Shown here: positions 1 through 64,000 of the stretch, piece after piece
Position numbering within the stretch: position 1 is the first letter of the stretch
How the letters are laid out: each line of letters begins with the position of its first letter
Source of the DNA: Alphaproteobacteria bacterium
GTDB taxonomy: Bacteria; Pseudomonadota; Alphaproteobacteria; UBA828
DNA: 64,000 bases
Reading direction: 5' to 3'
NCBI GenBank assembly: GCA_022820945.1
Contig: JAJEEP010000127.1
Coordinates: 1-64,000, forward strand
Made by a program: the position numbers and the translations under genes
Notes under the pieces: model-generated
What the model saw: the letters and a program-made list of their open reading frames with translations, nothing else
Told to the model about the DNA's origin: nothing
Databases searched by the model: none

Positions 1-1
1 G

Positions 2-115
2 GGCGGCATGCGCTGGACCGTCGGCGGCGCCAACGCCATCATCGCCCTGCGCTGCGCCGTCGAGAGCAATCGCTTCGACGATTTCTGGGAACGGCGCGCC
101 GGCGCAGCAGCATGA
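2..115 (+). mobile_element. ISKra4-like transposase, C-terminal end (partial)
   Basis: The reading frame is open from the window edge and ends with TGA at 113-115. The last residues include WTVGGANAIIALRC and RFDDFWERR, which match my recollection of the C-terminus of ISKra4-family DDE transposases. Only 37 codons are visible, so activity cannot be judged. It probably marks an insertion sequence at the left edge of the pilus/transfer block. The next small ORF begins inside its stop codon (ATGA), so the IS end must lie close by, but no terminal inverted repeat can be recognised without the left end. Confidence 0.6.
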
Positions 116-291
116 ATCTCACAAATCAGACGTACACCCACCGGCTCCCCGGCGGCGTGACGGTGACGCGCATCGCAGTCCGCCCGCCGGGCGTGCACGT
201 GGAGGGCGCCGTCGAGGGCGCCCTCCCGTACAGCCCCCGTCCTTCCGCCGTTACCGGCCCGCGCCGGGATGGCAAGGGAGACGGATCGTGA
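112..291 (+). CDS. Small coupled ORF, 59 aa, unknown
   Basis: It starts at ATG 112, overlapping the transposase stop as ATGA, and stops at TGA 289-291, overlapping the GTG start of the pilQ-like gene as GTGA. The product begins MNLTNQTYTHRLPGG and is Pro/Gly/Arg-rich, with no recognisable domain, signal peptide or membrane segment. The double overlap argues for translation, or at least for an open frame used for coupling. It could also be the residual 3' end of an upstream pilus gene (for example pilP or pilO) cut by the insertion sequence. No function is assigned. Confidence 0.3.
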   Translation: MNLTNQTYTHRLPGGVTVTRIAVRPPGVHVEGAVEGALPYSPRPSAVTGPRRDGKGDGS

Positions 292-1925
292 AGCGCACGG
301 CCGCATCGTGGCTGGGCCTGCAGGGGAACACCCTGATTCCCGCGCGGCGCCGCGGTTCCGAGGGCACCGGCGGCCTCATCCGCCACCCCGCCATCGACGA
401 GTGGGTCAGGCGCGTCTGCGCCGTTTACGCCGACGGCCGCTGCCTGATCGCCGAGGGCTACGAGAGCGACCGCAGGCTGCGCGCGGCTCTCATGGAGCTC
501 CGCCGCAACGGCAGTGTCCCCGGCCGGCTGATCGAGCGCACCGCCGGCCTCGACGAGATCGCCGCGTGCTGGCGCAGGGCGGCGCATGAGGCTGCGGGCG
601 GCGAGGCGCCTGCGGCGCACAAGGTGCGCACCCTCTTCGAAGAGGCCGCCGCGGCCAAGGCCAGCGACGTCGTCTTCGAGAACGACGGCGGGCTCTGCCG
701 CGTCCACGGCATCGTCAACGACCGCAAGCTCCAGCTCGCAGCCCCCATGCCCGCAGACGAGGGCCGCGAGGTCATGGGCTTCCTCTTCCACTGCAAGGAC
801 GAGGGCTCGGCCCAGACTTCCTACCAGCGAAGCGCCTTCCAGGGCTTCTCGGTCCGCGCCGGCGGCCAGGTGCCGTTGCCTGCCACCGTGTCGGCGCTGC
901 GCTGCCAGCGCGGCCCCCACGAGCCCGACGGCGATCACCTCTTCGCCCGCCTCTTCTACCGCGACCGCATCGAGAAGGGCACCACGCTGGAGAGCCTCGG
1001 CTTCTCCGCCGAGGAGGCGGCGGTGTTCTCGGAGATCCGCATGTCGCTCAGGGGCGGCATCTTCCTCGGCGGCACGGCAGGTGACGGCAAGTCCACCACG
1101 CTGGCTACCAATCTCGCGCTCCAGATGGAGGAGGCGCAGGGCCAGCTCAACGTGGTCACCATCGAGGACCCGGTGGAATACCCCATTCCGGGCGCGGTGC
1201 AGATCGCGGTGCCCACCACCGGCTCCGGCGAGGAGCGCGGAAAACACTTCCGGGACGCGCTGATGCACTTCTGCCGGGTCCATCCCGCATCGGGCATGGT
1301 CTCGGAGATCAGGGACGCCGATGCGGCCCGGCAGGTGCTGCAGTTTATCGATACCGGGCACCAGGTGTGGACCACCATCCACGTCCACTCCGCCAACGCG
1401 ATCCTTTTCCGCCTGCTCGACATGGGGGTGGGCACCGCCGAGGTGTGCAAGCCCGGCAACATCGAGCTGCTGATGAAGCAGACCCTGCTGCCCAGGCTCT
1501 GCGACGCATGCGCGCTCGAGGAGCCGGCGGGAGGCAAGGCGGTTCCGGACTGGCTCGGGCGGCATCTCCGCAACTGGCCTCGGGTGCGCTTTCGCAACCC
1601 GCAGGGCTGCGAGACCTGCAATCGCGAAGACCGAAGTGTCGTGGCGGGCAAGGCCTGGAACGGCTACGCGCAGCAGACGGCAATTGCCGAGACCATCCGC
1701 CCCGATGCGGCCTACCTCGCCTTCGTGCGCCAGCGCGACCCGGCGGGCGCCTGGGAGCACTGGGTCACTCATATGGGCGGCAGGCCCATGGGCGAGCGCA
1801 TCTGGGCACTGGTGGCGGCCGGCCGTGCGGACCCCTTGGATGCGCTGCGCAAGGGCGCACGGGTGAACCAGGCGGAGGCCGTGGATGCCTCGCCGCTTCC
1901 GGCCCCGGGGGAAGACGCCGCATGA
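288..1925 (+). CDS. pilQ: PilQ-like type IV pilus assembly ATPase (GspE/PilT family)
   Basis: 545 aa, from GTG 288 preceded by AAGGGAG. This is a secretion/pilus-extension ATPase of the IncI thin-pilus type. Walker A GTAGDGKSTT lies near residues 262-271. The Asp box (VVTIEDPVEY) follows, then an atypical Walker B region (SGMVSEIRDAD) and a His box (TTIHVHSA). A C-terminal zinc motif LCDAC...CETC resembles the tetracysteine site of GspE/PilB enzymes. The N-terminal 120 residues are poorly conserved. It overlaps the pilR-like gene by ATGA and presumably powers polymerisation of the PilS-like pilin at the inner membrane. Distinguished from the DotB ATPase at 9421, which has a different context and lacks the cysteines. 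Confidence 0.85.
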   Translation: MKRTAASWLGLQGNTLIPARRRGSEGTGGLIRHPAIDEWVRRVCAVYADGRCLIAEGYESDRRLRAALMELRRNGSVPGRLIERTAGLDEIAACWRRAAHEAAGGEAPAAHKVRTLFEEAAAAKASDVVFENDGGLCRVHGIVNDRKLQLAAPMPADEGREVMGFLFHCKDEGSAQTSYQRSAFQGFSVRAGGQVPLPATVSALRCQRGPHEPDGDHLFARLFYRDRIEKGTTLESLGFSAEEAAVFSEIRMSLRGGIFLGGTAGDGKSTTLATNLALQMEEAQGQLNVVTIEDPVEYPIPGAVQIAVPTTGSGEERGKHFRDALMHFCRVHPASGMVSEIRDADAARQVLQFIDTGHQVWTTIHVHSANAILFRLLDMGVGTAEVCKPGNIELLMKQTLLPRLCDACALEEPAGGKAVPDWLGRHLRNWPRVRFRNPQGCETCNREDRSVVAGKAWNGYAQQTAIAETIRPDAAYLAFVRQRDPAGAWEHWVTHMGGRPMGERIWALVAAGRADPLDALRKGARVNQAEAVDASPLPAPGEDAA

Positions 1926-2971
1926 GCCGGCTCGCACGGAAACTCGCGGGCACGCTCCTACTGGGGCGCAAGGCCCGTGTGGACGTCTTCCGCATGGTGG
2001 CGGACCTGCTGGACGCGGGGTTCTCGCTGGAACGCGCGCTGGAGATCGCCGCACGGGCGGCGAAGGACCAGGGTCAGCGCGGCAGGGCGCAGCTCCTCGG
2101 GGCCTGGCGCAAGGCACTGCTGGAGGACCGCTTCGCGGATGCCGTTGCAGGAAGCCTGCCCGCCTCCGAGGCGATGATCTTCCACGCCTACGGGCGGGTC
2201 GATGCGGCGGTGCTGTTCGCAGCCGCCGCACGCGTCGCGGAGATGCGCGAGCGCCAGATCGCTGCGGTGTGGAAGGCGCTGGCCATGCCCATGGTGCTGG
2301 CGCTGGGCCTGGTGCTGATGCTCTGGGCCGCCGGCGGCCACTTCATCCCCGTCATCGAGAGCGTGAGCCCGCCCGAGCAGTGGGGCTCCGGCGCACGCCT
2401 CTTCCGCAGCGTCTCCGTCTGGCTGAATGCCAACACCCTGGCGTTCGGCGCCACGCTCCTGGGTCTCGTCGCAGCCGTTACGGCCGCGATGGTGGCCTGG
2501 ACCGGGCCGGGCCGCACCGTTCTCGACAAGATCGCTCCCTTCTCCCTCTACCGCACGCTCACCGGCTCCGCCTTCCTGTTCGTGACCATGGAGTTCTTGG
2601 CGGCGGGCATCGACGTCAACGACCGCACCTTCGAGGCGCTGAAGCGCGCCGCCTCCCCCTACGCCCGCCACCGCATCGCGGCGATCCAGGGGCACATGGC
2701 GCGGGGCGTCGGCCTCGGGCGCAGCATGGTCATGGCGGGGCACGGCTTCCCGGACCCCTCCCTGGTTCCGGTGGTGGCGGCGCTGGACGGGGCGCCGGGG
2801 TGGGAGAGGAAGCTCGCGCGCTTCGTGGAGCGCTGGGTGGGTCGATCGGATGAGCTGCTGCGCGCCCGCGCGGCGCTTCTCAACGGCACGCTTCTGATTG
2901 TGGCGGCACTGGTCATGGGCTCGGGCATCGACGCGATGTTCTCGATCCTCGAGCAGGCCGCCCGGTACTGA
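1922..2971 (+). CDS. pilR: PilR-like inner-membrane platform protein (GspF/PilC family)
   Basis: 349 aa. ATG 1922 overlaps the pilQ stop. It has the GspF layout: two helical cytoplasmic segments around three membrane spans. The spans visible are ALAMPMVLALGLVLMLWAAG near residues 119-138, a second near LAFGATLLGLVAAVTAAMVA and a C-terminal one near LNGTLLIVAALVMGSGI. The cytoplasmic motif DLLDAGFSLERALEIAAR is typical of T2SF domains. It acts as the platform that couples the PilQ ATPase to the assembling pilus. A clear 14-bp gap with a strong ribosome site separates it from pilS. Confidence 0.85.
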   Translation: MSRLARKLAGTLLLGRKARVDVFRMVADLLDAGFSLERALEIAARAAKDQGQRGRAQLLGAWRKALLEDRFADAVAGSLPASEAMIFHAYGRVDAAVLFAAAARVAEMRERQIAAVWKALAMPMVLALGLVLMLWAAGGHFIPVIESVSPPEQWGSGARLFRSVSVWLNANTLAFGATLLGLVAAVTAAMVAWTGPGRTVLDKIAPFSLYRTLTGSAFLFVTMEFLAAGIDVNDRTFEALKRAASPYARHRIAAIQGHMARGVGLGRSMVMAGHGFPDPSLVPVVAALDGAPGWERKLARFVERWVGRSDELLRARAALLNGTLLIVAALVMGSGIDAMFSILEQAARY

Positions 2972-2985
2972 CGGAGGAAAAGGAT

Positions 2986-3633
2986 ATGGACGGCACCATC
3001 GACGACGGCAACCGGGCCCCCGACAAAGCGGACCTGAGGCAAGGGGGCGGCGCGCCGCTCGTTGCGGGGCGCCTGCGGCGCCTGCGCCAGAAGCGCTGGC
3101 GCAGGGGCTTCAGCCTCTTCGGGGTGCTGCTGGGACTGACGCTGGCGGCGGTGGCCATCGTGGGGGCCGTGAGCCTCTACAACGCCGCCCGCGAGTCCGC
3201 CAACCGCTCCGAGGCACTCACCCTGCTCAACCGGCTGCGCGCCAACGTGGAGAGCGTATTCGCCGGCGCCCCCTCCTACGGCAACAACACGAACCTGATC
3301 GCCACCATCGACCGCAGGGGCGGCATCCCCGACAGCGCACGCACGGTGCGGGGCAACAGGGTCCAGATCCGCCACCCCTTCGGCGGCCTGGTGAGCGTGA
3401 CCGGCGGCCCCGGCGGGGCCACCAACCAGTTCCTGATCGCCTTCAACGACGTGGACGACGAGGTCTGCGCGGCGCTGGGCGACGCCTATGCGGGGCGCAG
3501 TCGCGCCAGGGCGGGGATCGTGTCGATCACGGTGAACGGCACCACCCTGGCCTCGCCGGTGACGGTGGCGCAGGTCACGGCCAACTGCGACGGCGGCGCC
3601 GGCGCCAACGATATCGGGTTCACATTCGGATGA
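2986..3633 (+). CDS. pilS: PilS-like major type IVB prepilin
   Basis: 215 aa. ATG 2986 follows a strong GGAGGAAAAGG site. A basic leader of about 43 residues (ending RQKRWRRG) precedes FSLFGVLLGLTLAAVAIVG, so prepilin peptidase would cut G|F and leave a long hydrophobic alpha-1 helix. The glutamate usual at mature position 5 is replaced (FSLFG). The C-terminal half, with VTANCDGGAGANDIGF and two cysteines that could form the D-loop disulphide, fits PilS-type secreted pilins. This should be the structural subunit of a thin pilus stabilising mating contact. The stop overlaps the next start (ATGA). Confidence 0.8.
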   Translation: MDGTIDDGNRAPDKADLRQGGGAPLVAGRLRRLRQKRWRRGFSLFGVLLGLTLAAVAIVGAVSLYNAARESANRSEALTLLNRLRANVESVFAGAPSYGNNTNLIATIDRRGGIPDSARTVRGNRVQIRHPFGGLVSVTGGPGGATNQFLIAFNDVDDEVCAALGDAYAGRSRARAGIVSITVNGTTLASPVTVAQVTANCDGGAGANDIGFTFG

Positions 3634-4847
3634 CCACGCGAAGCGTGGATACGCTCGGCGTGCACTCGCGCGGCATGACCACGCGAAGCGTGGATATGCC
3701 CGACATGGGCACGGACGGCACGCGGCCGCTTCGCCGGTACCGTATGGGCGCAGGCGCGCTGGTGGCGGTGCTGCTTCTGGCGGCGCTGGCGGGCACCGGG
3801 CTTGCGGCCCATTACGCGGCGCAGCATGCGGCGCGGCAGATGGCGTCGTCCTTCGAGGCGGGCCGGGTGTTCGGCGAATGGGTACTGGCGGCGCACCGGG
3901 CGAGCCAGGAGCACGACTTCTCGCCGCGCCTCGAGATGGAGCCCGCCTTCGTGCTGACGCCGGCGGCATTGCGGGCCCTGGGCGCGGTGCCGCCGGGGTT
4001 GCCCGAGCGGGTGGGTCGCGACGCCACCTTCATGGTCGGCATCATGGACGACGGCCGTGGGGTAACGGGGCATTCGCCCGGACCGGGGCGTTCCCCTGTG
4101 GCGATGGCTTTCGGGGTGCTGGAGCCGGCACGCCCGGAGGCGGCCCCGGCCTTGCGGAGCGGCGCCATCGCCGCCGGTCTCGCCGCGCTCGCGGAGGCCG
4201 GCAGCACCGAGACGGCGATGGCGGCTCACGTACCCGCCATCGAGGCCGCGCTGGCGCGGCCGCTCGCAGCGGACGGCCTCTACGTCACGGCAGACGCAGG
4301 GCTGCACTACAAGGACGCGGTTCTCTACCGGCGCCCGCAGCCCGGGCGGCCGGGGTTGAACCGCATGGAGACGGCCCTCGATGCCGGAGGCCACAATGTC
4401 ACCGCTATCGCGGATGCCGACGGATTCACGGCATCGGTCACGCGCGATGCAGAGGTTGGCGGCAGCGGCAGCGTGACCGGCGATGCCGCCGCGGCGGGGC
4501 TCGAAGCGGGATCGCTCGAGGCGGGCGCCCTGGGGGCGGCCTCGCTCGCCGTCTCGGCCGAGCTCCTGGTGGGGCGCGCGGTGGCGGGGCCGGTATCGGC
4601 GGGCTCGGCGGAGGTCAACGGCCGTCTTGAAGCGGCGTCCGCCGCTGTCAGCGGCGCGCTCACCGCAGCGACCCTGGCCGTGGCCGGCACGGCCTCCGTC
4701 TCGGGTGCCACGTCGGCGCAAACGCTGGCGGGAGAGATGCTGACGGCAAGCGGCACCGCACGCGCGGATCGGATCTCGTCCACCGGGCTGCACGGTCCCG
4801 ATGCGTCCATCGGCTCTCTCAGCGTCGGGAGCTGCGGCGGATGCTGA
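3630..4847 (+). CDS. pilV: PilV-like pilus-tip/minor pilin protein 1
   Basis: 405 aa from ATG 3630; ATGs at 3675 and 3744 are alternatives. A membrane helix (MGAGALVAVLLLAALAGTG) follows a 38-residue leader. The hallmark NRMETALDAGGHNVTAI occurs mid-protein and matches the PilV signature. After it comes an Ala/Gly/Ser/Thr/Val-rich, beta-repeat-like stalk, and the protein ends SVGSCGGC. In IncI plasmids PilV is the tip adhesin that selects recipients. Here there is no evident shufflon; instead a second paralogue follows. The N-terminus contains a duplicated 45-bp segment with a hairpin core, and a single F1 hairpin repeat lies at 4080-4101. Confidence 0.7.
   Translation: MTTRSVDTLGVHSRGMTTRSVDMPDMGTDGTRPLRRYRMGAGALVAVLLLAALAGTGLAAHYAAQHAARQMASSFEAGRVFGEWVLAAHRASQEHDFSPRLEMEPAFVLTPAALRALGAVPPGLPERVGRDATFMVGIMDDGRGVTGHSPGPGRSPVAMAFGVLEPARPEAAPALRSGAIAAGLAALAEAGSTETAMAAHVPAIEAALARPLAADGLYVTADAGLHYKDAVLYRRPQPGRPGLNRMETALDAGGHNVTAIADADGFTASVTRDAEVGGSGSVTGDAAAAGLEAGSLEAGALGAASLAVSAELLVGRAVAGPVSAGSAEVNGRLEAASAAVSGALTAATLAVAGTASVSGATSAQTLAGEMLTASGTARADRISSTGLHGPDASIGSLSVGSCGGC
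3634..3693 (+). repeat. F4 hairpin repeat, two copies 45 bp apart
   Basis: CCACGCGAAGCGTGG occurs at 3634-3648 and 3679-3693. Each is a perfect 6-bp stem with a GAA loop. The copies lie 45 bp (15 codons) apart within the start of the first pilV-like gene, giving the peptide MTTRSVD twice. Both copies are part of a start-codon context (ATGACCACGC), so either ATG could initiate. Confidence 0.85.
4080..4101 (+). repeat. F1 hairpin repeat, single unit
   Basis: GGACCGGGGCGTTCCCCTGT matches the 18-bp F1 family seen in eight further clusters. It is read here as SPGPGRSP inside the first pilV-like gene. Confidence 0.8.
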
Positions 4848-6121
4848 GCATGTGGACAACTCATCGACGTCTCGCGAGCGCCAAGGCGATCCCGGCGCCG
4901 GACGGATCACGCGACCGAGGCCCGGGTCTGGGCGCGGCTCGACGACAGAGGCCTGGGCTCGGTGGGGGGCGGAGCCTGCGGCTCAGTCGGGGGCTGCGCC
5001 GGGGACGGAGCCTTGGGCTCAGTCTCTTTGGGTCGCTGCTGGCACTGGGGCTGCTGGGCGCGATGGTGCTGGCCGTGGCGCTCTTCTTCGAGAACAGGGC
5101 CATGGACGAGCGCGCCCGTCTCGCCGCACGCCAGCTCACCGTGCTCTCCGACGCCGCCGCGAGCCACGTGAGCGGCCGCTTCCCCGCGATGCTGACCGCC
5201 CTCGGCGGCGGCTCCTCCGAGCTCACGCTGGCCGCACTTCGAGGCGCCGGTGTGCTGCCTGCCGGCTTCGCCGACATGGGTGCGATGGGCCGGGGCTACC
5301 GGGTGCTCATGCTCGCGGCAGGCGCGGACACCATCGACCTGCTGGTGACCCAGACCGTGCCGGCGGGCGGGGGAACGCCCGGATCCATAGAGGTTCCCGC
5401 ATCGGCGCTCTTCGGAGCCGGCGGCAACGCCAGGATGGGTGTGGTGCTGCCGGACATTCCCGACCGCCTGACGGGCCCGGCCGTGGACGCCGACATGAGC
5501 GCCTTCCAGACCGCCTTCGGCGGCGCGCCCGAAGCGGGCGCGCTGGCGACGCTCAGGCGTCTCGACCACCGCGCCGTCTACGGCGACCAGCTCTACCGCG
5601 TCCCGGTGCCGGGCTTTGCCGGCGCCAACCGCATGGAGACCGATCTCGACCTCGGCGGCAACAACCTGACCAGTGCGAACGCCATGGAGGCGGACACGCT
5701 GGCGCTGCACAGCGATCTCGCGGTGGGCGGCGGCCTCATGGTGACGGCGGACCTGATGGTGGGCCGCGCGCTGAACGTCTCGGGTCCGGCCGAGGTGGCA
5801 GCCGGGGTCACGGCGCAGAGCGCGCGGGTGACGGGCGCGGCATCGGCGGGCTCGCTTGCGGTCACACACGATCTGAGGGCGGCCAGCCTGACGGCGCAGG
5901 GCGCGGTGACGGCGGGCTCGGCCGGGGTGCGAAGCACGGTGGCAGCCGGGAGTGCCTCCCTTGCGAGCCTGCAGAGCGGCAGCGTGACGGCCCGAACGGT
6001 GACGGCGACGGAGGTCTCCGCTGCCGGCGCCACGGCACGGTCGGTGCGGGCGACGGGGCGCGTCGACGCGGCGGAGGCGGGCTTCAGCCGTCTCACCGTC
6101 GGACGCTGCACGGGGTGCTGA
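4841..6121 (+). CDS. PilV-like pilus-tip/minor pilin protein 2
   Basis: 426 aa. ATG 4841 overlaps the first pilV-like gene by 7 bases. A long basic leader (to about residue 62) precedes a hydrophobic segment LSLFGSLLALGLLGAMVLAV, which resembles a prepilin helix. NRMETDLDLGGNNLTSAN in the middle is the PilV signature, and the Ala/Gly/Thr/Val-rich C-terminal half ends TVGRCTGC. It is a diverged paralogue of the preceding gene with the same ending (xxCxGC). Two fixed PilV-like proteins may replace the alternative tips that shufflons produce elsewhere. No recombinase gene is present nearby. Confidence 0.65.
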   Translation: MLSMWTTHRRLASAKAIPAPDGSRDRGPGLGAARRQRPGLGGGRSLRLSRGLRRGRSLGLSLFGSLLALGLLGAMVLAVALFFENRAMDERARLAARQLTVLSDAAASHVSGRFPAMLTALGGGSSELTLAALRGAGVLPAGFADMGAMGRGYRVLMLAAGADTIDLLVTQTVPAGGGTPGSIEVPASALFGAGGNARMGVVLPDIPDRLTGPAVDADMSAFQTAFGGAPEAGALATLRRLDHRAVYGDQLYRVPVPGFAGANRMETDLDLGGNNLTSANAMEADTLALHSDLAVGGGLMVTADLMVGRALNVSGPAEVAAGVTAQSARVTGAASAGSLAVTHDLRAASLTAQGAVTAGSAGVRSTVAAGSASLASLQSGSVTARTVTATEVSAAGATARSVRATGRVDAAEAGFSRLTVGRCTGC

Positions 6122-6134
6122 GAGGGCAAATGCG

Positions 6135-6569
6135 ATGAAGGCGAGGTTCCCGCTCCTGCCCATCGTCATCGCCTTGGCTGCCTGCCTCTGGGCTACGGAC
6201 GCCGCGGCGCAGGCCGGGACGATACCTGCGGGCATCGGCACGCACGGCACAGGGGAACGCCCTGGTGCGGGGGATCGCCCTGGTGCGGCACAGCATGCAG
6301 ACAGCACCGCCTCCGGTTCCGCGACGGCGCTCCGGCAGCGGGCACTGACGACGATGGAGTCGCTGCGCGAGGAGATCGCGACGCTTTCCGCGCTGAAGAA
6401 CGCGCAGGCAGCGCTGCTTGCGTTGAACCAGGCGGGTTCGGAGGCGGGCGAGGCGCCCGCGACCCTCGCCGCAGCACTGTGCGCGGAGCCCGCGCTCGGC
6501 GCGTGGTGCCCTCTGCTGCCCGCCACCTTCGGCACCTCACCCAGGGAGGACGGCCATGACCGCGACTGA
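6135..6569 (+). CDS. Small exported protein of the pilus cluster, unknown
   Basis: 144 aa. A signal peptide is clear (LLPIVIALAACLWATDAAAQA). The mature protein has an F1 repeat-derived linker (GTGERPGAGDRPG) and a helical segment rich in Ala/Leu (SLREEIATLSALKNAQAALLAL), then two cysteines (CAEPALGAWC). It resembles PilP-size periplasmic pilus proteins only in location and length, and I do not recognise a family. Its 3' end overlaps the next gene by 14 bases. Confidence 0.6.
   Translation: MKARFPLLPIVIALAACLWATDAAAQAGTIPAGIGTHGTGERPGAGDRPGAAQHADSTASGSATALRQRALTTMESLREEIATLSALKNAQAALLALNQAGSEAGEAPATLAAALCAEPALGAWCPLLPATFGTSPREDGHDRD
6251..6286 (+). repeat. F1 hairpin repeat cluster, 2 units
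   Basis: Two tandem 18-bp units, AGGGGAACGCCCTGGTGC and GGGGGATCGCCCTGGTGC, lie within the exported pilus protein. Confidence 0.85.
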
Positions 6570-7911
6570 CCTCGTTCTGATCGCTCTCGTGCTGACGGCC
6601 ATGGCGGCTGTCGCCGCGGTGGACGCCCGGCGCGCGATCGTGGACCCGCGCCTGATGCTTGCGCTGGTCTGCGCCGGCCTGCTCTGGCGCATGTTCGGAC
6701 CGGTCGAGACCGGGCCGCTCTGGACTGGCCCCGCAGGGGCCGCGCTCGGTGTGGCCGTCGTTGCCGTGCCGATCGTGGTCGCGCAGCTGTGCCGCCGGCG
6801 CTGGCCGCTCTTTCCCGGCGATGCGATGATGCTGGGCGGCCTCGGCTTCGTCCTCGGCCCTCTCGGGCTGGGGTGGGCGCTGTTGGCAGGCGCGACCCTG
6901 TCCTCGATTTATCGCGCCTGGCTCCAGCGCCGCCGGGGCCGCTCCTTCTTCCGGGGCTACTGCCCGCTCGGGCCCGGCATGATGGCCGGCGCCATGGCGG
7001 TGTTCGTGTTCGTGAACGCCGGCGGCGCGCTCGCTGCGGACGAGGCGGAGATACCGCTGCCGCCGGTTCATCCGGGCATGCAGGACGCAGCGGCTTCCCG
7101 GATCCCCATGCCTGCGCCCCCGCCGCCCCGTCCGGGCTCGACGGAAGCTGCGGAGCAGTCCGCCATGCTCGCGGCGACGGAGCTGGCGCCGGTGCGGACG
7201 CCGTTGCCCCCGAAGTTGGCGATGCGCGTTGTCGCCGTCGACGAGGCAGTGCCGCTCGCCTTCGCCGCGCTCGCAGATCGCATCGCCACCACCGCGGGCG
7301 TTCCCGTCGAGGTCGAGGAGCGGCCTTCGCGCGTCGCGGGCGGCGCCGTGCGGCTGCCCGATCCGCCGCGTGTGCGTCTCGCGTTCGAGGGAGCGCTGCC
7401 GGGTCTGCTCAACCTTGTGACGGCGCGCACCGGCTACGGCTGGACCTGGGCAGGCGGCGCCGTGGTCTTCTACCGGTATCGCGACATCGAGCAGCCCACG
7501 CCACACGGGATGGTAGCGCCTGCCGATCGGAAAACGGGCTCAGGGGAACGCCCTGGTACAGGGGAACTCCCCGGTGCAGGGGAACTCCCTAGTACAGCGG
7601 AACGCCCCGGTACCGGGCAAGTCCCCGATACGCCGGTTCCGGACCGGGGCGATCGGCTGTGGATCGTGGACCCGGCGCACCACGGGACCCTGATGGACGT
7701 GCTCGAGGACTGGGGCGCACAGGCGGGCTGGTCGGTGGTGTGGAAGGCTGCGCGGCACTATGCCGTGGGCGCCCGCGCCACGCTCCGGGGCGGGTTCCTG
7801 GACGCCGCCGATCTGCTTATGGCAGGCCCCGCGACGCGCCGGTCCCTGGTGGCGTTCGCGCACGAGCCGAACCGGCACCTGGTCATCAAGGACGCGGGGG
7901 CTGTGCAATGA
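6556..7911 (+). CDS. Prepilin peptidase-like domain fused to STN-like and TcpQ domains
   Basis: 451 aa. The N-terminal ~165 residues form five or so membrane spans. They contain DARRAIVDPRL and FPGDAMMLGGLG, corresponding to the two aspartate motifs (D..R..., GxGD-like) of A24 prepilin peptidases. After an Ala/Pro linker, residues ~215-315 resemble a secretin/STN domain (VEVEERPSR, LLNLVTARTGYGWTW). Then come five hairpin-repeat units encoding a Gly/Pro/Glu linker, and a C-terminal TcpQ/PilL domain (GTLMDVLEDWGAQAGWSVVW). IncI plasmids carry PilU (peptidase), PilN (secretin) and PilL (TcpQ) as separate proteins, and no other pilU or secretin gene is seen here. The GxGD motif is read as PGD, so activity is uncertain. 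Confidence 0.6.
   Translation: MTATDLVLIALVLTAMAAVAAVDARRAIVDPRLMLALVCAGLLWRMFGPVETGPLWTGPAGAALGVAVVAVPIVVAQLCRRRWPLFPGDAMMLGGLGFVLGPLGLGWALLAGATLSSIYRAWLQRRRGRSFFRGYCPLGPGMMAGAMAVFVFVNAGGALAADEAEIPLPPVHPGMQDAAASRIPMPAPPPPRPGSTEAAEQSAMLAATELAPVRTPLPPKLAMRVVAVDEAVPLAFAALADRIATTAGVPVEVEERPSRVAGGAVRLPDPPRVRLAFEGALPGLLNLVTARTGYGWTWAGGAVVFYRYRDIEQPTPHGMVAPADRKTGSGERPGTGELPGAGELPSTAERPGTGQVPDTPVPDRGDRLWIVDPAHHGTLMDVLEDWGAQAGWSVVWKAARHYAVGARATLRGGFLDAADLLMAGPATRRSLVAFAHEPNRHLVIKDAGAVQ
7542..7631 (+). repeat. F1 hairpin repeat cluster, 5 units
   Basis: Five contiguous 18-bp units (90 bp), for example AGGGGAACTCCCTAGTAC, encode a linker of the GERPGTGELPGAGELP type between the STN-like and TcpQ domains. 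Confidence 0.9.
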
Positions 7912-8555
7912 TCCTCTCACGCGCCCTTCGCCTCCTCGCGGTCTGCTGCATCGCCCCGATTGCAGTCGGTTGCGCGCCCTTCTGGACCGGGACGCCGGAG
8001 GCGGATCCGGCGCCTCCGGCGACCGTGCGGCCGGACCCTGCGGAGATGCGTCTCGCGGAGGCGGCGGCACGGGCCGAGGCGGCGCTGACCGCGCTGGCCA
8101 GGATCGAGTCCGCGCGGACCCCGCGGGCTGAGGCCAGGGCACCGGGGCGTTCCCCTGTACCGGGGAGTTCCCCCGCGCTGGAGGACGTGCCGGCCGCCCT
8201 GAGGCGTGCGGTCACGCTCGACTGGATCGGCCCTGTCGAGACCCTTGCCGAGGCCCTCGCGCAACGAGCGGGCTACCGCTTCGTGGCGACAGGCTCGATG
8301 CCGATACGGCCGGTGATGGTCACCGTAAGGGCCGCCGGCACCCCTCTCATCGAGGTCTTGCGGGATGCGGGCCTCCAGGCCGGGGCCGCTGCGACGCTCG
8401 TGGTGGACGCGGGCAACCGCACGGTTCGCCTCGACTGGACAAGGGATCACCTTGGTCCAGGGGATCACCCTGGTCCAGGGGAACTCCCGCGGACGGGAGA
8501 GCGCCCGGATTCAAGAGAACGTAGCGGTTCGGCGCCGGGGAAGGAGGGCTCATGA
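7908..8555 (+). CDS. dotD: DotD/TraH-family lipoprotein
   Basis: 215 aa from ATG 7908, overlapping the upstream stop (ATGA). It has a lipoprotein signal with lipobox near CCIAPIAVGC. The C-terminal half (VTLDWIGPVETLAEALAQ, GYRFV, MPIRPVMVTV) matches the secretin N0-like fold of DotD, an outer-membrane core lipoprotein of type IVB systems that acts with DotC and DotH. F1 hairpin repeats occur twice, before the domain and in the C-terminal tail, where they form an unstructured Gly/Pro extension absent from typical DotD proteins. Position before dotC and dotB equals traH-traI-traJ of R64. Confidence 0.8.
   Translation: MILSRALRLLAVCCIAPIAVGCAPFWTGTPEADPAPPATVRPDPAEMRLAEAAARAEAALTALARIESARTPRAEARAPGRSPVPGSSPALEDVPAALRRAVTLDWIGPVETLAEALAQRAGYRFVATGSMPIRPVMVTVRAAGTPLIEVLRDAGLQAGAAATLVVDAGNRTVRLDWTRDHLGPGDHPGPGELPRTGERPDSRERSGSAPGKEGS
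8141..8176 (+). repeat. F1 hairpin repeat cluster, 2 units
   Basis: ACCGGGGCGTTCCCCTGT and ACCGGGGAGTTCCCCCGC in tandem, reverse orientation relative to the 7542 cluster; read as PGRSPVPGSSP in dotD. Confidence 0.85.
8441..8494 (+). repeat. F1 hairpin repeat cluster, 3 units
   Basis: Three 18-bp units including AGGGGATCACCCTGGTCC, whose core CCAGGGGATCACCCTGG is a perfect 6-bp stem with a 5-base loop. It encodes the C-terminal tail of dotD. Confidence 0.85.
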
Positions 8556-9424
8556 CCCGCATGTGCATATTGCTGCTGGCCCTCGTCTGCCTCGGCGCCG
8601 ATATCGCCTTCGGCGGCACGGAACCGCCGTCGACGCTGGAGACGCTGCTGAGTTCCGAGGCGCCCGAGGCGGCATCGGACAGCGGCGCGCTCTCCGGAGA
8701 AGCACGCCGGCCTGCGATGCGCTCGGCCGCGCTTGGCTTCGGCGCACGTGCAGGGCTCGCCCGCCGGAGCTGGGAGATCGCCGCGATGCTTGAGCGGCAC
8801 GCCGGGAAACTCTCCGCGATCTACCGCTTCCGGGACCTGATGCTGGAGAAGGACGGCTTCACCGTGATGCCGCCGGTGCTGGCGGAGACCGACCGTGCCT
8901 TCCGGCTCCGCCGGGACGGCGTCCAAGCTGCAAGCGCACGCCGTGTCGTCCGTATCGTCGAGCCTGAGCGGATCGTGAGCGCAGTGCCGCACTGGCGCGA
9001 TTACCTGGTGCGCGAATGGTCCGAGGCCGTGCTCCCGGCGGCGGTGCTGTTCCCCCGCAGCAGCGCGGAGGGCGCGCTCTGGCGTCAGTGGGTGCGCGAG
9101 GGCTGGGAGCACGGGACCGCGCTCTCCGACGACATCTTCGCCGCCGACCTGGAGCGCCTCAACCGGGTGTTCGAGGGGCTGGTGCAGTGGCGCCGGTCCA
9201 ACCTGGCAGGGATGGTCTCGGCGCCGTCTCTGGAGACCGAACGAATCGCCGTGAGCGGCCACGCACGGCTCGTGCGGATCGACGAGACCCGCGCTGCCCT
9301 CGGCGAGCCGGCGCGCTTCGAGCTCCGCCCCGGAGAGTGGAAGCCGCTCCCCGAAGGAGACACCCCTGCGGGTGGGCACACCCCTGCGGGCGGAAACACC
9401 CCATCGGATGGAGGCACCCAATGA
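8552..9424 (+). CDS. dotC: DotC/TraI-family outer-membrane core protein
   Basis: 290 aa from ATG 8552, overlapping dotD. It has an N-terminal signal peptide (CILLLALVCLGADIAFGG); the cysteine needed for a lipoprotein is not at a clear lipobox. The conserved DotC body is evident: ALGFGARAGLARRSWEI, FRDLMLEKDGFTVMPPVLAETD, PHWRDYLVREWSEAVLP, GALWRQWVREGWEHG. It would pair with DotD to build the outer-membrane ring around DotH/DotG. The last 20 residues are encoded by three F2 hairpin repeats that run right up to the dotB start codon. Confidence 0.85.
   Translation: MTRMCILLLALVCLGADIAFGGTEPPSTLETLLSSEAPEAASDSGALSGEARRPAMRSAALGFGARAGLARRSWEIAAMLERHAGKLSAIYRFRDLMLEKDGFTVMPPVLAETDRAFRLRRDGVQAASARRVVRIVEPERIVSAVPHWRDYLVREWSEAVLPAAVLFPRSSAEGALWRQWVREGWEHGTALSDDIFAADLERLNRVFEGLVQWRRSNLAGMVSAPSLETERIAVSGHARLVRIDETRAALGEPARFELRPGEWKPLPEGDTPAGGHTPAGGNTPSDGGTQ
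9361..9414 (+). repeat. F2 hairpin repeat cluster, 3 units
   Basis: 18-bp units such as CACCCCTGCGGGTGGGCA (core CACCC-CTGC-GGGTG) form the 3' end of dotC. The dotB ATG follows 6 bp later, so the hairpins sit in the dotB translation-initiation region. Confidence 0.85.
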
Positions 9425-10662
9425 ACCGTCGCTGGGCGGACGCCGATCACGCCTTCCCGGCCGCAGGGCTGGACTGCTTCCTGCTCTGGGCTGCCGATCT
9501 CGGCGCCTCCGACGTCTCCTTCCAGACAGGCGCGCCGGCCTTCGTCGAGATCGACGGGAGGCTCCGCCGGGCCACCGGCGCCGTTCTGGACGGCCTGGTC
9601 ATGGAGCGCATCTGCGCCCGCATCTTCGACCGCATCCCTGCGGGCGAAGGCACCCCTCCGGGTGGAGGCACCCCTCCGGGTGGAGGCACCGCAGACGGCA
9701 TCCTGCGCTCCGGCAGGGCCATCGACTGCTCCTATGCCGTCGCCTCCGGCCCCCGGCGCTTCCGCCGCTACCGCTGCAACCTCTCGCCGGTGCTCGCGGG
9801 CCAGCGCTTCGGCATCAACATCACCATGCGCGTGCTGCCCGGCAGCCCGCCCACCCTGGAAGAGCTCGGCATTGAGCCGGAGATCGCCGAGGCCTGGGAC
9901 CTCTGTCGGGGCCTCACCCTGGTCACGGGCGTGCCGGGCTCGGGGAAGTCGACGCTGCTTGCGGCGGGCACCCGGAGGCTTCTGGAGAGCGGCGCGGGCC
10001 GCATTCAGTCTTACGAGGCGCCGATCGAGTTCGTCTTTGACGGCATCGCCGGCGACGGGGCACTGATGTCGTCCTCGGAGGTGCCGCGCCACTTCCCGAG
10101 CTTCGCCGAGGGGCTGAGGGCCAGCCTCAGGCGGCGCCCTGCGGCGGTCGTGGTGGGCGAGGCGCGGGACCGGGAGACGGCCGAGGCCGTGATCCGGGCG
10201 GCGGACTTCGGGATCGCCGTGTTCGCCACCGCGCACACGGTGGGCGTGGCGGCGGCGATCCGGCGCCTTCTGGCGGAGTTCCCGGCGAGCGAACGCCAGG
10301 AGCGCGGCGCGGCGCTGATCGACGTGACGACCCTCGTCGTGACCCAGATGCTGCTGCCGAACCCGCAGTGTGACCTCACCCCTTCGGGTGGACGCACTCC
10401 TGCGGGTGGCCGCACTGCCATCAGGGAATGGCTGCGTTTCGACGGCACCCTCACGGGGACGCTGCTGGAGGCGCCGCAGGAGCGCTGGCCGGCGCTGATC
10501 GCGGATGCGCTGCGGCGCACCGGCAACGATCTCGCGGCGAGCGCCGACAGAGCCTTTCGGGAAGGGCGGATCGGAGAAGCGGATTGGCGGCGCGTGACGG
10601 CTGCCGCGGACGGTCCGCGAACCGCCCGCAGTCCGGGCACGACAGGGAGGATGTGGCTTTGA
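9421..10662 (+). CDS. dotB: DotB/TraJ-family secretion ATPase
   Basis: 413 aa from ATG 9421, overlapping the dotC stop. A PilT-like hexameric ATPase that energises type IVB transfer. Walker A GVPGSGKST is at residues ~170-178, with EAPIEFV (Asp box), RRRPAAVVVGEARDRET (Walker B) and FATAHTVG (His box). It is of the DotB rather than PilQ type: no zinc cysteines, and it sits between dotC and icmT. Two F2 repeat clusters are inserted, one in the N-terminal domain (near residue 72) and one in the C-terminal domain (near residue 320), both in loops between conserved motifs. Confidence 0.9.
   Translation: MNRRWADADHAFPAAGLDCFLLWAADLGASDVSFQTGAPAFVEIDGRLRRATGAVLDGLVMERICARIFDRIPAGEGTPPGGGTPPGGGTADGILRSGRAIDCSYAVASGPRRFRRYRCNLSPVLAGQRFGINITMRVLPGSPPTLEELGIEPEIAEAWDLCRGLTLVTGVPGSGKSTLLAAGTRRLLESGAGRIQSYEAPIEFVFDGIAGDGALMSSSEVPRHFPSFAEGLRASLRRRPAAVVVGEARDRETAEAVIRAADFGIAVFATAHTVGVAAAIRRLLAEFPASERQERGAALIDVTTLVVTQMLLPNPQCDLTPSGGRTPAGGRTAIREWLRFDGTLTGTLLEAPQERWPALIADALRRTGNDLAASADRAFREGRIGEADWRRVTAAADGPRTARSPGTTGRMWL
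9633..9686 (+). repeat. F2 hairpin repeat cluster, 3 units
   Basis: Two identical units CACCCCTCCGGGTGGAGG preceded by one diverged unit; read as GEGTPPGGGTPPGGGT in the DotB N-terminal domain. Confidence 0.9.
10377..10412 (+). repeat. F2 hairpin repeat cluster, 2 units
   Basis: CACCCCTTCGGGTGGACG and CACTCCTGCGGGTGGCCG in tandem inside the DotB C-terminal domain (peptide TPSGGRTPAGGRT). Confidence 0.85.
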
Positions 10663-10677
10663 CCGGGGAGACGAACG

Positions 10678-11025
10678 ATGGCCGTCTCGATAGAGACGCC
10701 GCACCAGGGAGTTCCCCAGGACCGGGGTGTTCCCCCGTACCAGGGCCGTGCCCTGTACCAGGGAGTTCCCCTGTGGCGGGACACGATGCGGCCGGTGCGC
10801 TTCTACTTCATCGACGCACGGCTGCTTGTGCTGCTGACGGTCTGGCTGTTCGTGCCGGCGTGGTGGACGACGGCGGCGGTGTTGATCGCGGCGGCCGCGC
10901 TGAGGGTGGCGGAAGCCAGAGGCTACCGGCTTCACGCGGCACTCAGGGCGGTGCGCGCAAGGCTGGCCGGACGGCGCACGGCCCTTCACGCCAGACGCGC
11001 GCGGCGTTTCGTGGACTTCGGCTGA
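10678..11025 (+). CDS. icmT: IcmT/TraK-family inner-membrane protein
   Basis: 115 aa from ATG 10678 (GGGAGA 7 bases upstream). The conserved part begins MRPVRFYFIDARLLVLL, followed by a paired membrane region (LTVWLFVPAWWTTAAVLIAAA) and a basic tail, the IcmT/TraK layout. The first ~32 residues are almost entirely four F1 hairpin repeats (QGVPQDRGVPPYQG...), an extension not expected in this family, which is usually ~85 aa. The internal ATG 10786, just after the repeats, is a plausible alternative start that would give an 79-aa protein of normal form. Confidence 0.75.
   Translation: MAVSIETPHQGVPQDRGVPPYQGRALYQGVPLWRDTMRPVRFYFIDARLLVLLTVWLFVPAWWTTAAVLIAAAALRVAEARGYRLHAALRAVRARLAGRRTALHARRARRFVDFG
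10703..10774 (+). repeat. F1 hairpin repeat cluster, 4 units
   Basis: Four 18-bp units, for example ACCAGGGAGTTCCCCTGT with core CCAGGG-AGTTC-CCCTG. They form the 5' end of icmT and lie immediately upstream of its internal ATG 10786. Confidence 0.9.
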
Positions 11026-11489
11026 TGGCGGCGGTGGCGTTGGCAACGGTGTGCCTGTCCACGGCCGGACATGCCGGCTTCCTCTATGTGCCGCAGGACG
11101 GGACGTCGCCGAACGCGGTCGACGCCGGCGGCGGTGCGGAACCGCAGCGGGCGCTCGACTCTGCTGCAAGCGGCGACGCCCGGATTGCTGCAGACGACCC
11201 TGCGGTCGCAAAGCCGGTCTCCGGCCGATGGCGCGTCAACCCCAACGAGATGCTGCGGCAGGTTCTGGGCCGCTGGGCAGGGCGCGCCGGCATGGAGGTT
11301 CTGTTCCTCACCGACCGTCGCTACCGGCTGCACGAGGGGAGGGCTTTCCGCGGTTCCTTCGAGGAGGCGACGCGGGCGCTGTTCTCTTCGCTCTCCCATT
11401 TGCCGCATCCGCCGGCGGGCGAGCTCAGGCCCGGCGCGCGGACCCTCGCGGTCCTTCATCGGGCGCGCTTGGCAGGAGACGGACGATGA
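11025..11489 (+). CDS. TcpQ-domain periplasmic protein
   Basis: 154 aa. ATG 11025 overlaps the icmT stop by one base (TGATG). It has a short signal peptide (MAAVALATVCLSTAGHA). The C-terminal half (SGRWRVNPNEMLRQVLGRWAG, AGMEVLFLTDRRYRLHEG, FRGSFEEATRALF) fits the TcpQ C-terminal domain found in PilL and Dot/Icm-associated lipoproteins, which bind outer-membrane secretin or core rings. It lies where R64 has traL. A second TcpQ domain ends the fusion protein at 6556-7911. Confidence 0.6.
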   Translation: MAAVALATVCLSTAGHAGFLYVPQDGTSPNAVDAGGGAEPQRALDSAASGDARIAADDPAVAKPVSGRWRVNPNEMLRQVLGRWAGRAGMEVLFLTDRRYRLHEGRAFRGSFEEATRALFSSLSHLPHPPAGELRPGARTLAVLHRARLAGDGR

Positions 11490-12532
11490 GGCGCGCAGGA
11501 GTGCCGATGCAGTCTCTCGGACCTCTCCTGGCGGGGTGCCTCGGGGGCCTGGCAACGTGCATCGCGGTGCTTTCGATGCCGGACAGCGCGGTGGCGCCGC
11601 CGGTAGAGCTGTCGGCCCCGGAGGGGCGGGAGCCGGCCGTAGTCGCGGCCCTGCGCGCGAAGGGCGCGCGCGTCCTGTCGCTTGGCAAACGGGGCGGGCT
11701 CGACGGGCGCCTGGTGGAGCCGGCGGACGGCGATGCCTACAGCCTCTACCTGACGCCGGACGGACATGCGGTCGCGGGTCTGCTCTACGGTCCCGACGGA
11801 GCCCTGCTCACCGGCCGCCAGCTCGCTTCCGCGGGTATCGCAAGCGACAGGGCCGTCGAGACGTATGAGACGCGGCGCGTGTCCCGCGCCACGCCGAACG
11901 GGGAGAACTCTATCTCCGGCGGACGGTCCGGCCATGAGGCGGCTCACGACGGCGAGACCGATTTCCTTCCGGAATACGTCGCCGGGTTCGAGAGACCGGG
12001 AACCGGCAAGGCAGAAAGGGGCGATATCTCCTATGCCGCGACGTTCCGCCTGGCTCACGCCGACGGCCGCGAGCCGCAGTCACCCGACGCGGAGGCGCTG
12101 TTCACGCGATCCCATTCCGCCTTCGGCTTTTCGGTCGGGCGGAGCGGCCCGGCGGCGGTGGTGTTTGCCGATCCCGCCTGCCGCTGGTCGCGCGCGGCGG
12201 TCACACGGCTTGCGCGTGCCGCGCTCGACGGGCGCCTTCGTCTGCGGGTGATCCCGGTGGGCGTGCTCGGCGCCGCCTCCGCCCGCGAGGCCGCTGCCGT
12301 TGCCACCGCCCGCGATCCCGCCCTGGCCTGGTTCGAGGGAGCCCCCGGACCGGCGAGCCCGGAAGGCGGGCGGCGGATCGCCCGCAACAACGCCCTGTTC
12401 GATGCGTGGGGCGCCGGCGCGGTTCCGCTGATCGCCTGGCGGGCGCGGGACGGCCGTGTCGCGCAGCGGGTCGGAGATGTCGAAGACGTCGAAGACGTCG
12501 ATGCCTGGCTGGAGGGCTCGGCCGATGAGTGA
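11486..12532 (+). CDS. DsbC/DsbG-like thioredoxin-fold protein with altered active site
   Basis: 348 aa from ATG 11486 (ATGA overlap). After a hydrophobic N-terminus (LGPLLAGCLGGLATCIAVLS) come a DsbG-like dimerisation region (VSLGKRGGLDGRL...YLTPDGHAVAGLLYGPDG) and a thioredoxin domain (VVFADPACRWSRAAVTRLAR ... VIPVG ... NNALFDAWGAGAVPLIAW with the cis-Pro in AVPL). The usual CPYC is CRWS, so the second cysteine is missing. A single-cysteine form could isomerise or trap but not oxidise classically. It may fold disulphide-containing pilins or core proteins in the periplasm. Confidence 0.65.
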   Translation: MRRAGVPMQSLGPLLAGCLGGLATCIAVLSMPDSAVAPPVELSAPEGREPAVVAALRAKGARVLSLGKRGGLDGRLVEPADGDAYSLYLTPDGHAVAGLLYGPDGALLTGRQLASAGIASDRAVETYETRRVSRATPNGENSISGGRSGHEAAHDGETDFLPEYVAGFERPGTGKAERGDISYAATFRLAHADGREPQSPDAEALFTRSHSAFGFSVGRSGPAAVVFADPACRWSRAAVTRLARAALDGRLRLRVIPVGVLGAASAREAAAVATARDPALAWFEGAPGPASPEGGRRIARNNALFDAWGAGAVPLIAWRARDGRVAQRVGDVEDVEDVDAWLEGSADE

Positions 12533-13169
12533 ACGGTCGCGCGCCGTCAGGCAGGCGGTCAACCGCTTCGCCTTCCACCGCGACCAGCACCGCGGCTGGT
12601 GCAGGGCCGCAATCTGGCTGCTGCTCTGCAACGCGCTCACGCTGGCCATATTCGGCGCATACGTAGCGCTCCACTCCACCGTCTACATCACCGTGGCCGC
12701 CACGCCGGACGGCAGGCTGGTGCCGCTGACGCCGCTCGACGATCCCATCATGTCCGACGCGGCGCTCAGGAACTGGACCGTCTCGGCGGTCACCGAGGCC
12801 TTCACCCTCGGACACCACGACTGGCGGCTCAGGCTCGCCTCGGTGCGCGAGAGCTTCACCGACGAGGGCTACGAGTCCTTCCTGAAGGGACTGGACGAGA
12901 GCCTGTTCCTGGACCGGCTGAGGGACAACCTGCAGGTGGCCTCGGCGGTGGCGCGGGGCGCACCGGTGGTGACGGAGACGCGCTACTTCGAGGGGCGTCT
13001 GGGCTGGGCCATCGAGTTCCCGCTTCTGGTGACCTTCGCGGCGGGTGCGCGGAGCGTGAGCCAGGACCTTCTGGCGCGGGTCCTGGTGATGCGGGTGCCG
13101 CTCTCGGAGCGACCCGCCGGTATCGGGATCGCACAGCTGATCGCGGACAAGCGGAGGCCGGCGCAATGA
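12525..13169 (+). CDS. dotI: DotI/IcmL/TraM-family inner-membrane protein
   Basis: 214 aa. ATG 12525 (MSERSRAVRQ) overlaps the previous gene by 8 bases. One membrane span (CRAAIWLLLCNALTLAIFGAYVAL) follows a basic cytoplasmic N-terminus. The periplasmic domain with LTPLDDPIMSDAALRNWTVSAV, FTDEGYESFLKGL and PLLVTF is the VirB8-like fold of IcmL/DotI. In Dot/Icm it is an essential inner-membrane scaffold linking the DotO ATPase to the core. This copy contains no hairpin repeats. Confidence 0.85.
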   Translation: MSERSRAVRQAVNRFAFHRDQHRGWCRAAIWLLLCNALTLAIFGAYVALHSTVYITVAATPDGRLVPLTPLDDPIMSDAALRNWTVSAVTEAFTLGHHDWRLRLASVRESFTDEGYESFLKGLDESLFLDRLRDNLQVASAVARGAPVVTETRYFEGRLGWAIEFPLLVTFAAGARSVSQDLLARVLVMRVPLSERPAGIGIAQLIADKRRPAQ

Positions 13170-14209
13170 GGAGACGAACCTTGAGAGCCGCTCTTGCCCT
13201 GTCCCTGTTGCTGGCTGCCGCACCGGTGACATCGATCTCCGCCGATAACGGACGGGACGGCGGCGGTGAGGTCCGTCAGGGCGATCCCCTGCACCAAGGC
13301 GATCCCCTGTGGATGGAGCACGCGGCGCCGGACGACGACGTCGCGCGCATGGGCCGGGCGGCGATGCCGTTCACGGCGGAGCAGATCGAGGCGCTGGGCC
13401 GTCTGCTGCGGGAGACGCAGGCGGCGGTGGCGCTCGGCGGCGGAGCCCCGCCGGAAGGCCGGATCAGGCGGGTGCTCGTCGGCGCTCCCGGCGAGGGTGC
13501 GATCCCCTCGATCGCGGTGCGCAAGGGCTACGTGACAGCAGTCTCGTTCACCGATGCCACCGGCGCGCCGTGGCCGATCGAACGGGTGCTGGTGGATGGC
13601 CGGTTCCTGTCTGAGACAGTTCTGTCTGAGACAGTTCGTCCTGCTGGTGGGGCGGAAGACCACGGCGGCGCCGGCCGGGGGAGCGGTCGTGTGGCAAGCC
13701 ACCTTCTGTACCTGGCCCCGCAGGTGCGCTCGCTGCACGGCAACGCGGTCGTGAAGCTGCACGGCCTGGCCGAGCCGCTGGCGGCGATCGTTCGGGGCGG
13801 CGGCGCGGAAGCGGACTTCCGGGTCGAGATCAGGCTGGGCCTGCGCGGGCCCAACGCCATGCCGGAGGTCGCGGTGCAGGCCGCCTTCCACGCCGGGGAC
13901 GCGGTACTTCTGGACCTTCTGGCCGGCATCGCCCCGCCGGGCGCAGTGCGCCTCGCGGTGGATGGCGGCGGTCCCGACGACCGGGCGTGGCTGCTCGGCG
14001 CCGACCTTCTGCTCGTGACCCGGTCCGATCTGCTGTCGCCGGGGCCGTGGGCGGCGGAGCGCGGCGCCGGCGGGCGCTGGGCCTACCGGCTTGCCGACGT
14101 GCCGTACGCGCTGGTCAGCCGGGACGGCCGCGAGACGCGGCTCGCGTTCCGGGAGCGGAGCGAGATCCCGGGATTCCCCGCATTCGAGAGCCAAGGAGAA
14201 CCCAAATGA
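13166..14209 (+). CDS. dotH: DotH/IcmK/TraN-family core protein
   Basis: 347 aa from ATG 13166, overlapping dotI (ATGA). It has a signal peptide (LRAALALSLLLAAAPVTSIS). The segment PFTAEQIEALGRLLRETQAA and the beta-rich domain (IPSIAVRKGYVTAVSFTDATGAPWPIERV; LYLAPQVRSLHGNAVVKLHGL) are typical of DotH. In Dot/Icm systems DotH forms the outer-membrane channel with DotC, DotD and DotG. Two repeat insertions are present: F1 units right after the signal peptide, and two F3 units (peptide SETVLSETV) after the first beta domain. Confidence 0.85.
   Translation: MRRRTLRAALALSLLLAAAPVTSISADNGRDGGGEVRQGDPLHQGDPLWMEHAAPDDDVARMGRAAMPFTAEQIEALGRLLRETQAAVALGGGAPPEGRIRRVLVGAPGEGAIPSIAVRKGYVTAVSFTDATGAPWPIERVLVDGRFLSETVLSETVRPAGGAEDHGGAGRGSGRVASHLLYLAPQVRSLHGNAVVKLHGLAEPLAAIVRGGGAEADFRVEIRLGLRGPNAMPEVAVQAAFHAGDAVLLDLLAGIAPPGAVRLAVDGGGPDDRAWLLGADLLLVTRSDLLSPGPWAAERGAGGRWAYRLADVPYALVSRDGRETRLAFRERSEIPGFPAFESQGEPK
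13275..13310 (+). repeat. F1 hairpin repeat cluster, 2 units
   Basis: GTCAGGGCGATCCCCTGC and ACCAAGGCGATCCCCTGT in tandem, read as QGDPLHQGDPLW just after the DotH signal peptide. Confidence 0.85.
13607..13636 (+). repeat. F3 hairpin repeat, 2 units of 15 bp
   Basis: CTGTCTGAGACAGTT occurs twice in tandem. Each contains the perfect palindrome CTGTC-TGA-GACAG. The 15-bp period keeps dotH in frame (peptide LSETVLSETV). Confidence 0.9.
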
Positions 14210-15387
14210 ACGCCAGAGCACGTGTTGCAGCATCGGCCGCCCACAGGGGCCGGCTGTCGGGAGCGGTCGTGGCTGCGTCGTTCCTGATGCTGGTCTGCGC
14301 CGCGCCGGCCTGGCCCGACGTGCCGGACAACCGCGGAGTGAGTCTGAACCCCGAGGATCCGTTGTCGCCTGCCTACGAGGATACACTCGACCGGCGCGAC
14401 GAGCAGCGTCTGGAGGAGGCTCTCGAGACGGGCGACTCCTTCGTGAAGACAGTGCACGGGACGGGCCGCGTGCCCGGAGACGGCCTGCCCCCCGCCGTGC
14501 AGTACGGGCCGGAGGGTGGACCGGAGCGTTCCTCTGCGGGTGTGTCCACCCGAAGGGGTGTGTCCACCCAAAGGGGTGTGGATGCGGATGCAGTCGGGCG
14601 GCCCGCGACCGTCTACGAGTCCGTAGGGCTTCCCGCAGCGCGCAGCACGGGCGGCGGCGAGGACCTTGCCGCGCTGGTGGCCGTGCTGCTGGAGGCGTGG
14701 AACCGCCCGCCGCAGATCGTGAGTCTGCGCTACGCGGCTCCCCAGGACCGCGGCGGCGCGGCTGCCGGCCGCAGCGTGGAGAGGGCGGCTCAGGATGCCC
14801 CGAGGCCTCCGTACGTCGCGGCCGGGACCGGGCTCTACGCGCGCACCCTTTACGCCGTTGACTCGGACTATCCCGGCCCGGTGGTGCTGGAGCTGCTTCA
14901 GCCGCCGCTCGCCGGCGCGGTCGCGCACGGCGGTTTCGAGCGCGTGGGCCAGCGGCTGATGCTGCGCCTCGGCAGCCTGACCTGGCAGGGCCGGACCTTT
15001 CCGGTCGACGCCTGGGCGGTGGACCCGAACTGCGCCTGCTACGGGATAGAGGGCGAGGTCGACCGGCACTTCCTGTCCCGCGTCCTGCTTCCTGCGGCGG
15101 CGCGCTTTGCGGAGGGTTTTCTCACCGCCGTCGCCGCGCCGGCCAGGACGCTGACGATGCAGGACGGGACGGTCTTCGACGAGCGCGGTGCTGCCGGCGA
15201 GCGCGAGGCGCTCCATGCCGGCGCCGGAGCTGCGGCGCGCACCCTCGGCGACATCCTCATGGCGGACGCGCCGAAGGAGGCCACGGTCCGCATCCCCAGC
15301 AACACGCCCCTGGTGGTCATGGTGGCTCGCCACTTCGCGGCGCCTCCGGACCTGAGCCGGCGGGAGGGGGCCGATGCAGCGGAATGA
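14206..15387 (+). CDS. dotG: DotG/IcmE/TraO-family core channel protein
   Basis: 393 aa from ATG 14206 with a good AAGGAG site. An N-terminal signal or membrane segment (SGAVVAASFLMLVCAAPAW) leads a variable middle and a C-terminal VirB10/TrbI-like domain. Its motifs are YVAAGTGLYARTLYAVDSDY, PVVLELLQPPLAGA, RLMLRLGSLTWQGRTFPVDA and VRIPSNTPLVVMVARHF. Legionella DotG has a long pentapeptide-repeat middle, but this copy is short, like TraO. DotG spans both membranes and lines the channel. A cluster of F2-type repeats sits in the variable middle. The end overlaps the next gene by 14 bases. Confidence 0.85.
   Translation: MNARARVAASAAHRGRLSGAVVAASFLMLVCAAPAWPDVPDNRGVSLNPEDPLSPAYEDTLDRRDEQRLEEALETGDSFVKTVHGTGRVPGDGLPPAVQYGPEGGPERSSAGVSTRRGVSTQRGVDADAVGRPATVYESVGLPAARSTGGGEDLAALVAVLLEAWNRPPQIVSLRYAAPQDRGGAAAGRSVERAAQDAPRPPYVAAGTGLYARTLYAVDSDYPGPVVLELLQPPLAGAVAHGGFERVGQRLMLRLGSLTWQGRTFPVDAWAVDPNCACYGIEGEVDRHFLSRVLLPAAARFAEGFLTAVAAPARTLTMQDGTVFDERGAAGEREALHAGAGAAARTLGDILMADAPKEATVRIPSNTPLVVMVARHFAAPPDLSRREGADAAE
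14533..14586 (+). repeat. F2-type hairpin repeat cluster, 3 units
   Basis: TCTGCGGGTGTGTCCACC, CGAAGGGGTGTGTCCACC and a partial third unit, opposite orientation to the dotC/dotB clusters; read as GVSTRRGVSTQRGVD in dotG. Confidence 0.8.
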
Positions 15388-15910
15388 CCTCGGCGGCGCC
15401 ATGATCTCCTTCGTGCGGGACCTCGATCCCGCGCTGATGGGGCTGATCGGGGCGGCCTGCTACCTGCTCGCGCTGCTGGCGTTCGTCCAGGGATGTGCGC
15501 GGCTGCTGCGCCTCTCGGAGGACCGCTTCAACGGACCGTCCGCCGCAGGCACGGCGCTCTGCTTCCTGGTCTGCCTGGTCATGGCGAGCTTCCCCTCGTG
15601 GCTCGCCGCCGGCGGCGAGAGCCTGTTCGGGCAGGGAACCGCAGCCTCCGCCAGCCTCGGGCACCGCTCCGGGCGGGGCGCCGACTACGACGCGCTCATC
15701 GGCGCCGTGCTCACCGTCGTGGGCTGGGTCGGCCTCCTGGCGTTCCTGCGCGGCGTATTCGTGCTGCGCGCGGCAGCGGACGGGGTGCCCGGCGCGAGCG
15801 CCGGGCGGGCCGCCATGCACATGCTGGGCGGCGTCTGCGCCTGGCACATCGAGAGCCTGATCGGGGCGGTGCAGGCCAGCCTCGGCATCCAGGTCCTGAG
15901 GATCACATGA
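15374..15910 (+). CDS. TraQ/DotE (IcmC)-like membrane protein
   Basis: 178 aa from ATG 15374. Four membrane spans are visible: LMGLIGAACYLLALLAFVQG, AGTALCFLVCLVMASFPSWL, LIGAVLTVVGWVGLLAFLRG and a C-terminal amphipathic MHMLGGVCAWHIESLIGA. The arrangement and the position between dotG and dotP fit TraQ/DotE/IcmC, small polytopic proteins of the inner-membrane complex whose exact role is unknown. The ending GGVCAWHIESLI is shared with IcmC/IcmD-type proteins. It overlaps the ATG at 15907. Confidence 0.7.
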   Translation: MQRNDLGGAMISFVRDLDPALMGLIGAACYLLALLAFVQGCARLLRLSEDRFNGPSAAGTALCFLVCLVMASFPSWLAAGGESLFGQGTAASASLGHRSGRGADYDALIGAVLTVVGWVGLLAFLRGVFVLRAAADGVPGASAGRAAMHMLGGVCAWHIESLIGAVQASLGIQVLRIT

Positions 15911-15921
15911 AGGAGACGACC

Positions 15922-16326
15922 ATGACCATCGCAATCGCGCCCCTGCGGGCGGCCACACCCCTGCGGGTGGGCACACCCCTGCGGGCGGCTGCACTGGCGG
16001 TCCTCGGGACCGCATGGTTTCTCGCCGCGCAGCCCGCGCTGGCGGTATCGCTCGGCGACATGGCCGACAAGGCGGCGGCGGACCTCGACGCGGTGCCGGG
16101 GCTGCTGGCCATCGGCTTCTACATCGTCGGCGCCGCCATCGCGGGCTTCGGGCTGCTCAAGCTCAAGCGCCACGTCGACCACCCGCAGCAGACCACGCTG
16201 GGATCGGGGCTCATCGCCATCCTGATCGGAGTGGCGCTGATCGCCGCGCCTGCGGTGATCAACGGTCTGGGCGACACCTTCGGCCTGGGCGGCGCGGTCC
16301 AGACCGTGGCCCGGCCCAGGCTCTGA
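15922..16326 (+). CDS. TraR/DotP (IcmD)-like membrane protein
   Basis: 134 aa from ATG 15922, placed 7 bases after AAGGAG; ATG 15907 would add five residues. An F2-repeat-derived N-terminus (PLRAATPLRVGTPLRAA) precedes a signal-like span (LAVLGTAWFLAAQPALA). Two more spans follow (LLAIGFYIVGAAIAGFGLLKL and GSGLIAILIGVALIAAPAVI), separated by the family motif KLKRHVDHPQQTTLG. This is the IcmD/DotP/TraR pattern: small inner-membrane proteins of the type IVB channel. Confidence 0.75.
   Translation: MTIAIAPLRAATPLRVGTPLRAAALAVLGTAWFLAAQPALAVSLGDMADKAAADLDAVPGLLAIGFYIVGAAIAGFGLLKLKRHVDHPQQTTLGSGLIAILIGVALIAAPAVINGLGDTFGLGGAVQTVARPRL
15938..15991 (+). repeat. F2 hairpin repeat cluster, 3 units
   Basis: CGCCCCTGCGGGCGGCCA, CACCCCTGCGGGTGGGCA and CACCCCTGCGGGCGGCTG in tandem at the very start of the dotP-like gene, read in a different frame (PLRAATPLRVG) from dotB/dotC. 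Confidence 0.9.
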
Positions 16327-16334
16327 GAACGGCG

Positions 16335-19300
16335 ATGCACCGCCCTCTCGAGGACGCGCTGGCGGCGAGCTGGACGCTCCGGCGCAAGCCGCTGGAGAGT
16401 TTCATGCTGCCGCAGGCGGCCGTCGGCGACGGCCTGCTCGCCTGCTCCGACGGCTCGCTGGTGTCGCTGTTCCGCATCGAAGGCGCGCGCTCCATGACGG
16501 GGCCGGCCGAGCTGGAGCGCTTCGTGGAGGTGGCCTGCCGGCGCCTCAACAGCCGACTCGCCGAACCCGGCCACGCGCTCCACCTGATGCTGGAGCGGGC
16601 CCCGGACGAGGCCGGGCCGCTGGTCCAGGGCGTGCACGCCAGGGCCGGGAGGCAGGCGGCGCGGCTGGGTCTCGAGTTGCGCGACGTTCTCGACGAGCGG
16701 TCGCGTTTCCTCGCGCCCCTGCTCGCCGCAGAGACCATGACGCTCGCCTGCTGGACCCGGCCCGCGGCGCTGACGGCAGCCGAGGCCAGACGCGGCCGCA
16801 AACGGCTGCGCGAACGGGCGAAGGGGTGGCTGCCCGAGCCGGGCGAGTCCCAGTGTCCCCATGCCGTGCTCGACGGGCTGGAGGCGCGCCACCGGGCGCT
16901 CACGGACACCCTGGCGGCGCTCTTCGGAGAGACGGGTATCGTTGCTGAGCGCCTCGGCGACGATGCGGCGCTGCGCACCACGCGGGTGCTGGTGAACGGC
17001 TCCGACACGACCGCGCCTGACTGGCGCCCGGTGACCGCCGCGAACGACGCTCCGGCCAGGGTGACCGAGCCGCCGGAGGCGGGGGCCTTCCCGCCGCCGC
17101 TGGCGCCGCAGGTCCTGATCCGCGAGCCTGCGCGCGCAGGAAGCGGCATCCGCATGGGCGGCCGCCTCTACGGCGCCCTCGATATGGTGTTGGGACCCAG
17201 GCGCGCGCCGCCCTTCGCGGAGTTCATGGAAGGTCTGGCGGAAGCCGGCATCCCCTGCCGCTTCTCGATCCTGATCGAGGGCGGAGGACTGCGCCGCCTG
17301 GGTGCTGCGGTGGCCCACATTGCGTCAGCCTTCCTCGCCTTCTCCCATCCCGACAGCCGCGCCGTGCGCGACGCCATGCGCGCCCTCGCCGAGCGTGACG
17401 CGGCCGCGCAGGCCGTGGTTCGCCTGCGCCTCGGCATGCTGACGTGGGTGAGTCCCGAAGAGGGAGAAGAAGAGCTGGCGCGGCGCCTGGGACGCCTGCA
17501 GCAGATCGCCGAGGGCTGGGGCGAGTGCGTGTTCTCGGCCCTGGTGGGCGATCCCCTGGAGGCCTTCGCATCCTCGGTCCCGGGTTTCTGCTGCGGCGGC
17601 ACCGCAGAGCCCGCGCTCGCGCCGATTTCGGAGGCGCTGCGCCTGCTGCCCGTCTGCCGCCCCGCGCCGCTCGCGCGAAGGGCGGTGAACCACCTGTTCC
17701 GGGCGCCCGACGGCAAGATGCTGCCCTGGTCCTGCGAGGAGGGCGAGCACCACGGCTTCGAGCTGATCCACGGCATCCCCGGACGCGGCAAGTCCGTGCT
17801 GATGAACAGCCTCACCCTGGCCCACGTTCTCCAGTCCGGGCAGGCGCGGCTGCCGCTGGCCGCCACCATCGACATCGGCCCCTCGTCCTCGGGCCTGATC
17901 TCACTGATCAAGGAGGCACTGCCGCCGGAGCGCCGGGCGGAGGCCGGCTGGTTCCCGCTCCGCATGAGCGCCGACTGCGCCATCAACCCCTGCGACACGC
18001 AGGTCGGCTGCCGCTCGCCCCTTCCGGCCGAGCGCGCGTTCCTGGAGAACCTGCTGGGCCTGATCCTGACGCCTGCGGGTGCCGCAGGGGTGCCCGACGG
18101 CATGCGCGAGCTGATCGGTCCCACGATCGCGGGCGCCTATGCGCTCCGCTCCGACCGGATCGCCGGCGCGGAGCCCAACGTCTATTCCGCAGGCCGGGAC
18201 GAAGAGGTCAACGGGGCGCTGGAGAGGGCCGGCCTCGGCCTTGCCGACGTTACCTGGTGGGACGTGGTGGACGCGCTGTTCAATGCGGGCGATCCGGTCG
18301 CGGCCTCCCGCGCCCAGCGCTACGCGGTGCCGGTGCTGGGAGACTTCCTCTCGGCCGTGCGCGAGCCTGCGGTTCAGGGCCTCGTGGGCGATGCCGTGCA
18401 CGGACACGGCGGCGAGACCGTGACGCAGGCCTTCATCCGCATCCTCACCGCGCTCGCGGGCTCCTGGCCCGCCATGTTCGCCCCCACCGCCTTCGACACC
18501 GGTGCCGCCAGGGTGGCGGCCATAGACCTGCGCGAGGTGGCGCCGAGGGGCTCGGCCGAGGCCGACCGCCAGACCGCCGCCTTCTACATGCTGGCCCGCC
18601 ACGCGCTCACCCGCCACTGGTGGATCGCCGACGAGGATATCGACCTGGTGCCCGAGCGCTACCGCGAGTGGCACCGCAGCCGCCTGCGCCAGATCCGCGA
18701 GACCCCCAAGCGCCTCGCCTTCGACGAGTTCCACCGCACTGGCGCGGCACCCGCCGTGCGCTCCCAGGTGGAGCGCGACGCCCGCGAGGCGCGCAAGCAC
18801 GGGGTGCGCCTCTGCCTCGCCTCCCAGCGTCTCGACGACTTCGGCGACGCCCTGGTGGAGCTCGCCAACCGCATCTGGGTGCTGGGCGCGGGCGGCAAGG
18901 CGGGGGAGATGGAGGCGCTTTCCCGGGTGTTCGATCTCAGCGCCACGGTGGCGGACGCGGTGTCGTACCGGCTCACGAGGCCGGGCCCCGAGGGCGCGCC
19001 GGCGCTGCTCATCGCCACCCATCCCGGGGGTCGCCTCGAGCAGGTGCTGCTGAACGCGCCGGGGCCGGTGGAGCTCTGGGCGCTGACCACCAGTCCGCGG
19101 GATGCGGCGCTCAGGGAGCGCCTGTGCGCCCGCCTTGCGCCGGCCGAGGCACGGGCGGCGCTGGCCAGGCGCTTCCCCACCGGCACTGCGGGCGCCTGGA
19201 TCGAGGCGGAGCTGCGCCGGCTGGAGCTGCGCGGCGCAAGGGTGGCCGCCTCCGAAAGCGACCTGCTCGACAGGCTCGCGGACGAGCTCGCGAGCGGCGG

Positions 19301-19346
19301 AACGATCGTTGCAACCATGACCGAGAGGAGAACGGAACCATGTTGA
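16335..19346 (+). CDS. dotO: DotO/IcmB/TraU-family secretion ATPase (VirB4-like)
   Basis: 1003 aa from ATG 16335. The VirB4-type ATPase of type IVB systems, docked at the cytoplasmic face. Walker A GIPGRGKSV is at residues ~480-488, and RLAFDEFHRT is the Walker B region. FELIHGIPGRG, ATIDIGPSSSGLISLI, CLASQRLDDFGD and NRIWVLGAGG are further conserved IcmB blocks. Length matches Dot/Icm DotO and R64 TraU (about 1000 aa). No hairpin repeats lie in this gene although it is the longest of the set. It overlaps the ssb-like gene by 7 bases. Confidence 0.9.
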   Translation: MHRPLEDALAASWTLRRKPLESFMLPQAAVGDGLLACSDGSLVSLFRIEGARSMTGPAELERFVEVACRRLNSRLAEPGHALHLMLERAPDEAGPLVQGVHARAGRQAARLGLELRDVLDERSRFLAPLLAAETMTLACWTRPAALTAAEARRGRKRLRERAKGWLPEPGESQCPHAVLDGLEARHRALTDTLAALFGETGIVAERLGDDAALRTTRVLVNGSDTTAPDWRPVTAANDAPARVTEPPEAGAFPPPLAPQVLIREPARAGSGIRMGGRLYGALDMVLGPRRAPPFAEFMEGLAEAGIPCRFSILIEGGGLRRLGAAVAHIASAFLAFSHPDSRAVRDAMRALAERDAAAQAVVRLRLGMLTWVSPEEGEEELARRLGRLQQIAEGWGECVFSALVGDPLEAFASSVPGFCCGGTAEPALAPISEALRLLPVCRPAPLARRAVNHLFRAPDGKMLPWSCEEGEHHGFELIHGIPGRGKSVLMNSLTLAHVLQSGQARLPLAATIDIGPSSSGLISLIKEALPPERRAEAGWFPLRMSADCAINPCDTQVGCRSPLPAERAFLENLLGLILTPAGAAGVPDGMRELIGPTIAGAYALRSDRIAGAEPNVYSAGRDEEVNGALERAGLGLADVTWWDVVDALFNAGDPVAASRAQRYAVPVLGDFLSAVREPAVQGLVGDAVHGHGGETVTQAFIRILTALAGSWPAMFAPTAFDTGAARVAAIDLREVAPRGSAEADRQTAAFYMLARHALTRHWWIADEDIDLVPERYREWHRSRLRQIRETPKRLAFDEFHRTGAAPAVRSQVERDAREARKHGVRLCLASQRLDDFGDALVELANRIWVLGAGGKAGEMEALSRVFDLSATVADAVSYRLTRPGPEGAPALLIATHPGGRLEQVLLNAPGPVELWALTTSPRDAALRERLCARLAPAEARAALARRFPTGTAGAWIEAELRRLELRGARVAASESDLLDRLADELASGGTIVATMTERRTEPC

Positions 19347-20422
19347 CGATGAACAGGGCGACGGTGCTGGGCCATGCCGGCCGCGATCCGGAGATGCGCA
19401 CGCTGCAGTCGGGCGGCGAGGTGGCGCTGTTCAGCCTGGCGACCAGGGAGCGGTTCACGCGCCGCGACGGCACGGCGGGCGAGGCCACCGAGTGGCACGC
19501 CATCGTGGCGTTCGGCAACGCGGCGCAGACGGTGCGCAAGATGGTGCGCAAGGGCGCGGCGGTTCTGGTCGAGGGGCGCATCGCGACGCGCACCTGGAAG
19601 GACAGGACGGGCAGGGAGCACCGGACCTCGGAGATCCTGGTCTCGGGTCCGCAGGCTTGCGTGAACGTGTTGACGAAGCGCGCCCGGGGGTCGGGCGGCG
19701 ATGACGATCCGCCCGGCGGCGCTGCGCCGGCAGGGGCGGCGAAAGCCGCGACCGAGGATCCCGGCGATGACCCCGCAGACGCGGCGGCCGGCTCCGGCGC
19801 GGTCGAGGATGCGGGCGCGGACGACGATGCCGACACGGGAACCGGCGCTGCCGCGGACCGCGCTTCGTCCGACGGTGCGGAGAGTGAGGGGGCTGCCCCG
19901 ACCGAAGCCGCTGCCGATGCGGCGGGCGCAACCTCCCTTCCGGCAGTCGAAAAGGCTGGGAACGAAACAGGTACTCATGCCCCGGCTTGTGCCGGGGACG
20001 GACCTGAAGAGGAAGCGAGGCCGGCAGGCGGCGAAGATGCCGGTCCCGGAACCCAGGACGTTCAGACCGATGAAGCCACCGGCGCGGCCGATGAGGACAC
20101 CGGCCATGACGGAGGGGATAGCGCGCCCGCCGCTTCCCCGGAGGGAACGGCCTCGGCTGAAGCGGCGTCGGCCGAGGCCGCCACTGCCGGCGTGGAGGGC
20201 AGCACGTCGGCGTTGGGAGAGCCGGAGACCGACACATGCGGCGAGCCAGGGTCCGGCGAAGCGACCGGCAGCGCCGAAGACACGTCCGACGGAGGTGTTG
20301 CGACGGGCGACGCCGGTGATGCTGTGACCGGCAAAGCCGAAGCCACCGACGCGGGGGATGCCGGCAGCGAGGCGGTAACGGCTGGGGTCGAAGGCCGGGC
20401 AAGCGATGCCGGCCATGACTAG
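19340..20422 (+). CDS. ssb: Single-stranded DNA-binding protein with very long acidic tail
   Basis: 360 aa from ATG 19340 (GAGAGGAGAACGG upstream). Residues 1-112 are a normal SSB OB-fold: NRATVLGHAGRDPEMRTL, EATEWHAIVAFGNAAQTV, GAAVLVEGRIATRTWKDRTG, SEILVSG. The remaining ~250 residues are low complexity, rich in Ala, Gly, Asp, Glu and Thr, and end GVEGRASDAGHD rather than the usual acidic DDDIPF tip that recruits partner proteins. It sits where R64 has traV. It probably coats transferred single strands in the recipient or donor. Confidence 0.85.
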   Translation: MLTMNRATVLGHAGRDPEMRTLQSGGEVALFSLATRERFTRRDGTAGEATEWHAIVAFGNAAQTVRKMVRKGAAVLVEGRIATRTWKDRTGREHRTSEILVSGPQACVNVLTKRARGSGGDDDPPGGAAPAGAAKAATEDPGDDPADAAAGSGAVEDAGADDDADTGTGAAADRASSDGAESEGAAPTEAAADAAGATSLPAVEKAGNETGTHAPACAGDGPEEEARPAGGEDAGPGTQDVQTDEATGAADEDTGHDGGDSAPAASPEGTASAEAASAEAATAGVEGSTSALGEPETDTCGEPGSGEATGSAEDTSDGGVATGDAGDAVTGKAEATDAGDAGSEAVTAGVEGRASDAGHD

Positions 20423-21002
20423 CAGGACCCTTCTCCTCGCGGGTGTCCTGGCACTGGCGCTCTCCCTCTGGCCGGCAGAAGCCTCGGCGGCCGGCGTGGT
20501 GGGAGCTGCCGGTGCCGAGTGTGCGCCGGAGGTGGAACGCGCGCTGATCGAGGGTGCACGCATGGGCGTCGAACGCGACGTGGCCGTCCTGCGCCATCCC
20601 GACCAGGGCATCCGCGACCCGGACTCGATCCTGGATTTCTCCTGCCTCGACGATCTCTTCGATTTCCGGCGCTTCGACATCCTCTTCGATCCGGGCAGGA
20701 GCATGTCCGACCTGCTTGGCCTTGTGCAGCGGCGCATCTGCGCGGCTGCACGCGAGGCATACCGCGGATACGTCGGCCGCCCCCTCAATGCGGCCCTCTA
20801 CACCGCGCGCATTCCCCGGCTGCCGGGGCTCGGTCCGGTCCACGTGATCGAGAGCGCGGGGCGCGCCGGGAGCGCCGAGCGGGACCAAGGCATTCCCCTG
20901 GACCGGCGCTTCCCGCTGGAACAGGGCGTTCCGCTGGACCACGGCGTTCCCTTGTACCAGGGAGTTCCCGTGTTTCGTAGCATCGTGGGAGGCGGTCGAT
21001 GA
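20406..21002 (+). CDS. Exported protein of the transfer operon, unknown
   Basis: 198 aa from ATG 20406 (ATG 20415 is an alternative). A signal peptide is clear (LLLAGVLALALSLWPAEASA). The mature part has CAPEVERALIEGARMGVERDVAVL and a Phe/Asp-rich stretch (DFSCLDDLFDFRRFDILFDP), with three cysteines in all. The last third is five F1 hairpin repeats (QGIPLDRRFPLEQGVPL...). Position between the dotO/ssb block and the TraW-like gene suggests a periplasmic accessory of the channel. No family is recognised. Confidence 0.55.
   Translation: MPAMTSRTLLLAGVLALALSLWPAEASAAGVVGAAGAECAPEVERALIEGARMGVERDVAVLRHPDQGIRDPDSILDFSCLDDLFDFRRFDILFDPGRSMSDLLGLVQRRICAAAREAYRGYVGRPLNAALYTARIPRLPGLGPVHVIESAGRAGSAERDQGIPLDRRFPLEQGVPLDHGVPLYQGVPVFRSIVGGGR
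20884..20973 (+). repeat. F1 hairpin repeat cluster, 5 units
   Basis: Five contiguous 18-bp units such as ACCAAGGCATTCCCCTGG, reading frame Gln-Gly-Val-Pro-Leu-Asp, at the 3' end of the exported protein gene. Confidence 0.9.
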
Positions 21003-22219
21003 GCACCGAGGCAATGACGACCGGGTCAACCACCGCCGGCGGTAGGGGCGCCCGGCCGCATGCCGCCGCGACGGGGCGCGCCGGCATGGTGCGGATTCTC
21101 CGCGGTGCGTGTGCCGCGGCGGTGGCAGCGATCGCGATCCTGGCGGCATCGCCCGCCGAGGCGCTTCGCTGCGACCGCACCGACAACGACCGCGCCGAGG
21201 CCAGCCGGGCGATCCGGGTCCTGACGGGCGAGATCGACGCCATGGAGCGGGCCATCATCGAGGCCTTGCGGCTCCAGACCGGCCAGCTCGCGGGCTACAC
21301 CGCGCAGAGCACCAAGGCGCTGACCCAGGCGCTCGACGCCCAGACCCGTCTCCAGGCCCAAACGGCGCGGGAGGTCGAGGAGACGCGGAGCATGAACGCG
21401 CACCGGCCGAGCCGGAGCGCGTGCTCGACGGTCACCGGCGTCACCGGTCTCGGGGCGACCCGGCGCGCCGCCGATGCCCACCGTGCTTCCGCAGGCGAGG
21501 TCGAGGCCGGGCGTATCGCGAGCGACCGCGCGGTGGTGGCGGAGGCCGGCAGCGCTGCCGACGGCGCGGCGCGGTTCGATACCGTGACCGGGCTCTATTG
21601 CAGCCCCGGCCGCGCCGGCGACGAGACCTGCCGGGGCGAAGACGCCTGGCACGGCGTCGATCTCAGACCTGGAATCCTCCTCGACCGCCGCACGTTCGGC
21701 AGCGAAGAGGAACTCCACGCCGCAATCGAGCTCTCGCGCAACCTGGCGGCGCCGGTGGTGCACGATCCCCTGCCGCTCGCGTCCGCCGAGACCGACCGGG
21801 AGCGCCGGCTGGTGCTGCTGGCGCGCGCCGCAGACGCGCGCACGGCGCTGGCTGCGGACTGGTTCGGACATGCCCGCAGCCTGCGCGCCCCGGGCGCCGA
21901 TCTCGGTGCCTGGGCAGATGCCGTGTCCGGCGGACGCGGGCGCGACACGGGAAAGCCGATCAGCCGCTACGCGCTGATGGAGCTGCTGGCGAGCCGCCGC
22001 TTCGAGGATCCCGCCCGGTTCGTGGCGTTGCAGGAGATGTCCGCGGACAACCTGCTGCGCGAGCTGGCGATGCTGACCTCCATCTCCCTCATGCTCGACT
22101 GGGAGCGCTTCCGGCAGGATGAGCGCCGGGGCGCCATGGAGGCGGCGCGGCTCGCTCTCGGGGTAGAAGAGATGCGCCGCCTGCCGGGCCTCACCGATCC
22201 GGGCGCCGCGCCCCGATGA
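20999..22219 (+). CDS. Exported TraW/IcmX-like candidate
   Basis: 406 aa from ATG 20999 (ATGA overlap). A hydrophobic export signal ends near residue 56 (AAAVAAIAILAASPAEALRC). The coiled-coil-like helix (EIDAMERAIIEALRLQTGQL...DAQTRLQAQTAREVEE) is followed by FDTVTGLYCSPGRAGDETC and an alpha-helical C-terminal half (SRYALMELLASRRFEDPARF, LLRELAMLTSISLML). The order before the dotA gene and the TGLYC...C motif fit TraW/IcmX of type IVB systems. A VirB5/TraC-like tip role is an alternative. Assignment rests on context more than on strong motifs. Confidence 0.4.
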   Translation: MSTEAMTTGSTTAGGRGARPHAAATGRAGMVRILRGACAAAVAAIAILAASPAEALRCDRTDNDRAEASRAIRVLTGEIDAMERAIIEALRLQTGQLAGYTAQSTKALTQALDAQTRLQAQTAREVEETRSMNAHRPSRSACSTVTGVTGLGATRRAADAHRASAGEVEAGRIASDRAVVAEAGSAADGAARFDTVTGLYCSPGRAGDETCRGEDAWHGVDLRPGILLDRRTFGSEEELHAAIELSRNLAAPVVHDPLPLASAETDRERRLVLLARAADARTALAADWFGHARSLRAPGADLGAWADAVSGGRGRDTGKPISRYALMELLASRRFEDPARFVALQEMSADNLLRELAMLTSISLMLDWERFRQDERRGAMEAARLALGVEEMRRLPGLTDPGAAPR

Positions 22220-24477
22220 GCATGCGTCTCCTGCGCTTCCTCTTCGCGCCCGAGCTCGGTCGCTGTCTGGCCGACATGCGCCAGGCGGGCCGGCGCCTGG
22301 GGCATAGCGTGCGCGCACTCTCGGATGGGAGTTCCCCTGGACCAGGGCGTTCCCCTGGACCGGGGCGTTCCCCTGCGGTTGGCGGTGGCTGGCGCTGGAA
22401 GCGTCTCCTGGAGCGGGAGCGGCGCCTGCGCACCGTCCTGGGCGCCGCTCTTTCCGCCGCCGGCTTCGCCTTCGTGTCCCTCGGCGCTTCCGGCCTGGTT
22501 TCCGGCGCCGCCGGCGCCCAGACCATCGACCCGGACATATTCGCGACTGCGGACAACGCCACCCGCGACCTGTTCTCCTTCCTGAGCGACATGGACGTGG
22601 CCCGCCACGCCGTCCTCGGCGACATGCTCTTCGTCTTCAACGGCGGCGTGCTGGTGCTCGCGGGTTTTTTGCTGCTCTGGCACACCGTGGCTGGAACCGT
22701 CGACACCGCCCGCACCGGCCGCTGGGGCTTCGGGGCCTGGGAGATCGTGCGCATCGTGGCGGCGGTGGCCCTCATGGCCCCGCTTCCGGGGGGCATGAAC
22801 GGCGCGCAGCACGCCGTGGTCGGATTGGCCACCCTCGGCGGCGACTTCGCGGGCGCGGTGTGGACCCCCTTCTCGGAGCAGGCGCTGGGCCGGGGCGATC
22901 CCATTGCGCCACGGCCCAAGGCTGCAGCCTGGCGCTCGGCCATATCCCGCGTGCTGCTCGCCGAGACCTGCACGCATGTCGCCAACGCCAACGCGCGCCG
23001 TATCGGCGACGATCCATACATAGAGGTGAACGACGAGCGCATCGAAGGGGCGCTCCTGCTGCGCTACGACGGCGACGGCCGGGGCATGCCCCGCGACCTC
23101 TGCGGCGCGGTGCGCTTCGACGGCCTCGACGGCGAGGGATCAAGAGGGATCGCCGCGCACGGCCATCGCAGGGCGATGGAGGGCCTGTTTCCGGCCATTC
23201 GCGGTCTGGCCGTCGAGCTGGGAGACCGCTACCTGCCGGGCTCGCCCGTGCACGGGCAGCCGCTGCCGGACGTCGAGGCTGCCATGAATGCGCGGGGCCT
23301 CGCGCTGTCCTATGAGTCCGTCCTTGACGATGCGTTGAGCCGTGCCGCCTCTGAGGAGCGGGTCGCCCTGGAGCGTGCCGTCGCCGAGGACGCCGCCGGA
23401 TCGTCGTGGCTCGCCGCCGCCGGCTTCTTCAACACCATCGCGTCCCGCACCGGCCTCTTCCAGGCCGCAGCCCACAACGTCCCCGACGCAGCACTCCCGC
23501 TGCCGAGCCTCGAGGAGTGGTCGCCGCCCGCTGCCGCGGCGGTAAAGGGCCTGCTCGCCGCGCTCGCCTCTTCGCGCACCTGGCAACCCGTGTTCTTCGC
23601 TGCAGGCGGCGGGGTCGCGGGCACGCTGCCTGCGGCGGGAGGCGGCAACGGCAGCCTGGTGGCCGGGCTCTTCGAGTTCATCGACCTCGATGCAGTGGTA
23701 ATCGCCGACAGCGGCAATCCCATCGCAGACCTCGCGGGCTTCGGCCACGACCTGATCGCCTCCGCCCTGGGGGCCATCGGCGCAATCTCCGGCGTCGCCG
23801 TGGGTTCCGGATTGCTGGAATCGATCCCCTTCTTCGGCAAGGGCCTCGATGCCTTCGAGAGCGTCTGGCGCGTCACCGACGGCTTCGTCTCCACCATCCT
23901 CGGGCTCATGCTGATCGCAGGCGCCGTCCTGGCGTTCGTGCTGCCTGCGCTGCCCTTCATCCGCTTCCTCTTCGGCGTCTTCGGCTGGCTGGTGAACGTG
24001 GTGGAGGCGGTTCTCGCCGTCACCGTGTTCGCCGCCGCCCACGTCACGCGCGGCCAGGACCGTGGACTTGCGGTGCCGGCGACGCGCCAGGGGTGGCTGT
24101 TCCTGCCGGGGCTGATCCTGCGCCCGCCGCTGATGCTGTTCGGCCTCATCCTCGGTTACTTCGTGTTCCTCGCCGCCATCGGCCTGCTCAACGCCATCTG
24201 GCTGCCGCAGCTGCGGGACGCGGGGGCATCGGACGGTCTCGGGCCGATCGGCTTCCTCGCGATGCTCACCCTCTACGTGATGCTCTGCTACGCGCTGATG
24301 AACGGCGCCTTCAAGCTGATCGACCTGCTGCCCTCTGCAGTCCTGGAGTGGATAGGCGGCCGCGCCGGGGGCACGGACGACGGCGCGGGCAGTCTTGCGG
24401 GCGCCGTCACCGGCGGCATCGCGCGTGCCGGCAGCGGCCGCCTCACGGGACGGCTGCGCAGCGGAAGCGGGGGATAG
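22216..24477 (+). CDS. dotA: DotA/TraY-family polytopic membrane protein
   Basis: 753 aa from ATG 22216 (ATGA overlap). It has the DotA/TraY layout. After a cytoplasmic N-terminus (with F1 repeats) there is a first span (AALSAAGFAFVSLGASGLVSG), then LFSFLSDMDVARHAVLGDML, FNGGVLVLAGFLLLWHTVAGT and WEIVRIVAAVALMAPLPGGMN. A long periplasmic loop follows, and several C-terminal spans (LGLMLIAGAVLAFVLPALPFIRFLFG, LILGYFVFLAAIGLLNAIWL). TraY is required for IncI transfer, and Legionella DotA forms ring-like assemblies. It closes the channel gene set. Confidence 0.85.
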   Translation: MSMRLLRFLFAPELGRCLADMRQAGRRLGHSVRALSDGSSPGPGRSPGPGRSPAVGGGWRWKRLLERERRLRTVLGAALSAAGFAFVSLGASGLVSGAAGAQTIDPDIFATADNATRDLFSFLSDMDVARHAVLGDMLFVFNGGVLVLAGFLLLWHTVAGTVDTARTGRWGFGAWEIVRIVAAVALMAPLPGGMNGAQHAVVGLATLGGDFAGAVWTPFSEQALGRGDPIAPRPKAAAWRSAISRVLLAETCTHVANANARRIGDDPYIEVNDERIEGALLLRYDGDGRGMPRDLCGAVRFDGLDGEGSRGIAAHGHRRAMEGLFPAIRGLAVELGDRYLPGSPVHGQPLPDVEAAMNARGLALSYESVLDDALSRAASEERVALERAVAEDAAGSSWLAAAGFFNTIASRTGLFQAAAHNVPDAALPLPSLEEWSPPAAAAVKGLLAALASSRTWQPVFFAAGGGVAGTLPAAGGGNGSLVAGLFEFIDLDAVVIADSGNPIADLAGFGHDLIASALGAIGAISGVAVGSGLLESIPFFGKGLDAFESVWRVTDGFVSTILGLMLIAGAVLAFVLPALPFIRFLFGVFGWLVNVVEAVLAVTVFAAAHVTRGQDRGLAVPATRQGWLFLPGLILRPPLMLFGLILGYFVFLAAIGLLNAIWLPQLRDAGASDGLGPIGFLAMLTLYVMLCYALMNGAFKLIDLLPSAVLEWIGGRAGGTDDGAGSLAGAVTGGIARAGSGRLTGRLRSGSGG
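22323..22376 (+). repeat. F1 hairpin repeat cluster, 3 units
   Basis: GGATGGGAGTTCCCCTGG, ACCAGGGCGTTCCCCTGG and ACCGGGGCGTTCCCCTGC in tandem, read as SPGPGRSPGPGRSP, a frame different from icmT, in the cytoplasmic N-terminus of DotA. Confidence 0.9.
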
Positions 24478-24599
24478 GGCGGTGGGACGTGGTGCACGCG
24501 ATGCGCGCCGCGTGGCCGACAGTGCGGGTGGCCTTGCCGCCGCCGCAACGACGCCGGGGACCGCTGTTGGCGGGCGGCCCCCGGTAGAGGGAGATGCAC

Positions 24600-24686
24600 A
24601 TGAAGAAGTCTCTAAAGGTAACGGTGACGATCATCGCCGAGCGGACGACGACAGTCAAGCGGCGGTGGCGCCGAAGCCGAACCTAG
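24600..24686 (+). CDS. Candidate 28-aa basic peptide
   Basis: ATG 24600 lies 6 bases after GAGGGAG, with an in-frame ATG two codons upstream at 24594. The product starts MKKSLKVTVTIIAERTTTV and ends with an Arg-rich stretch (KRRWRRSRT). It begins with AAGAAGTCT codons unlike the GC-rich neighbours. It may be a leader peptide or a small DNA-binding product, or a chance ORF; nothing beyond the ribosome site supports it. Confidence 0.3.
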   Translation: MKKSLKVTVTIIAERTTTVKRRWRRSRT

Positions 24687-24784
24687 CGTCGCTCGCCGCG
24701 ACCGGTTCGAGAGCCATGACGATACTCGGCAGGACCGGGTGGCCTGTGCCTCTTTGGGGGCCGCAGCTGCCGCGAACAAGACGA

Positions 24785-24818
24785 TGCCGGGGGCCGCCCC
24801 TGGATGGCGCCCCCGGCA
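24785..24818 (+). terminator. Strong GC hairpin, possible terminator or attenuator
   Basis: TGCCGGGGGC pairs perfectly with GCCCCCGGCA across a 14-base loop. No T-run follows on either strand, so a factor-independent terminator is uncertain. It separates the dotA region from the HD-like/traD/traI genes. Confidence 0.4.
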
Positions 24819-24860
24819 CGTAACGACACAACTCAACATGACATCACGAGGACAGACACG

Positions 24861-25529
24861 ATGACCGAGCAGGAATCTGCCGTCAAGAGCCGTCGCAGGC
24901 GCGCACAAGCGAAGCTCACGCCACCCCCTCGCTGGCCCGGGGATCCGGAGCAGGGCGAAAGCATCGCCGCGGACTTCGAGGCGATTGCCCATGTTCTGGC
25001 CAACACCTGCCGCTGGGGCGGGCGCACGCGGCGCTTCTACTCGCTCGCCCAGCACGCGCTCACCGCCTCGGAGGAGATCGAGTCGCTGGAGGGCGTCGCG
25101 GACGAGGACCGCCGCGCGCTCGCGCTCCATGCGCTGCTCATGCCTGCGCGCGCCGCCTGGTTCGGCGACGGGGAGGGAGAACACCCCGCATCGGCCCGGG
25201 CGGCGGCGCGCGCCAGGACCCACGGCAAGGCCATCGACAGGGCCGTGCGGGAGGCAGCGGGTCTCGATCCGGAACTGCCGGAAGACTGGACTGAGGTGCT
25301 GCGCTTCGTCGACCGCATGACCGACGCCGCAGAGAGGCGCGACCTCGGCGTGGACAGCGGCGGCTTCCCCTTCCCGCCGCTGCGCCGCACCATCCGGCCC
25401 ATGGCGCCCGAGGCCGCAGCAGAGCGCTGGCTCGCACGGTTCCACGAACTCCACGCCGGCGGCGGCAACGAAGGGGGCGGTGCCCACACCCCTGTCAACG
25501 CATCCGCCGGCGGGGAGTGCGCGCCATGA
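24861..25529 (+). CDS. HD-superfamily-like protein with degenerate metal site
   Basis: 222 aa. ATG 24861 is preceded by GAGGA. It resembles HD-domain phosphohydrolases of the kind found on plasmids and phages: FEAIAHVLANTCRWGGRTRRFYSLAQHAL is the usual N-terminal block with the first His, and VLRFVDRMTDAAERR the distal Asp region. Where an active enzyme has a second His-Asp pair, this protein reads LALHALLMPARAAWFGD, so the HD dyad looks lost. It overlaps the traD-like gene (ATGA), which suggests a role tied to DNA transfer, but the function is open. Confidence 0.5.
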   Translation: MTEQESAVKSRRRRAQAKLTPPPRWPGDPEQGESIAADFEAIAHVLANTCRWGGRTRRFYSLAQHALTASEEIESLEGVADEDRRALALHALLMPARAAWFGDGEGEHPASARAAARARTHGKAIDRAVREAAGLDPELPEDWTEVLRFVDRMTDAAERRDLGVDSGGFPFPPLRRTIRPMAPEAAAERWLARFHELHAGGGNEGGGAHTPVNASAGGECAP

Positions 25530-27721
25530 CCGGCGCCGGCGGAGACACAGGGCGCGGCCTCCGGGTCGCGGCCCGCAGCGTGCGTACCTGGAACCGCATC
25601 ACCAGCCTCGTCGTCGTCATCGCCTTTCTCGCAGGCCTTGCCGCCGGGACCTGGAAGACATGGAACGCAGCCTCCTCATACGAGTGGCACCTCATGGGCG
25701 TGTTCGCGCTCTCCGAGTTCCTTCTCGCCGCCGGCTACAAGCCGGACAAGACCAAGAAGGTGCGCACCGAAGAGGGCGAGGTCTACGTCACCACCATCGG
25801 GGACATCTCCGGGTTCGAGCCCTTCCATGAACTGCGCGATCGGATAATCGGCGATGTGCTGTACGCCGCCTTGCTCGGCACCGGCATTGCCGCCGGCCTG
25901 GTCACGGCCGTTCTTCTCGGGCTCCGCGCGTTGGGCGGCGGGCTTCGAAGGGGGCGTCGCGTGCGCGGCGGCGAGCTGGTGAGCGCGAATGCGCTCAGGC
26001 GGCGTGCGATGCCACTGCGGCACCGTGCCCTGCTTCGGTTCAGGCCGCCCGAAGCCAGGCCGTACACCATCGCCGGCATCCCCTGGCCCGGGGAAGCGGA
26101 GACGCAGCACACGATCGTCTCCGGCACCACGGGCTCGGGAAAGACCGTGCTGATCTCCGACCTCGTCGAGCAGATCAGGAAGAGGGGCGAGCGCTGCATC
26201 GTCTACGACAAGATGGGTTCCTACACGGAGACCTTCTTCGACGAGACACGCGACGTGCTGCTCAACCCTCTCGACAGGCGCGCACCCCGCTGGTCGCCCT
26301 TCCTCGAAGCCCGCACCGCACGGGATTTCGATACCATGGCGGACGCGCTCATCCCCCGCCAGAAGGATGCGGCCGATCCCTTCTGGATTACCGCCGCACG
26401 CCAGCTCTTCTCACGCGGCGCCGCAGTGCTCTGGCAGCGCGGCGAGACCCGGAACCGGGTGCTGGTGAACCTTCTGCTGAAGACCGAGCTCAACGAGCTC
26501 GCGGAGGCCATGGAGGGCACCGTGGCGCAGTCCATCGTGGATCCCGCCAACCCGAAGACCGCGCTCTCGGTGCGCGCCATGCTCACCGCCAACATCGGCG
26601 CCATGGACCTGCTCTCCGACGAGGGCGAACCGTTCTCCATCCGTGAGTGGATCGAGAGCGAGGAAGGCGGCGGCTTCCTGTTCCTAACGTCGAGGGGCGA
26701 CCAGCACGCGAGCCTGCGGGGCCTGATCTCCACCTGGTTGGAGATCGCGGTGAACGCGCTGCTTTCGCTACCAGGCGACGAAGGGCGCCGCATCTGGGTG
26801 ATCCTGGACGAGCTTCCGACGCTGTACCAGCTTCCTTCCCTCCGTCCCGGCCTTGCGGAGAGTCGTCAGTTCGGTGGCTGCTTCGTGCTGGGCGTTCAGG
26901 TGTTCTCAGCCTTGCGGGACCTCTACGGGCGCGACGGGGCGGAGACGATTTCGGGCCTCTGCGGCACCCGCGTGGTTCTCGCAGCGACCGACAAGGACAC
27001 GTCCGAGTGGTCCGCGGAGAGCCTGGGGCGGGAAGAGGTCGAGTCGCTGTCGGAGGGCGTCAGCTACGACACGCCCAGGGACGGTGTGACGCTCAGCACG
27101 CGGCGCGACCAGCGCTCCCTGGTGCTGCCCTCCGACGTGACCCGTCTGGAGAAGCTGTCGGGATACCTCAAGTTCCCCGGACGCTGGCCGATCGCCAGGA
27201 TCAGGCTCAAGTACAGGAAGCGGCCTGTGAAGGCCGGCCGGTTCATGCCGAAGGCGGAGCCGGTGACGGGCGGTGCCGGGCCGCAGGCCCGGGCGGCGAA
27301 CGATGCCGGCGACAGGGCGGTCCCGGCGGCGGTCGACCGGCGGACCGATTCGCCGGCGGCGCCGGACGTCCCGGGCGAAGAAACGCCGGCGGCGAAGACG
27401 GCCATGCCGAGGGAGCGGACCGGCGGAGCGGGAAGACCGCCGGCCGCCGATAGCGCCGCAGTTGCGTTCGGCGGGCAGGAAGACGTCGACCGGGCAGCCG
27501 ACCTGAGCGCGCTGGAGTGGGCGCGCGGCGGCGAGCCCCTGCCGGCCCCGGCCAACGACATGGACGGCGAGCCGGAATGGCTCTTCGAAGGATACGGGCC
27601 GACGGCCGGCTCGACGGCGGACCCGTCCGGAGAACGAACGGCTGAAGCGGCAGGCGGGACGGACGCCCGGGGCGGTGCGGCCGGCGGCCGGTCCGATGAC
27701 GAGACGCTGGACTGGCAGTGA
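25526..27721 (+). CDS. traD: TraD-like type IV coupling protein
   Basis: 731 aa from ATG 25526. Two N-terminal spans (ITSLVVVIAFLAGLAAGTW and DVLYAALLGTGIAAGLVTAVLLGL) precede the RecA-like motor. Walker A GTTGSGKT is at residues 200-207, and RRIWVILDELPTLYQL is the Walker B region. FVLGVQVFSALRDLYG and GLCGTRVVLAATD are further VirD4/TraD motifs. It feeds relaxase-bound DNA into the channel. The C-terminal ~180 residues are low complexity (Ala/Gly/Pro/Asp-rich). It is F-type (TraD) rather than the DotL or TrbC coupling proteins expected with a type IVB channel. It overlaps the relaxase gene by 4 bases (GTGA). Confidence 0.9.
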   Translation: MTGAGGDTGRGLRVAARSVRTWNRITSLVVVIAFLAGLAAGTWKTWNAASSYEWHLMGVFALSEFLLAAGYKPDKTKKVRTEEGEVYVTTIGDISGFEPFHELRDRIIGDVLYAALLGTGIAAGLVTAVLLGLRALGGGLRRGRRVRGGELVSANALRRRAMPLRHRALLRFRPPEARPYTIAGIPWPGEAETQHTIVSGTTGSGKTVLISDLVEQIRKRGERCIVYDKMGSYTETFFDETRDVLLNPLDRRAPRWSPFLEARTARDFDTMADALIPRQKDAADPFWITAARQLFSRGAAVLWQRGETRNRVLVNLLLKTELNELAEAMEGTVAQSIVDPANPKTALSVRAMLTANIGAMDLLSDEGEPFSIREWIESEEGGGFLFLTSRGDQHASLRGLISTWLEIAVNALLSLPGDEGRRIWVILDELPTLYQLPSLRPGLAESRQFGGCFVLGVQVFSALRDLYGRDGAETISGLCGTRVVLAATDKDTSEWSAESLGREEVESLSEGVSYDTPRDGVTLSTRRDQRSLVLPSDVTRLEKLSGYLKFPGRWPIARIRLKYRKRPVKAGRFMPKAEPVTGGAGPQARAANDAGDRAVPAAVDRRTDSPAAPDVPGEETPAAKTAMPRERTGGAGRPPAADSAAVAFGGQEDVDRAADLSALEWARGGEPLPAPANDMDGEPEWLFEGYGPTAGSTADPSGERTAEAAGGTDARGGAAGGRSDDETLDWQ

Positions 27722-30708
27722 TGGTCGTCTCCATCGGCGCGATCGCCTCCGCCGCCCAGGGCGTGTCGTACTTCGAACGGGACGGATACTACGCGAAGGG
27801 CGATCCCCGGCACCTCGACGCCAGCGCCTGGGCGGGCCGGGGCGCCGAGGCGCTGGAGCTTCGCGGCCCCGTCGAGCCCGGCGTGTTCCAGGACGTCATG
27901 GAGGGCACGGTGCCCGACGGCACGGGGCGCCGGCTCGGGCGCCGGGAAAGGGACGGGAGCGTCACGCACCGCCCAGGGCGGGACCTCACCTTCTCGGCGC
28001 CCAAGTCCGTCTCCATCGTGGCCATGCTGGGCGGCGACGCGGCCGTCGCGGCGGCCCAAGACGCCGCGGTGCGGCGCACGCTCGCCTGGCTGGAGGCCTC
28101 GACGATCCAGACCCGCATCAGGGATCCCGAGAGCGGGCTGCTCGTTCACACGGGCGGCCAGAAGATGGTGGCCGCAACGTTCAGGCACGAGGTCTCGCGC
28201 AACCTCGACCCCCAGCTCCATACCCATGCCGTGGTCGCCAACATGGTGCAGGGCGACGACGGAAAATGGCGGACGATGTCGAACGAGCCCCTCTACCGGC
28301 GCCAGAAGCTGATCGGCATGGTGTACCGGAGCGAGCTGGCACGGGAGCTGGCGGCTCTCGGCTACGGCATCGAGAAGACGCACGCCGACGGGCGCTTCGA
28401 GATCGCGGGTGTGCCCCGCGGGATCGTCGAGGCCTTCTCGACGCGGCGTGCGGAGATCGAAGCCGCGATGGAGGCCCGGGGCCTCGGCGATACGGCGAGC
28501 AATCCGCAGCTGGCCGAGCGCGCGGCGCTGATGACGCGCGCCCACAAGCGCGAGGTGGACAGGGAGGCGCTTCTGGCGAGCTGGCGCGAACAGGCGGCGT
28601 CGCTGGGCTTCTCGCCCGATGCGGTGGCCGAAGCGGCCCGGCGCCGCCTCTCGCCTGCCGTCGATGCGGAGGTGCCGAAGGCCGAGGTCGCCCGTGACCG
28701 GAACGTTGCCGGGGCCGGAGAAACGAACCGGGGACCCGCCAGGGATCCGGCACGCGGCGCCGGCCCGGCAATGCAGGCGGTGTCCTGGGCGACGGAACAC
28801 GTCTGCGAACGCGAGGCGGTGTTTGCGCGTTCGGACCTGCTGGCCGCAGCTCTCGCCTGGAAGCCCGGCGCCGTTTCCGCCGAGGCCGCCGGACAGGCCA
28901 TCGACGCTCTTCAGCGCGACGGACGCCTGCATGCCGCTCCTGCATTTGCCGGTGGCGAGGGCCTGACCACCGATACCGCGATCGCCGACGAGCGGGAGAC
29001 CATCGGCCTCATGCGCACCGGCCAGGACAGGGGACAGGTTCTGATGCGGCGCCGCAAGGTGCACCAGCACCTGAACAACGGGCCGCTCACCGACGGCCAG
29101 AAACAGGCCGTCACCGCGATCCTCTCGTCGAAGGACCGGGTCGTGGGCGTCCAGGGCTACGCCGGCACCGGCAAGACCGCCATGCTCAACCGGGCGCGCG
29201 CGCTCGCGGAGAAGAGCGGCTACCGCATGCTCGGCCTCGCGCCGTCCGCTTCGGCGGTGCAGACGCTGGCCACGGAGTCGGGCATTGAGAGCGAGACCCT
29301 GCAGGGCTTTCTCGCCCGCAACGCGGGCATCGCCGGGGGCAGGCTCACGCGACGGGGCGCCCGCCACACGCGCGACACCTTCTCGAAGACCGTGCTGGTG
29401 GTGGACGAGGGCTCTCTCGCGTCCACCGTGCAGGCGCGCGACCTGCTCAGGATCGCCGCCACACTGCGCATTCCCAGGGTCGTACTGGTCGGCGACGAGA
29501 AGCAGCTCGACGCCGTCGATGCCGGCAAGCCCTTCGCCCAGCTGCAGGGGGCGGGCATGCGGACGGCGGTGATGGACGAGATCATGCGCCAGCGCGAGCC
29601 TGCGCTGAAGGAGGCGGTCGAGGCCAGCGTCGCGGGCGACATCCGCAAGGCCTTCGAGAAGCTGGGGCCGGCCGTGGCGGAGGTGAAGGCGGACAACATC
29701 GCGGGCGCCGTCGCCGCCCGCTGGCTCAGGCTCTCGCCCGACGAGCGTGAGAACACCGGCGTGATGGCGCCGAGCCACGAGCTTCGCGTCGCCATCAACG
29801 GGCATATCAGGGAGCGGCTCGCGAGAGAGGGCGCGATCCACGGTCCGGCGTTCCAGGGCGAGCAGCTGGTCTCCCGAGGCTACACGCGGGCCGAGAAGGC
29901 GCTCGCCGCCAACTATGCGCCGGGCGATGTCGTGGCCTTCCACCGCCCCTACAGGCGGCTCGGCGTCGGCAAGGGCGACGAGCGCAGGGTGGTCGAGGTG
30001 GACCGCCGCAGCCACACCGTGGTGCTGGCGGACGCACACGGCGGCACCGTCGCCTGGAAGCCCGGCCACGTGGCAGGCCGTCACGGCGGGAGCGAGGCGT
30101 ACCGCGTCGAACCGGTCGAGCTGCGCGCGGGCGACCGCGTGCGCTGGACCCGCAACGACAGGGACCTCGGGCTCGTCAACAGCCGGACTGCGGAGGTGGT
30201 CTCGGTCGTGGACGGCCGCGTCTCGTTCCGGCTGGAGGACGGGCGCGCGCTGGTGCTGGGCCCCGGCGATCCGCAGCTGCGCCACCTCGATCACGCCCAC
30301 GCGTCTACGGTGCACGCGTTCCAGGGGCGCACGGTGGACAACGTGATCGCGGCGATGGAGGCCGGCCACCCTCACCTGACCACGGCCAAGAGCTTCTACG
30401 TGGAGATCAGCCGGGCCCGCTATCGCGCGGAACTGGTGACGGACGACGCGGCAAGGCTGCGGGAGCGGCTTGAGACCACCACCGGCGAGCGGATCGCTGC
30501 GCTGGAGGCCGTCGCGCCGGACGCGCCGGCGAAGGGCGCCGAAACGCCCGGCAATGCCGCCGCAAGGCCGGCAGCCGAGCACGCCGCGCCGTCCCGTTCG
30601 CCGGCCGAACGGGGCGGAAAGGACGGGGAAACCCGCGATCGCCGGCCCCCGCAGCCTGCGCGGGACAAGCCCCTCGAAATGGAACTCGGACTGGAGCTGG
30701 AGCTCTGA
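27718..30708 (+). CDS. traI: MOBF relaxase-helicase (TrwC/TraI family)
   Basis: 996 aa from GTG 27718 (ATG 27721 also possible). The N-terminal relaxase carries the tyrosine cluster YFERDGYY (Y18, Y24, Y25), LTFSAPKSVSI, and the metal motif LDPQLHTHAVVANM with H168 and H170. A RecD-like helicase follows with Walker A GYAGTGKT near 480-487, VLVVDEGSLAST and VVLVGDEKQLDAVD. C-terminal ASTVHAFQGRTVDNVI and FYVEISRAR are helicase motifs V-VI. It nicks oriT, stays covalently bound and unwinds the strand. The tail ends in acidic ELGLELEL. No oriT could be identified nearby by eye. Confidence 0.92.
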   Translation: MMVVSIGAIASAAQGVSYFERDGYYAKGDPRHLDASAWAGRGAEALELRGPVEPGVFQDVMEGTVPDGTGRRLGRRERDGSVTHRPGRDLTFSAPKSVSIVAMLGGDAAVAAAQDAAVRRTLAWLEASTIQTRIRDPESGLLVHTGGQKMVAATFRHEVSRNLDPQLHTHAVVANMVQGDDGKWRTMSNEPLYRRQKLIGMVYRSELARELAALGYGIEKTHADGRFEIAGVPRGIVEAFSTRRAEIEAAMEARGLGDTASNPQLAERAALMTRAHKREVDREALLASWREQAASLGFSPDAVAEAARRRLSPAVDAEVPKAEVARDRNVAGAGETNRGPARDPARGAGPAMQAVSWATEHVCEREAVFARSDLLAAALAWKPGAVSAEAAGQAIDALQRDGRLHAAPAFAGGEGLTTDTAIADERETIGLMRTGQDRGQVLMRRRKVHQHLNNGPLTDGQKQAVTAILSSKDRVVGVQGYAGTGKTAMLNRARALAEKSGYRMLGLAPSASAVQTLATESGIESETLQGFLARNAGIAGGRLTRRGARHTRDTFSKTVLVVDEGSLASTVQARDLLRIAATLRIPRVVLVGDEKQLDAVDAGKPFAQLQGAGMRTAVMDEIMRQREPALKEAVEASVAGDIRKAFEKLGPAVAEVKADNIAGAVAARWLRLSPDERENTGVMAPSHELRVAINGHIRERLAREGAIHGPAFQGEQLVSRGYTRAEKALAANYAPGDVVAFHRPYRRLGVGKGDERRVVEVDRRSHTVVLADAHGGTVAWKPGHVAGRHGGSEAYRVEPVELRAGDRVRWTRNDRDLGLVNSRTAEVVSVVDGRVSFRLEDGRALVLGPGDPQLRHLDHAHASTVHAFQGRTVDNVIAAMEAGHPHLTTAKSFYVEISRARYRAELVTDDAARLRERLETTTGERIAALEAVAPDAPAKGAETPGNAAARPAAEHAAPSRSPAERGGKDGETRDRRPPQPARDKPLEMELGLELEL

Positions 30709-30863
30709 TGCCCTGGGAGCGGCGCCGGCGATCGGATCGCCAGGCCCAACGGCGGCTGCGAAAGCTCCGGTCCGCAAGGAGAGAACAGCCTGAACCCGCG
30801 CGCGGGCAACGGCCCGATGGCCTGGAAGTGGAGCGCAGCGCGGACCCGATGCGCGAAACATGA
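30708..30863 (+). CDS. 51-aa basic protein coupled to relaxase and NTPase genes
   Basis: ATG 30708 overlaps the relaxase stop by one base (TGATG), and the TGA at 30861-30863 overlaps the ATG 30860 of the large NTPase gene (ATGA). The product begins MPWERRRRSDRQAQRRL and has more than ten arginines in its first half, then a neutral Pro/Glu-rich end. No domain is recognisable. The double coupling argues that it is translated and may set expression of the downstream NTPase. Confidence 0.5.
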   Translation: MPWERRRRSDRQAQRRLRKLRSARREQPEPARGQRPDGLEVERSADPMRET

Positions 30864-33800
30864 ACGCAACGAAGGAGACAATGACGATGTGGATCGAAAG
30901 GAAAGTGTTCGTAGAGGATTGCGACGGCGAGATCAGGGGTATCGACCTGAACGCGCTCGGCAACCTGTACGATCCGGTGGCGCTTCTCGGCGACGCCGGC
31001 ATGGGAAAGACCACGCTCATGCGCCAAGTGTGCGAGAAGCATGGCGAGACATACATTCACGCGGCCAGGCTGCTGAAGGCCGACGATCCCGGCTCCCTGC
31101 TGCCGGAATTCGGACGTGTCCATGTGGACGGCCTCGACGAGATCGCGTCCACCGGCCGCGGCAGCGCCCTCGATGCAGTGCTGGGTCAACTGGTCAAGGC
31201 TGGCAAACCGGAATTCACGGTGTCCTGCCGCAGCGCCGAGTGGCGCGAAGCCGTGGACCGCGCGAGGATCGAGAACGAGTATGGCCGCGAGCTCAAGACG
31301 TTCTACCTGATACCATTCGACGACGCTGAAACCCGTGCGTTCCTGGAGCGCGAGTTTCCCGGCGTCGAGGTGCACGCTCTCCTGGAGAAGCTGGAGAGCC
31401 GGGCGCTGATCCGCGCCTGCATGAATCCGCTGAACCTGCGTCTGTTGGGCGAGATCGCGCGGGCCGGGGGCGGACTTCCCCGGAACCGCGCCGAGCTCTT
31501 CGCCCAGGGGTGCCGCGCGATGCTCGCTCACGACGCCAGCCCGGGCATCGTTCCTGCGGTCCGCAGCGACGAGGACGAGCTGCTGCTGGCCTCCGGTGCG
31601 ATCTGCGCGACGCTGCTTCTGTGCGATCTCATGGGCGTGCACGACGGAAACCTCGCGGAGACCCCGGCAGGCTTCCTGAACGTTTCCGATGTCCGCGGGC
31701 TCCCCTTCGCCGGCGCGGCCGCCGACGCGCTCAGAACACGGCTGTTCCAGGCCGACGGGGAGGGGCGCTTCTCCTGCCTGCACCGCGCGATCGCCGAATA
31801 TCTCGGGGCCGCATGGCTGTCCCGTTGTGTTGCCGAGGGTCCCACCGGCGCCGGCATCCTTTCGCTGTTCGGCCCGGGCGGGGGCGTTCCCGGCGCGCTG
31901 CGCGGGCTCCACGCCTGGATTGCGCGCCTCAGCCCGGCCCTGGCCGCCCGCTGCCTCGCGGCGGATCCCCATGCGGTGCTGCGCGAGGGCGAGATGGAGA
32001 CGCTTGCCCCGGACCGGGCCCGCACTCTTCTCGCCGCGCTGAAAGAGCGCTCGGGAGAGGACCCGTGCTTCGACGCCGAGGACCGGGGCGTTCACCGGGG
32101 CTCGGGACTGATGAGGCGGGAGCTCAAGGACGACATCGTCGGGGTTCTGGCCGAGCCCGGCCCACATGCGCAGCTTTCGGCGTTCCTGATCGAAGCGATG
32201 GGCGGGACGGACCTGTCCGGGGAAGACGGCCGGTTGCTGGAGGGCATCCTGTTCGATCGAGACCGCGATTACCGGGAGCGCGCCGCTGCGTTCTGGTCGC
32301 TGGACGCGAACGCCCCGGCCGATGACGAAGCCGCGGCGCTTCGGCTTCTCGACCTGGGCGATGCCGGCTCCGCACGGCTGGCCTGTGAGATACTCGGGAG
32401 CCTTGAACTGGACGATGGAACTGCAAGGTGGTCTCCGTCCGCCGACCGCATGGAAGCGAAGCCTGGCGGAGAGGACGACACGGAGCCGCAGGCGGCGGCA
32501 TCTTCGCGCCGGGAACCGTTCGGCGCTCTCGACACGGCCCGACTGGCCGCGTTGCTCGACTTCATCGCCGAGGGCGCGCCCGCCGCGCTCGCGGAGGCCG
32601 AAGATTGGCAGAGGGAGACGCTCACGGATATGGGAAGACATCTTGCGGCCCGGGTGCTGGAAGCCGATTCGGCCGTCGCGGCGGACCGGGTCTGGGCGTG
32701 GATTCGCTGGACCGGCGAGGCCGGCGCCGCAGCCCCACGGGAACGGCTGGCGGAGATATTCGGCCGCGAACGCGCGCTGCGCGCCGCGGTTCTGGAGCAT
32801 GCGCTGACGACACCTCGCCCGGGCAGCGTCCGGTCGGCCTGCCTGGAACTCAGGAAGACAGGCCTCGGTATCGGTGCGGCGGCGGCGGACCACGATGAAC
32901 TGGCAGAGGCGCTTCGCATTCGTTCGGAGAACGGCTCGATCGATCCCGAGACGTGGCGGGGCATCATCGAGGCCGCCCGCCCGGTACTCCATAATGCCGG
33001 GCTGGTGAGCGGCGGGCCGGCCCTGAGCCTGGCGGCTCTGCAGAATGCACGGGACAGGGACGGCGGCTCCGGTGCCGGGACGGCGGTGCAAGTCCACAGG
33101 CAAGCGCATCGTGCGGCGCTGGCCGGGCAGGCCGACAGCATTGCGGCCGGGGACTTCAGGGTCCTGGCGCTGCCTGCCGCCGTCTATCTGGGCCGGTTCG
33201 ACAGGCTCGGCGAAAACGTGAACGGCGACCCCTCGCTCGCTCCCCGCGAGCGGCTGCGGGACTTTCTCGGTGAGGACCTCTGCGAGCGGGTTCTGAACGG
33301 CTTCGTCGCCGTACTCGGACGCACCGAGCTGCCCCACGCTTCGGCGATAGCGCAAATCCACTGTGCGGGCAACGAGCACGAGGCGGAGGCGCCGCTGATC
33401 TGCGGTGTCGACGTGGCGCTTCACCGGGGCCTGCCCCTCGACACGATCGGGCGGGCGGCACTGGACGCCGCCTACATGGCCTGGCGGCGTGTGCCGATGA
33501 GCGTCTCCGGCGGACAGATCGATATCGAATTCGCGCTGAGGGAGATGGTGTTCACGGGCGTGGAGGACATGGAGCGGCATTTCCGGGCGAGCATCGAGCC
33601 TCAGCTCGCATGCAACGCGGAGTTCGTCCGCGAGCTCGACAGCCTCGGCGGAGAGTACGGCAGTGGCTTCCACGAATTGGCCGGCCGTCTCTCGCTCGAG
33701 TGGCTGCGTGCCTATCCCGGACTGCACGGGCAGGCGCAGAGGGAACTGATGACCTGCGCGCTTGAGGACGCGACGCGCGACGCGGTGCAGCGGTTGATCG

Positions 33801-34309
33801 TCGATTGCCGCGACAGGGCGCACCCGGATGAGTGCGCGAAGCTGTCGTGGCTGTCGGTGGCCTGCGTCGTAGACCTGGAGGGATGCAGGGACGCGTTGCT
33901 GGACGCGGCGGAAAACAGTCCGGACTTCATCGCGTTCGTCCGGGAGCGGATCGGAAGCGCGTTCCTCTTTGGCGAAGTGCCGCTCGATACTCTCCGGTTC
34001 GTCGTGGAGGTCTTCGGCACACGCTGGCCCAGGATGGTCCAATGGCCCGGAAGTGGCCGCACCGGCGGCGGCTGGAACGATCCCGGGGGCGCGAGCGCGT
34101 TCATCGAGCGCACCATCCATGCCATCGCCAGCCGGCCAGAGCCCGAGGCGGAAGACGTCTTGAAGAGCCTGATCTACAACCACGCGCCGAGCTACGCCGA
34201 TACGGCGAAGGAAGCGCTGGCCTTCCAGCGCATGACCCGGCGCGCTCATGATCACGAGATCCCCACTGTGGCCGAACTTCAGGCGCTGATTATGGACGCA
34301 CCGGACTAG
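30860..34309 (+). CDS. Large STAND/NACHT-like P-loop NTPase, probable defence protein
   Basis: 1149 aa from ATG 30860; ATG 30881 (MTMWIER) would remove seven residues. The N-terminal NTPase has Walker A GDAGMGKTT (residues ~44-52), a Walker B-like VHVDGLDEIAS (~88-98) and a sensor-like FTVSCRSAEWREAV, then a helical segment (ALIRACMNPLNLRLLGEI). The rest is a long alpha-helical region with Leu/Ala-rich periodicity, consistent with a repeat sensor domain, and a C-terminus without recognisable effector motifs. STAND NTPases of this size often detect phage proteins and act by abortive mechanisms, and they travel on mobile elements. That role is inferred from architecture and location. Codon use matches the neighbours, and no hairpin repeats are present. 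Confidence 0.6.
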   Translation: MNATKETMTMWIERKVFVEDCDGEIRGIDLNALGNLYDPVALLGDAGMGKTTLMRQVCEKHGETYIHAARLLKADDPGSLLPEFGRVHVDGLDEIASTGRGSALDAVLGQLVKAGKPEFTVSCRSAEWREAVDRARIENEYGRELKTFYLIPFDDAETRAFLEREFPGVEVHALLEKLESRALIRACMNPLNLRLLGEIARAGGGLPRNRAELFAQGCRAMLAHDASPGIVPAVRSDEDELLLASGAICATLLLCDLMGVHDGNLAETPAGFLNVSDVRGLPFAGAAADALRTRLFQADGEGRFSCLHRAIAEYLGAAWLSRCVAEGPTGAGILSLFGPGGGVPGALRGLHAWIARLSPALAARCLAADPHAVLREGEMETLAPDRARTLLAALKERSGEDPCFDAEDRGVHRGSGLMRRELKDDIVGVLAEPGPHAQLSAFLIEAMGGTDLSGEDGRLLEGILFDRDRDYRERAAAFWSLDANAPADDEAAALRLLDLGDAGSARLACEILGSLELDDGTARWSPSADRMEAKPGGEDDTEPQAAASSRREPFGALDTARLAALLDFIAEGAPAALAEAEDWQRETLTDMGRHLAARVLEADSAVAADRVWAWIRWTGEAGAAAPRERLAEIFGRERALRAAVLEHALTTPRPGSVRSACLELRKTGLGIGAAAADHDELAEALRIRSENGSIDPETWRGIIEAARPVLHNAGLVSGGPALSLAALQNARDRDGGSGAGTAVQVHRQAHRAALAGQADSIAAGDFRVLALPAAVYLGRFDRLGENVNGDPSLAPRERLRDFLGEDLCERVLNGFVAVLGRTELPHASAIAQIHCAGNEHEAEAPLICGVDVALHRGLPLDTIGRAALDAAYMAWRRVPMSVSGGQIDIEFALREMVFTGVEDMERHFRASIEPQLACNAEFVRELDSLGGEYGSGFHELAGRLSLEWLRAYPGLHGQAQRELMTCALEDATRDAVQRLIVDCRDRAHPDECAKLSWLSVACVVDLEGCRDALLDAAENSPDFIAFVRERIGSAFLFGEVPLDTLRFVVEVFGTRWPRMVQWPGSGRTGGGWNDPGGASAFIERTIHAIASRPEPEAEDVLKSLIYNHAPSYADTAKEALAFQRMTRRAHDHEIPTVAELQALIMDAPD

Positions 34310-34522
34310 ATTCGCCGCCATGATCGTGCGCGCTGCCATGTCAAGGCTCATTGCCACCTGATGTTCGGAATCTTGGTGCTGTCGGTCGACCAGCTCATGC
34401 TCCTTCCAACTTGACCGGCACTGTTCCCGGCATGTCGGCGCGGGCGCGAGGAGGAACCACGTCCGCGTTTGCGGCGCGTGCGACACCAGAATGATCCCGA
34501 AGTGCACCGAGGGGGTACGACA

Positions 34523-34639
34523 TCAGAACTGCACATACGGCACCTCGATTGCCTCGAACCGTCCGAACCAGATCCACGCCAGCACTGCCAAGATGCACAC
34601 GGCCAGGTAGACCAGCCGTAGCCAGCGACGAAACGTCAT
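34523..34639 (-). CDS. DltX-like 38-aa membrane miniprotein
   Basis: ATG at 34639 overlaps the stop of the MBOAT gene (ATGA). The protein starts MTFRRWLRLVYLAVCILAVL, with one transmembrane helix, and ends FEAIEVPYVQF. DltX proteins of dlt operons are about 50 aa, have one helix and end in a conserved aromatic C-terminal motif that carries the D-alanyl group between DltB and DltD. The size, helix, aromatic ending and gene position all match. The gene is last in a minus-strand operon and converges on the NTPase gene. Confidence 0.6.
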   Translation of the reverse strand: MTFRRWLRLVYLAVCILAVLAWIWFGRFEAIEVPYVQF

Positions 34640-35718
34640 TTCCAGACTCCATGGGCAACGGCCGAGAGCCCTAGCACGTAGGCCAGGGACAAGACGCGAA
34701 TTACCCCTAACGGGATACGGCGACGGCTCGCCCAAGGCTGGACGACAGCGAGTCCAAGACCGTGGCCAAGACCCCAAATCAAAAAGCCGAGTGTAAATTC
34801 ATGCCACAGGCCCATGAAGACGAAGGCGGCGATCAGTGCGAATCTGGCGTGCCTGGTCGAGACGAGTAGGGGCAGGTAAATGTACTGCATTACGAAGTCG
34901 GCCATAGAACGGTGCCAGCGTTTCCAGAAGTCGGCCAGATCCGTGGCCAGGTGCGGCTTGTTGAAATTCTGCGGCACCTCGAAGCCGAAGAGCAGCGCCG
35001 TGCCCTCAGCCATGCGTGAGTAACCGTAGAAGGTAGAGAACAGGAAAGCGAAGCCGAGAAGCGGATCGACCAGGATGCGCAGGATCCAGGAGGCTGCCCA
35101 ATTGCCGTCTTCGGCCAGGGCACCGCCGAGGGTGCCGGCGTATTCGATGGCGACACTCGCGATGCCGGCGAAGGCGAACAAGTAGGCGAAGCCTTCGAAG
35201 AGCCGGAACAGACCCTCGGGATAATTCGGCCTGTTCCTGGCCTTCAGCGTGTTCCAGATACGCAAGCCGTTGAACACGGGACCGGATGGTAAGGCAGCGA
35301 AGAAAAACGTCGCCAGAAGAAGTCCGGGAACGAAATCAGAAATGTCTCTCTGTTCCTTGAGAGCTGCCGCCACAGTCATCATCTGGCGGATGATGAAGAA
35401 CGCACTCCCGAGCCAGAGAATCGGATTGGTCGTGAGGGTTCCGGTGACGTCGGGCACGAACAGGAGCAGCAGAATCAAGTAAGGCATGCGGGCCTTGACG
35501 CGCGAACTTTCGGCTATCCGGCCGACCAGGTACACGCCCCCGCAGGCGGCAAACGAGGTCAGCGCGAACACCAACGCCAGCGGATGCACGATGAACAGGA
35601 GCACCGCGCCCGGCATGCATCCCCAGAACAGCCGGTTCAGAGCGCCGTAGGGCCAAATCGCGTGAGACAGACCTACCGAGACCAGGATGAAGACGAGGAA
35701 GGATACCGGATCAATCAT
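34636..35718 (-). CDS. dltB: DltB-like membrane-bound O-acyltransferase (MBOAT)
   Basis: 360 aa from ATG 35718 (MIDPVSFLVF); an upstream TTG would add eight residues. It is a polytopic protein. NFNKPHLATDLADFWKRWH is the MBOAT signature with the first histidine. FMGLWHEFTLGFLIWGLGHG contains the catalytic region histidine. It would take an acyl group from a carrier protein at the inner face and hand it outward. It overlaps the SGNH gene by 8 bases and the DltX-like gene by 4. Alginate and peptidoglycan acetylation MBOATs are alternatives, but the neighbouring adenylation and carrier genes point to Dlt chemistry. Confidence 0.8.
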   Translation of the reverse strand: MIDPVSFLVFILVSVGLSHAIWPYGALNRLFWGCMPGAVLLFIVHPLALVFALTSFAACGGVYLVGRIAESSRVKARMPYLILLLLFVPDVTGTLTTNPILWLGSAFFIIRQMMTVAAALKEQRDISDFVPGLLLATFFFAALPSGPVFNGLRIWNTLKARNRPNYPEGLFRLFEGFAYLFAFAGIASVAIEYAGTLGGALAEDGNWAASWILRILVDPLLGFAFLFSTFYGYSRMAEGTALLFGFEVPQNFNKPHLATDLADFWKRWHRSMADFVMQYIYLPLLVSTRHARFALIAAFVFMGLWHEFTLGFLIWGLGHGLGLAVVQPWASRRRIPLGVIRVLSLAYVLGLSAVAHGVWK

Positions 35719-36880
35719 CGAGTTCTGACGGTGCCGGGACAAGCGCTCGCGATTTCAGCAGGCGTTGCGCCATGAGTGCTGTGGTCAATGCCCCGACCGG
35801 CGAGCGTTCCACATGAGCATCGTCGTACCAGAGTGGACCGAAATTCGCGCTGATTTCGCCATAGAGGTCGAAGAGATGAACGTGCCGCTCAAAGCGAGCC
35901 ATGACAAAATCGAGCAATTCCGCACGGTCGAGTACGTACCCGTATAGCGGCAAGGGAAGGACTACAATTTCGGCATCCCGATCGAGGATACGCTCGATCA
36001 TCGACACGAGGACATTGACCTCACCCCGTCTATAGTCAGCCCCCAAATCGTATGGATAGGCAATGCCGCCGGGGCTGTTGAACTGCCAGTCCTTCAATGC
36101 GCGGGCTTCCGCTTGCCGGGCGACATCTATCTCCAGTGCCTGGACAAGGTCCGCCAAGCCGGTATCCGGTTCGAACTCTCCGTAACTGAATGAGAAGTCG
36201 GATGGCCACTCAGCCTCACGTCTCCAGTCGTCGCGCGCGCAGGCGGAGAGTTCCCATTCCTGGTTCGGATCCCGAAGCGCCTGGTACATCAGGGCACCCG
36301 ACCGCAGGGCAACGCCTCTGAGGCGTTGGCTCCAAAGACTGAGAACACTCTCACTTCTCGTGAACGGCATGGCGACGGACGGCTGGCTGAGAAGTTGCTC
36401 AAAGCGGAGAAGGTTGACGTCCCTCAAGTAGTTGTAGTCTTCCGGGGCAAGCGCGAGGCCGCGTTGGGCCAGGCGGTTGACGCTGCGTTCGGTCATGAAC
36501 ATGATTTCGAGTGCCACGACCGCGGGAGATCCTCGCGCCTCCAGATAGTTCTCCAGAAGCCCGCTCATCGTCCTCAGCGGATTGTGGCCGAGAGACAGAC
36601 GGTCGACGCGGACCCGGCGACCGAGTTCCGCGCTCAGGATGTGCTCCATAGCCACGGGGTCAAGAGCCACCCCGATCCTGCTGCTGCCGACTATGAGAAC
36701 GTCTGCCGCCGGTTCGCCCGCTTGGGAGAGCAGCAGGTTGCAGCGGCCCATCGAATTCGCCGGCCCGGCCCGGTTTCCGTCGAGCCAGAGAAGACCTGAG
36801 ATCAGGGCAGCACATCCGGCCAACAGGACGACGCGGAACATGAATGAAGCCCTGTCAGGCGTTCGGTGCGATGCGCTCAT
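35711..36880 (-). CDS. SGNH/DltD-like periplasmic acyltransferase partner
   Basis: 389 aa from ATG 36880 (MSASHRTPDR), or 376 aa from ATG 36841 (MFRVVLLAGC), which lies just past the upstream stop. An N-terminal membrane anchor (VVLLAGCAALISGLLWL) is followed by DVLIVGSSRIGVALDP, the SGNH block with the candidate serine, and by WYDDAHVERSPVGALTTAL, the Asp-His pair near the C-terminus. The layout of a single anchor plus an extracytoplasmic SGNH domain is that of DltD and AlgX/AlgJ-type proteins. It would accept or hydrolyse the acyl group delivered by the MBOAT. Confidence 0.7.
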   Translation of the reverse strand: MSASHRTPDRASFMFRVVLLAGCAALISGLLWLDGNRAGPANSMGRCNLLLSQAGEPAADVLIVGSSRIGVALDPVAMEHILSAELGRRVRVDRLSLGHNPLRTMSGLLENYLEARGSPAVVALEIMFMTERSVNRLAQRGLALAPEDYNYLRDVNLLRFEQLLSQPSVAMPFTRSESVLSLWSQRLRGVALRSGALMYQALRDPNQEWELSACARDDWRREAEWPSDFSFSYGEFEPDTGLADLVQALEIDVARQAEARALKDWQFNSPGGIAYPYDLGADYRRGEVNVLVSMIERILDRDAEIVVLPLPLYGYVLDRAELLDFVMARFERHVHLFDLYGEISANFGPLWYDDAHVERSPVGALTTALMAQRLLKSRALVPAPSELDD

Positions 36881-38381
36881 GCAAGGCGTGTCGGTCGAGT
36901 TTCCCGTGTGCTGTGAGAGGGAGAGCATCGATCACGAAGGTCCGCTGGGGCAACATGTAGCTGGGAAGGCCCAGTTCCTGGCTCGTTAGTTTCGGTGCCT
37001 CGCGGTCGCCGACAAGAAACAGGATCAGCTCGGTCGGACGCCGGGGCGGATGGGCGATGACGGCGAGCGCGTCCGATTCCAGTCGCCTTCGCAACCGATG
37101 CTCGATCTCCAGGAGTTCGATTCGGTGGCCGCCGATCTTTACCTGAAGATCGAGCCGATCAAGGTAGTAGAGCCGCCCCCCTCTCGATCGAACGCGATCG
37201 CCCGTGCGATAAAAGTGCAGGCCCTTGCTGTCCGCGATGAACGGTGAGGGCAGGCCCGGATCGAGGTAGCCGGCAAAGCGCTGCGGTGTCGCCAGCAGCA
37301 GCTCGCCGACGATGCCGTTCTGCTCAGGAGAAACGGGGACGACTTCTTCGTCCACGAGCAGCGCAGCCGTGCAATCCGGAAAGGCGGTCCCGATCGAGAC
37401 GACGCCTGATTCTGAAAGGTCGGGATGGTCCTCCCAGCGCTGGGCCGTGACGGCGACAGTGCACTCGGTCGGCCCATAGGTGTTCCAGATCTCGGTGCCG
37501 CACGCCGCCCTGTTCCAGTCTCTGGCAAGCTGGTGGGTCAGCGCCTCGCCGTTGAACATGCTCAGTCGGAGCGTGCCGAGAGACTCGTGGTCGGCACCGC
37601 GGTGTTGGAGCACGACGCGCGCCAACGACGGGACCGACACCCAGACGGTAATTCTGTTATTCGCCACAAATGGAGCGGGGTTGAAGAGATCGATTTGTCG
37701 GGCCGGGCACAAGGTGCATCCGTTCAGAAGTGAGAGATATATTTCGTGCACGCTGACATCGAAGGAGAGTTCGCAGAACTGCGAGCACACGTCTTCGGGT
37801 CTGTAATCGATGACTGCGCCCAGATTCTCGATGAAGCTCGCGAGATTGTCGTAGGAGATGGGTACGCCCTTCGGCTCGCCCGTCGAACCCGAGGTGAAGA
37901 GGATGTAAGCAATCCCCTGATCTTCGTCGCTTACACCCCAGTCGATTGCACCGCCCGCCGATTCGTCGACCGGTAGGTCGGTGTCCGCCACGACGGTATC
38001 GTCCGATGCGATGCCAAGGCCGGTCGCCAAGCCCCGGTTGGCTTGCGTGCACACCGTGACGTCGACACCTGCCTGCCTCAGGATGCTCCGCAGCCGGCTC
38101 GGCGGGTACTTGGCGTTCAGCGGAACGTACGGGCGGCCGAGAGCGATGGCAGCCCACATGGCGGCATAGGCCGTCGCCGAGCGATCCAGCAGCAATCCGA
38201 CGGGGCCGCCCTGCGCGCGCTTCGGGTTCCGCAGTTCGAGGCAGAGCCTCCCGACCAGCCGGGAGAAATCGCCGTAGCTCAGGCTTTCTCCGGGCGCACG
38301 AACGGCGGTTCGCTGGGCGTAGCGGTCGATAGTTATCTGCATCCGCGCGAGGAGTGCCTTGCGACCGCCTTGACCGGACAT
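36855..38381 (-). CDS. Stand-alone adenylation enzyme, DltA-like
   Basis: 508 aa; ATG 38381 overlaps the carrier gene stop by one base (TGATG). The core motifs of the ANL superfamily are all present: YILFTSGSTGEPKGVP (phosphate loop), IWNTYGPTECTVAVTAQRW, FYRTGDRVR, VKIGGHRIELLEIE and LTAHGKLDRHAL with the catalytic lysine. Length and the NTYGPTExTVAVT signature resemble D-alanine:carrier ligase DltA. The substrate cannot be fixed without modelling the pocket, and another small amino acid is possible. It would adenylate the acid and load the adjacent carrier protein. Confidence 0.75.
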   Translation of the reverse strand: MSGQGGRKALLARMQITIDRYAQRTAVRAPGESLSYGDFSRLVGRLCLELRNPKRAQGGPVGLLLDRSATAYAAMWAAIALGRPYVPLNAKYPPSRLRSILRQAGVDVTVCTQANRGLATGLGIASDDTVVADTDLPVDESAGGAIDWGVSDEDQGIAYILFTSGSTGEPKGVPISYDNLASFIENLGAVIDYRPEDVCSQFCELSFDVSVHEIYLSLLNGCTLCPARQIDLFNPAPFVANNRITVWVSVPSLARVVLQHRGADHESLGTLRLSMFNGEALTHQLARDWNRAACGTEIWNTYGPTECTVAVTAQRWEDHPDLSESGVVSIGTAFPDCTAALLVDEEVVPVSPEQNGIVGELLLATPQRFAGYLDPGLPSPFIADSKGLHFYRTGDRVRSRGGRLYYLDRLDLQVKIGGHRIELLEIEHRLRRRLESDALAVIAHPPRRPTELILFLVGDREAPKLTSQELGLPSYMLPQRTFVIDALPLTAHGKLDRHALHERIAPNA

Positions 38382-38632
38382 CAGACGGTCACTGCTTCCA
38401 GATAACGATGAAGAGACGCGACCGATATGTAGTGCACCGCGTCATCGAAATCGGGATCGATATCGAAGGCCTTGTTGACCGCGCAAAAGACACTCATGAA
38501 AGAGAGAGAATCCCATTCGCCGACCGTCTCCATCGAGGCTGAAGGACCAAGGGTCAGTTCCGCATTGCCGCTCTCATGACGCAATGTCGACTGGATGATT
38601 TCGATAATGCGCGCCTCCAGTGAGTCAGCCAT
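38381..38632 (-). CDS. DltC-like acyl carrier protein
   Basis: 83 aa from ATG 38632. A four-helix carrier protein pattern is seen: EARIIEIIQSTLR, then GEWDSLSFMSVFCAVNKAF with Ser of the DSL motif as the phosphopantetheine site, and VASLHRYLEAV as the last helix. It overlaps the sulfotransferase gene by 8 bases and the adenylation gene by one base. It is expected to be loaded by the adenylation enzyme and read by the MBOAT. Confidence 0.8.
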   Translation of the reverse strand: MADSLEARIIEIIQSTLRHESGNAELTLGPSASMETVGEWDSLSFMSVFCAVNKAFDIDPDFDDAVHYISVASLHRYLEAVTV

Positions 38633-39656
38633 AGATTTCGTCCTCCAGGGGACGTGCTCGTTCCGCGTAGAATGCCCGTTCCGCCGCACTCCAGCTTGCG
38701 ACGCGACCGATCTGGTAGGATTGACGCTGATTGGTCTTCGATCCCGAAGACTCAAGGCATCGGGAAAGCGTTGCAGGGGAGAGAACCTCCATCTGCTGCA
38801 GCAAGTCTGTCCAGAATTTCTCCGGTCTTTCGACCAGGTCCTCGAAGAAGAGTCGATGGCAATTCGCGTTGTCGCGAGCGAACCGGTGCAGGTGTCCATT
38901 GACTGCCGTCCAGAGCCAGGTGTTGCGCTGGATGGCGGACCACTTCGACCATGACGCGTGATCTCTGTGATCGGGATCCGGCTTGAGCCTGCCGAGCGAG
39001 ATGAACTTTTCACGGTCCGTGAGCGGCTTGGATCGATCCGGCCAACCTGCCGGCTGCAGGTCCTCACCGCTCGTGATCGTCGCCGATCGAACGAACCCCT
39101 CGCAGCGGCGGAAGATCACGAACAGCAAGGCGTCCGGGTGGCGTCTGGCAATCGCCTCGACCAGGGGCGCATTGTAGAAGGCCGCGTCGACAATCAGTCG
39201 CGCTCCGTCAGCGGCGGCGCTGAGGGCAGCCAAGTTGCGCTTCTCGGCGACGAGCCGGTCGGCGTAGTCCGGGTCGTGCCAAGCCTTGCGGTTGTGAACA
39301 TTGATCAGGGGCAGTCGCGGAACTCGCCCGGCCCCCAGCTGATGGCCCTCGTGCAGCCCCACCACGTCCGGCAGTCGGTCAAGGCACTCCGCCAGAAACA
39401 TCGTCGCGGTGCGGCCGGTGCTCGCGCAACAGACAAATTGAGCCGTCGCGGGCGCAGGAATTCCGTCCGCTTCTCGCCGGGAGGAAATACAATCACGCAC
39501 CACTGTCTGCGACTCTCCGTTCCATAATCGACTCTCTTGTTGTGGCCTCCGACCGAAGCAGCGGTCCCAGGCAGCGGCCGGCTTCATGCACTCGTGCAGC
39601 GGCTTTCCGAAAGGACTTTCATTCAAGCGATTCGAGGCTGATCGAGCAGTAAACAT
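38625..39656 (-). CDS. Sulfotransferase-family protein
   Basis: 343 aa from ATG 39656; start uncertain because the conserved part begins near residue 70. FVCCASTGRTATMFLAECL fits the phosphate-binding loop of PAPS-dependent sulfotransferases, and LFVIFRRCEGFVRSATI fits the second PAPS segment with Arg/Ser. Trp-rich NTWLWTAVNGHLHRF and LFFEDLVERPEKFW also match the family (…ED…P). It is the second gene of the minus-strand cassette and overlaps the carrier gene. It could sulfate a surface glycan or lipid acylated by the Dlt-like enzymes, but a substrate cannot be read from sequence. Confidence 0.6.
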   Translation of the reverse strand: MFTARSASNRLNESPFGKPLHECMKPAAAWDRCFGRRPQQESRLWNGESQTVVRDCISSRREADGIPAPATAQFVCCASTGRTATMFLAECLDRLPDVVGLHEGHQLGAGRVPRLPLINVHNRKAWHDPDYADRLVAEKRNLAALSAAADGARLIVDAAFYNAPLVEAIARRHPDALLFVIFRRCEGFVRSATITSGEDLQPAGWPDRSKPLTDREKFISLGRLKPDPDHRDHASWSKWSAIQRNTWLWTAVNGHLHRFARDNANCHRLFFEDLVERPEKFWTDLLQQMEVLSPATLSRCLESSGSKTNQRQSYQIGRVASWSAAERAFYAERARPLEDEIYG

Positions 39657-39732
39657 AAGCGCATTTCTCGACTGTAATGTTCGATAGAAGATCCTTCATC
39701 GCACGTGCATCTTCTCTTGCGGTGGCTTCTTT

Positions 39733-40830
39733 TCAACTGGCGGTTGCCGGGGCGCGTGACGTTCCGCGCCCGCGCTTTGTCCAGATCAGCGCGTCCACCA
39801 CGTAGTGATGGAAGTTGACGATTTGATACAGAACGATCGTCGCCGAGAACCCCGCGAAGAGCAACCAGTCTATGGTCCGCAGTACCCCCCAATAGAAGGC
39901 ACCGGTGATAGCAAGACATACCAGCAAGTACAGCCACAACCGTCCACTCTGGCTGATATACGACAGAAAACGCGCATTTGGATCCCGCCCCCGTGCAAAA
40001 CGCTTGTTGTTGAACATCCAGACAAAGAGGATGTATTGGTAGTTGTGCCAGATGTTGATCATCAGCCATCCCAGGGTGATGTCGGATATCCAGACGTATC
40101 CGAGGCCGAAGATCGCGAAGTGAGTCAGCATGTAGAGCGTGTGGACGGTGGCAAGGCGTCCGCGCCACAGGGCCACCAGACGCCGTCCAGCCCAAACCAG
40201 AAGCAGCGCCCCCATGACGTAGCCTGCGGTGCTGGCGACCGACTCCGGGACCGGAAACGTCCAGAGTTCCATGCCGATGAAATGCTCGTGATCCTGGCTG
40301 GAGCGAAGCAGGATTCCGTAGACCGGCATCGCGAAGAAGATCGCCTGGTCGAGCCATCCGTCCTCGTAGAGACTGTTTGGATCCGTCCGGCGATAGGCGC
40401 GTGAAATTCCCCAGCTCTGCCGCGTGTAGTGCCACCATTGCCAATAGAAATAGATCGTTACGATGACCAAGATCCCGACCGTCCAGGCAAGCAAAACGGT
40501 GACCGCGGCAATGACCGGCACGAGGTAGGCGATCATCCACCGGTGCTCACGGAAGCTCGCCCTGTCGAAGCAGAGCCTCGTGTAGGTGGAGATCACATGG
40601 TGATATCCCAGCACCCAGAGATCGACCACCAGGATCGGGTAGAACCAGGACGGTTCGTAAAGGATCGCGGCTCCACAGAGCAGCGCGAGAGAGATTCCAC
40701 CGAAAATGAGTGCGCTGTCGAAACCGGCATCACGCAGCCATGCCAGGGAGGACCGCGGCTCGCTGTGCGATGCCGCAGCCGGAATCGGCTCTCTGGGTCT
40801 GGCGTATCCCGGCATTCGATCCCCGCTCAT
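39733..40830 (-). CDS. His-rich polytopic membrane protein, unknown
   Basis: 365 aa from ATG 40830 with AGGTG upstream. About eight membrane spans are visible. Histidines sit at membrane edges in repeated patterns: LWVLGYHHVISTYTRL, YFYWQWWHYTRQSWGISR, INIWHNYQYILFVWMFNNKRF and IVNFHHYVVDALIWTK. Such clusters can bind metal, as in membrane di-iron oxygenases or hydroxylases, but the canonical eight-His spacing is not obvious. It heads the cassette transcript, 76 bases before the sulfotransferase gene. I do not recognise a named family. Confidence 0.55.
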   Translation of the reverse strand: MSGDRMPGYARPREPIPAAASHSEPRSSLAWLRDAGFDSALIFGGISLALLCGAAILYEPSWFYPILVVDLWVLGYHHVISTYTRLCFDRASFREHRWMIAYLVPVIAAVTVLLAWTVGILVIVTIYFYWQWWHYTRQSWGISRAYRRTDPNSLYEDGWLDQAIFFAMPVYGILLRSSQDHEHFIGMELWTFPVPESVASTAGYVMGALLLVWAGRRLVALWRGRLATVHTLYMLTHFAIFGLGYVWISDITLGWLMINIWHNYQYILFVWMFNNKRFARGRDPNARFLSYISQSGRLWLYLLVCLAITGAFYWGVLRTIDWLLFAGFSATIVLYQIVNFHHYVVDALIWTKRGRGTSRAPATAS

Positions 40831-41511
40831 CGATCCGCACCTATGGACTTGTCGTAACCAGTCATTGGATGAAAACTTGACCTTTCATTCGAAAGAGTCA
40901 TGACACACCGCGTCAAGGGATGATGCCGTTACCGCGGTGCAACCGCGTATCCGGGAAATGCATAAATCGCCCAACTCCTTCCCAGTTCTTTTGGCCGAAA
41001 GATGAACGTAGCCGGCGCTCTCTTCGACACGCCCCAACCTTATACCTCCGTATATAGCGCCCAAGACTACCACACTCGACTCCACTCATCTTGATCGACT
41101 GATTGATACAGTGTCGCGAGTATTTGCTTCTACTAAATAGCAGAAATGTCTCAGTCCAATGCTGTTTTTACAGCCAATATACGTTAGCACTATTGAGCTA
41201 TGCATGCAAGAAGAAGTGCGTACGCTGCAGCGTTTCCTGAAGATGGAAACGTCGTAGTATTGCGAACTTCGGCACCGTAGAGCGAGACTGGCGGCGCGAT
41301 CTGGCACCAGCGGGTTCGGAACGTGAAACACGTGCCCGGCACCGTCGACCGAAGCCGTTTGGAGCGAACGGGCTCGCTCGCCAGGGGTGTCATCGCGCCG
41401 AGGCTCGTCGTCTCGCCGGCGGACTGTTGTGGTTCGCAGCATGGCAGATTCCTTCCAGCGAGGGCTGGCACGATGAGGCGGAGAAATTCGACCGGTCTCA
41501 ATGGCGCACGC
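40831..41511 (-). promoter_or_regulatory. Long AT-richer intergenic region upstream of the Dlt-like cassette
   Basis: 681 bp between the amidase stop and the cassette start, visibly less GC-rich than its surroundings around 41040-41240. It should contain the cassette promoter. The best eye-found pair on the minus strand is TTGCAT, 17 bases, TAACGT near 41180-41207, which is weak. Two hairpins are clear: CGTTTCC/GGAAACG at 41231-41251 (7-bp stem, 7-base loop) and GCTGT/ACAGC at 41161-41174. No protein-coding gene is supported. Confidence 0.4.
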
Positions 41512-42723
41512 TCAGCAAGGTTCCAGGAAATACTCGTCGACAGCCTTGAGGATCGCTACGGCCAGCGCCCTCCTGTGATTGACGCTCTTCAGGCGTTCGG
41601 CATCCTGCTCGTTGGACAAGAAGCCGAGCTCGATCAGGACCGACGGGACATCCGGTGCCTTGAGCACGCGGAACTCCGCCATTCGGTGGGAGCGGTTGAC
41701 GAGGGGAGCCACATCGCCGAGCGCGGGGACCAGCAGTCCTGCAAGTACAACGGAACAGTTCATGGTTCCCTGCTGCTCCATCGAAGCAAGAACCGCAGCG
41801 ACATCGGGATCAAGCTGCTCCGGCGCCTCGATACCGGCGGCGATGTCAGCCTTGTTCTCGAACCTGGCGAGCTCGGCTGTCTCGGCGTCGGAGGCCTCCT
41901 CGGACAGGGTGTAGACCGAGGCTCCGTGCACCCGGCGATCATGCACGCGGTCTACGTGAATTGAGAGGAGGACGTCCGCGCCGGAATTGCGGGCGAATGC
42001 CACGCGCTGCCAGAGCCCGACCTTGCGGTCGCTGTCCCGGGTCATTGCCACGCGATAGCGACCGGTTTCCTGGAGAACGTCGCGAAGCTCACGCGCAAAG
42101 GTCAGGACGATAACTTTCTCCTGTACACCACCCGACGAGACCGCCCCGGGATCGCGCCCTCCGTGGCCGGGGTCGAGGGCGATGAGGCGGACGAGGGATG
42201 GCGGCAGCGGCCTCAACCGTGGCAGCGGCGCAGGGTCCGGCGGCTGAACGCGGACGGTGGCGAGAAACGCCGACGCGGGCACGGGAGCGAGATCGAGGAT
42301 CAGGCGGTAGGGGTTCCTGGAGACTGCGTCGGCCTCAAGCCACTGCGCACTGCCCAGGATGAGCGGCAGATCCAGGTCGATCACGATGCGCGAGGTATCG
42401 GGCCGGAATTGGCCGAACCGGATCTGAGCCACGCCGTCACGGCCGATGGTGAGAGTGCGATCCGGCAGTACCCAGCGCACCGGCGACAGATCGATCACCA
42501 GCCGCTCCGGCCCGGCCAGAGCGAAGACCTGAAAGTCAACCGCTCCGGTCAGTTCCACGACGAGCCGCGTCCCGTCGCCGTACCGATCCACGCGCACATC
42601 CTCCACCGACGGCGCAGCAGCCTCGACTGCGAGCGAAAGTGCGCAGAGCCAGACGACGGTGGCCGCAGCGACGATCCCGCACAGCCTCGTCGCGCGAACC
42701 GTTGCTTTCGTTTGCTGCTGCAA
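41512..42723 (-). CDS. amiC: N-acetylmuramoyl-L-alanine amidase with AMIN domain (AmiC type)
   Basis: 403 aa. A signal peptide (LCGIVAAATVVWLCALSLAVEAAA) leads into an AMIN domain (residues ~40-150: VEDVRVDRYGDGTRLVVELT, VIDLSPVRW). The zinc amidase domain starts near residue 175. Candidate metal and catalytic residues are H in IALDPGHGGRDPG, E in GGVQEKVIVL, H in LLSIHVDRV and E in VLIELGFLSN. It cuts the peptide from N-acetylmuramic acid during daughter-cell separation and is recruited by the AMIN domain to the septum or outer membrane. Codon use and completeness suggest a working chromosomal gene. Confidence 0.9.
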   Translation of the reverse strand: MQQQTKATVRATRLCGIVAAATVVWLCALSLAVEAAAPSVEDVRVDRYGDGTRLVVELTGAVDFQVFALAGPERLVIDLSPVRWVLPDRTLTIGRDGVAQIRFGQFRPDTSRIVIDLDLPLILGSAQWLEADAVSRNPYRLILDLAPVPASAFLATVRVQPPDPAPLPRLRPLPPSLVRLIALDPGHGGRDPGAVSSGGVQEKVIVLTFARELRDVLQETGRYRVAMTRDSDRKVGLWQRVAFARNSGADVLLSIHVDRVHDRRVHGASVYTLSEEASDAETAELARFENKADIAAGIEAPEQLDPDVAAVLASMEQQGTMNCSVVLAGLLVPALGDVAPLVNRSHRMAEFRVLKAPDVPSVLIELGFLSNEQDAERLKSVNHRRALAVAILKAVDEYFLEPC

Positions 42724-42766
42724 TATGTTGCCCCTCGCAGACCGGAAATAAAGGTTTCCGGGATCC

Positions 42767-43461
42767 TCAGTCCAGCCAGTGGGTAATGCCCACTTCGACG
42801 TTGTGAGCCTCTATGGGTGCGGAGGTGCTGCCGAATCTCGCGTCTTCGGTCGCGAAATAGCGATAGCCCAGCGACGCGGAGAAGTCCTGGGACAGGTGGT
42901 ACTGGAGGCCAGTGAACAGCTGCCAGGCAAATACGCTGTCCCGGCCATCGGCTTCGTCGAACGACACACGTGCAATGGAGCGCATACCGGCGTCGACGAG
43001 GGCCATGCCGATGCCGCCGCCGACGTACAAGTTGAAAAGACCCAAATCCAGCGACGACACGACATTCCCCATGACCGAGTATGACGTCACGTCGCCGATC
43101 GCTCGATAGGGGCCGGGATCGGCAACGCCACCCAGCCGAAAGTTCGATATCCTGTCGATCGCGAAGTTCCGGTACCCGATCTCCAACTCGCCCCGGACCC
43201 CCTACTTCTGGCCGTAGCCCATGACGAGAACAAGACCAGGGCCCCTGTCGAATGCCCCATCCATTCCTCCATTCGGGCTCCCCGAAGCGTCGTGGAAGTC
43301 GGCGTGAACGTCAGCCGGCATGACCAGAGCACCGCTCGCCGAGAGATAGAGGCGCGGCACGCTGCCTTGATTGTCCTGAGCGAGAAGGGGCCGGCAGCAA
43401 ATAGTAGAACCACGACTGGCAACAGCACTCTTCCCAACACTCTCACGACACTCACTCCCAT
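42767..43461 (-). pseudogene. Broken outer-membrane beta-barrel protein gene
   Basis: A signal peptide starting MGVSVVRVLGRVLLPVVVLLF begins at 43461 but then leaves frame. The mature part AQDNQGSVPRLYLSASGAL lies one frame over, so a single-base shift occurs near 43375-43390. That frame stops at TAG 43202-43204 (after VMGYGQK) and continues unchanged in frame as GVRGELEIGYRNF... to YRYFATEDARFGSTSAP and GITHWLD. Once joined it is a small porin of the OmpA/OmpW-like or surface-antigen type. Two lesions in 700 bp make it a pseudogene, unless both are sequencing errors. Confidence 0.7.
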
Positions 43462-43528
43462 TCCGGTAATAGACAGGCGGCGCGCTCGGACGTTCCACGG
43501 TCTTCCAGAAGAATGGTTTTCTGCCGCC

Positions 43529-43879
43529 TCATGTGCATAACACGGCATAAATCGCCTCTTCCCTGTCCTGGTGCATGACGTTGACCTCCTCGATGAGCCA
43601 GTAGCGAGTGAGCGCTATCAGTCCGTCTCCGGCTTCGGGGCGAGGCCGGCCCATCAGCAGGAACACGGCGGAATCGTCCCGCTGCGGGAACTGTTCGGCG
43701 GCGTGGTGGTCGGCCTGGACCAACTGCCGCTCCACGCGGTCCGCGCCGTCCACCACGGCATCGGGGGGGCGGGGGTCTTGCTTGCGCTGCCTCAGGTGCC
43801 AGCCCGTAAAGCCGAACTCCCTGAGGTGTCGGGCGGCCGTCAGCGCGGCCGGATTGCGCTCAAGGCTGCGTCTGCTCAT
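43529..43879 (-). CDS. Hypothetical 116-aa protein
   Basis: ATG 43879 (MSRRSLERNPAALTAARHLR). It is soluble and charged, with RQRKQDPRPPDAVVDGADRV and a better-ordered C-terminal half (DDSAVFLLMGRPRPEAGDGLIALTRYWLIEEVNVMHQ). It ends with VLCT at 43529. The C-terminal half reads like a genuine folded domain, but no family is recognised, and the frame stays open for another 640 bases upstream of this ATG, so the start is uncertain. Confidence 0.35.
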   Translation of the reverse strand: MSRRSLERNPAALTAARHLREFGFTGWHLRQRKQDPRPPDAVVDGADRVERQLVQADHHAAEQFPQRDDSAVFLLMGRPRPEAGDGLIALTRYWLIEEVNVMHQDREEAIYAVLCT

Positions 43880-44621
43880 GGATCGAAGGTTCCTCAGCGC
43901 GCGTTTGTTGTTCGAGATAATCCGGCTGCAACGGCACTGGTGGCCCTGGCCTCGCCAGCGTTTGCCGTTGCAGTCGAGTAGCCGGCGACCGGGTCGTCCG
44001 GTCGCCGGGGGCCTGTCTGCGACCTCGGGCGGTTTCGAGCCCGATGTGCATGGTCTTCGGCGCCCGCATCTGCCCGGCTTCCGTCCGGCACCGCCGGCGT
44101 TGGGGACAAGAATCCGTGCACAGCTGCAAGGAAGTGCAGCCTCGAACTCCTTCTTGCTCGGCCGTTCACGTCCCTCTCTCATTTCGTGCCACGGCAGCGC
44201 GGCACGCCCGACAAGCCGGAAGGGGTTAGCCGGCGCGGGCGGACTTGGCGGCGAGGCCCGGGTATGTGCGAGTACCTCGCCTGTAGGTCGGCAAATTTCT
44301 CGCTCCCGGAGCGCTCCGGCGATGGTGCCCGGTGAGGCATTCATGGAGAGGCAGGTCTCGTATGCGTTGTTCATTCTGTTCTTCACGGTGCCGGAGAAGC
44401 AGAGAGAAACGTCCTTGCCGATCCGGGATTGTAGGAGCGTCGAGTGCCGGACTTCGCCACCGGTGCGATACTGGCGCACAGGAAGCGCCGGCCGCCGGCC
44501 AGGGGCACGCCTGGTGTGCATGTCTTCGCTGGGAGCCGGAGATACGCCATGGACGAGGCGGACCGCTTCTCCTCGCTCCAGCCGGACCGGGCGGACAATA
44601 TCTGCGCGGCAGGACGGTCGT
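43880..44621 (-). other. Gene-poor stretch with a strong hairpin
   Basis: 742 bp in which no reading frame on either strand shows recognisable protein features. It contains a perfect 11-bp stem (CCGGCGACCGG / CCGGTCGCCGG, loop GTCGT) at 43982-44008. Fragments of minus-strand frame are open but low in conserved character, so it may be decayed coding DNA. Confidence 0.4.
43982..44008. terminator. 11-bp perfect hairpin
   Basis: CCGGCGACCGG at 43982-43992 pairs with CCGGTCGCCGG at 43998-44008 across a 5-base loop. No T-run flanks it. It may end transcription from the nuclease side or be a protein-binding site. Confidence 0.35.
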
Positions 44622-45368
44622 TCACCGGTGCGACCTCCTCCATCCTGCCTCTCGGGCCTCGGCCTCGGTGCAGAACCAGCGTTCGCCCTTCACTCGATTG
44701 ATTCGGGTCCGCTCGTAGTATTGCCCGCCGGGGAGGTGGTAGATGCGCTCTCCGTCGCGGGCGATATTGCCCTTGATGAGGCAGTTGCCGGGAGTGCGGT
44801 CTTCCTTTCGGGGCCTGACCTGGCATGTCGACAGCAGGCGCTCTCCCGCGCGCCAGTCCCAGGGCGCGACGAACTCGCCGTGCCAGAGACCCCTCCGGGA
44901 CTCTCTTGCCGATGCCTCTTCGCTCACGTAGGCGTCCGAATACTGGCGATAGGCAAGCGCCCACCCCTGGATGACCAGCCAGGCTCCCAGGTCACTGCCG
45001 CCGACGCGGCAGAGCGCCACGAGGCGGCCGTAGCGGTCCCGATCCCTCTCCTCGCAGTCCACGAGGCCGCCGCCGATCCGATCTCTCAGTGCACGCGTTG
45101 CCTGCCTGCCGCACTTCCGGGCCGTGCCGCCGACGCAACAGAGCTGCTCGCTTTCCGGCGCATCGATCCCGTGTAGCCGGATGCGGCTACCACTCACCTC
45201 GATGGTGTCGCCGTCGATCACCCGAGCCAGCCCGGACACATCCGCATGGGCGGATCCCGACAGAACGGTGGTCAGGAAAAGGAGACATGCCGCCACCAAG
45301 CCCACTACGCTTCCGACTTTCGGGCCTCCGCGAACGCGGCATGAGAGAAATCGATCCTCGACCGGCAC
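44622..45368 (-). CDS. Secreted thermonuclease-family nuclease (SNase fold)
   Basis: About 248 aa from GTG 45368, which lies just past the upstream stop. GTG 45305 would give 227 aa with a shorter leader. The export signal is VGLVAACLLFLTTVLSGSAHA. The SNase domain shows ARVIDGDTIEVSGSRIRLHGIDAPE (metal Asp and catalytic Arg), TRALRDRI and RDRDRYGRLVALC. Extra cysteines (CCVGGTARKC, and CQVRP...GNC) and a C-terminal domain ending ...YERTRINRVKGERWFCTEAEAREAGWR resemble SNase-Excalibur-like secreted forms. It would degrade extracellular DNA/RNA. It follows cpaE on the same strand with no gap, so it may be co-transcribed. Confidence 0.85.
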   Translation of the reverse strand: MPVEDRFLSCRVRGGPKVGSVVGLVAACLLFLTTVLSGSAHADVSGLARVIDGDTIEVSGSRIRLHGIDAPESEQLCCVGGTARKCGRQATRALRDRIGGGLVDCEERDRDRYGRLVALCRVGGSDLGAWLVIQGWALAYRQYSDAYVSEEASARESRRGLWHGEFVAPWDWRAGERLLSTCQVRPRKEDRTPGNCLIKGNIARDGERIYHLPGGQYYERTRINRVKGERWFCTEAEAREAGWRRSHR

Positions 45369-45370
45369 CG

Positions 45371-46525
45371 TCAATCTCTCTGCGGCACGGCGGCGCTCTC
45401 GAGGATACGATCCAGCACCTGCCTTACGGCGTTGCGCCACGCCCGTCCGGGCTGCTTCGATTTTCCCTCGGTGGCTGCCACGTGAATCGCGGAATCGAAG
45501 GGCACCGCGATATCGGGTTTGCGGTCGCCCAGCGCGTAGCGGATATGCGCCGGCGACAGCGCGCTTCGCGGCATCCTCGGAAGGCTTTGCACCAAGGTCG
45601 CGGGGTGGCTCGTACCAAGAAGGGCCAGGCATCGAACCGCAGCACTCAGGCTGGACAGCGTCGGTTCGTAGAGCAGCACGCGGGCGTCGGTCTGCTGCAT
45701 GATGTCGAGCTGCGTGACGGGATCCGGGAACCCTCTCACCAGCACCAGGTGCGTCCGGTTGGCGAGGTGCCCGAGCAACCTGAGTACCGAGACCGACGAA
45801 GGTGCTGCCGGAAGGGCCAAATCCAGAGCGTAGGCGAACAGTGACACTTGGGCATCGACGGGCATGCATACGCCGTCGATCCGGTCGGCTGCCGCGCCCA
45901 CATCGGTGTCGTTCCCGGCCTGTGCGCTCAACGCTTCAAGCAACGCCGGAAGACCCTCGGCAGGCTCGGAGCCCAACAGCGCGGGAAGCCGTCCGGATAT
46001 CGGATCGAGATCGACCACCGACACCGTCCGTCCTTCGGCGCCGATGGCACGGGCGAGCGCGGCTACAAGGGTGGAGGTCCCGCTGCCTGCGCTGCCCGCG
46101 AACGCGACCACCCGTCCTGCGTAGGGGCGCTCGGCACCCTCGTCCGTCACCGCCGCGCAGGCCTCGCGCACAAGGGAGGCGGATACGGGTTTGACCAGAT
46201 AGTCGGCGATACCCTGCTGAAATAATTCCCGGGTGTACTGCGCCGTGTCGATGGAGCCGATGGCGATCACGGCGGTCTCGAAGGCGCACACCGCCGTCAG
46301 CTCCCGGGCGGCCGAGCCAGGTTCCGCGATGCCGTCGAGGTCGACGAACAGTACTCTGGAGGCCGGTTCGTTCGCGAGCGTGCGCAGTGCCGCTGCGAGA
46401 CGTCCGCGCTGGATCCTCGCCTTGCGGCCCTCGAGCCCGGAACGAAGCGCCCGCAGCGTCTCGCCATCCGAAGCGAACGCTCGCGCGTAGAGGCTGTCAG
46501 GCGAAAGTGCCATGATCGCGCTCAC
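45371..46525 (-). CDS. cpaE: CpaE/TadZ-like pilus-localisation ATPase
   Basis: 384 aa from GTG 46525 (ATG 46513 gives 380 aa). An N-terminal receiver-like domain (VLFVDLDGI, AVIAIGSID, GIADYLVKPVSASLV) is followed by a ParA/MinD-type domain. The P-loop reads FAGSAGSGTSTLVAAL with no signature lysine. VSVVDLDPISGRLPALLGS and HLVLVRGFPDPVTQLDIMQQ are further CpaE motifs. CpaE/TadZ localises the Tad pilus machine, often with weak ATPase. In a usual tad locus cpaF/tadA follows, but here a nuclease gene does. Confidence 0.75.
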   Translation of the reverse strand: MSAIMALSPDSLYARAFASDGETLRALRSGLEGRKARIQRGRLAAALRTLANEPASRVLFVDLDGIAEPGSAARELTAVCAFETAVIAIGSIDTAQYTRELFQQGIADYLVKPVSASLVREACAAVTDEGAERPYAGRVVAFAGSAGSGTSTLVAALARAIGAEGRTVSVVDLDPISGRLPALLGSEPAEGLPALLEALSAQAGNDTDVGAAADRIDGVCMPVDAQVSLFAYALDLALPAAPSSVSVLRLLGHLANRTHLVLVRGFPDPVTQLDIMQQTDARVLLYEPTLSSLSAAVRCLALLGTSHPATLVQSLPRMPRSALSPAHIRYALGDRKPDIAVPFDSAIHVAATEGKSKQPGRAWRNAVRQVLDRILESAAVPQRD

Positions 46526-46558
46526 GGCCGGAGGGGAGCCAGGATGGGCCTCGGTCGC

Positions 46559-47218
46559 TCACGAGCCGCCTCCGATCGAGGAGGCCGTCTCGGACGGCGC
46601 GGGCAACTCGCGGACCTGGTCTCCCACCCAACGCCGGTAGCCGTTCAACGGCGCCCCGTGCGTAGCATGCGTGATCCCGGAGGATGCGCAGAGCCGCGCC
46701 TGCGCGTCGGGATCCAACGCTCCCTCCGGCACCACGTTCGCCGGCCCCATGACGCTCGGTGTTGCAGTCGCGCGCTGGCTCTTGCTGCATCCATGCAGCG
46801 CGGCCTGCATGGCCTGATGATAATCCAGCACGTGCTCCGTCTCCGCATGCAGAGAGGCGCTCAAGCCGCGCAGGGGAGCGAAGTAGGTATCCCGTTGCGC
46901 CAACCGCTCCTGGCAGCCGCCGAGAACGACGACGACGCACAGGGCGGCGGTGATGGCGGCTGGGAGGCTGCGGGTCGGGAGGTCGGGCACGACAATGTTT
47001 CCTGCGTTGCGTCGGTCAGGCGGGCGCTCTCCATCCGGGATATCGCCGCGGAGGGAGAGGAAGCCCGCCGGAAATGAGCCGGCATTCGGATCTGGCACGG
47101 CCGCATTGCGGAGACGCGTCCCGGCAGGATGGTTTGCGGCAGGAGTCGAGGCCACCGCGGGGGCGGCTGCAGCTCTCTCCCGCGAAGCGGGGACATCTAT
47201 CGGGCGCGTGTTCCTCAT
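46559..47218 (-). CDS. Membrane-anchored protein at the cpaD position
   Basis: 219 aa from ATG 47218, supported by GGAG 6 bases upstream. The first 85 residues are Ala/Pro/Arg-rich and disordered. A hydrophobic segment ending in a lipobox-like LCVVVVLGGCQ lies internally near residue 100. A GTG at 46990 would make a standard lipoprotein of 143 aa (VPDLPTRSLPAAITAALCVV...). After the Cys come RDTYFAPLRGLSASLHAETEHVLDYHQ and a Ser/Thr-rich end. It sits between the secretin and CpaE, where CpaD/RcpB lipoproteins occur, but similarity to CpaD is not evident. Confidence 0.5.
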   Translation of the reverse strand: MRNTRPIDVPASRERAAAAPAVASTPAANHPAGTRLRNAAVPDPNAGSFPAGFLSLRGDIPDGERPPDRRNAGNIVVPDLPTRSLPAAITAALCVVVVLGGCQERLAQRDTYFAPLRGLSASLHAETEHVLDYHQAMQAALHGCSKSQRATATPSVMGPANVVPEGALDPDAQARLCASSGITHATHGAPLNGYRRWVGDQVRELPAPSETASSIGGGS

Positions 47219-47258
47219 TGCGTACTCCAGGAGGAGAAACTGCACGGCGGCACCGTCC

Positions 47259-50200
47259 TCAGTAGTAGTAACTGTTGTTGGCTTGTCCGGATCCGGCCGT
47301 GATCGCGTCGCCCGGCGCGGGCCCGGCCTGCACCAGGCGGGCGGTCACGGTGACGATCAGCTCCAGCTCGTCCGCCCGGGTCGAGGTGTGTCCGAACATC
47401 GCACCGAGCAGCGGCAGATCCTTGAGCACCGGCACCCCCGACTGCACTTCGTTCGAGGTGCTGCTGAAGAGCCCTGCGATCACGATCGACTCGCCGTCGC
47501 CCATCTCGACGGTAGTCTCGGCACGGCGCACGTTGATCACGGGGACGTTGACGCCACCAGCAACCTGCACCGAGTTATCCTGCGAGGGCTCGGAAACCTC
47601 GGGACGAACCGTAAGCTCGACCCTGCCGTCGTCAACGATCGTCGGTACGAAGTCCAGAACGACACCGTACTTCTTGTACTCGAAGACGATCACCCCGTCC
47701 TTGAAGCCGGACGGCAGCGGAAACTCACCACCCGAGAAGAAGGACGCGGTCTCGCCCGAGTTGGCGGTGACGTTGGGCCGGGCCAGCACGTTAGCAAGGC
47801 CCGCCTTCGCAAGCGCATCGACCATGCCGGTGATGCCGATCTCTTCCCACGTTCTCGATAGAATGAGGGACGGCGACGGCAATCCGTCTACCACTGCTTG
47901 CTCGGTCCTGTTCTGCCGTCCAATCCGGAATCCGCCCCTCAGGTCCCCTTCGGCAGAACGTCCGAAGAGCTCCCAGTTGAACCCGAATTCCTCGGCGATG
48001 GAGCGCTGCACCTCCGCGATCTGCACCTCCAGGTTCACCTGCAGAGGCCCGGCGATGCGCAGGTTGTTCTCCACCAGCGTGTCCGCAGGCAGCGAAACGG
48101 CGGCAAGTCGGTGCGCCCGATCGGCGACCGCAGCCGAGCTGACCTCGCCGCTCAGCGATACGCCATGCCCAAGATCGCGCACGTGGACGCGGTCGAACTC
48201 CGGATTACCCGCAAGGGCCGCACGAAGAGGTCCGGAATCCAGCACCACGCGCAGGTTGTTCTCGACCAGAGCGTCCTCAGGGAGCGTGGCAGCCGCAAGA
48301 CGGCCAGCACGCTCCGCTTCCGTCTGCGACCCCACCTCGCCGGTCAGCGCCACGCCTCGGTCGATCCGGTTGAGGCGGATGCTCTCGAAGCCCTCCTCCG
48401 CAACCATGAGCGCTTCGAGAGGCGCAAGATTCAACCCGACGTTCAGGTTGTCTTCCACCAGCATGCCTTCGGGCAGGGAAGCGGCGGCAAGACGCAGCGC
48501 CCGGTCTGCGGCTTTCGGCGAAGCGACATCGCCGGCCAGCGCGACGCCACGCGCGAGTTTCTGCACGTGCACCCGCTCAAGACCGGGTTCCCCGGCCAGG
48601 AGCGCCCGCAGCGGTTCGACGTCCGGCGCAATGCGCAGGCCGTTCTCGACCGCAATACCCTCGGGCAGCGAGGCCACGGCGAGCCGAAGTGCCCGATCCG
48701 ACGCTTCCACCGAGCCCACCTCGCCCGAGAGCGCCACGCCCCGTCCGATCCGTTTCACCCGGACGTTGCGCAAGTCCGGTACACCTGCAATGAGCACCCG
48801 CAGCGGCGCCAGATCCAGCCGCACGTTCAGGGTGTTCTCCACCAGAACGCCTTCCGGCACGGATGCCGCAGCCAGGCGAAGCGCCAGGTCGGCCGTCGCA
48901 TGCGAGTCGACATCCCCGCTGAGCACGACGCCACGCGCAAGGCGCTGAACCTGCACGCGTTCCAGATCGGACGATCCGGCCAGAAGCGCGCGCAGCGGCT
49001 CCACGTCCCACACCACGCGCAGGTTGTTCTCGACAGGCATGTCTTCCGGGAGAAGCGCGGCCGCGAGGCGGGAGGCCTGATCGGACGCCTCGGCCGAACC
49101 CACCTCGCCGATGAGCGCAACGCCGCGGCCTGTCCGCTGCACACGAACGTCCTTCAGACCGCGCTCGCCGGCCACCAGCGAGCGCAGAGGCGCGAGGTCC
49201 AGTCCCACGTGCAGGTTGTTCTCCACCGGCACGCCTTCCGGAAGTGAGGCTGCCGCCAGCCGGAGTGCGCGGCCTTCCGCCGCATGCGAGTCGACGTCGC
49301 CGGAAAGCGCCACGCCGCGCGCGAGCCGTTGAACCTGAACGCGATCCAGTCCGGGTTCACCGGCCAAGGCCGCGCGCAGGTGTTCGATGTCCGGGACCAC
49401 GCGCAGGCTGTTCTCCACCGGCACGCCTTCCGGGAGCGACGCCGTGGCGATCCGGTGCGCCCGTTCCGACGCCTCCGCCGAAGCGACCTCGCCGGTCAGC
49501 ACGACGCCTCTGCCCAGCTCCTGCACCTGAATGCGGTCCAGTTCGGGCTCGCCAGCCAGAACCGCGCGCAACGGACCGATGTCGAACACCACCCGAAGGT
49601 TGTTCTCCACCGGCAGGCTGTCGGGGATAGAGGCTGCGATCAGACGGTACGCCCGGTCGGACGCCTCTGCCGAAGCGACCTCGCCCGTGAGCGCCACGCC
49701 CTGGCCGACCCGCTGCACCTCGACTCCCTTCAGGCCGGACTCGCCGGCCATGAGCGCCTGGAGCGGCACGAGGTCCAGAACCACGCTCACATTGTTCTCG
49801 ACCAGCAGGCCACCCGGCAGTGAGGCAACGGCCAGACGGTGCGCCCGGTCCGCGGCCTCCGGCGAGGCGACCTCGCCGGCAAGCGCCACGCCTCGCGCTA
49901 GCCGCTGTACGCGGACTTGCTCCAGGCCGGGCTCCGCAGCGAGGACAGTGCGAAGCGGCTCGATGTCGAACTGCACGCGCAGGTTGTTCTCCACCAGGAG
50001 GCTCTCGGGAAGGGAGGCCACTGCCAGACGGTGCGCCCGATCGGCAGCGTCTGCCGAAGCGACCTCGCCCGTGAGCGCCACGCCCCGGCCGATGCGCCTC
50101 ACCTCGACGCCTTCGAGACCGCTCTCGCCCGACATGAGAGCGCGCAAAGGCCCCAGGTCCAGACCCACCTCAAGGTTGCTCTCCACAATCAGGCCTTCCG

Positions 50201-53200
50201 GCAGAGAGGCGGCGGCAAGCCGAGAGGCCCGATCTGCGGCCGCCGGCGAGGCGACCTCGCCGGCGAGCGCCACGCCTCGCGCGAGCTGCCGCAGCTGGAT
50301 CCCTTCCAGGCCCGGCTCGGCCGCCAGGACAGCGCGCAGGGGCTCGATGTCGAACTGCACGCGCAGGTTGTTCTCTACCAGCAGGTTCTCGGGGAGCGAG
50401 GCCACTGCAAGCCGATGTGCCCGATCGGCAGCGTCCGCCGAAGCGACCTCGCCGGTGAGCGCCACACCCCGGCCCACGCGCCGTGCCGCGACGCCCTCGA
50501 GGCCGGGCTCGCCGATCAGCAGCGCGCGCAGCGGATCGAGGTCCAGCCCTACGTCCAGGTTGTTCTCGATCAGCAGGCCTTCCGGCAGGGAGGCGGCGGC
50601 AAGCCGAAGCGCGCGGTCTTCCGCCGCAGGTGAGCCGACGTAGCCCGCAAGGGCCACCCCCCGGGCGAGCCGCTGGACATGCACGCGATCCAGGCCCGCT
50701 TCTCCGGCCAGAAGCACACGCAGAGGCACGATGTCGAACACGACCCGCAGGTTGTTCTCCACCGGAACGCTCTCCGGGAGAGCCGCCACGGCAAGCCGAT
50801 GCGCCCTATCGGCATCCTCTGCCGAGGCAACCTCGCCGGTGAGCGCCACGCCTCTGCCGACCCGCTGCACCTCGACGCCTTCAAGACCGGGCTCGCCGGC
50901 TATGAAAGCGCGCAGCGGCGAGAGATCGTCCAAACCGGGTTCGCCAGCCAGGAGGGCGCGAAGCGGCTCGAGACCAAGGCCTACGGTCAGATTGTTTTCG
51001 ACAAGCAGGCCTTCCGGAAGAGATGCGGAGGCCAGACCGAGCGCGCGCTCCGCCGCGACCGGCGAGTCGACGTAGCCTGACAGGGCCACGCCCCGGGCAA
51101 GCCGTTGCACCTGCACGCGTTCCAGACCGGCTTCACCGGCCAAAATCACACGCAGCGGCACAATATCGAACTCGACACGCAGGTTGTTTTCCACAGGAAC
51201 GGTTTCCGGTAGAGAGGCCACGGCAAGACGGTGCGCCCGATCGGCAACCTCTGGCGAAGCGACCTCGCCGGCGAGTGCTACACCCCTGCCGACCCGCCAG
51301 ACTTCGACATCGGCGAAGCCGGGCTCGCCCGCGAGCAGCGCCCGCAACGGTCCCAGATCCAATCCGACATCGAGGTTGTTCTCGATCAGCGTGTTCTCCG
51401 GGAGCGATGCCGTCGCGAGACCCAGCGCCCGATCCGCCTCCTCCTGCGAGTCGACATGCCCTGCGAGGGCGACGCCACGTGGGAGACGTTTCACCTGCAC
51501 GCCTTCCAGTCCGGGCTCCGAAGCGAAGACGGTGGTCAGGGGCTCTATGTCCGGCACCACGCGCAGGTTGTTCTCCACCGGAACGGTCTCCGGCAGAGCG
51601 GCCACGACTAGCCGCCGTGCCCTTTCGGCATCCTCTACCGAAGCCACCTTGCCCGTCAGCGCGACGCCGCGGCCGACGCGCCGCACCTCGACGCGTTCCA
51701 GGCCAGGTTCCCCGGTGATGAAGACGCGCAGAGGCGCGAGATCGTCCAGGCCGGGCTCGCCGGCCTGGAGTTCACGAAGCGGCTCAAGGCCCAGGCCTAC
51801 GGTCAGATTGTCTTGCACCGCCAAGCCTTCCGGGAGAGACGCGGAAGCCAGACCGCGCGCTCTCTCTGCCGCAACTGGCGAATCGACGTAGCCCGACAGA
51901 GCTACTCCCCGGGCAAGACGTTGCACCTGCACGCGCTCGAGCCCGGGCTCGCCCGCCAGGATCTCGAGCAGGGGTCCGGTGTCGAACACGATTCGAAGGT
52001 TGTTCTCGACCGGCAGGTCTTCTGGAAGCGTGGCCAAGGCGAGGCTGTGCGCCCTTTCGGATGTTTCTGCCGAGGCGACTTCACCGTTGAGGGCCACGCC
52101 CTGACCGAGCCGGCGGACCTCAATGCCTTCAAGACCGGGCTCGCCCGCCAGAAGCACGCGTAGCGGCGAAAGGTCCGCCACCCGCAGGTTGTTCTCCACC
52201 GGTACGCTCTCCGGTAGAAAGTCGACGGCGAGACGGCCCGCCAAGTCCACCAGAGCCGGCGAGGCGACTTCGCCCACAAGTGCGACCTCGTGCGTCAGGC
52301 TCTCCACGCGCACGCCTTGCAGGCCGGCCTCCCCGGCCAGAACAGCGCGCAGCGGCTCAAGGTCCGCCACCCGCAGGTTGTTCTCCACCGGCACGCTCTC
52401 CGGGAGAGACGCGACCGCAAGCCGATGCGCCAGGTCGGCGGACCGCGCCGAAGCGACTTCGCCGGTCAGAGCGACACCCCAAGCCACCTGCCGCACATGA
52501 ACGTGGGCCAGTCCGGTCTCGGCAGCAAGGAGAGCCCGCAGCGGCAAGAGATCGAGGACCAGGTTCAGATTATTCTCCACCAGCACGCCTTCCGGCAGAG
52601 AGGCTGCGGCCAGACGAAGGGCGCGGTTGGCAGCCTCCGGTGCGTCCACCTCGCCTGCAAGTGCCACACCGCGGGCCAGCCGCTGTACCTGAACTCGATC
52701 GAGCCCCGGCTTTGCAGCCAGAACCGTACGAAGAGGCCCGATGTCGATAGTCACCCGAAGGTTGTTCTCAACCGGGAGGCCTTCCGGAACCGCGGACAAG
52801 GCCAATCGACGCGCCCGATCGGCAACCTCTGCCGAAGCGACCTCTCCCGTAAGCACGACGCCCCTGCCGACCCGCTTGACCACGACGTCGGCAAGACCGG
52901 GCTCGCCCGTCAGAAGCGCACGCAACGGTCCCAGATCCAACCCGACGTCGAGGTTGTTCTCGATCAGCGTGCCCTCCGGGAGCGATGCCGTCGCGAGACC
53001 GAGCGCCCGATCCGCCCCCTCCTGCGACTCGACGTGCCCTGCGAGGGCGACGCCACGGGAGAGGCGTTTCACCTGGACGCCTGCCAGACCGGGCTCTGAA
53101 GCGAAGACGGTGGTCAGGGGCTCGGTGTCGAAAAACACTCGCAAGTTGTTCTCAGCCGAAATGGCCTCCGGAAGCGAGGTCACGGTGAGACTGTGCGCCC

Positions 53201-55739
53201 TTTCGGCTGCTTCTGCAGAAGCGACCTCACCGGTGAGCGCCACGCCCCGGCCGACCCGCCGGACCTCGACGTCGGCGAGACCGGGCTCGCCTGCGAGCAG
53301 CGCCCGCAACGGCTCCAGCTCCAACCCGACGTCGAGGTTGTTCTCGACCAGAGTGCCTTCGGGGAGCGAGGCCGTCGCGAGACCGAGCGCCCGATCCTCC
53401 GCCTCTTGCGAGTCGACATCCCCGGCAAGGGCAACACCTCTGGTGAGGCCTTCCACCTGCACCCCTTGCAGGCCGGGCTCTCCGGCCAACAGCGCGCGCA
53501 GGGGCTCAAGATCAAGAATGACCGACACGTCCCGCTCGAATACGGACCCGTCCTCGCCGAGCACCGAGACGGTGGTGCGGCCCAGGTTCCGCCCCATGAC
53601 GAACAGAACCCGCGGCGTGAGCAGCTGGACGTCGGCGATGTCGGGAGACGCAATCGCAACCGCCGCAGCGTCGACGCCAAGTGTGAGCCGCTGGCCCGTT
53701 CCCAGCAGAACTGTCCATTCGTCGCTCGGGGCCGGCTCCGGCGGTGCCGTCTCGGCAACCTGCGGGAGCCAGTCGTCGTGACCCTCCGATTCAACCGCCG
53801 TAAGGGCATGAAAGCCCGCTGCACTCCCTTTCGGCATCCACACCGAATCCCACAAGGGGTCGATATACGGCGAAGAGGCGGAGGCGAGCAGGAAGGGACG
53901 ATGGGCGGCAGGTGCAGCGGAGAACGGGTCGTAGTTCGAGTAGTCGTTCAGGATCGCTACGTTCACGACCAGCGTCGGGCCGGGTTCGGACCGGTGCGTT
54001 CCGCCCGCGCCTTCGATCGCGGCCAACTGCAGGCCCGAAGCCTGTGCCGTCGCGACGTCCGATGCGCCCTCGGGTGTTGCGCTGGTCGCTCCGGATTCGC
54101 GCGAGAGGGAGTCCGATGAAGACGGAGTCCGCAGGGACGCGTTGTTCTGCAGTGGCGGACCGTCGTGGGGGGAAACGGCCAGGAGAAGCGCATTCGCAGA
54201 CTGCAGCGGTTCGGTCTCGGATCGAAGCGCCGGTTCCCCCATCCCCGCCGTTGCGAAAGGGATGCCGGCGGCCCGGACCGCCCCGGCTTCGTGGATGTGC
54301 AGGGGCGCCCCCGGTGAGCTCGTGGCCGCGTCGGAGTCCTGCACGGCGGACCCGGACGAGACCTGGGCATGCGAGGACGCCGCAACCAGGACCAAACCGC
54401 TGCGGAGCGCGCCGTCAATTGGAAGCACATCCTCCACCGGCACCGCATCGGTCTCCGCATTGCCCGGCGGCGTCTCATCGGTAGATGTCGCTGAAGGTGG
54501 GCCTCCAGCCGGCGCATCGACTTCCAATACTCCTTCGCGTGATGTGCCTTCAGGATCGATGCGCAGCACGAGTACGTCGGACCACGAAGAGGAGCCGGAT
54601 CGAGTGACGGACGACGCTGGGACCTCGCGGGGAAGTGTAGCCGCGAGGGCGGGGATTGCAGCCCGCGGCGACCCGCGCTCCCCAACGGAGGGCTGGTATT
54701 CGGGCGTGCCTCGCTTGGAGGTCGGGACGGGATCTGCTGTCTCTTCCAGTGGCGGTTCGGACAAGACGGGTGCTGCCGGTGCCGCCGCGGGCCTCGCGGC
54801 CATCGTCGCCGGTGTAGCCGGGAACAAGCGGCCCCCGATCGTCAGCACGGGTCCCTCCGGGCCGGTGCGCAGGCCGCTGTCTGCAGGGTACGCTGCGGCG
54901 TCCGACGGCTCAGGGAGCGCCTTCATCTCAGTCAGCCGCAACAGAAGGCGCGGATCGAAGCGGTCGGGCGGCGGCGACAGGCGCCAGGCCTCGCCGATCA
55001 GGCTTTGCAGTGCCTGCCGGTCGCCTTCATCCCAATAGGACGTTGCGTAGGCCCCGTACGTGCGCTCCGCCTCGTCGATGCGCCCGGACGCGATGAGCAT
55101 GCGGATGAAGTTGGCCGCTATGCGGGAATGAGCGGACGGCTGGCGGAGAGCGCTTGCGTAGTGGGCTTCGGCGGTCGAGTAGTCTTCCTCGAAGACCGCG
55201 GCCACGGCGAGGCCGTTCTCGATCCAGGCGATGGTCGAGGAATCCTCCGCAAGGTCGCGCGCTGCCGCCAGGTACCGCCTGGCAGTCCCGCCGTCGCCCT
55301 GGGCCAGGGATGCGCGGGCGGCACCGAGTAGCGCCTCCGCCCTCATGCCGGGCGCATCGTCCGCCAGCTTCGCGGCCCGCCTGAAGTGGTCGCCGGCCTC
55401 GCCGGGCCTCTCCGTCTGCAGGGCGATGTAGCCAAGCCCGAGGAACGGCTCGGGCGCGTCGTCGAAGCGCTCGGCGAGCGCCAGGTAGAGCTTGTGCGCG
55501 ACCGCCGGCTGGCCGGCCGCGAGCGCGGCGGATGCGACCGACAGGTTGCTCTGCAGCAGCTGCTCGCCTCCTGGCGAGCGGCTCTCCCCGGACAGTCCCC
55601 AGCAGGCCGAAAGAGAGAACAGAACGGCAGCCATCGCCGCGGCGCGCCGGATGGCCTCGAACGGCCAGCCCCGTGCGTGCTCCTGGGGCTGCCCGGGTTT
55701 GGCCGGGACCGGATATCTGTCGGTGTGTGCCGTATTCAT
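47259..55739 (-). CDS. Giant TadD-CpaC fusion: TPR lipoprotein, 28 BON-like repeats, secretin
   Basis: 2826 aa from ATG 55739 (GGAG 8 bases upstream). Residues ~30-50 hold a lipoprotein signal (AAAMAAVLFSLSACWG). Residues ~60-290 are TPR-like and resemble TadD (LYLALAERFDDAPEPFLGLGYIAL, AAKLADD). Residues ~290-690 form a Pro/Ala/Ser-rich linker. Residues ~690-742 are the CpaC N-terminal domain (VLLGTGQRLTLGVDAAAVAI, ADVQLLTPRVLFVMG). Residues 743-2563 are 28 copies of a ~64-aa BON-like unit (next entry). Residues 2564-2826 are the secretin domain (VNLEVQIAEVQRSIAEEFGFNW, ANVLARPNVTANSGE, VGVPVLKDLPLLGAMF). Typical CpaC/RcpA proteins are 450-600 aa with one such unit. The secretin forms the outer-membrane pore for Tad/Flp pili. 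Confidence 0.85.
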   Translation of the reverse strand: MNTAHTDRYPVPAKPGQPQEHARGWPFEAIRRAAAMAAVLFSLSACWGLSGESRSPGGEQLLQSNLSVASAALAAGQPAVAHKLYLALAERFDDAPEPFLGLGYIALQTERPGEAGDHFRRAAKLADDAPGMRAEALLGAARASLAQGDGGTARRYLAAARDLAEDSSTIAWIENGLAVAAVFEEDYSTAEAHYASALRQPSAHSRIAANFIRMLIASGRIDEAERTYGAYATSYWDEGDRQALQSLIGEAWRLSPPPDRFDPRLLLRLTEMKALPEPSDAAAYPADSGLRTGPEGPVLTIGGRLFPATPATMAARPAAAPAAPVLSEPPLEETADPVPTSKRGTPEYQPSVGERGSPRAAIPALAATLPREVPASSVTRSGSSSWSDVLVLRIDPEGTSREGVLEVDAPAGGPPSATSTDETPPGNAETDAVPVEDVLPIDGALRSGLVLVAASSHAQVSSGSAVQDSDAATSSPGAPLHIHEAGAVRAAGIPFATAGMGEPALRSETEPLQSANALLLAVSPHDGPPLQNNASLRTPSSSDSLSRESGATSATPEGASDVATAQASGLQLAAIEGAGGTHRSEPGPTLVVNVAILNDYSNYDPFSAAPAAHRPFLLASASSPYIDPLWDSVWMPKGSAAGFHALTAVESEGHDDWLPQVAETAPPEPAPSDEWTVLLGTGQRLTLGVDAAAVAIASPDIADVQLLTPRVLFVMGRNLGRTTVSVLGEDGSVFERDVSVILDLEPLRALLAGEPGLQGVQVEGLTRGVALAGDVDSQEAEDRALGLATASLPEGTLVENNLDVGLELEPLRALLAGEPGLADVEVRRVGRGVALTGEVASAEAAERAHSLTVTSLPEAISAENNLRVFFDTEPLTTVFASEPGLAGVQVKRLSRGVALAGHVESQEGADRALGLATASLPEGTLIENNLDVGLDLGPLRALLTGEPGLADVVVKRVGRGVVLTGEVASAEVADRARRLALSAVPEGLPVENNLRVTIDIGPLRTVLAAKPGLDRVQVQRLARGVALAGEVDAPEAANRALRLAAASLPEGVLVENNLNLVLDLLPLRALLAAETGLAHVHVRQVAWGVALTGEVASARSADLAHRLAVASLPESVPVENNLRVADLEPLRAVLAGEAGLQGVRVESLTHEVALVGEVASPALVDLAGRLAVDFLPESVPVENNLRVADLSPLRVLLAGEPGLEGIEVRRLGQGVALNGEVASAETSERAHSLALATLPEDLPVENNLRIVFDTGPLLEILAGEPGLERVQVQRLARGVALSGYVDSPVAAERARGLASASLPEGLAVQDNLTVGLGLEPLRELQAGEPGLDDLAPLRVFITGEPGLERVEVRRVGRGVALTGKVASVEDAERARRLVVAALPETVPVENNLRVVPDIEPLTTVFASEPGLEGVQVKRLPRGVALAGHVDSQEEADRALGLATASLPENTLIENNLDVGLDLGPLRALLAGEPGFADVEVWRVGRGVALAGEVASPEVADRAHRLAVASLPETVPVENNLRVEFDIVPLRVILAGEAGLERVQVQRLARGVALSGYVDSPVAAERALGLASASLPEGLLVENNLTVGLGLEPLRALLAGEPGLDDLSPLRAFIAGEPGLEGVEVQRVGRGVALTGEVASAEDADRAHRLAVAALPESVPVENNLRVVFDIVPLRVLLAGEAGLDRVHVQRLARGVALAGYVGSPAAEDRALRLAAASLPEGLLIENNLDVGLDLDPLRALLIGEPGLEGVAARRVGRGVALTGEVASADAADRAHRLAVASLPENLLVENNLRVQFDIEPLRAVLAAEPGLEGIQLRQLARGVALAGEVASPAAADRASRLAAASLPEGLIVESNLEVGLDLGPLRALMSGESGLEGVEVRRIGRGVALTGEVASADAADRAHRLAVASLPESLLVENNLRVQFDIEPLRTVLAAEPGLEQVRVQRLARGVALAGEVASPEAADRAHRLAVASLPGGLLVENNVSVVLDLVPLQALMAGESGLKGVEVQRVGQGVALTGEVASAEASDRAYRLIAASIPDSLPVENNLRVVFDIGPLRAVLAGEPELDRIQVQELGRGVVLTGEVASAEASERAHRIATASLPEGVPVENSLRVVPDIEHLRAALAGEPGLDRVQVQRLARGVALSGDVDSHAAEGRALRLAAASLPEGVPVENNLHVGLDLAPLRSLVAGERGLKDVRVQRTGRGVALIGEVGSAEASDQASRLAAALLPEDMPVENNLRVVWDVEPLRALLAGSSDLERVQVQRLARGVVLSGDVDSHATADLALRLAAASVPEGVLVENTLNVRLDLAPLRVLIAGVPDLRNVRVKRIGRGVALSGEVGSVEASDRALRLAVASLPEGIAVENGLRIAPDVEPLRALLAGEPGLERVHVQKLARGVALAGDVASPKAADRALRLAAASLPEGMLVEDNLNVGLNLAPLEALMVAEEGFESIRLNRIDRGVALTGEVGSQTEAERAGRLAAATLPEDALVENNLRVVLDSGPLRAALAGNPEFDRVHVRDLGHGVSLSGEVSSAAVADRAHRLAAVSLPADTLVENNLRIAGPLQVNLEVQIAEVQRSIAEEFGFNWELFGRSAEGDLRGGFRIGRQNRTEQAVVDGLPSPSLILSRTWEEIGITGMVDALAKAGLANVLARPNVTANSGETASFFSGGEFPLPSGFKDGVIVFEYKKYGVVLDFVPTIVDDGRVELTVRPEVSEPSQDNSVQVAGGVNVPVINVRRAETTVEMGDGESIVIAGLFSSTSNEVQSGVPVLKDLPLLGAMFGHTSTRADELELIVTVTARLVQAGPAPGDAITAGSGQANNSYYY
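48051..53513 (-). repeat. Array of 28 BON-like coding repeats in the secretin
   Basis: Each unit is about 192 bp and encodes roughly: DLEPLRALLAGEPGL, three to five variable residues, V.V.RL.RGVALAGEV, S.E.ADRA.RLA.ASLPE, .VENNLRV. Two unit types alternate: A (QRLARGVALAG..D/S) and B (RRVGRGVALTGEVAS). The order reads A-B-A-B from the N-terminus, with a phase slip around unit 21. Two 15-residue partial copies (GLEPLRxLxAGEPGL) interrupt units 9/10 and 13/14. Units 3 and 11 are nearly identical, as are the junctions at 9/10 and 13/14, implying block duplication. Confidence 0.9.
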
Positions 55740-55773
55740 GATCGGGCTCCGGGACGATTTCCTGGCGGGGACT

Positions 55774-56859
55774 TCAGTCACATTCCACCTGCCGCAAAGC
55801 TTGGTCAGGGAAACTCGACGCCCAGGCATCGCGCAGGTCCTCGAAGCTGCCGGAAAGGCGCGCCTCGATCGTGGCGTACTCCTGGACCGTCATGGAATTG
55901 GGCTCCACCACGGGCGCGTAGCCGAGTTCCTCCAACCGTGCCACCCGCCGCGACGCGTTCGCCTCTTTGGCGTAAATGCCCAGAGAGACGGCGTTCTTCC
56001 TGGCACCCTTTGGAATCACCGCAATGTCACTCACGCCTTTCTCGCGCAGATCGCCGAGCGCCGCGTCGGCAGCCTTGCGGCTCTCGAAGGGCGGCAGGTA
56101 GACCCGGTACTCCCTGACTCTCTCGCGAGTGCCGTGCGAGACACGCGTTGCTTCCGCGCCGAGCGCCGCCAGCCACAGCCGTGCTTCCTCGACAGTGCCC
56201 AAGTCCAGGAACTCCCCCGTCGCCAGGCAGGCCGCGGCGACCGCCTCGTCGGCCAGCGCCGGCCTTTCGGGAATCGCGGGCGGCTCGTTGCCGGATGCTG
56301 GCTCCAACGCGGTCGCAGGCTCGGAGACGGTACCGGCCGCATCGCTCGCCTGCAGGATCTCCGTGCCGGGGTCGCCGTCGTCATCTCCATCCCTGGACCT
56401 GCCGTCGCGGAGCGCATGGCTCTGCGCATAGGCAAGCCTTGCAAGCTTCTCGTAGACTTCGCCCAGGTTGCGGTAGCCCACGGCCTCCGGGCGCCGTTCC
56501 AGGATTGCCGCCAGGACCGCCCGCGCCTCTTCCAGCCGGCCTTCGTCCACGTAGAGCACCGCGAGATTGTTGTGCGCCTCGAACATGTCGGGGAACTCCC
56601 GCGCGAGTCCGGAGAAGACGGCGATCGCTTCGCCCCTGTGTCCCTCCTGCACCCGAAGGACCCCGTGCAGCAGCCGCAGCTGCGCGTTGCCTGGCTCGTT
56701 CTCCAGCAGGGGATCGAGAACCCGCCGTGCCTCCGGATAGCGTCCTTCGGCGGCGAGCGAGAGCGCGCGGTCGAGGGTGTCGGCGGCCGCTGCGGCGGCA
56801 GACAACAGGACTCCCGCCAATACCGCGACGGCCACGAGGGCCTTGGCAATCCTGGTCAT
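55774..56859 (-). CDS. Exported TPR-SPOR protein
   Basis: 361 aa from ATG 56859, supported by GGAGGAGACC directly upstream. A signal peptide (ALVAVAVLAGVLLSAAAAAA) leads three or so TPRs (residues ~27-150: RALSLAAEGRYPEARRVLDPLL, LLHGVLRVQEGHRGEAIAVFSGL, EAHNNLAVLYVDEGRLEEARAVL). A Pro/Glu/Ala linker follows. A C-terminal region (VREYRVYLPPFESRKAADAALGDLREKGVSDI, LGIYAKEANASRRVARLEELGY) resembles a SPOR domain that binds denuded peptidoglycan. It lies upstream of the giant secretin, and the TPR part resembles TadD as well. It could guide secretin assembly through the cell wall. Confidence 0.7.
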   Translation of the reverse strand: MTRIAKALVAVAVLAGVLLSAAAAAADTLDRALSLAAEGRYPEARRVLDPLLENEPGNAQLRLLHGVLRVQEGHRGEAIAVFSGLAREFPDMFEAHNNLAVLYVDEGRLEEARAVLAAILERRPEAVGYRNLGEVYEKLARLAYAQSHALRDGRSRDGDDDGDPGTEILQASDAAGTVSEPATALEPASGNEPPAIPERPALADEAVAAACLATGEFLDLGTVEEARLWLAALGAEATRVSHGTRERVREYRVYLPPFESRKAADAALGDLREKGVSDIAVIPKGARKNAVSLGIYAKEANASRRVARLEELGYAPVVEPNSMTVQEYATIEARLSGSFEDLRDAWASSFPDQALRQVECD

Positions 56860-56902
56860 GGTCTCCTCCACTCTTTCCCACTGCCGGGGACGCTCACGCC
56901 CT

Positions 56903-58711
56903 TCACGCCGTGGTGCGGCGGCCCTCGTCCTGGCCTGTGGCCGGGCGGCCGTTCCTGGCGACACCGGAGTCTCCGTTGCCCGCAATCCAGCTCGCGATGT
57001 GCTTGTTGGCGATCGAGCGGATCCGCTCGTGCAGCGCCTCCGAGACGGCCGCCATACGCTCGACGTCGCCCGGAACACGGGGGTCCGGAGCCTCGGCACT
57101 GCCGGGCCAGCCTGCGGCCGTGCGCGTCGCAGCCCCGATCCCCCTGAACGTGCCCGCGGTCATGGACGCTTCCTCGAGCGCCGTCGGCGCGTCGGTGCCG
57201 CGACCGCGTTGAATGCGGTCCAACACCTGCTCCATCTGCCGTGCCGCCTCCAGGGTCTCTCGTTCGCTCTCGGAGAATGCGCTGCCTTCAGCCTCCCCCT
57301 TGTCCAGGATCCAGCCGCCTTCCTTGCCCGCGCTGCGGATCGCGGTCTGGCCCCGCCATGCGTCCGTGGCGAAGGAGAGGCCGAGGCGAACCTGCTCGAT
57401 CAGCCCGAGGGCCGTGATCCGCCCGGCTGCACCGCCTTCGATCTCGACCGCGCGATACCCGGCCTCCGGTTCCTCTTCCGCATGCAGCCGCAGGCCACCC
57501 GTCCGTGTGCCCTCGCGGCTCTGTGCGCCCGCGTCGGCCAGCAGTGCTGTGGCAAGCTCCTCCAGCCAGCGGGGAACGCTCTGTTTCGCCAACGCGGACC
57601 CCAGCTCCGCCCGGACCGCAGCGGAATCCTCGGTGTTGCGCAGCCGCGACAGCGCATGGGCGAAGCCGATACCGTTGGATTCGCGCATCCGCCGACGCAC
57701 CGCGTCCGGAAGCCTCTCCGCAGCTTCCCTGAGGCCGCTCAGCTCCCGCTCCGGAGCCAACTCCTCGACCGGCGACCCGAGCTGAAGCAGTCTGGCGGTC
57801 TCTTCGTTCGCCGCCCTAATGCGCGCCTCCAGCGCGGAAATGTCATTCGAATCCGAGGCTTCGGTCGTGGGAAGTTTCGGGGGAGGCGCCGCTGCAGGCG
57901 GGCGGGCCGCGGCGGGTCGCTCCTCCTCTTTCTTCTTCTTGACGTCCGTACTGGCCGCCTCGATCGCCTGCTCGGCAAGAGTCCGCAACCACTGAATCTC
58001 GCCCGGATCGAACGAATGCAGGCGGTAGCCCGTCATCGGTGCGTAGTAGCTCCGCCGCGGCGCATGCGCCCCCCGGACGTTGCGCAGACGGATAGCGGAC
58101 AGTGCGGCGCGTGTCTTGAGTTCCTGAGTGTTCCAGGTCCGGTCGAGTGAGACAGCGAGTTCTGCCGCCGTCCGGCGATCGGGACCGCTCCCGGAGGAGG
58201 GACGCAGGTGTTCCAGCATGCGGACGGCGTAGAGCCCGAGGAGGCTCGTCGTCCCGCCGTCCACCGTCCTGTGCCGCTCGCCGGCCTCGATCCAGCGGTC
58301 TACCGCCTCGTGCACCGCCGCCGCAAGCTCCAGCGCCAGGACCGCGTAGCCGGCAACGGCCTCCGGACGGACGCCAGTATGGACCTCGCCGCTGAGGCGA
58401 CTGCGGATACAGTAGCTCTCGCCCTCCGACTCGATCGAGGCCTGCCGGATCCAGGCGGCGGCATCCGTCTGCCGCTCCGTGCCCCGGACGAGGTCGGCGG
58501 GCACGATACCGGTCTCGTTCACCAGACGGTTCGCAAGGACCTCGACAGCCTCCGGCAGGCGCGCATGCACACGCCCCGCCTCGCCCAGCCTGGCTCCGGT
58601 CCTGGGGTCTTCCAGTATCGTCCAGTCGAGCGGCGCGGTGCCGTCCAGTCGCTTCCTGGTCGCCTGAGGGAGCGCCGTGACGGCGCGGGTGAACAGCTTC
58701 TCGGTATTCAA
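56903..58711 (-). CDS. 602-aa cytoplasmic-type protein of the Tad locus, unknown
   Basis: ATG 58711 (MNTEKLFTRAVTALPQATRK). There is no signal peptide or membrane span. The N-terminal half is alpha-helical with ALELAAAVHEAVDRWIEAGER. The middle is a charged linker (STDVKKKKEEERPAAARPPA) followed by a coiled-coil-like region (ISALEARIRAANEETARLL). The C-terminal half has IRSAGKEGGWILDKGEAEGSAFSE and AARQMEQVLDRIQ. It ends in a hydrophilic tail. It sits between cpaB and the TPR-SPOR gene on the same strand, so a pilus regulatory or assembly role is possible, but no family is recognised. Confidence 0.5.
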   Translation of the reverse strand: MNTEKLFTRAVTALPQATRKRLDGTAPLDWTILEDPRTGARLGEAGRVHARLPEAVEVLANRLVNETGIVPADLVRGTERQTDAAAWIRQASIESEGESYCIRSRLSGEVHTGVRPEAVAGYAVLALELAAAVHEAVDRWIEAGERHRTVDGGTTSLLGLYAVRMLEHLRPSSGSGPDRRTAAELAVSLDRTWNTQELKTRAALSAIRLRNVRGAHAPRRSYYAPMTGYRLHSFDPGEIQWLRTLAEQAIEAASTDVKKKKEEERPAAARPPAAAPPPKLPTTEASDSNDISALEARIRAANEETARLLQLGSPVEELAPERELSGLREAAERLPDAVRRRMRESNGIGFAHALSRLRNTEDSAAVRAELGSALAKQSVPRWLEELATALLADAGAQSREGTRTGGLRLHAEEEPEAGYRAVEIEGGAAGRITALGLIEQVRLGLSFATDAWRGQTAIRSAGKEGGWILDKGEAEGSAFSESERETLEAARQMEQVLDRIQRGRGTDAPTALEEASMTAGTFRGIGAATRTAAGWPGSAEAPDPRVPGDVERMAAVSEALHERIRSIANKHIASWIAGNGDSGVARNGRPATGQDEGRRTTA

Positions 58712-58827
58712 CGTTGCTACTCCCTGGTAATGGTTAGTTGCCGCGGGCTATGAGCCCTCGCTCTTCGGTCACGCTGTCGATCCCGTCGTTCCCTTGTCGG
58801 AGGCCCGGCGGTAAGGGTTGGATGCAT

Positions 58828-59763
58828 TCACTCGAGGCCTGCATCGGCCACTGCCTCGTTGAAGGGGGCAGGCCCGGGCGCGCCGCCGAAAGTCACGTCT
58901 GTGACCTGGCTGCCCCGCACGACCCGAACCGTCTTCTGCTGCAGGTTCTCCTCCGGCAGCGCCAGAAGGCTCCGAATGTCCACAACCTCCGCCGGCTCCG
59001 CCGGTGCCCCGGCCGCCGCCAGCGGGCGCACCGCAAGCGAGAGCTCCCCCTCCAGCTCTCCAAGCGCAAGCAGACCTGTCTGCGACGGTAGAACCTCAAG
59101 GGTCGCGGTCACGATCTCCGTGCGCTCGACCTCGCCGCCGCCTTCCGCAGCGCTCGCCGCACTGCCGATGCGCCGGTCCACGGCAACCACGCGCACGTCC
59201 TCGAGGATCGTCCGCGCAAGCACGTTCTGCTCGCCCCGGTCGCGCGACTGCGCCGTCAGCACCACGTCCACGCGATCGCCCGGGTCGACCAGGCCCGAGT
59301 GGCGCGTGCCGGCCCCGAGCCTGACGGTGATGGCCCGCATGCCGGGCTTCAGCACCGCCGCCAGGAAGCCCCGCTGCCGGGGCCCCACCAGGGATTGCAA
59401 GGTCACCGGTGCGCCGGCTGAAATCGCCTGCCGCACCACGTGGCCGTAGGGCATCTCGTCCGGCTCCAGGTCCTCGGTCCCGATATGCCAGCGCCTGACG
59501 CTGTCTTCCTCGACGCCGACCTCGGTGAGATGCTGCTCGTCCAGCAGAGTGCCCACCGGCAGCGCCCGCGCGGCCGCGAGTACCATGACTTCGTCCGGCT
59601 CCTCCTCGACGACCGGCGCGGGCGCCGCCGCTGCCTGCTGCACGGGCGGCGGCGCCTGAACCGGCTCGGCCGCAGGAAGGATGAAGCGCATCACGAACAC
59701 GGCCGCGACCATGGGAACAATGCCCATCAGCGCGATGATGATGACGGTGCGGTAGCGCCTCAT
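58828..59763 (-). CDS. cpaB: CpaB/RcpC-like Tad pilus assembly protein (SAF domain)
   Basis: 311 aa. An N-terminal membrane anchor (TVIIIALMGIVPMVAAVFVMRFIL) and Pro/Ala spacer lead to a SAF domain (VMVLAAARALPVGTLLDEQHLTEV, YGHVVRQAISAGAPVTLQSLV) and the CpaB core (MRAITVRLGAGTRHSGLVDPGDRVDVVLT). LALGELEGELSLAVRPL and VRVVRGSQVTDVTFGG are typical CpaB ends. It stabilises the CpaC secretin in the periplasm. Its place after the peptidase gene matches the tadV-rcpC-rcpA order. Confidence 0.88.
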   Translation of the reverse strand: MRRYRTVIIIALMGIVPMVAAVFVMRFILPAAEPVQAPPPVQQAAAAPAPVVEEEPDEVMVLAAARALPVGTLLDEQHLTEVGVEEDSVRRWHIGTEDLEPDEMPYGHVVRQAISAGAPVTLQSLVGPRQRGFLAAVLKPGMRAITVRLGAGTRHSGLVDPGDRVDVVLTAQSRDRGEQNVLARTILEDVRVVAVDRRIGSAASAAEGGGEVERTEIVTATLEVLPSQTGLLALGELEGELSLAVRPLAAAGAPAEPAEVVDIRSLLALPEENLQQKTVRVVRGSQVTDVTFGGAPGPAPFNEAVADAGLE

Positions 59764-59781
59764 GTCAGCGATTCCTCGCGC

Positions 59782-60255
59782 TCATATCCCGTCCGAGAGC
59801 GCCCGCAGAGCCAGGACGATCACGGCCGGCGGGGCGATCGCGACCGCGAACGGCAGCTCCTTGCGCATGCGCCGCATCCTCTCGAAGGGCAGAAGGGCGG
59901 CCACGACGAGCGCCAGCGCGAACGCCGCCATGCCGAACAGGAAGAGGGTCAGGTGGGAGAGCGCAGGACCGATCCAGACACCGGCCACGGCGAACAGCTT
60001 GGCATCTCCGGCTCCGAAGCGCCCCGTCAGAAAGAGACCGAACCCGGCGGCGAGAATGATCGCGCCGACCGCAATGTGCTGCCAAAGGTCCCCAAGAGGT
60101 CTCACCGCGCCCGCTGCCGCGTAGACCGCAAAGAGGCCGAACAGCAGAAGAGGAACGGCGTTCGGAACCTCGCGGCGGCGCACATCGGTAGCGACGCTCG
60201 CGGCGAACAAAGCACACGCCGCAGCCTCTGCGATATGGACGACCACGTCGGCCAT
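59782..60255 (-). CDS. cpaA: CpaA/TadV-like prepilin peptidase (A24)
   Basis: 157 aa from ATG 60255 with GAGGAG five bases upstream. It is a small polytopic protein with both aspartate motifs of A24 peptidases: ASVATDVRRREVPNAVPLL and LTGRFGAGDAKLFAVAGVW. The length fits TadV rather than PilD. It would process Flp prepilins and pseudopilins, and no such pilin gene is in the window. A TTG 12 bases upstream is a less likely start. Confidence 0.85.
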   Translation of the reverse strand: MADVVVHIAEAAACALFAASVATDVRRREVPNAVPLLLFGLFAVYAAAGAVRPLGDLWQHIAVGAIILAAGFGLFLTGRFGAGDAKLFAVAGVWIGPALSHLTLFLFGMAAFALALVVAALLPFERMRRMRKELPFAVAIAPPAVIVLALRALSDGI

Positions 60256-60267
60256 GTGTCTCCTCAA

Positions 60268-63021
60268 CTATTTCCATGCGACTGCGAACCGGATTCGGCA
60301 GGCTTCGCGCCGAACGCGGCGATCGCCCGGCGGATCCGTCCGGCGGCACAAGGCTGGATCAGGTGCAAGAGTGCCGGCATCACAGTCGGTGCCAAAGCGT
60401 GAACATGAGCGCGCGGTCGATTGCCGGACGTTCGCGAAATTCGACTTTCGCCACCAAATCCGGTGTCTCTCGGAGTGCGACACCCAGGGTTGGCTGGACA
60501 GACTGGCGGCGCGATTCGCCAACCACGCCAAGGTACGGCCGTATCGTCCCGAACGGTCCCCCCCCAACCCGTAGCCGGCCTCGCCGTGAATGCTCACGCT
60601 GGGAGATTGCTCGTGGGTTAAGGACCGGAGACGAGTCTCAACGCCCAGCCCGAAGCCTCGACCGAGGCCGTCAGGAGCGAAACGAAGGCCGGCGCCGAGA
60701 CCCCAGAGGTCCTGGTCGTTCTCGCCGAGACCAAACGCAGCCTCGATGCTCCCCGTCAGGCTGAGGCGGGGATCGAAGACTCCCGCAACCGAGAAGGAGC
60801 CCTCTGTCTCCAGCGACCCACCATCGGCCCCATCCCCGGTCAGGTGCTTGTACGCCATGGATATCGAAGGTGAGCCTGGGAGAGGCGCGCTCCACGCCAG
60901 GCCGGCGCGATAGTCGCGTCCTCGTATCGCGGGCAGCGACGAGGATATGCTGCCACCGCCCTCGATCTTCAACGCAAAGGATTCGATGCCCGCTTCTGCC
61001 TGAAGCTCCCCGGACAGCACCTCGGCAACGGGAACGGCAGCGCCCGCGGCGTAGCTGAGCAGGCTTGCGTCGGAGCGCGACCAGGAAGGGAAACCAAGGT
61101 CGTCGCGATGGCGCAGCTCGCCCGTTCCGGCGCCGAGAGACACCCATACGTGTCCGCCAGTCGAGGCGTGCCACGCTGCAAAGGGATGCAGCGACAGGAA
61201 TTCCGTGTCGTGTTCGCCGGCAAGGTAGCCGCGTTGGGCTAGGCTCGCCTCGGCACGGTAGTGAAGACCGGTTCGGACGAACGAAGCGAGCGCGCCCACC
61301 TGCCAGGAGCCGGCTCCGAGCTCCGCTCCGGCGCTCAGAGCCTCGCTTGTCCCGCTGTAGTCGAAGCCGCTGCTCTCGCCCGACAGCGACGCAAGGCCTA
61401 CCGCAGGGGTAATGGCCGTGAAAGTGCGCGCCTCACCGGAAGACCAGTTGCGAACTTGGTCCCGAACGGCAGTGTGAGCGACATCGACGGCGCGGCGCGC
61501 ATGCACGGGCGCGAGCGCCGTGTGGACGGGATTGGAGACCGGCGGGAGCGAAGCGGACGACGGCTGCAAGGGTGCTGCCGGGCACCTCCACATCTCGCCA
61601 TCCCAGTGCGCATCGTCACGTATCCGGAGAGACGCGATCAGCTGGTCATCTTCAACATCCTCATCTTCGTCGCGGAAGCTGACATCGATACACAGCGTGT
61701 CGTCGACCGTATTGCCGAAGAGGACTTGATAAAGGTACGTGGAGGTGACGCCGTGCGCGGGGTCCCTCCCTGGTTCGGGATGGACGTATTCCAGCTGGCG
61801 CGAGTCCGGAGCGGGATCGAACCCGAGTGGCTGGGGGACGATGAGCCGGTAGACCGGAGCGGTGTCGTTTGGCTGTGTTCCTCGCTCAACCTGCGCTTCG
61901 GGCAGTTGAAGAACCAGCTGTGGGTCCGCATCGTTGTTTCTGTTCAAAGGCCGATCTTGCTGCACGAGGCTTCTTTCGGCGTCGGGGAACCGCCACTTTG
62001 CACGTTCGGGACTAATGATGAGCGCAATGCTTCGTGCGGCGCTTGCTGGAGGATTGGAGCTGTCGGTCACTCGGTACGAGCAGTCCGGGCCCCCATAGGC
62101 CACCTCGGGTGTGCCGGACAGAACCCGGGTTTGCGGGCCGAACCCCAAACCGGGAGGGAGCACGGTGGGAGGGGGAAACGTGCCAGGGGCAGGGTCCGGG
62201 CACTCAAGCTCATAGGTGTAAGGCCACACACCCCCGGTTGCTGGCTGGAACACTATTCTGGCGCGCTCGCCCACCCTTAGGCGCAGGACGTTCCCTGGTA
62301 CGACATGATTGGGAAGGGAAAGGCTGCCCGCCCCGCCCGTCACCTCGACCTCGACGGCCCTTGATCGGGTCGCGGGGGGTTGCGCGCTGTCTGTCACCGT
62401 GTAGGTGCATGAGTCCCGAAAATTGGTGTCCGGTGTACCCGCGAACACGCCGGTCGCAGGCGCGAAGCCCATCCCCGACGGCAGCTGCCCTCCGGCACAG
62501 GTGAAGTCGTAAGTGTAGGGCCGGACACCGTCGGTAGCTTCCGCCAACTGCTCGCCGAAGTAAGTCCCCACGGTGAGCTCGATCGGGTCCGGGGTGGGAA
62601 GGGAAAGGCTGCCCGCCCCGCCCGTCACCTCGACAACCAGACGAAGCCCATAGGTGACGCTCCGCTGCGGCCGGAAGCCAGGGTCGGCCTCGGTGACTGT
62701 GTAAGTGCATAAGAAGCTCTTGCCCCGGTCCCCATCAGGGGCCATGCTCGCAAGGATGCCCTGGTCCTGATAGAGCGATACCCATACGGGACAATCTTCG
62801 ATGCTTGTTTCATAGGGACGAAAAAAGCCGGGGATACTGAACGGGAGCTGGTACTCCCTCGGTTGTCCCGCAACAAACTCGAGCTCAAGCAGCTCAGTCT
62901 CCGGTATTTCTTCCACCTCCCCCACCGGGCGCTCGATTGAGAGGCCGCCACCGCCGCACGCTGCCGTCAGGATGGCGGCGAGGACGGCGAACGGAACCAG
63001 GTGCCGCGCACATCGCGCCAT
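60268..63021 (-). CDS. PIG-domain/beta-barrel surface lipoprotein, frameshifted at a G8 tract
   Basis: 917 aa as read, from ATG 63021 (MARCARHLVPFAVLAAILTAAC, lipobox). The exposed part has repeated Ig-like PIG modules (LELTVGTYFGEQLAEATDGVRPYTYDFTC, GAGSLSLP twice). A beta-barrel follows from about residue 600 (GSWQVGALASFVRTGLHYR, GYGLGGDRSGR). At 60558-60565 the coding strand has eight Gs. After it the frame becomes unlike a barrel and runs to 60268. One more G would give GYGLGGGPFGTIRPYLGVVG, then ETPDLVAKVEFRERPAIDRA, ending WHRL with stop at 60380-60382, a normal barrel C-terminus. The gene is therefore either switched off by slippage or mis-sequenced. Confidence 0.65.
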   Translation of the reverse strand: MARCARHLVPFAVLAAILTAACGGGGLSIERPVGEVEEIPETELLELEFVAGQPREYQLPFSIPGFFRPYETSIEDCPVWVSLYQDQGILASMAPDGDRGKSFLCTYTVTEADPGFRPQRSVTYGLRLVVEVTGGAGSLSLPTPDPIELTVGTYFGEQLAEATDGVRPYTYDFTCAGGQLPSGMGFAPATGVFAGTPDTNFRDSCTYTVTDSAQPPATRSRAVEVEVTGGAGSLSLPNHVVPGNVLRLRVGERARIVFQPATGGVWPYTYELECPDPAPGTFPPPTVLPPGLGFGPQTRVLSGTPEVAYGGPDCSYRVTDSSNPPASAARSIALIISPERAKWRFPDAERSLVQQDRPLNRNNDADPQLVLQLPEAQVERGTQPNDTAPVYRLIVPQPLGFDPAPDSRQLEYVHPEPGRDPAHGVTSTYLYQVLFGNTVDDTLCIDVSFRDEDEDVEDDQLIASLRIRDDAHWDGEMWRCPAAPLQPSSASLPPVSNPVHTALAPVHARRAVDVAHTAVRDQVRNWSSGEARTFTAITPAVGLASLSGESSGFDYSGTSEALSAGAELGAGSWQVGALASFVRTGLHYRAEASLAQRGYLAGEHDTEFLSLHPFAAWHASTGGHVWVSLGAGTGELRHRDDLGFPSWSRSDASLLSYAAGAAVPVAEVLSGELQAEAGIESFALKIEGGGSISSSLPAIRGRDYRAGLAWSAPLPGSPSISMAYKHLTGDGADGGSLETEGSFSVAGVFDPRLSLTGSIEAAFGLGENDQDLWGLGAGLRFAPDGLGRGFGLGVETRLRSLTHEQSPSVSIHGEAGYGLGGDRSGRYGRTLAWLANRAASLSSQPWVSHSERHRIWWRKSNFANVRQSTARSCSRFGTDCDAGTLAPDPALCRRTDPPGDRRVRREACRIRFAVAWK
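62310..62634. repeat. 40-bp exact direct repeat in the PIG domains
   Basis: TGGGAAGGGAAAGGCTGCCC and the 20 bases after it occur identically at 62310-62349 and 62595-62634, encoding VEVTGGAGSLSLP at the start of two PIG modules. Confidence 0.9.
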
Positions 63022-63197
63022 CCCACGGCCCGAGGGCGAGCGCGAGTCTCCCGCAGACGCGCTCCGCTCCGACGGACGACAGAACATGCTCCGTTCCGTT
63101 CTCATGCTGAGCCTGCGTTCCCGAACCGATCCCGTGCCACGTCAGTCATGGTGCGACGGAGGGTCGACGCCGTTGCCATTCCTTAGGGCCCCGTGTC

Positions 63198-64000
63198 TCA
63201 CGGACTCGGCACGCCGGCCGGGAGCGTGATCTGAGCCACGGTTCCCTGCCCCGGCAGCGAGTTGATCTTGATCACGCCCTCGTATTTCTTGGCCAGGTGG
63301 CCGGCCAGCGAGAGGCCGATTCCCATGGCGTCCTCGTGCGAGGTGTAGAACGGCCGGAAGATGTTCATGCGCTTCTCGGCCGCGATCCCGTTGCCGTTGT
63401 CGATCACCGTGATCACGATCTCGTCGTCCTTGCGCGCCGTGTCGATCCTGACGACGCCCTCGCGCCCGTCGAGCCCGTCCACGGCGCGCACCGAGTTCTC
63501 GACGATCTTCTTGAGCAGAAGGCGCAGTTCCGCCCGCGACGCGAGGATCTCGGGAACGTCGCCCAGCCGCTTCGAGATCACCTTCGCCGCCGTCGGCCCG
63601 CACGCCTCGATCGCCTCCTCGATACAGGCGTTGACATCGGTCATGCTGCGCCGCACCTCGCTGTTGGGCAGCGCCGCCACAGTCTCGAGGCGTTTCGCCA
63701 GACCGGCGATGCCGGCGGCCTCCTGACGGATGCTTGTCGAGATGTCGGCGAGCGCCGCCATCTCCTCGTCGAGGTCGATCCCGTCGGGCAGGTCGGCAAG
63801 TGTGTCGCTGTTGTCCAGCGCGTTCTGCAGGTGCTGCCGCGTCTGGCGCAGATAGTCCATGCGGGCAGTGATCTGGTCCGCCGCCGCGGAAAGCGTGCCG
63901 GCGGCCGACTTGACCACGAAGCCCCTGACCGTCGCCTCTTCGAGGTCGGGCTCTGCAGGCATGGGCGCCGGCGCGGGTGCAGAGTGTGCCGCAGGAGCTG
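63198..64000 (-). CDS. Sensor-kinase-like protein, C-terminal part (5' end outside window)
   Basis: The frame is open to the window edge through an Ala/Pro-rich stretch, with ATG 63962 as an internal candidate start. It shows a helical region (AADQITARMDYLRQTRQHLQ) without a clear phospho-acceptor histidine box, then a GHKL ATPase domain: LLLKKIVENSVRAVDG (N box), VITVIDNGNGIAAEK (G1), FYTSHEDAMGIGLSLAGHLAKKYEG (F and G2 boxes) and NSLPGQGTVAQITLP. It is probably a membrane or soluble histidine kinase, partner unknown. 176 bases separate it from the barrel lipoprotein gene. Confidence 0.75.
   Translation of the reverse strand, partial: APAAHSAPAPAPMPAEPDLEEATVRGFVVKSAAGTLSAAADQITARMDYLRQTRQHLQNALDNSDTLADLPDGIDLDEEMAALADISTSIRQEAAGIAGLAKRLETVAALPNSEVRRSMTDVNACIEEAIEACGPTAAKVISKRLGDVPEILASRAELRLLLKKIVENSVRAVDGLDGREGVVRIDTARKDDEIVITVIDNGNGIAAEKRMNIFRPFYTSHEDAMGIGLSLAGHLAKKYEGVIKINSLPGQGTVAQITLPAGVPSP

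Follow-up and report, generated by a model that had tools for sequence, protein, structure and literature searches.

The question raised by this locus is what kind of sequence is repeated within the genes of a T4BSS cluster: a part of the secretion proteins, or a unit of DNA that resides in their genes. The window, by which we mean the whole 64,000-nucleotide stretch analysed here of a contig from an uncultured alphaproteobacterium, apparently one of the Rhodospirillales, contains an 18-bp dyad unit, F2, that reads CACCC-CTNC-GGGTG plus four. It occurs as five clusters, two of them in dotB and one each in dotC, a dotG-like gene and a small icmD/dotP-like gene, with 13 full units and one partial unit, the latter in dotG (Table 1). 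This is the distribution given in the original prediction, which had also proposed that the CACCC-CTGC-GGGTG core folds as a 5-bp stem. Folding confirmed this: the core forms a 5-bp stem with a 4-nt loop, at -3.6 to -4.0 kcal/mol as DNA and -6.4 to -7.7 kcal/mol as RNA. The two clusters predicted to lie at gene junctions are correctly placed, since the dotC array stops immediately ahead of the dotB ATG at 9421 and the other lies at residue 11 of the dotP-like product. Pfam supports the names DotD, DotC, DotB, DotI and DotH, and DotG weakly; the IcmT-like gene has no Pfam match and is named from its position beside dotB. The presence of TrwB and TrwC downstream identifies the T4BSS cluster as part of a conjugative element.

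Table 1. Repeat arrays and principal host genes in the window
Feature	Units	Position (strand)	Location or basis of name
F1 unit	1	321..335 (-)	T2SSE-type ATPase gene; missing in relatives
F1 cluster	2	4066..4100 (+)	Relatives have 0-2
F1 cluster	2	6250..6285 (-)	
F1 cluster	5	7541..7630 (-)	TcpQ-domain gene
F1 cluster	2	8143..8178 (+)	DotD
F1 cluster	up to 4	8440..8511 (-)	DotD C-terminus
dotC		8552..9424 (+)	Pfam T4SS_TraI
F2 cluster	3	9361..9414 (+)	Last codons of DotC (..DTPAGGHTPAGGNTPSDGGT)
dotB		9421..10662 (+)	Pfam T2SSE
F2 cluster	3	9633..9686 (+)	DotB residues ~71-88
F2 cluster	2	10377..10412 (+)	DotB residues ~318-329
F1 cluster	4	10705..10776 (+)	N-terminus of small IcmT-like gene
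F1 cluster	2	13277..13312 (+)	DotH N-terminus
15-bp dyad tandem repeat, CTGTCTGAGACAGTT	2.1	13607..13637 (+)	DotH; missing in relatives
dotG-like		14206..15387 (+)	Pfam TrbI, below its cut-off
F1-like unit, CGGAG-CGTTC-CTCTG	1	14522..14536 (+)	Adjoins dotG F2 cluster, giving a composite array; direct sequence reading
F2 cluster	2 full, 1 partial	14538..14580 (-)	DotG-like gene, reverse orientation (GVSTRRGVSTQRG)
icmD/dotP-like small membrane protein		15907..16326 (+)	By position; Pfam only sub-threshold DUF6750
F2 cluster	3	15938..15991 (+)	icmD/dotP-like N-terminus, residue 11 (APLRAATPLRVGTPLRAAA)
F1 cluster	5	20886..20975 (+)	Near C-terminus of ORF 20406-21002
F1 cluster	3	22325..22378 (+)	N-terminal part of ORF 22216-24477
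TrwB coupling protein and TrwC relaxase		25517..30708 (+)	

The significance of F2 lies in its tandem arrangement and not in single units. A loose single-unit pattern matched the window 71 times, against 59.6 in shuffles, and is not significant. Genome-wide statements on the units come from pattern searches; in the 4.66-Mb genome these gave seven matches to tandem F2 pairs, all on this contig, with no control matches. Tandem arrays of any kind numbered 11 in positions 1-24500, where dinucleotide and codon shuffles gave means of 0.017 and 0.033, respectively, with a maximum of 1. GC-rich chance is thereby ruled out as the source of the arrays. A search of the same region against Rfam yielded no match above the gathering score.

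The F2 unit is an entity of the DNA and not a Gly/Pro linker, because different reading frames and both strands are used. As had been stated from the translations, it encodes TPAGG in dotC and dotB, PLRVG in the dotP-like gene and, from the opposite orientation, GVSTRRG in dotG. The frames given for the window do not rest on the automatic choice of host frame, which was unreliable at single loci and sometimes took the wrong strand. Two further families, F1 and the 15-bp F3, show the same behaviour. The consensus units of all three are open in all six frames, and every array in the window is located inside an open gene.

Comparison with syntenic relatives showed sites in both empty and filled states. 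At the first dotB site (9633-9686), the array is a 54-bp in-frame insertion that is missing in four relatives, and the second (10377-10412) has no units in relatives L028 and L030-L033, two in the window and four in L029 (0/+36/+72 bp), so that copy number indeed varies between relatives, a check that had been suggested at the outset. The dotC/dotB junction has fewer F2 units or none in relatives, the dotP-like site has three units in the window versus four at the same site in G007:C286, and the homologous L146 has no array at the position of the dotG-like cluster. Similarly, TrwC relaxase alleles that are 93-95% identical carry 0 or 36 bp at one site (A) and 36, 54 or 72 bp at another (B), which is empty in four more distant homologues; the junctions of the relaxase insertions fall within the unit spacer and show a few bases of microhomology. 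Insertions are exact whole units, of 18 bp in F1 and F2 and of 15 bp in F3; their positions within conjugation genes vary, and copy number differs by whole units between alleles that are 91-95% identical. The same unit sequences recur in relatives, which excludes chance drift of low-complexity linkers, the outcome that would have undermined the original prediction.

These comparisons bear out the proposal that unrelated families enter the same set of genes as whole, frame-keeping units of DNA. The proposal had gone further, taking the shared 18-bp period as a sign of a common copying mechanism. That argument fails, since F3 has a period of 15; the common rule is therefore a multiple of 3 and not 18 bp. 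Any insertion would be held to this rule by selection to keep the frame open. A shared copying process is nevertheless plausible.

Stem positions covary within a unit but scarcely from one unit to the next. Within F1 units, Watson-Crick pairing was found in 82 of 122 cases for pair 1-13 (55 expected) and in 105 of 122 for pair 3-11 (87 expected); within F3 units, pair 3-8 was paired in 68 of 92 (39 expected). Pairing between neighbouring units, considered as the alternative, was rejected for F1, where it shows no excess (50/95 versus 48.6), and for F2, and is weak for F3. With one unit taken per array, F1 covariation was still above shuffles (total p 0.0005). For F2, covariation was supported on distinct units (p 0.002) but not significant with one unit per array, where there are only 14 arrays. 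The covariation may in part be the trace of a few old subfamilies. F3 shows dyad covariation but forms no stable DNA hairpin, and hairpin guidance therefore cannot account for all families. Unit identity in F1 is barely higher within arrays (0.853) than between them (0.808), and so slippage alone does not build the arrays.

F1 and F2 matches fall on contigs of the conjugative element. Element sequence contains 18 arrays in 44 kb, a count in which the element contigs beyond the window were partly picked for carrying matches, whereas 200 kb of chromosome contain a single tandem array, and that of a different kind. F1 unit matches in the window's own genome fall on four contigs; the exceptions are a few matches with one mismatch, close to control level. 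F1 occurs in six of eight genomes of the genus and in none of 13 other genomes of the family, and a sample of the class gave no convincing F1 arrays. No unit family was seen outside this genus, and wherever genes could be identified the contigs concerned mostly carried conjugation genes. Among the array hosts are a TrwC relaxase, a Toprim primase-like gene and a contig with a coupling protein; the identifiable host genes are conjugation genes or a primase-like gene. The window copy of the TrwC relaxase has no arrays, and a viral collection contained no F1 or F2 tandem pattern. We rejected the idea that such arrays are a general trait of alphaproteobacterial T4BSS plasmids, as three 45-kb regions from Methylocapsa, Roseomonas and Methylosinus contained 0, 0 and 1 arrays. 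One of these three regions has a GC content of 70%.

Our preferred reading, which we hold tentatively and at somewhat less than an even chance, is that F1, F2 and F3 are very short dyad-symmetric DNA cassettes that act as a miniature protein-coding palindrome of the conjugative element. Template switching or microhomology joining would copy a unit to a new place in its own element, perhaps with the dyad as a guide at times when replication or transfer leaves the DNA single-stranded. Arrays might then lengthen and shorten by slippage and exchange of units, and the survivors would be those insertions that keep the frame and fall in loops, linkers or protein ends. Most likely, the units are neutral or selfish passengers and not functional parts of the secretion proteins. 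Under a bolder version, which we regard as doubtful, conjugative elements in this genus would possess a cis-acting copying process. Operating in the single-stranded phase of the element's life cycle, it would place very short dyad units, with several unrelated sequences among them, in the element's own transfer genes, always in whole steps that preserve the frame; the secretion and relaxase genes would thus house protein-coding mobile DNA of exceptionally small size.

Some of the same observations could be explained if the units were dyad operators for a dimeric protein of the element, acting for example in silencing, segregation or DNA processing, with selection retaining arrays in densely packed coding DNA as the only DNA available. 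The loop is conserved as well as the stem (GTTC in F1, CTNC in F2), F3 has dyad symmetry but no stable hairpin, the units are confined to the conjugative element, and the similar identity within and between arrays is what a shared constraint on the consensus would give. However, independent half-sites would not covary as the stem positions do, three unrelated sequences substitute for one another between related elements, and many of the sites hold no units in close relatives; we consider this explanation unlikely. Less probable still is a local origin, in which replication slippage and hairpin-templated correction enlarged cryptic quasi-palindromes in linkers and nothing moved from gene to gene. 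The similarity of host and unit over a few bases at junctions, the slight excess of within-array identity and very recent-looking expansions in G007:C286 are consistent with such a process, but independent origins do not predict one consensus at many unrelated gene sites and in several species, and empty sites usually lack a unit. This model is already largely refuted.

Movement by a transposase fares worse. The original prediction had suggested looking for a REP-type or RayT-like enzyme, and many short palindromes with G-T tolerance in the stem, as reported for REPs (PMC3733652), would suit elements moved by a RAYT/IS200-type Y1 transposase. Yet Y1_Tnp (PF01797) was detected in none of the eight genomes of the genus, which are incomplete assemblies, while control genomes were positive; F1, F2 and F3 bear no GTAG or CGTC tag, and the units are 15-18 bp and intragenic rather than 20-40 bp and intergenic, making this very improbable. 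A transposable element in the strict sense has a defined enzyme, ends and a target-site duplication; here the junctions show a few bases of microhomology, and no enzyme was found. We give scarcely any credence to protein-level selection for flexible Gly/Pro linkers with the DNA repeat as a by-product. Some frames do yield Gly/Pro/Ser-rich peptides and insertions occur in variable loops and ends, but this idea is refuted by the diversity of frames, one DNA unit giving unrelated peptides (TPAGG, PLRVG, VSTRRG, QGVPLY) from different frames and both strands; moreover, paired positions covary at the DNA level.

The cassettes of our preferred reading resemble several known systems without matching any. 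Rickettsia RPEs are stem-loops of 105-146 bp, in-frame in protein genes and also present in intergenic regions and many conserved cellular genes (PMC2229807). Like these and the protein-coding palindromes of Wolbachia, the units are in-frame palindromes that fall into several families and have no enzyme known to mobilise them (PMC2229807); unlike RPEs, they measure 15-18 bp, stand in tandem, use several frames as well as both orientations and lie essentially on conjugative-element contigs. PARCELs (palindromic amphipathic repeat coding elements), which encode a conserved 25-residue amphipathic motif, share the tandem coding repeats, dyad symmetry, variable copy number and link to mobile elements (PMC2996958), but use one reading frame, whereas here the peptide depends on which frame and strand are read, and the protein level shows no conservation. 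REPs are 20-40 bp, GTAG/CGTC-tagged and mainly intergenic, the GTAG types being linked to RAYTs (PMC3733652). Very short palindromes, complementary stem changes and subfamilies are common to both (PMC3733652), but the tag, size, intergenic siting and RAYT link are all missing here. The mobile hairpins of mitochondria (fungal double-hairpin elements and palindromic microsatellites) are likewise short palindromes, optional between close relatives and with an unknown mechanism of mobility (PMC7218506), but they are mitochondrial, described in intergenic regions and of other sequence and size (PMC7218506). Finally, ordinary intragenic minisatellites also consist of head-to-tail repeats with a period that is a multiple of three and change by whole units between alleles; in contrast, one unit sequence here recurs on both strands in many genes that are unrelated, and it forms a covarying dyad.

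How protein-coding palindromes spread is an open question for RPEs in the literature reviewed (PMC2229807). The many natural empty and filled sites in near-identical genes make it directly testable. Should the units indeed be copied as proposed, palindromic coding DNA no longer than 15-18 bp could be insertable, and neutral as regards frame and strand. In the relative L031, F3 units sit within F1 units. A relaxase-oriT origin of the units was also rejected: the intergenic region 24478-24803, a guessed transfer origin, has inverted repeats of a different kind and nothing that resembles a unit. The proteins of the transfer machinery are also strongly tolerant of insertions at linkers and ends.

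The F2 unit (CACCC-CTNC-GGGTG plus 4 bp) forms five clusters in the window, as originally predicted, with the 14 units of that prediction resolving into 13 full units and one partial. The host genes (dotC, dotB, a dotG-like gene and a small icmD/dotP-like gene), the positions at gene junctions and the changes of frame had likewise been assigned correctly. As a loose single motif, F2 does not stand out in the window. Tandem pairs gave 7 matches in a genome-wide pattern search, every one on C95, the contig that holds the window, and controls gave 0. A simple tandem detector found 11 arrays in window 1-24500, 9 of them with period 18, compared with shuffle expectations of 0.017 (dinucleotide) and 0.033 (codon).

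Positions of the F2 clusters in the window
Feature	Position	Strand
F2 cluster	9361-9414	
F2 cluster	9633-9686	
F2 cluster	10377-10412	
F2 cluster	14538-14580	reverse
F2 cluster	15938-15991	

C95 spans 87.8 kb of a 4.66-Mb draft genome in 178 contigs. Within window 1-30.7 kb, Pfam identified a type IVB secretion cluster (DotD, DotC, DotB, DotI and DotH, with a weak DotG-like assignment). The coupling protein TrwB and the relaxase TrwC are also encoded there, so this region belongs to a conjugative element; genes of other kinds take over from about 35 kb. Immediately past the relaxase, an ORF of 1149 amino acids (30860-34306) matches NACHT weakly and may be carried by the element as cargo. A large 192/384-bp tandem repeat (48418-50919) lies within a minus-strand ORF of 2856 amino acids (47259-55829).

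Compared with DotB relatives from four genomes of the same genus (68-87% identity), both dotB clusters are clean in-frame insertions. The insertion at residues 71-88 is 54 bp long, or three F2 units; at residues 318-329 the window has 36 bp (two units), contig C52 of the relative G007 has 72 bp (four units) and the others have 0. An 81%-identical G007 segment carries four F2 units at the dotP-like site, where the window has three, and lacks the dotG array. F1 insertions behave in the same way: among TrwC relaxase genes that share 93-95% identity, site A holds 0 or 36 bp of F1 and site B 36, 54 or 72 bp, site B having 0 bp in four more distant homologues. At another locus, F1 alleles differ in length by 18, 36 or 72 bp. 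Whole units are inserted, and their copy number changes; insertion junctions fall within the unit spacer, with a few bases common to host and unit. The G007 draft contains at least three distinct DotB copies (contigs C15, C52 and C59), which suggests that it holds several conjugative elements related to each other, or else that the bin is mixed.

A single DNA unit is translated in several frames and in both orientations, and the units are a feature of the DNA rather than of the protein. The F1, F2 and F3 consensus units contain no stop codon in any of the six frames. The original prediction took the 18-bp period and the host genes shared by F1 and F2 as suggesting one copying mechanism. However, F3 units are 15 bp long and minor families 12, 15 and 21 bp; the rule across families is a length that is a multiple of three, so the common period is not by itself evidence of one mechanism.

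Covariation was assessed in units from element contigs of the genus. Within F1 units, pair 1-13 was paired in 82/122 cases (55 expected) and pair 3-11 in 105/122 (87 expected), with A-T, C-G and T-A replacements; F3 pair 3-8 was paired in 68/92 (39 expected). Between adjacent units F1 showed no covariation (50/95, 48.6 expected) and F3 only a weak signal (55/98, 47 expected). With one unit per array, F1 still exceeded shuffles (p 0.0005); for F2, covariation was significant when distinct units were counted (p 0.002) and lost significance with one unit per array, where only 14 arrays were available. The loop is conserved as well as the stem. The dyad is real and constitutes the unit. A simple hairpin model leaves some observations unexplained: as DNA, F3 does not fold, and mismatches at F1 pair 1-13 are G-T in 25 arrays versus A-C in 5, the G-T mismatches being linked to one strand of the unit (GTTC) whichever way the gene is oriented, both orientations being seen in the window. 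The F2 bias is the mirror image (A-C in 10 arrays, G-T in 2, on the CACCC-CTNC strand).

F1 was found in 6/8 genomes of the genus, F2 in 2/8 and F3 in 6/8, with one weak F3 match in the window's own genome. F1 was absent from 13 genomes of the rest of the family, and some 380 further genomes from the class gave nothing convincing (one three-mismatch match, like a control match elsewhere). Among the genomes searched, the units are limited to the genus. In the own genome F1 matches lie on C95, C153, C88 and C4, the last bearing a gene closely homologous to a TrwC relaxase, and weak ones on C37, which carries a DUF7146/Toprim primase-like gene; the F3-rich contig C148 of G007 has a coupling protein gene. 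Ten 20-kb chromosomal stretches yielded one tandem array, of a different kind, and comparable T4BSS plasmids from other alphaproteobacteria none or one unrelated repeat. The evidence that conjugative elements are where the arrays are confined comes from pattern searches of draft assemblies, in which some contigs were placed only by linkage or homology.

We infer that units are copied from site to site within the element. One consensus at many unrelated sites, the composite F1/F2 array in dotG (14522-14580) and F3 nested in F1 at locus L031 support this over local expansion alone. Units within an array are barely more alike than units from different arrays, so local duplication contributes without dominating, or a shared constraint maintains the consensus. 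Confinement to the element would point to a process in cis, a candidate being template switching on DNA made single-stranded by replication or transfer; the RAYT originally suggested is absent from the eight draft genomes of the genus. Natural empty and filled sites make the copying mechanism testable. The units probably have no function.

These units are real and unusual, and amount to protein-coding palindromic repeats in a new, miniature form; we found no earlier description in the open-access literature. They work like Rickettsia RPEs but are not members of that family, whose elements are single stem-loops of 105-146 bp scattered through the genome (PMC2229807). PARCELs are also tandem dyad coding units, but they encode one conserved 25-residue motif (PMC2996958). 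Membership of REP (PMC3733652) was rejected.

F3 (GGCACGAGTGTCTCC, period 15) occurs at loci L042, L043, L031, L032, L045 and L147, in the same gene types in relatives. At L031:9238-9305 its 15-bp units are nested within F1 units with period 33, at the dotC/dotB junction that carries F2 in the window. L034, from another F1-bearing contig of the own genome, has further dyad repeats at 6685-6743 and 6789-6828 (TGACTGAGTCAC, 12 bp, and GCCGGCGAAGCCGCCGGCACG, 21 bp). A 45-bp tandem repeat at window 3630-3720, with the inner hairpin CCACGC-GAA-GCGTGG, differs in position among relatives.

Follow-up and report, generated by a model that had tools for sequence, protein, structure and literature searches.

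A single open frame of 2856 codons from its first ATG, about six times the usual size for a pilus exit pore of its kind, was found on the minus strand of a 64,000-nucleotide stretch of alphaproteobacterial DNA (contig JAJEEP010000127.1, positions 1 to 64,000), which is referred to here as the window. The locus raises two questions: whether such a frame encodes one genuine protein, and what the long series of repeated domains in it could do. An internal ATG at 55739 would give a product of 2826 aa, and this ATG is the probable start, since the longer frame would overlap with the upstream gene, which ends at 55774. The preliminary description of this DNA had the position right, with 2826 aa from the ATG at 55739; the strand, however, is minus, and the first ATG gives the longer product.

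Identity of the protein and its tad locus

Pfam searches with the giant protein recovered BON (E=1.4e-110, in 26 stretches), Secretin PF00263 (E=1.9e-40, over the cut-off), T2SS-T3SS_pil_N PF13629 (E=3.7e-13; 49 bits vs a cut-off of 23) and TPR_19 (E=3e-6), and the closest solved relative was RcpA of P. aeruginosa (PDB 8odn, E=2.3e-38). Based on the N-domain, the secretin domain, the complete tad locus and RcpA as the best solved relative, the protein can be identified from its sequence, with near certainty, as a Tad (type IVc) pilus secretin of the outer membrane. The initial assignment to the Tad secretins, with a CpaC-type N-domain, was thus upheld. The features are listed in Table 1.

Table 1. 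Features of the giant secretin gene and of the neighbouring tad genes (window coordinates; aa numbered from the first ATG)
Feature	Position	Strand	Basis or remark
Giant gene: TadD-like lipoprotein, N-domain, 28 N3/BON units, secretin	47259..55829	-	ORF, Pfam, intact orthologues L046, L047, L048
Signal peptide and lipobox FSLSAC/W; candidate lipidated Cys at aa 76 (codon 55602-55604)	55602..55739	-	Sequence and orthologue alignment
TPR domain, TadD/PilF-like, aa 77-290, 11 helices	54960..55601	-	AF2 model, profile, Foldseek
Linker, aa 291-700, about 410 aa, A/P/S-rich, weakly constrained	53730..54959	-	dN/dS, alignment
Tad secretin N-domain (T2SS-T3SS_pil_N, VirB9-like), aa 701-771	53517..53729	-	Pfam PF13629
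Array, 28 units x 64 aa (BON / secretin N3), aa 772-2593	48051..53516	-	Unit profile, AF2 model
Partial duplication of a unit (16 aa, P0001 aa 1346-1361), located between units 9 and 10	51747..51794	-	Spacing 80, not 64
Partial duplication of a unit (16 aa, P0001 aa 1618-1633), located between units 13 and 14	50931..50978	-	Spacing 80, not 64
Secretin base and secretin domain, aa 2594-2856 (PF00263 at 47331-47816)	47262..48050	-	Pfam, RcpA 8odn E=2e-38
C-terminal tail YYY (chain end NSYYY), candidate pilotin-binding tail	47262..47270	-	Alignment of relatives
TadZ/CpaE-like ATPase	45371..46525	-	Pfam
Small predicted lipoprotein between secretin and TadZ, position of CpaD	46559..47245	-	Homologues beside single-unit relatives
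TPR-SPOR gene with signal peptide, upstream of giant	55774..57099	-	Pfam, neighbourhood comparison
RcpC/CpaB alignment protein, ordinary length 311 aa	58828..59763	-	Pfam
TadV/CpaA prepilin peptidase (Peptidase_A24)	59782..60267	-	Within the tad locus

Starting near 45 kb in the window, the tad locus extends past the window end. The part within the window comprises the TadZ-like gene, the small lipoprotein, the giant secretin, the TPR-SPOR gene, RcpC and the peptidase; past the window lie TadC/TadB (T2SSF), a second RcpC, TadA (T2SSE, C95:70422-71264) and TadE/TadG-like genes. Pfam gave no match for the small predicted lipoprotein. The TPR-SPOR gene adjoins the giant genes in two relatives as well (locus L048 and genome G007) and is absent from the loci of the single-unit relatives described below, and its SPOR domain suggests binding to the cell wall. 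The second RcpC/CpaB (L038:5250-6251; contig C95, about 69.3-70.2 kb) shares 96% protein identity with the first; the pair has the appearance of a recent duplication or gene conversion, and G007 also seems to hold two copies. Moreover, the giant gene is the only secretin over the Pfam cut-off in G007, so the Tad pilus of that genome, provided that it is functional, must depend on this gene. A different contig of the window genome encodes a second fused secretin, which is of the ordinary type (762 aa).

Several other features were recorded on the same DNA. Positions 60268-63105 of the tad locus (minus strand) encode a 945-aa predicted lipoprotein with Ig-like repeats and an autotransporter-barrel-like C-terminal part, which is conserved in G007, and a MauG-type di-haem cytochrome c peroxidase gene (L038:961-1974, minus strand), 86% identical in G007, lies within the tad locus. 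At the opposite window end, 600-1631 and 9772-10374 (plus strand) gave two more matches to T2SSE-type ATPases, with related pairs in G001 and G007. Many short 18-bp tandem repeats, unrelated to the secretin, were reported by Tandem Repeats Finder at 3630-22375, dispersed across the first third of the window.

The array of N3 units and its orthologues

A unit profile counted exactly 28 full-length units in the window gene, the same number of BON-like units as in the preliminary description. The units are nearly always spaced by 64 aa, with no linkers between successive units, and two 16-aa partial duplications are present in addition. Such partial duplications, each an extra first helix, also occur once or twice per protein in the three orthologues, at sites that differ by species. 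In an AF2 model of six units, every unit adopted an alpha-beta-beta-alpha-beta fold (pLDDT 90), and with a pTM of 0.47 the angle between units is not fixed by the model. The nearest solved structures were YscD, OsmY, CdsD, DolP and PrgH, several of which are tandem ring-forming domains. The unit occupies the same place as the single unit of the fused relatives, which is also the position of N3 in the RcpA paper, between the N-domain and the secretin of RcpA homologues; the array unit is accordingly assigned, by sequence and position, as an N3 domain. The statement that one BON-like domain is the norm for Tad secretins holds for most RcpA/CpaC proteins, in which this domain is N3, but not for P. 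aeruginosa RcpA, which is without it.

The units of the array largely alternate between two types, A and B, with an identity of 0.66 at lag 2 and 0.57 at lag 1, and in unsupervised clustering the type switched at 23 of the 27 steps (13.9 by shuffling). The pattern AAAABABB at the C-terminal end is common to the window, L046 and L048. Furthermore, the first unit and the last eight units are kept in position across species, with one or two exceptions in L047, whereas the middle varies, which indicates that units are gained and lost in the middle of the array. The unit counts (20, 28, 28 and 36) are multiples of four and lie 8 apart, which may be chance with three distinct values only.

Because the window genome is assembled into 178 contigs, with 95% completeness and 6% contamination, independent copies of the giant gene were sought. 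The orthologue L046 has 96% nucleotide identity to the window and a 2900-aa open frame with 28 units; L047, from a genome of the same genus (G007, deposited as RHO3_bin_58), encodes 3410 aa with 36 units in an intact frame; and L048 has a 2344-aa open frame with 20 units. No exact DNA repeat within the giant gene is longer than 36 bp in the window copy or, in the other three, than 41, 29 and 31 bp, and the sequences contain no N. The contig names of L046 and L048 bear the k141 assembler label. With exact repeats of 29-41 bp, a short-read assembler with k of about 141 should not collapse the array, and collapse or invention of units by the assembler is unlikely. An assembly artefact was ruled out by the short exact repeats together with the orthologues, which come from separate MAGs and have intact frames. 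As a separate matter, L046 (JAJDTX010000126.1) and L048 (JAJDWM010000237.1) are deposited as Bryobacterales (Acidobacteriota) and have the gene content of the alphaproteobacterial relatives; these two assemblies are probably mislabelled.

Codon comparison gave dN/dS values of 0.26, 0.18 and 0.21 for the array in three comparisons, indicating purifying selection, and a non-coding or broken frame was thereby ruled out. Among the other parts, the secretin had values of 0.10-0.18, the TPR region 0.15-0.29 and the linker 0.57-0.67. Constraint on the array is thus similar to that on the secretin and the TPR domain and is relaxed in the linker, a pattern that points to one protein which is folded save for the linker. 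The preliminary description had left room for an artefact of assembly or a break in the frame; the intact orthologues with 20, 28 and 36 units and the dN/dS values speak against both.

The built-in predicted lipoprotein and the history of the fusion

The lipobox FSLSAC, recognised by inspection and in the orthologue alignment, precedes the TPR part. In the AF2 model (pLDDT 92) the TPR region forms 11 helices, and TadD likewise consists of five TPRs plus one helix, 11 helices in all (PMC10499894). A PDB profile search with this region returned PilF (E=2e-7) and TadD (8odn_B, E=7e-4), with generic TPR proteins matching equally. Similarly, a Foldseek search with the model gave PilF at a TM of 0.66-0.71, with designed and eukaryotic TPR proteins scoring as high, and TadD was not found among the best 50 fold matches. 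The region is TadD-like as a kind of fold, which is well supported; the sequence similarity is weak and does not amount to orthology. With a lipobox and a five-TPR domain in one frame with the secretin, the originally described fusion to a predicted TPR lipoprotein that resembles TadD was supported. In another genome (G049), the genome-wide best match to the TPR profile lies about 6 kb from the Tad secretin.

The linker measures about 417, 410 and 452 aa in the giants with 20, 28 and 36 units, respectively (range 410-455), and about 65 aa in the single-unit relatives. Neither a long linker nor a long array was seen outside the giant clade, and linker length barely follows unit number among the giants. 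A conserved island, possibly a docking motif, was noticed in the otherwise divergent linker at P0001 aa about 615-670 (NDYSNYDPFSAAPAAHRPFLLASA...DPLWDSVWMP). At the other end of the chain, a tail of the form Y-[YH]-[YF] is present in all complete relatives, with residues unlike those of the RcpA tail. The residue at +2 of the lipobox is W in all four giants and A or T in the single-unit relatives, which leaves the membrane of the lipid anchor uncertain.

The relatives also reveal the order of events. Six Defluviicoccus-type MAG loci (L049-L053 and L055) have secretin frames of about 620-750 aa with one unit each, and five of these (L049, L050, L052, L053 and L055) carry the whole series of TPR lipoprotein, N-domain and unit; the open frame of L051 does not include the lipobox end, and L055 is cut by the contig end. 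A further locus (L054) has a single unit but lacks the TPR region, the secretins of two same-family genomes (G009 and G012) are unfused, and the TPR profile found no match in the 21 long Tad secretin frames examined. Since fused relatives with a single unit exist, the TPR-secretin fusion is older than the array, and an origin of both together was ruled out, as was, by the 21 frames, fusion as a common trait of long alphaproteobacterial Tad secretins. In the secretin tree the giants form one clade (support 96/100); several outgroup rows were badly aligned and the other branches were poor, and the giant clade alone was used.

A six-unit profile was run against 385 class genomes and 398 phylum genomes, both sets being samples drawn evenly from larger groups; it detected no further array, and its only matches were N3 domains that occur singly, in frames of 482 and 520 aa. 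The search for secretins with tandem BON domains that had been suggested at the outset produced no array beyond the giant clade in these samples. Judged from these sequences, the fusion is rare and the array expanded once, in one clade. A viral or plasmid origin was also rejected, with no relatives in viral contigs and none in plasmids. One Defluviicoccus-type relative, bin129, came from the sponge Aplysina aerophoba (PMC5649159), and the uncultured alphaproteobacterium that carries the giant gene probably lives in a sponge as well. Nothing was found in the literature on tandem-BON secretins, pilotin-secretin fusions or an enlarged periplasm in such symbionts.

Proposed function and comparison with known systems

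The reading that we favour, with a chance that we put slightly above even, is a self-piloted Tad secretin in which the amplified N3 array holds the N-domain far from the outer membrane. TadD binds the last four residues of RcpA, and secretin assembly needs TadD (PMC10499894). In the giant, the lipid anchor and the TPR domain would pilot the secretin to the outer membrane, and the TPR domain probably grips the C-terminal tail as TadD grips that of RcpA; with the tail conserved in all complete relatives, a pilotin domain gripping the tail of its own chain is the simplest reading. Twelve to fourteen chains would form the pore, and the array would extend from its base into the periplasm, with the N-domain at the far end. 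In P. aeruginosa, the secretin N-domain is the docking site of RcpC, which makes up the inner-membrane ring (PMC12307814), so the array would set the distance from the pore to the N-domain, on which the RcpC/CpaB ring could dock. At least the pore-proximal units, whose positions are conserved in all species, probably form stacked N3 rings, and the middle of the array, which varies in length, may enclose the pilus as a long conduit or cage that could be extensible.

The dimensions of such an array can be estimated from YscD, a three-domain rod that stretches from a compact 6.5 nm to 11.5 nm (PMC3728920). Scaled from its three domains, one unit would measure 2.2-3.8 nm, which gives computed lengths of 43-77 nm for 20 units, 61-107 nm for 28 and 78-138 nm for 36. 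Published intermembrane distances are 29-33 nm for Caulobacter, at its machine (PMC13170226), and 30-36 nm for Yersinia (PMC3728920); a rigid envelope-spanning tube of 61-107 nm would thus fit only into an envelope that is unusually wide or is deformed locally. By this estimate, the excess over 29-36 nm counts against a far-reaching array, as do the RcpC that is still 311 aa long and the sister species that are 8 units apart. The linker length that hardly varies with unit number among the giants, and the W at +2, also tell against the favoured reading. The linker speaks for it. Its contour length is about 23 nm for the 65 aa of the one-unit relatives and about 145-159 nm for the 410-455 aa of the giants; a 28-unit chain would have to return about 60-107 nm to the pilotin, and the lengthened linker therefore favours an array that reaches far from the outer membrane, a circumstantial argument in which the linker of about 145 nm would be the slack that lets the chain come back from the far end of the array to the outer-membrane pilotin. 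The strictest form of this proposal, a 12- to 14-fold secretin with 20-36 stacked N3 rings that form a continuous periplasmic conduit of about 45-140 nm, with a widened or deformed envelope and a length set by the unit number of each species, seems doubtful to us. If real, it would be, to our knowledge, the longest conduit of any secretin. The very long periplasmic tube proposed in the preliminary description is likewise a possibility at most.

The same measurements can be read in another way, which we consider a possible but lesser candidate than the self-piloted secretin with a distant N-domain. Only the last unit or units would form an N3 ring, and the other BON units would remain unstacked as an extensible string, which would fill or line the periplasm, tether the N-domain/RcpC ring, absorb changes in intermembrane distance or bind membrane or wall. 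A flexible tether or spring of this type would accommodate the copy numbers that differ by 8 between sister species, any straight array being longer than known periplasms, and the low interdomain confidence of the six-unit model (pTM 0.47); moreover, the nearest fold, YscD, is elastic (PMC3728920), and phospholipid binding is reported for BON proteins such as DolP (PMC7806268). However, the conserved positions of the last 8 units and the largely regular A/B alternation suggest ordered contacts between neighbours, and 64-aa units that follow each other without linkers are not what a loose string would be expected to have.

Two further explanations are much less probable. That the lipid stays in the inner membrane and the array of each chain bridges the distance to the outer membrane appears improbable to us, although it would suit the W at +2 that separates the four giants from their single-unit relatives with A or T. 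In one genetic study of E. coli, lipoproteins with W at this position were reportedly kept back at the inner membrane. For this lineage, however, such a +2 rule is not established, the pilotin-like TPR part and the conserved C-terminal tail both point to the outer membrane, and a linker of 410 aa would be superfluous in a chain anchored in this way. Neutral drift in length, in which the N3 unit expands by tandem duplication and the extra units are tolerated but do no more than fold, is in our opinion the least probable account: the number and identity of the mid-array units vary between species and the 16-aa partial duplications fit such a process, but 20-36 in-frame units in all sampled members of the clade, with dN/dS of 0.18-0.26, and the lengthening of the linker in the same clade do not.

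Secretins are known with at most a few periplasmic ring domains. The natural series of 1, 20, 28 and 36 units on one scaffold can be used to test whether N3 domains stack without limit, what determines the length of the periplasmic vestibule and how secretin machines adapt to the intermembrane distance, and the fused giants can show whether a pilotin functions when tethered in its own secretin chain. If the array forms rings, the envelope of these sponge symbionts would be very unlike that of model bacteria.

The giants represent a new architecture of a known machine, namely a Tad secretin that carries 20-36 N3 domains and is probably self-piloted. The window protein resembles RcpA/CpaC (PDB 8odn) in the N-domain, the N3/BON unit where present, the secretin fold, the tad locus and the C-terminal tail; RcpA/CpaC proteins, however, are about 420-550 aa long with none or one N3 and have their pilotin in a separate gene, whereas the giant has 28 N3 units and a fused candidate pilotin. 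The fixed 1:1 ratio of pilotin to pore, which had been put forward as a consequence of the fusion, is not new because RcpA and TadD already assemble 1:1. TadD and PilF, lipoproteins with five TPRs and 11 helices of which TadD binds the secretin C-terminus, are separate pilotins, whereas the corresponding TPR domain of the giant is the N-terminal part of the secretin itself. HxcQ-type liposecretins are reported to be self-piloted by their own N-terminal lipid anchor, according to work cited in PMC3542185; the lipobox of the giant suggests such an anchor there as well, but the HxcQ-type proteins have no TPR pilotin domain and no N3 array and belong to type II secretion, not Tad. YscD, PrgH and CdsD of type III secretion also carry tandem BON-like, ring-building periplasmic domains in a single chain; unlike the giant, they have three such domains, are inner-membrane ring components and are without a secretin. 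In GspD of the T2SS and PilQ of the type IV pilus, N-domain rings are stacked beneath the secretin, but these N-domains are few and are not tandem copies of one unit. Close counterparts are the fused single-unit secretins of sponge Defluviicoccus-like MAGs (L049, L050, L052, L053 and L055), which are about 730-750 aa long and whose TPR lipoprotein, N-domain, unit, secretin and tail are like those of the giant; they have one unit and a linker of about 65 aa where the giant has 28 units and a linker of about 410 aa.
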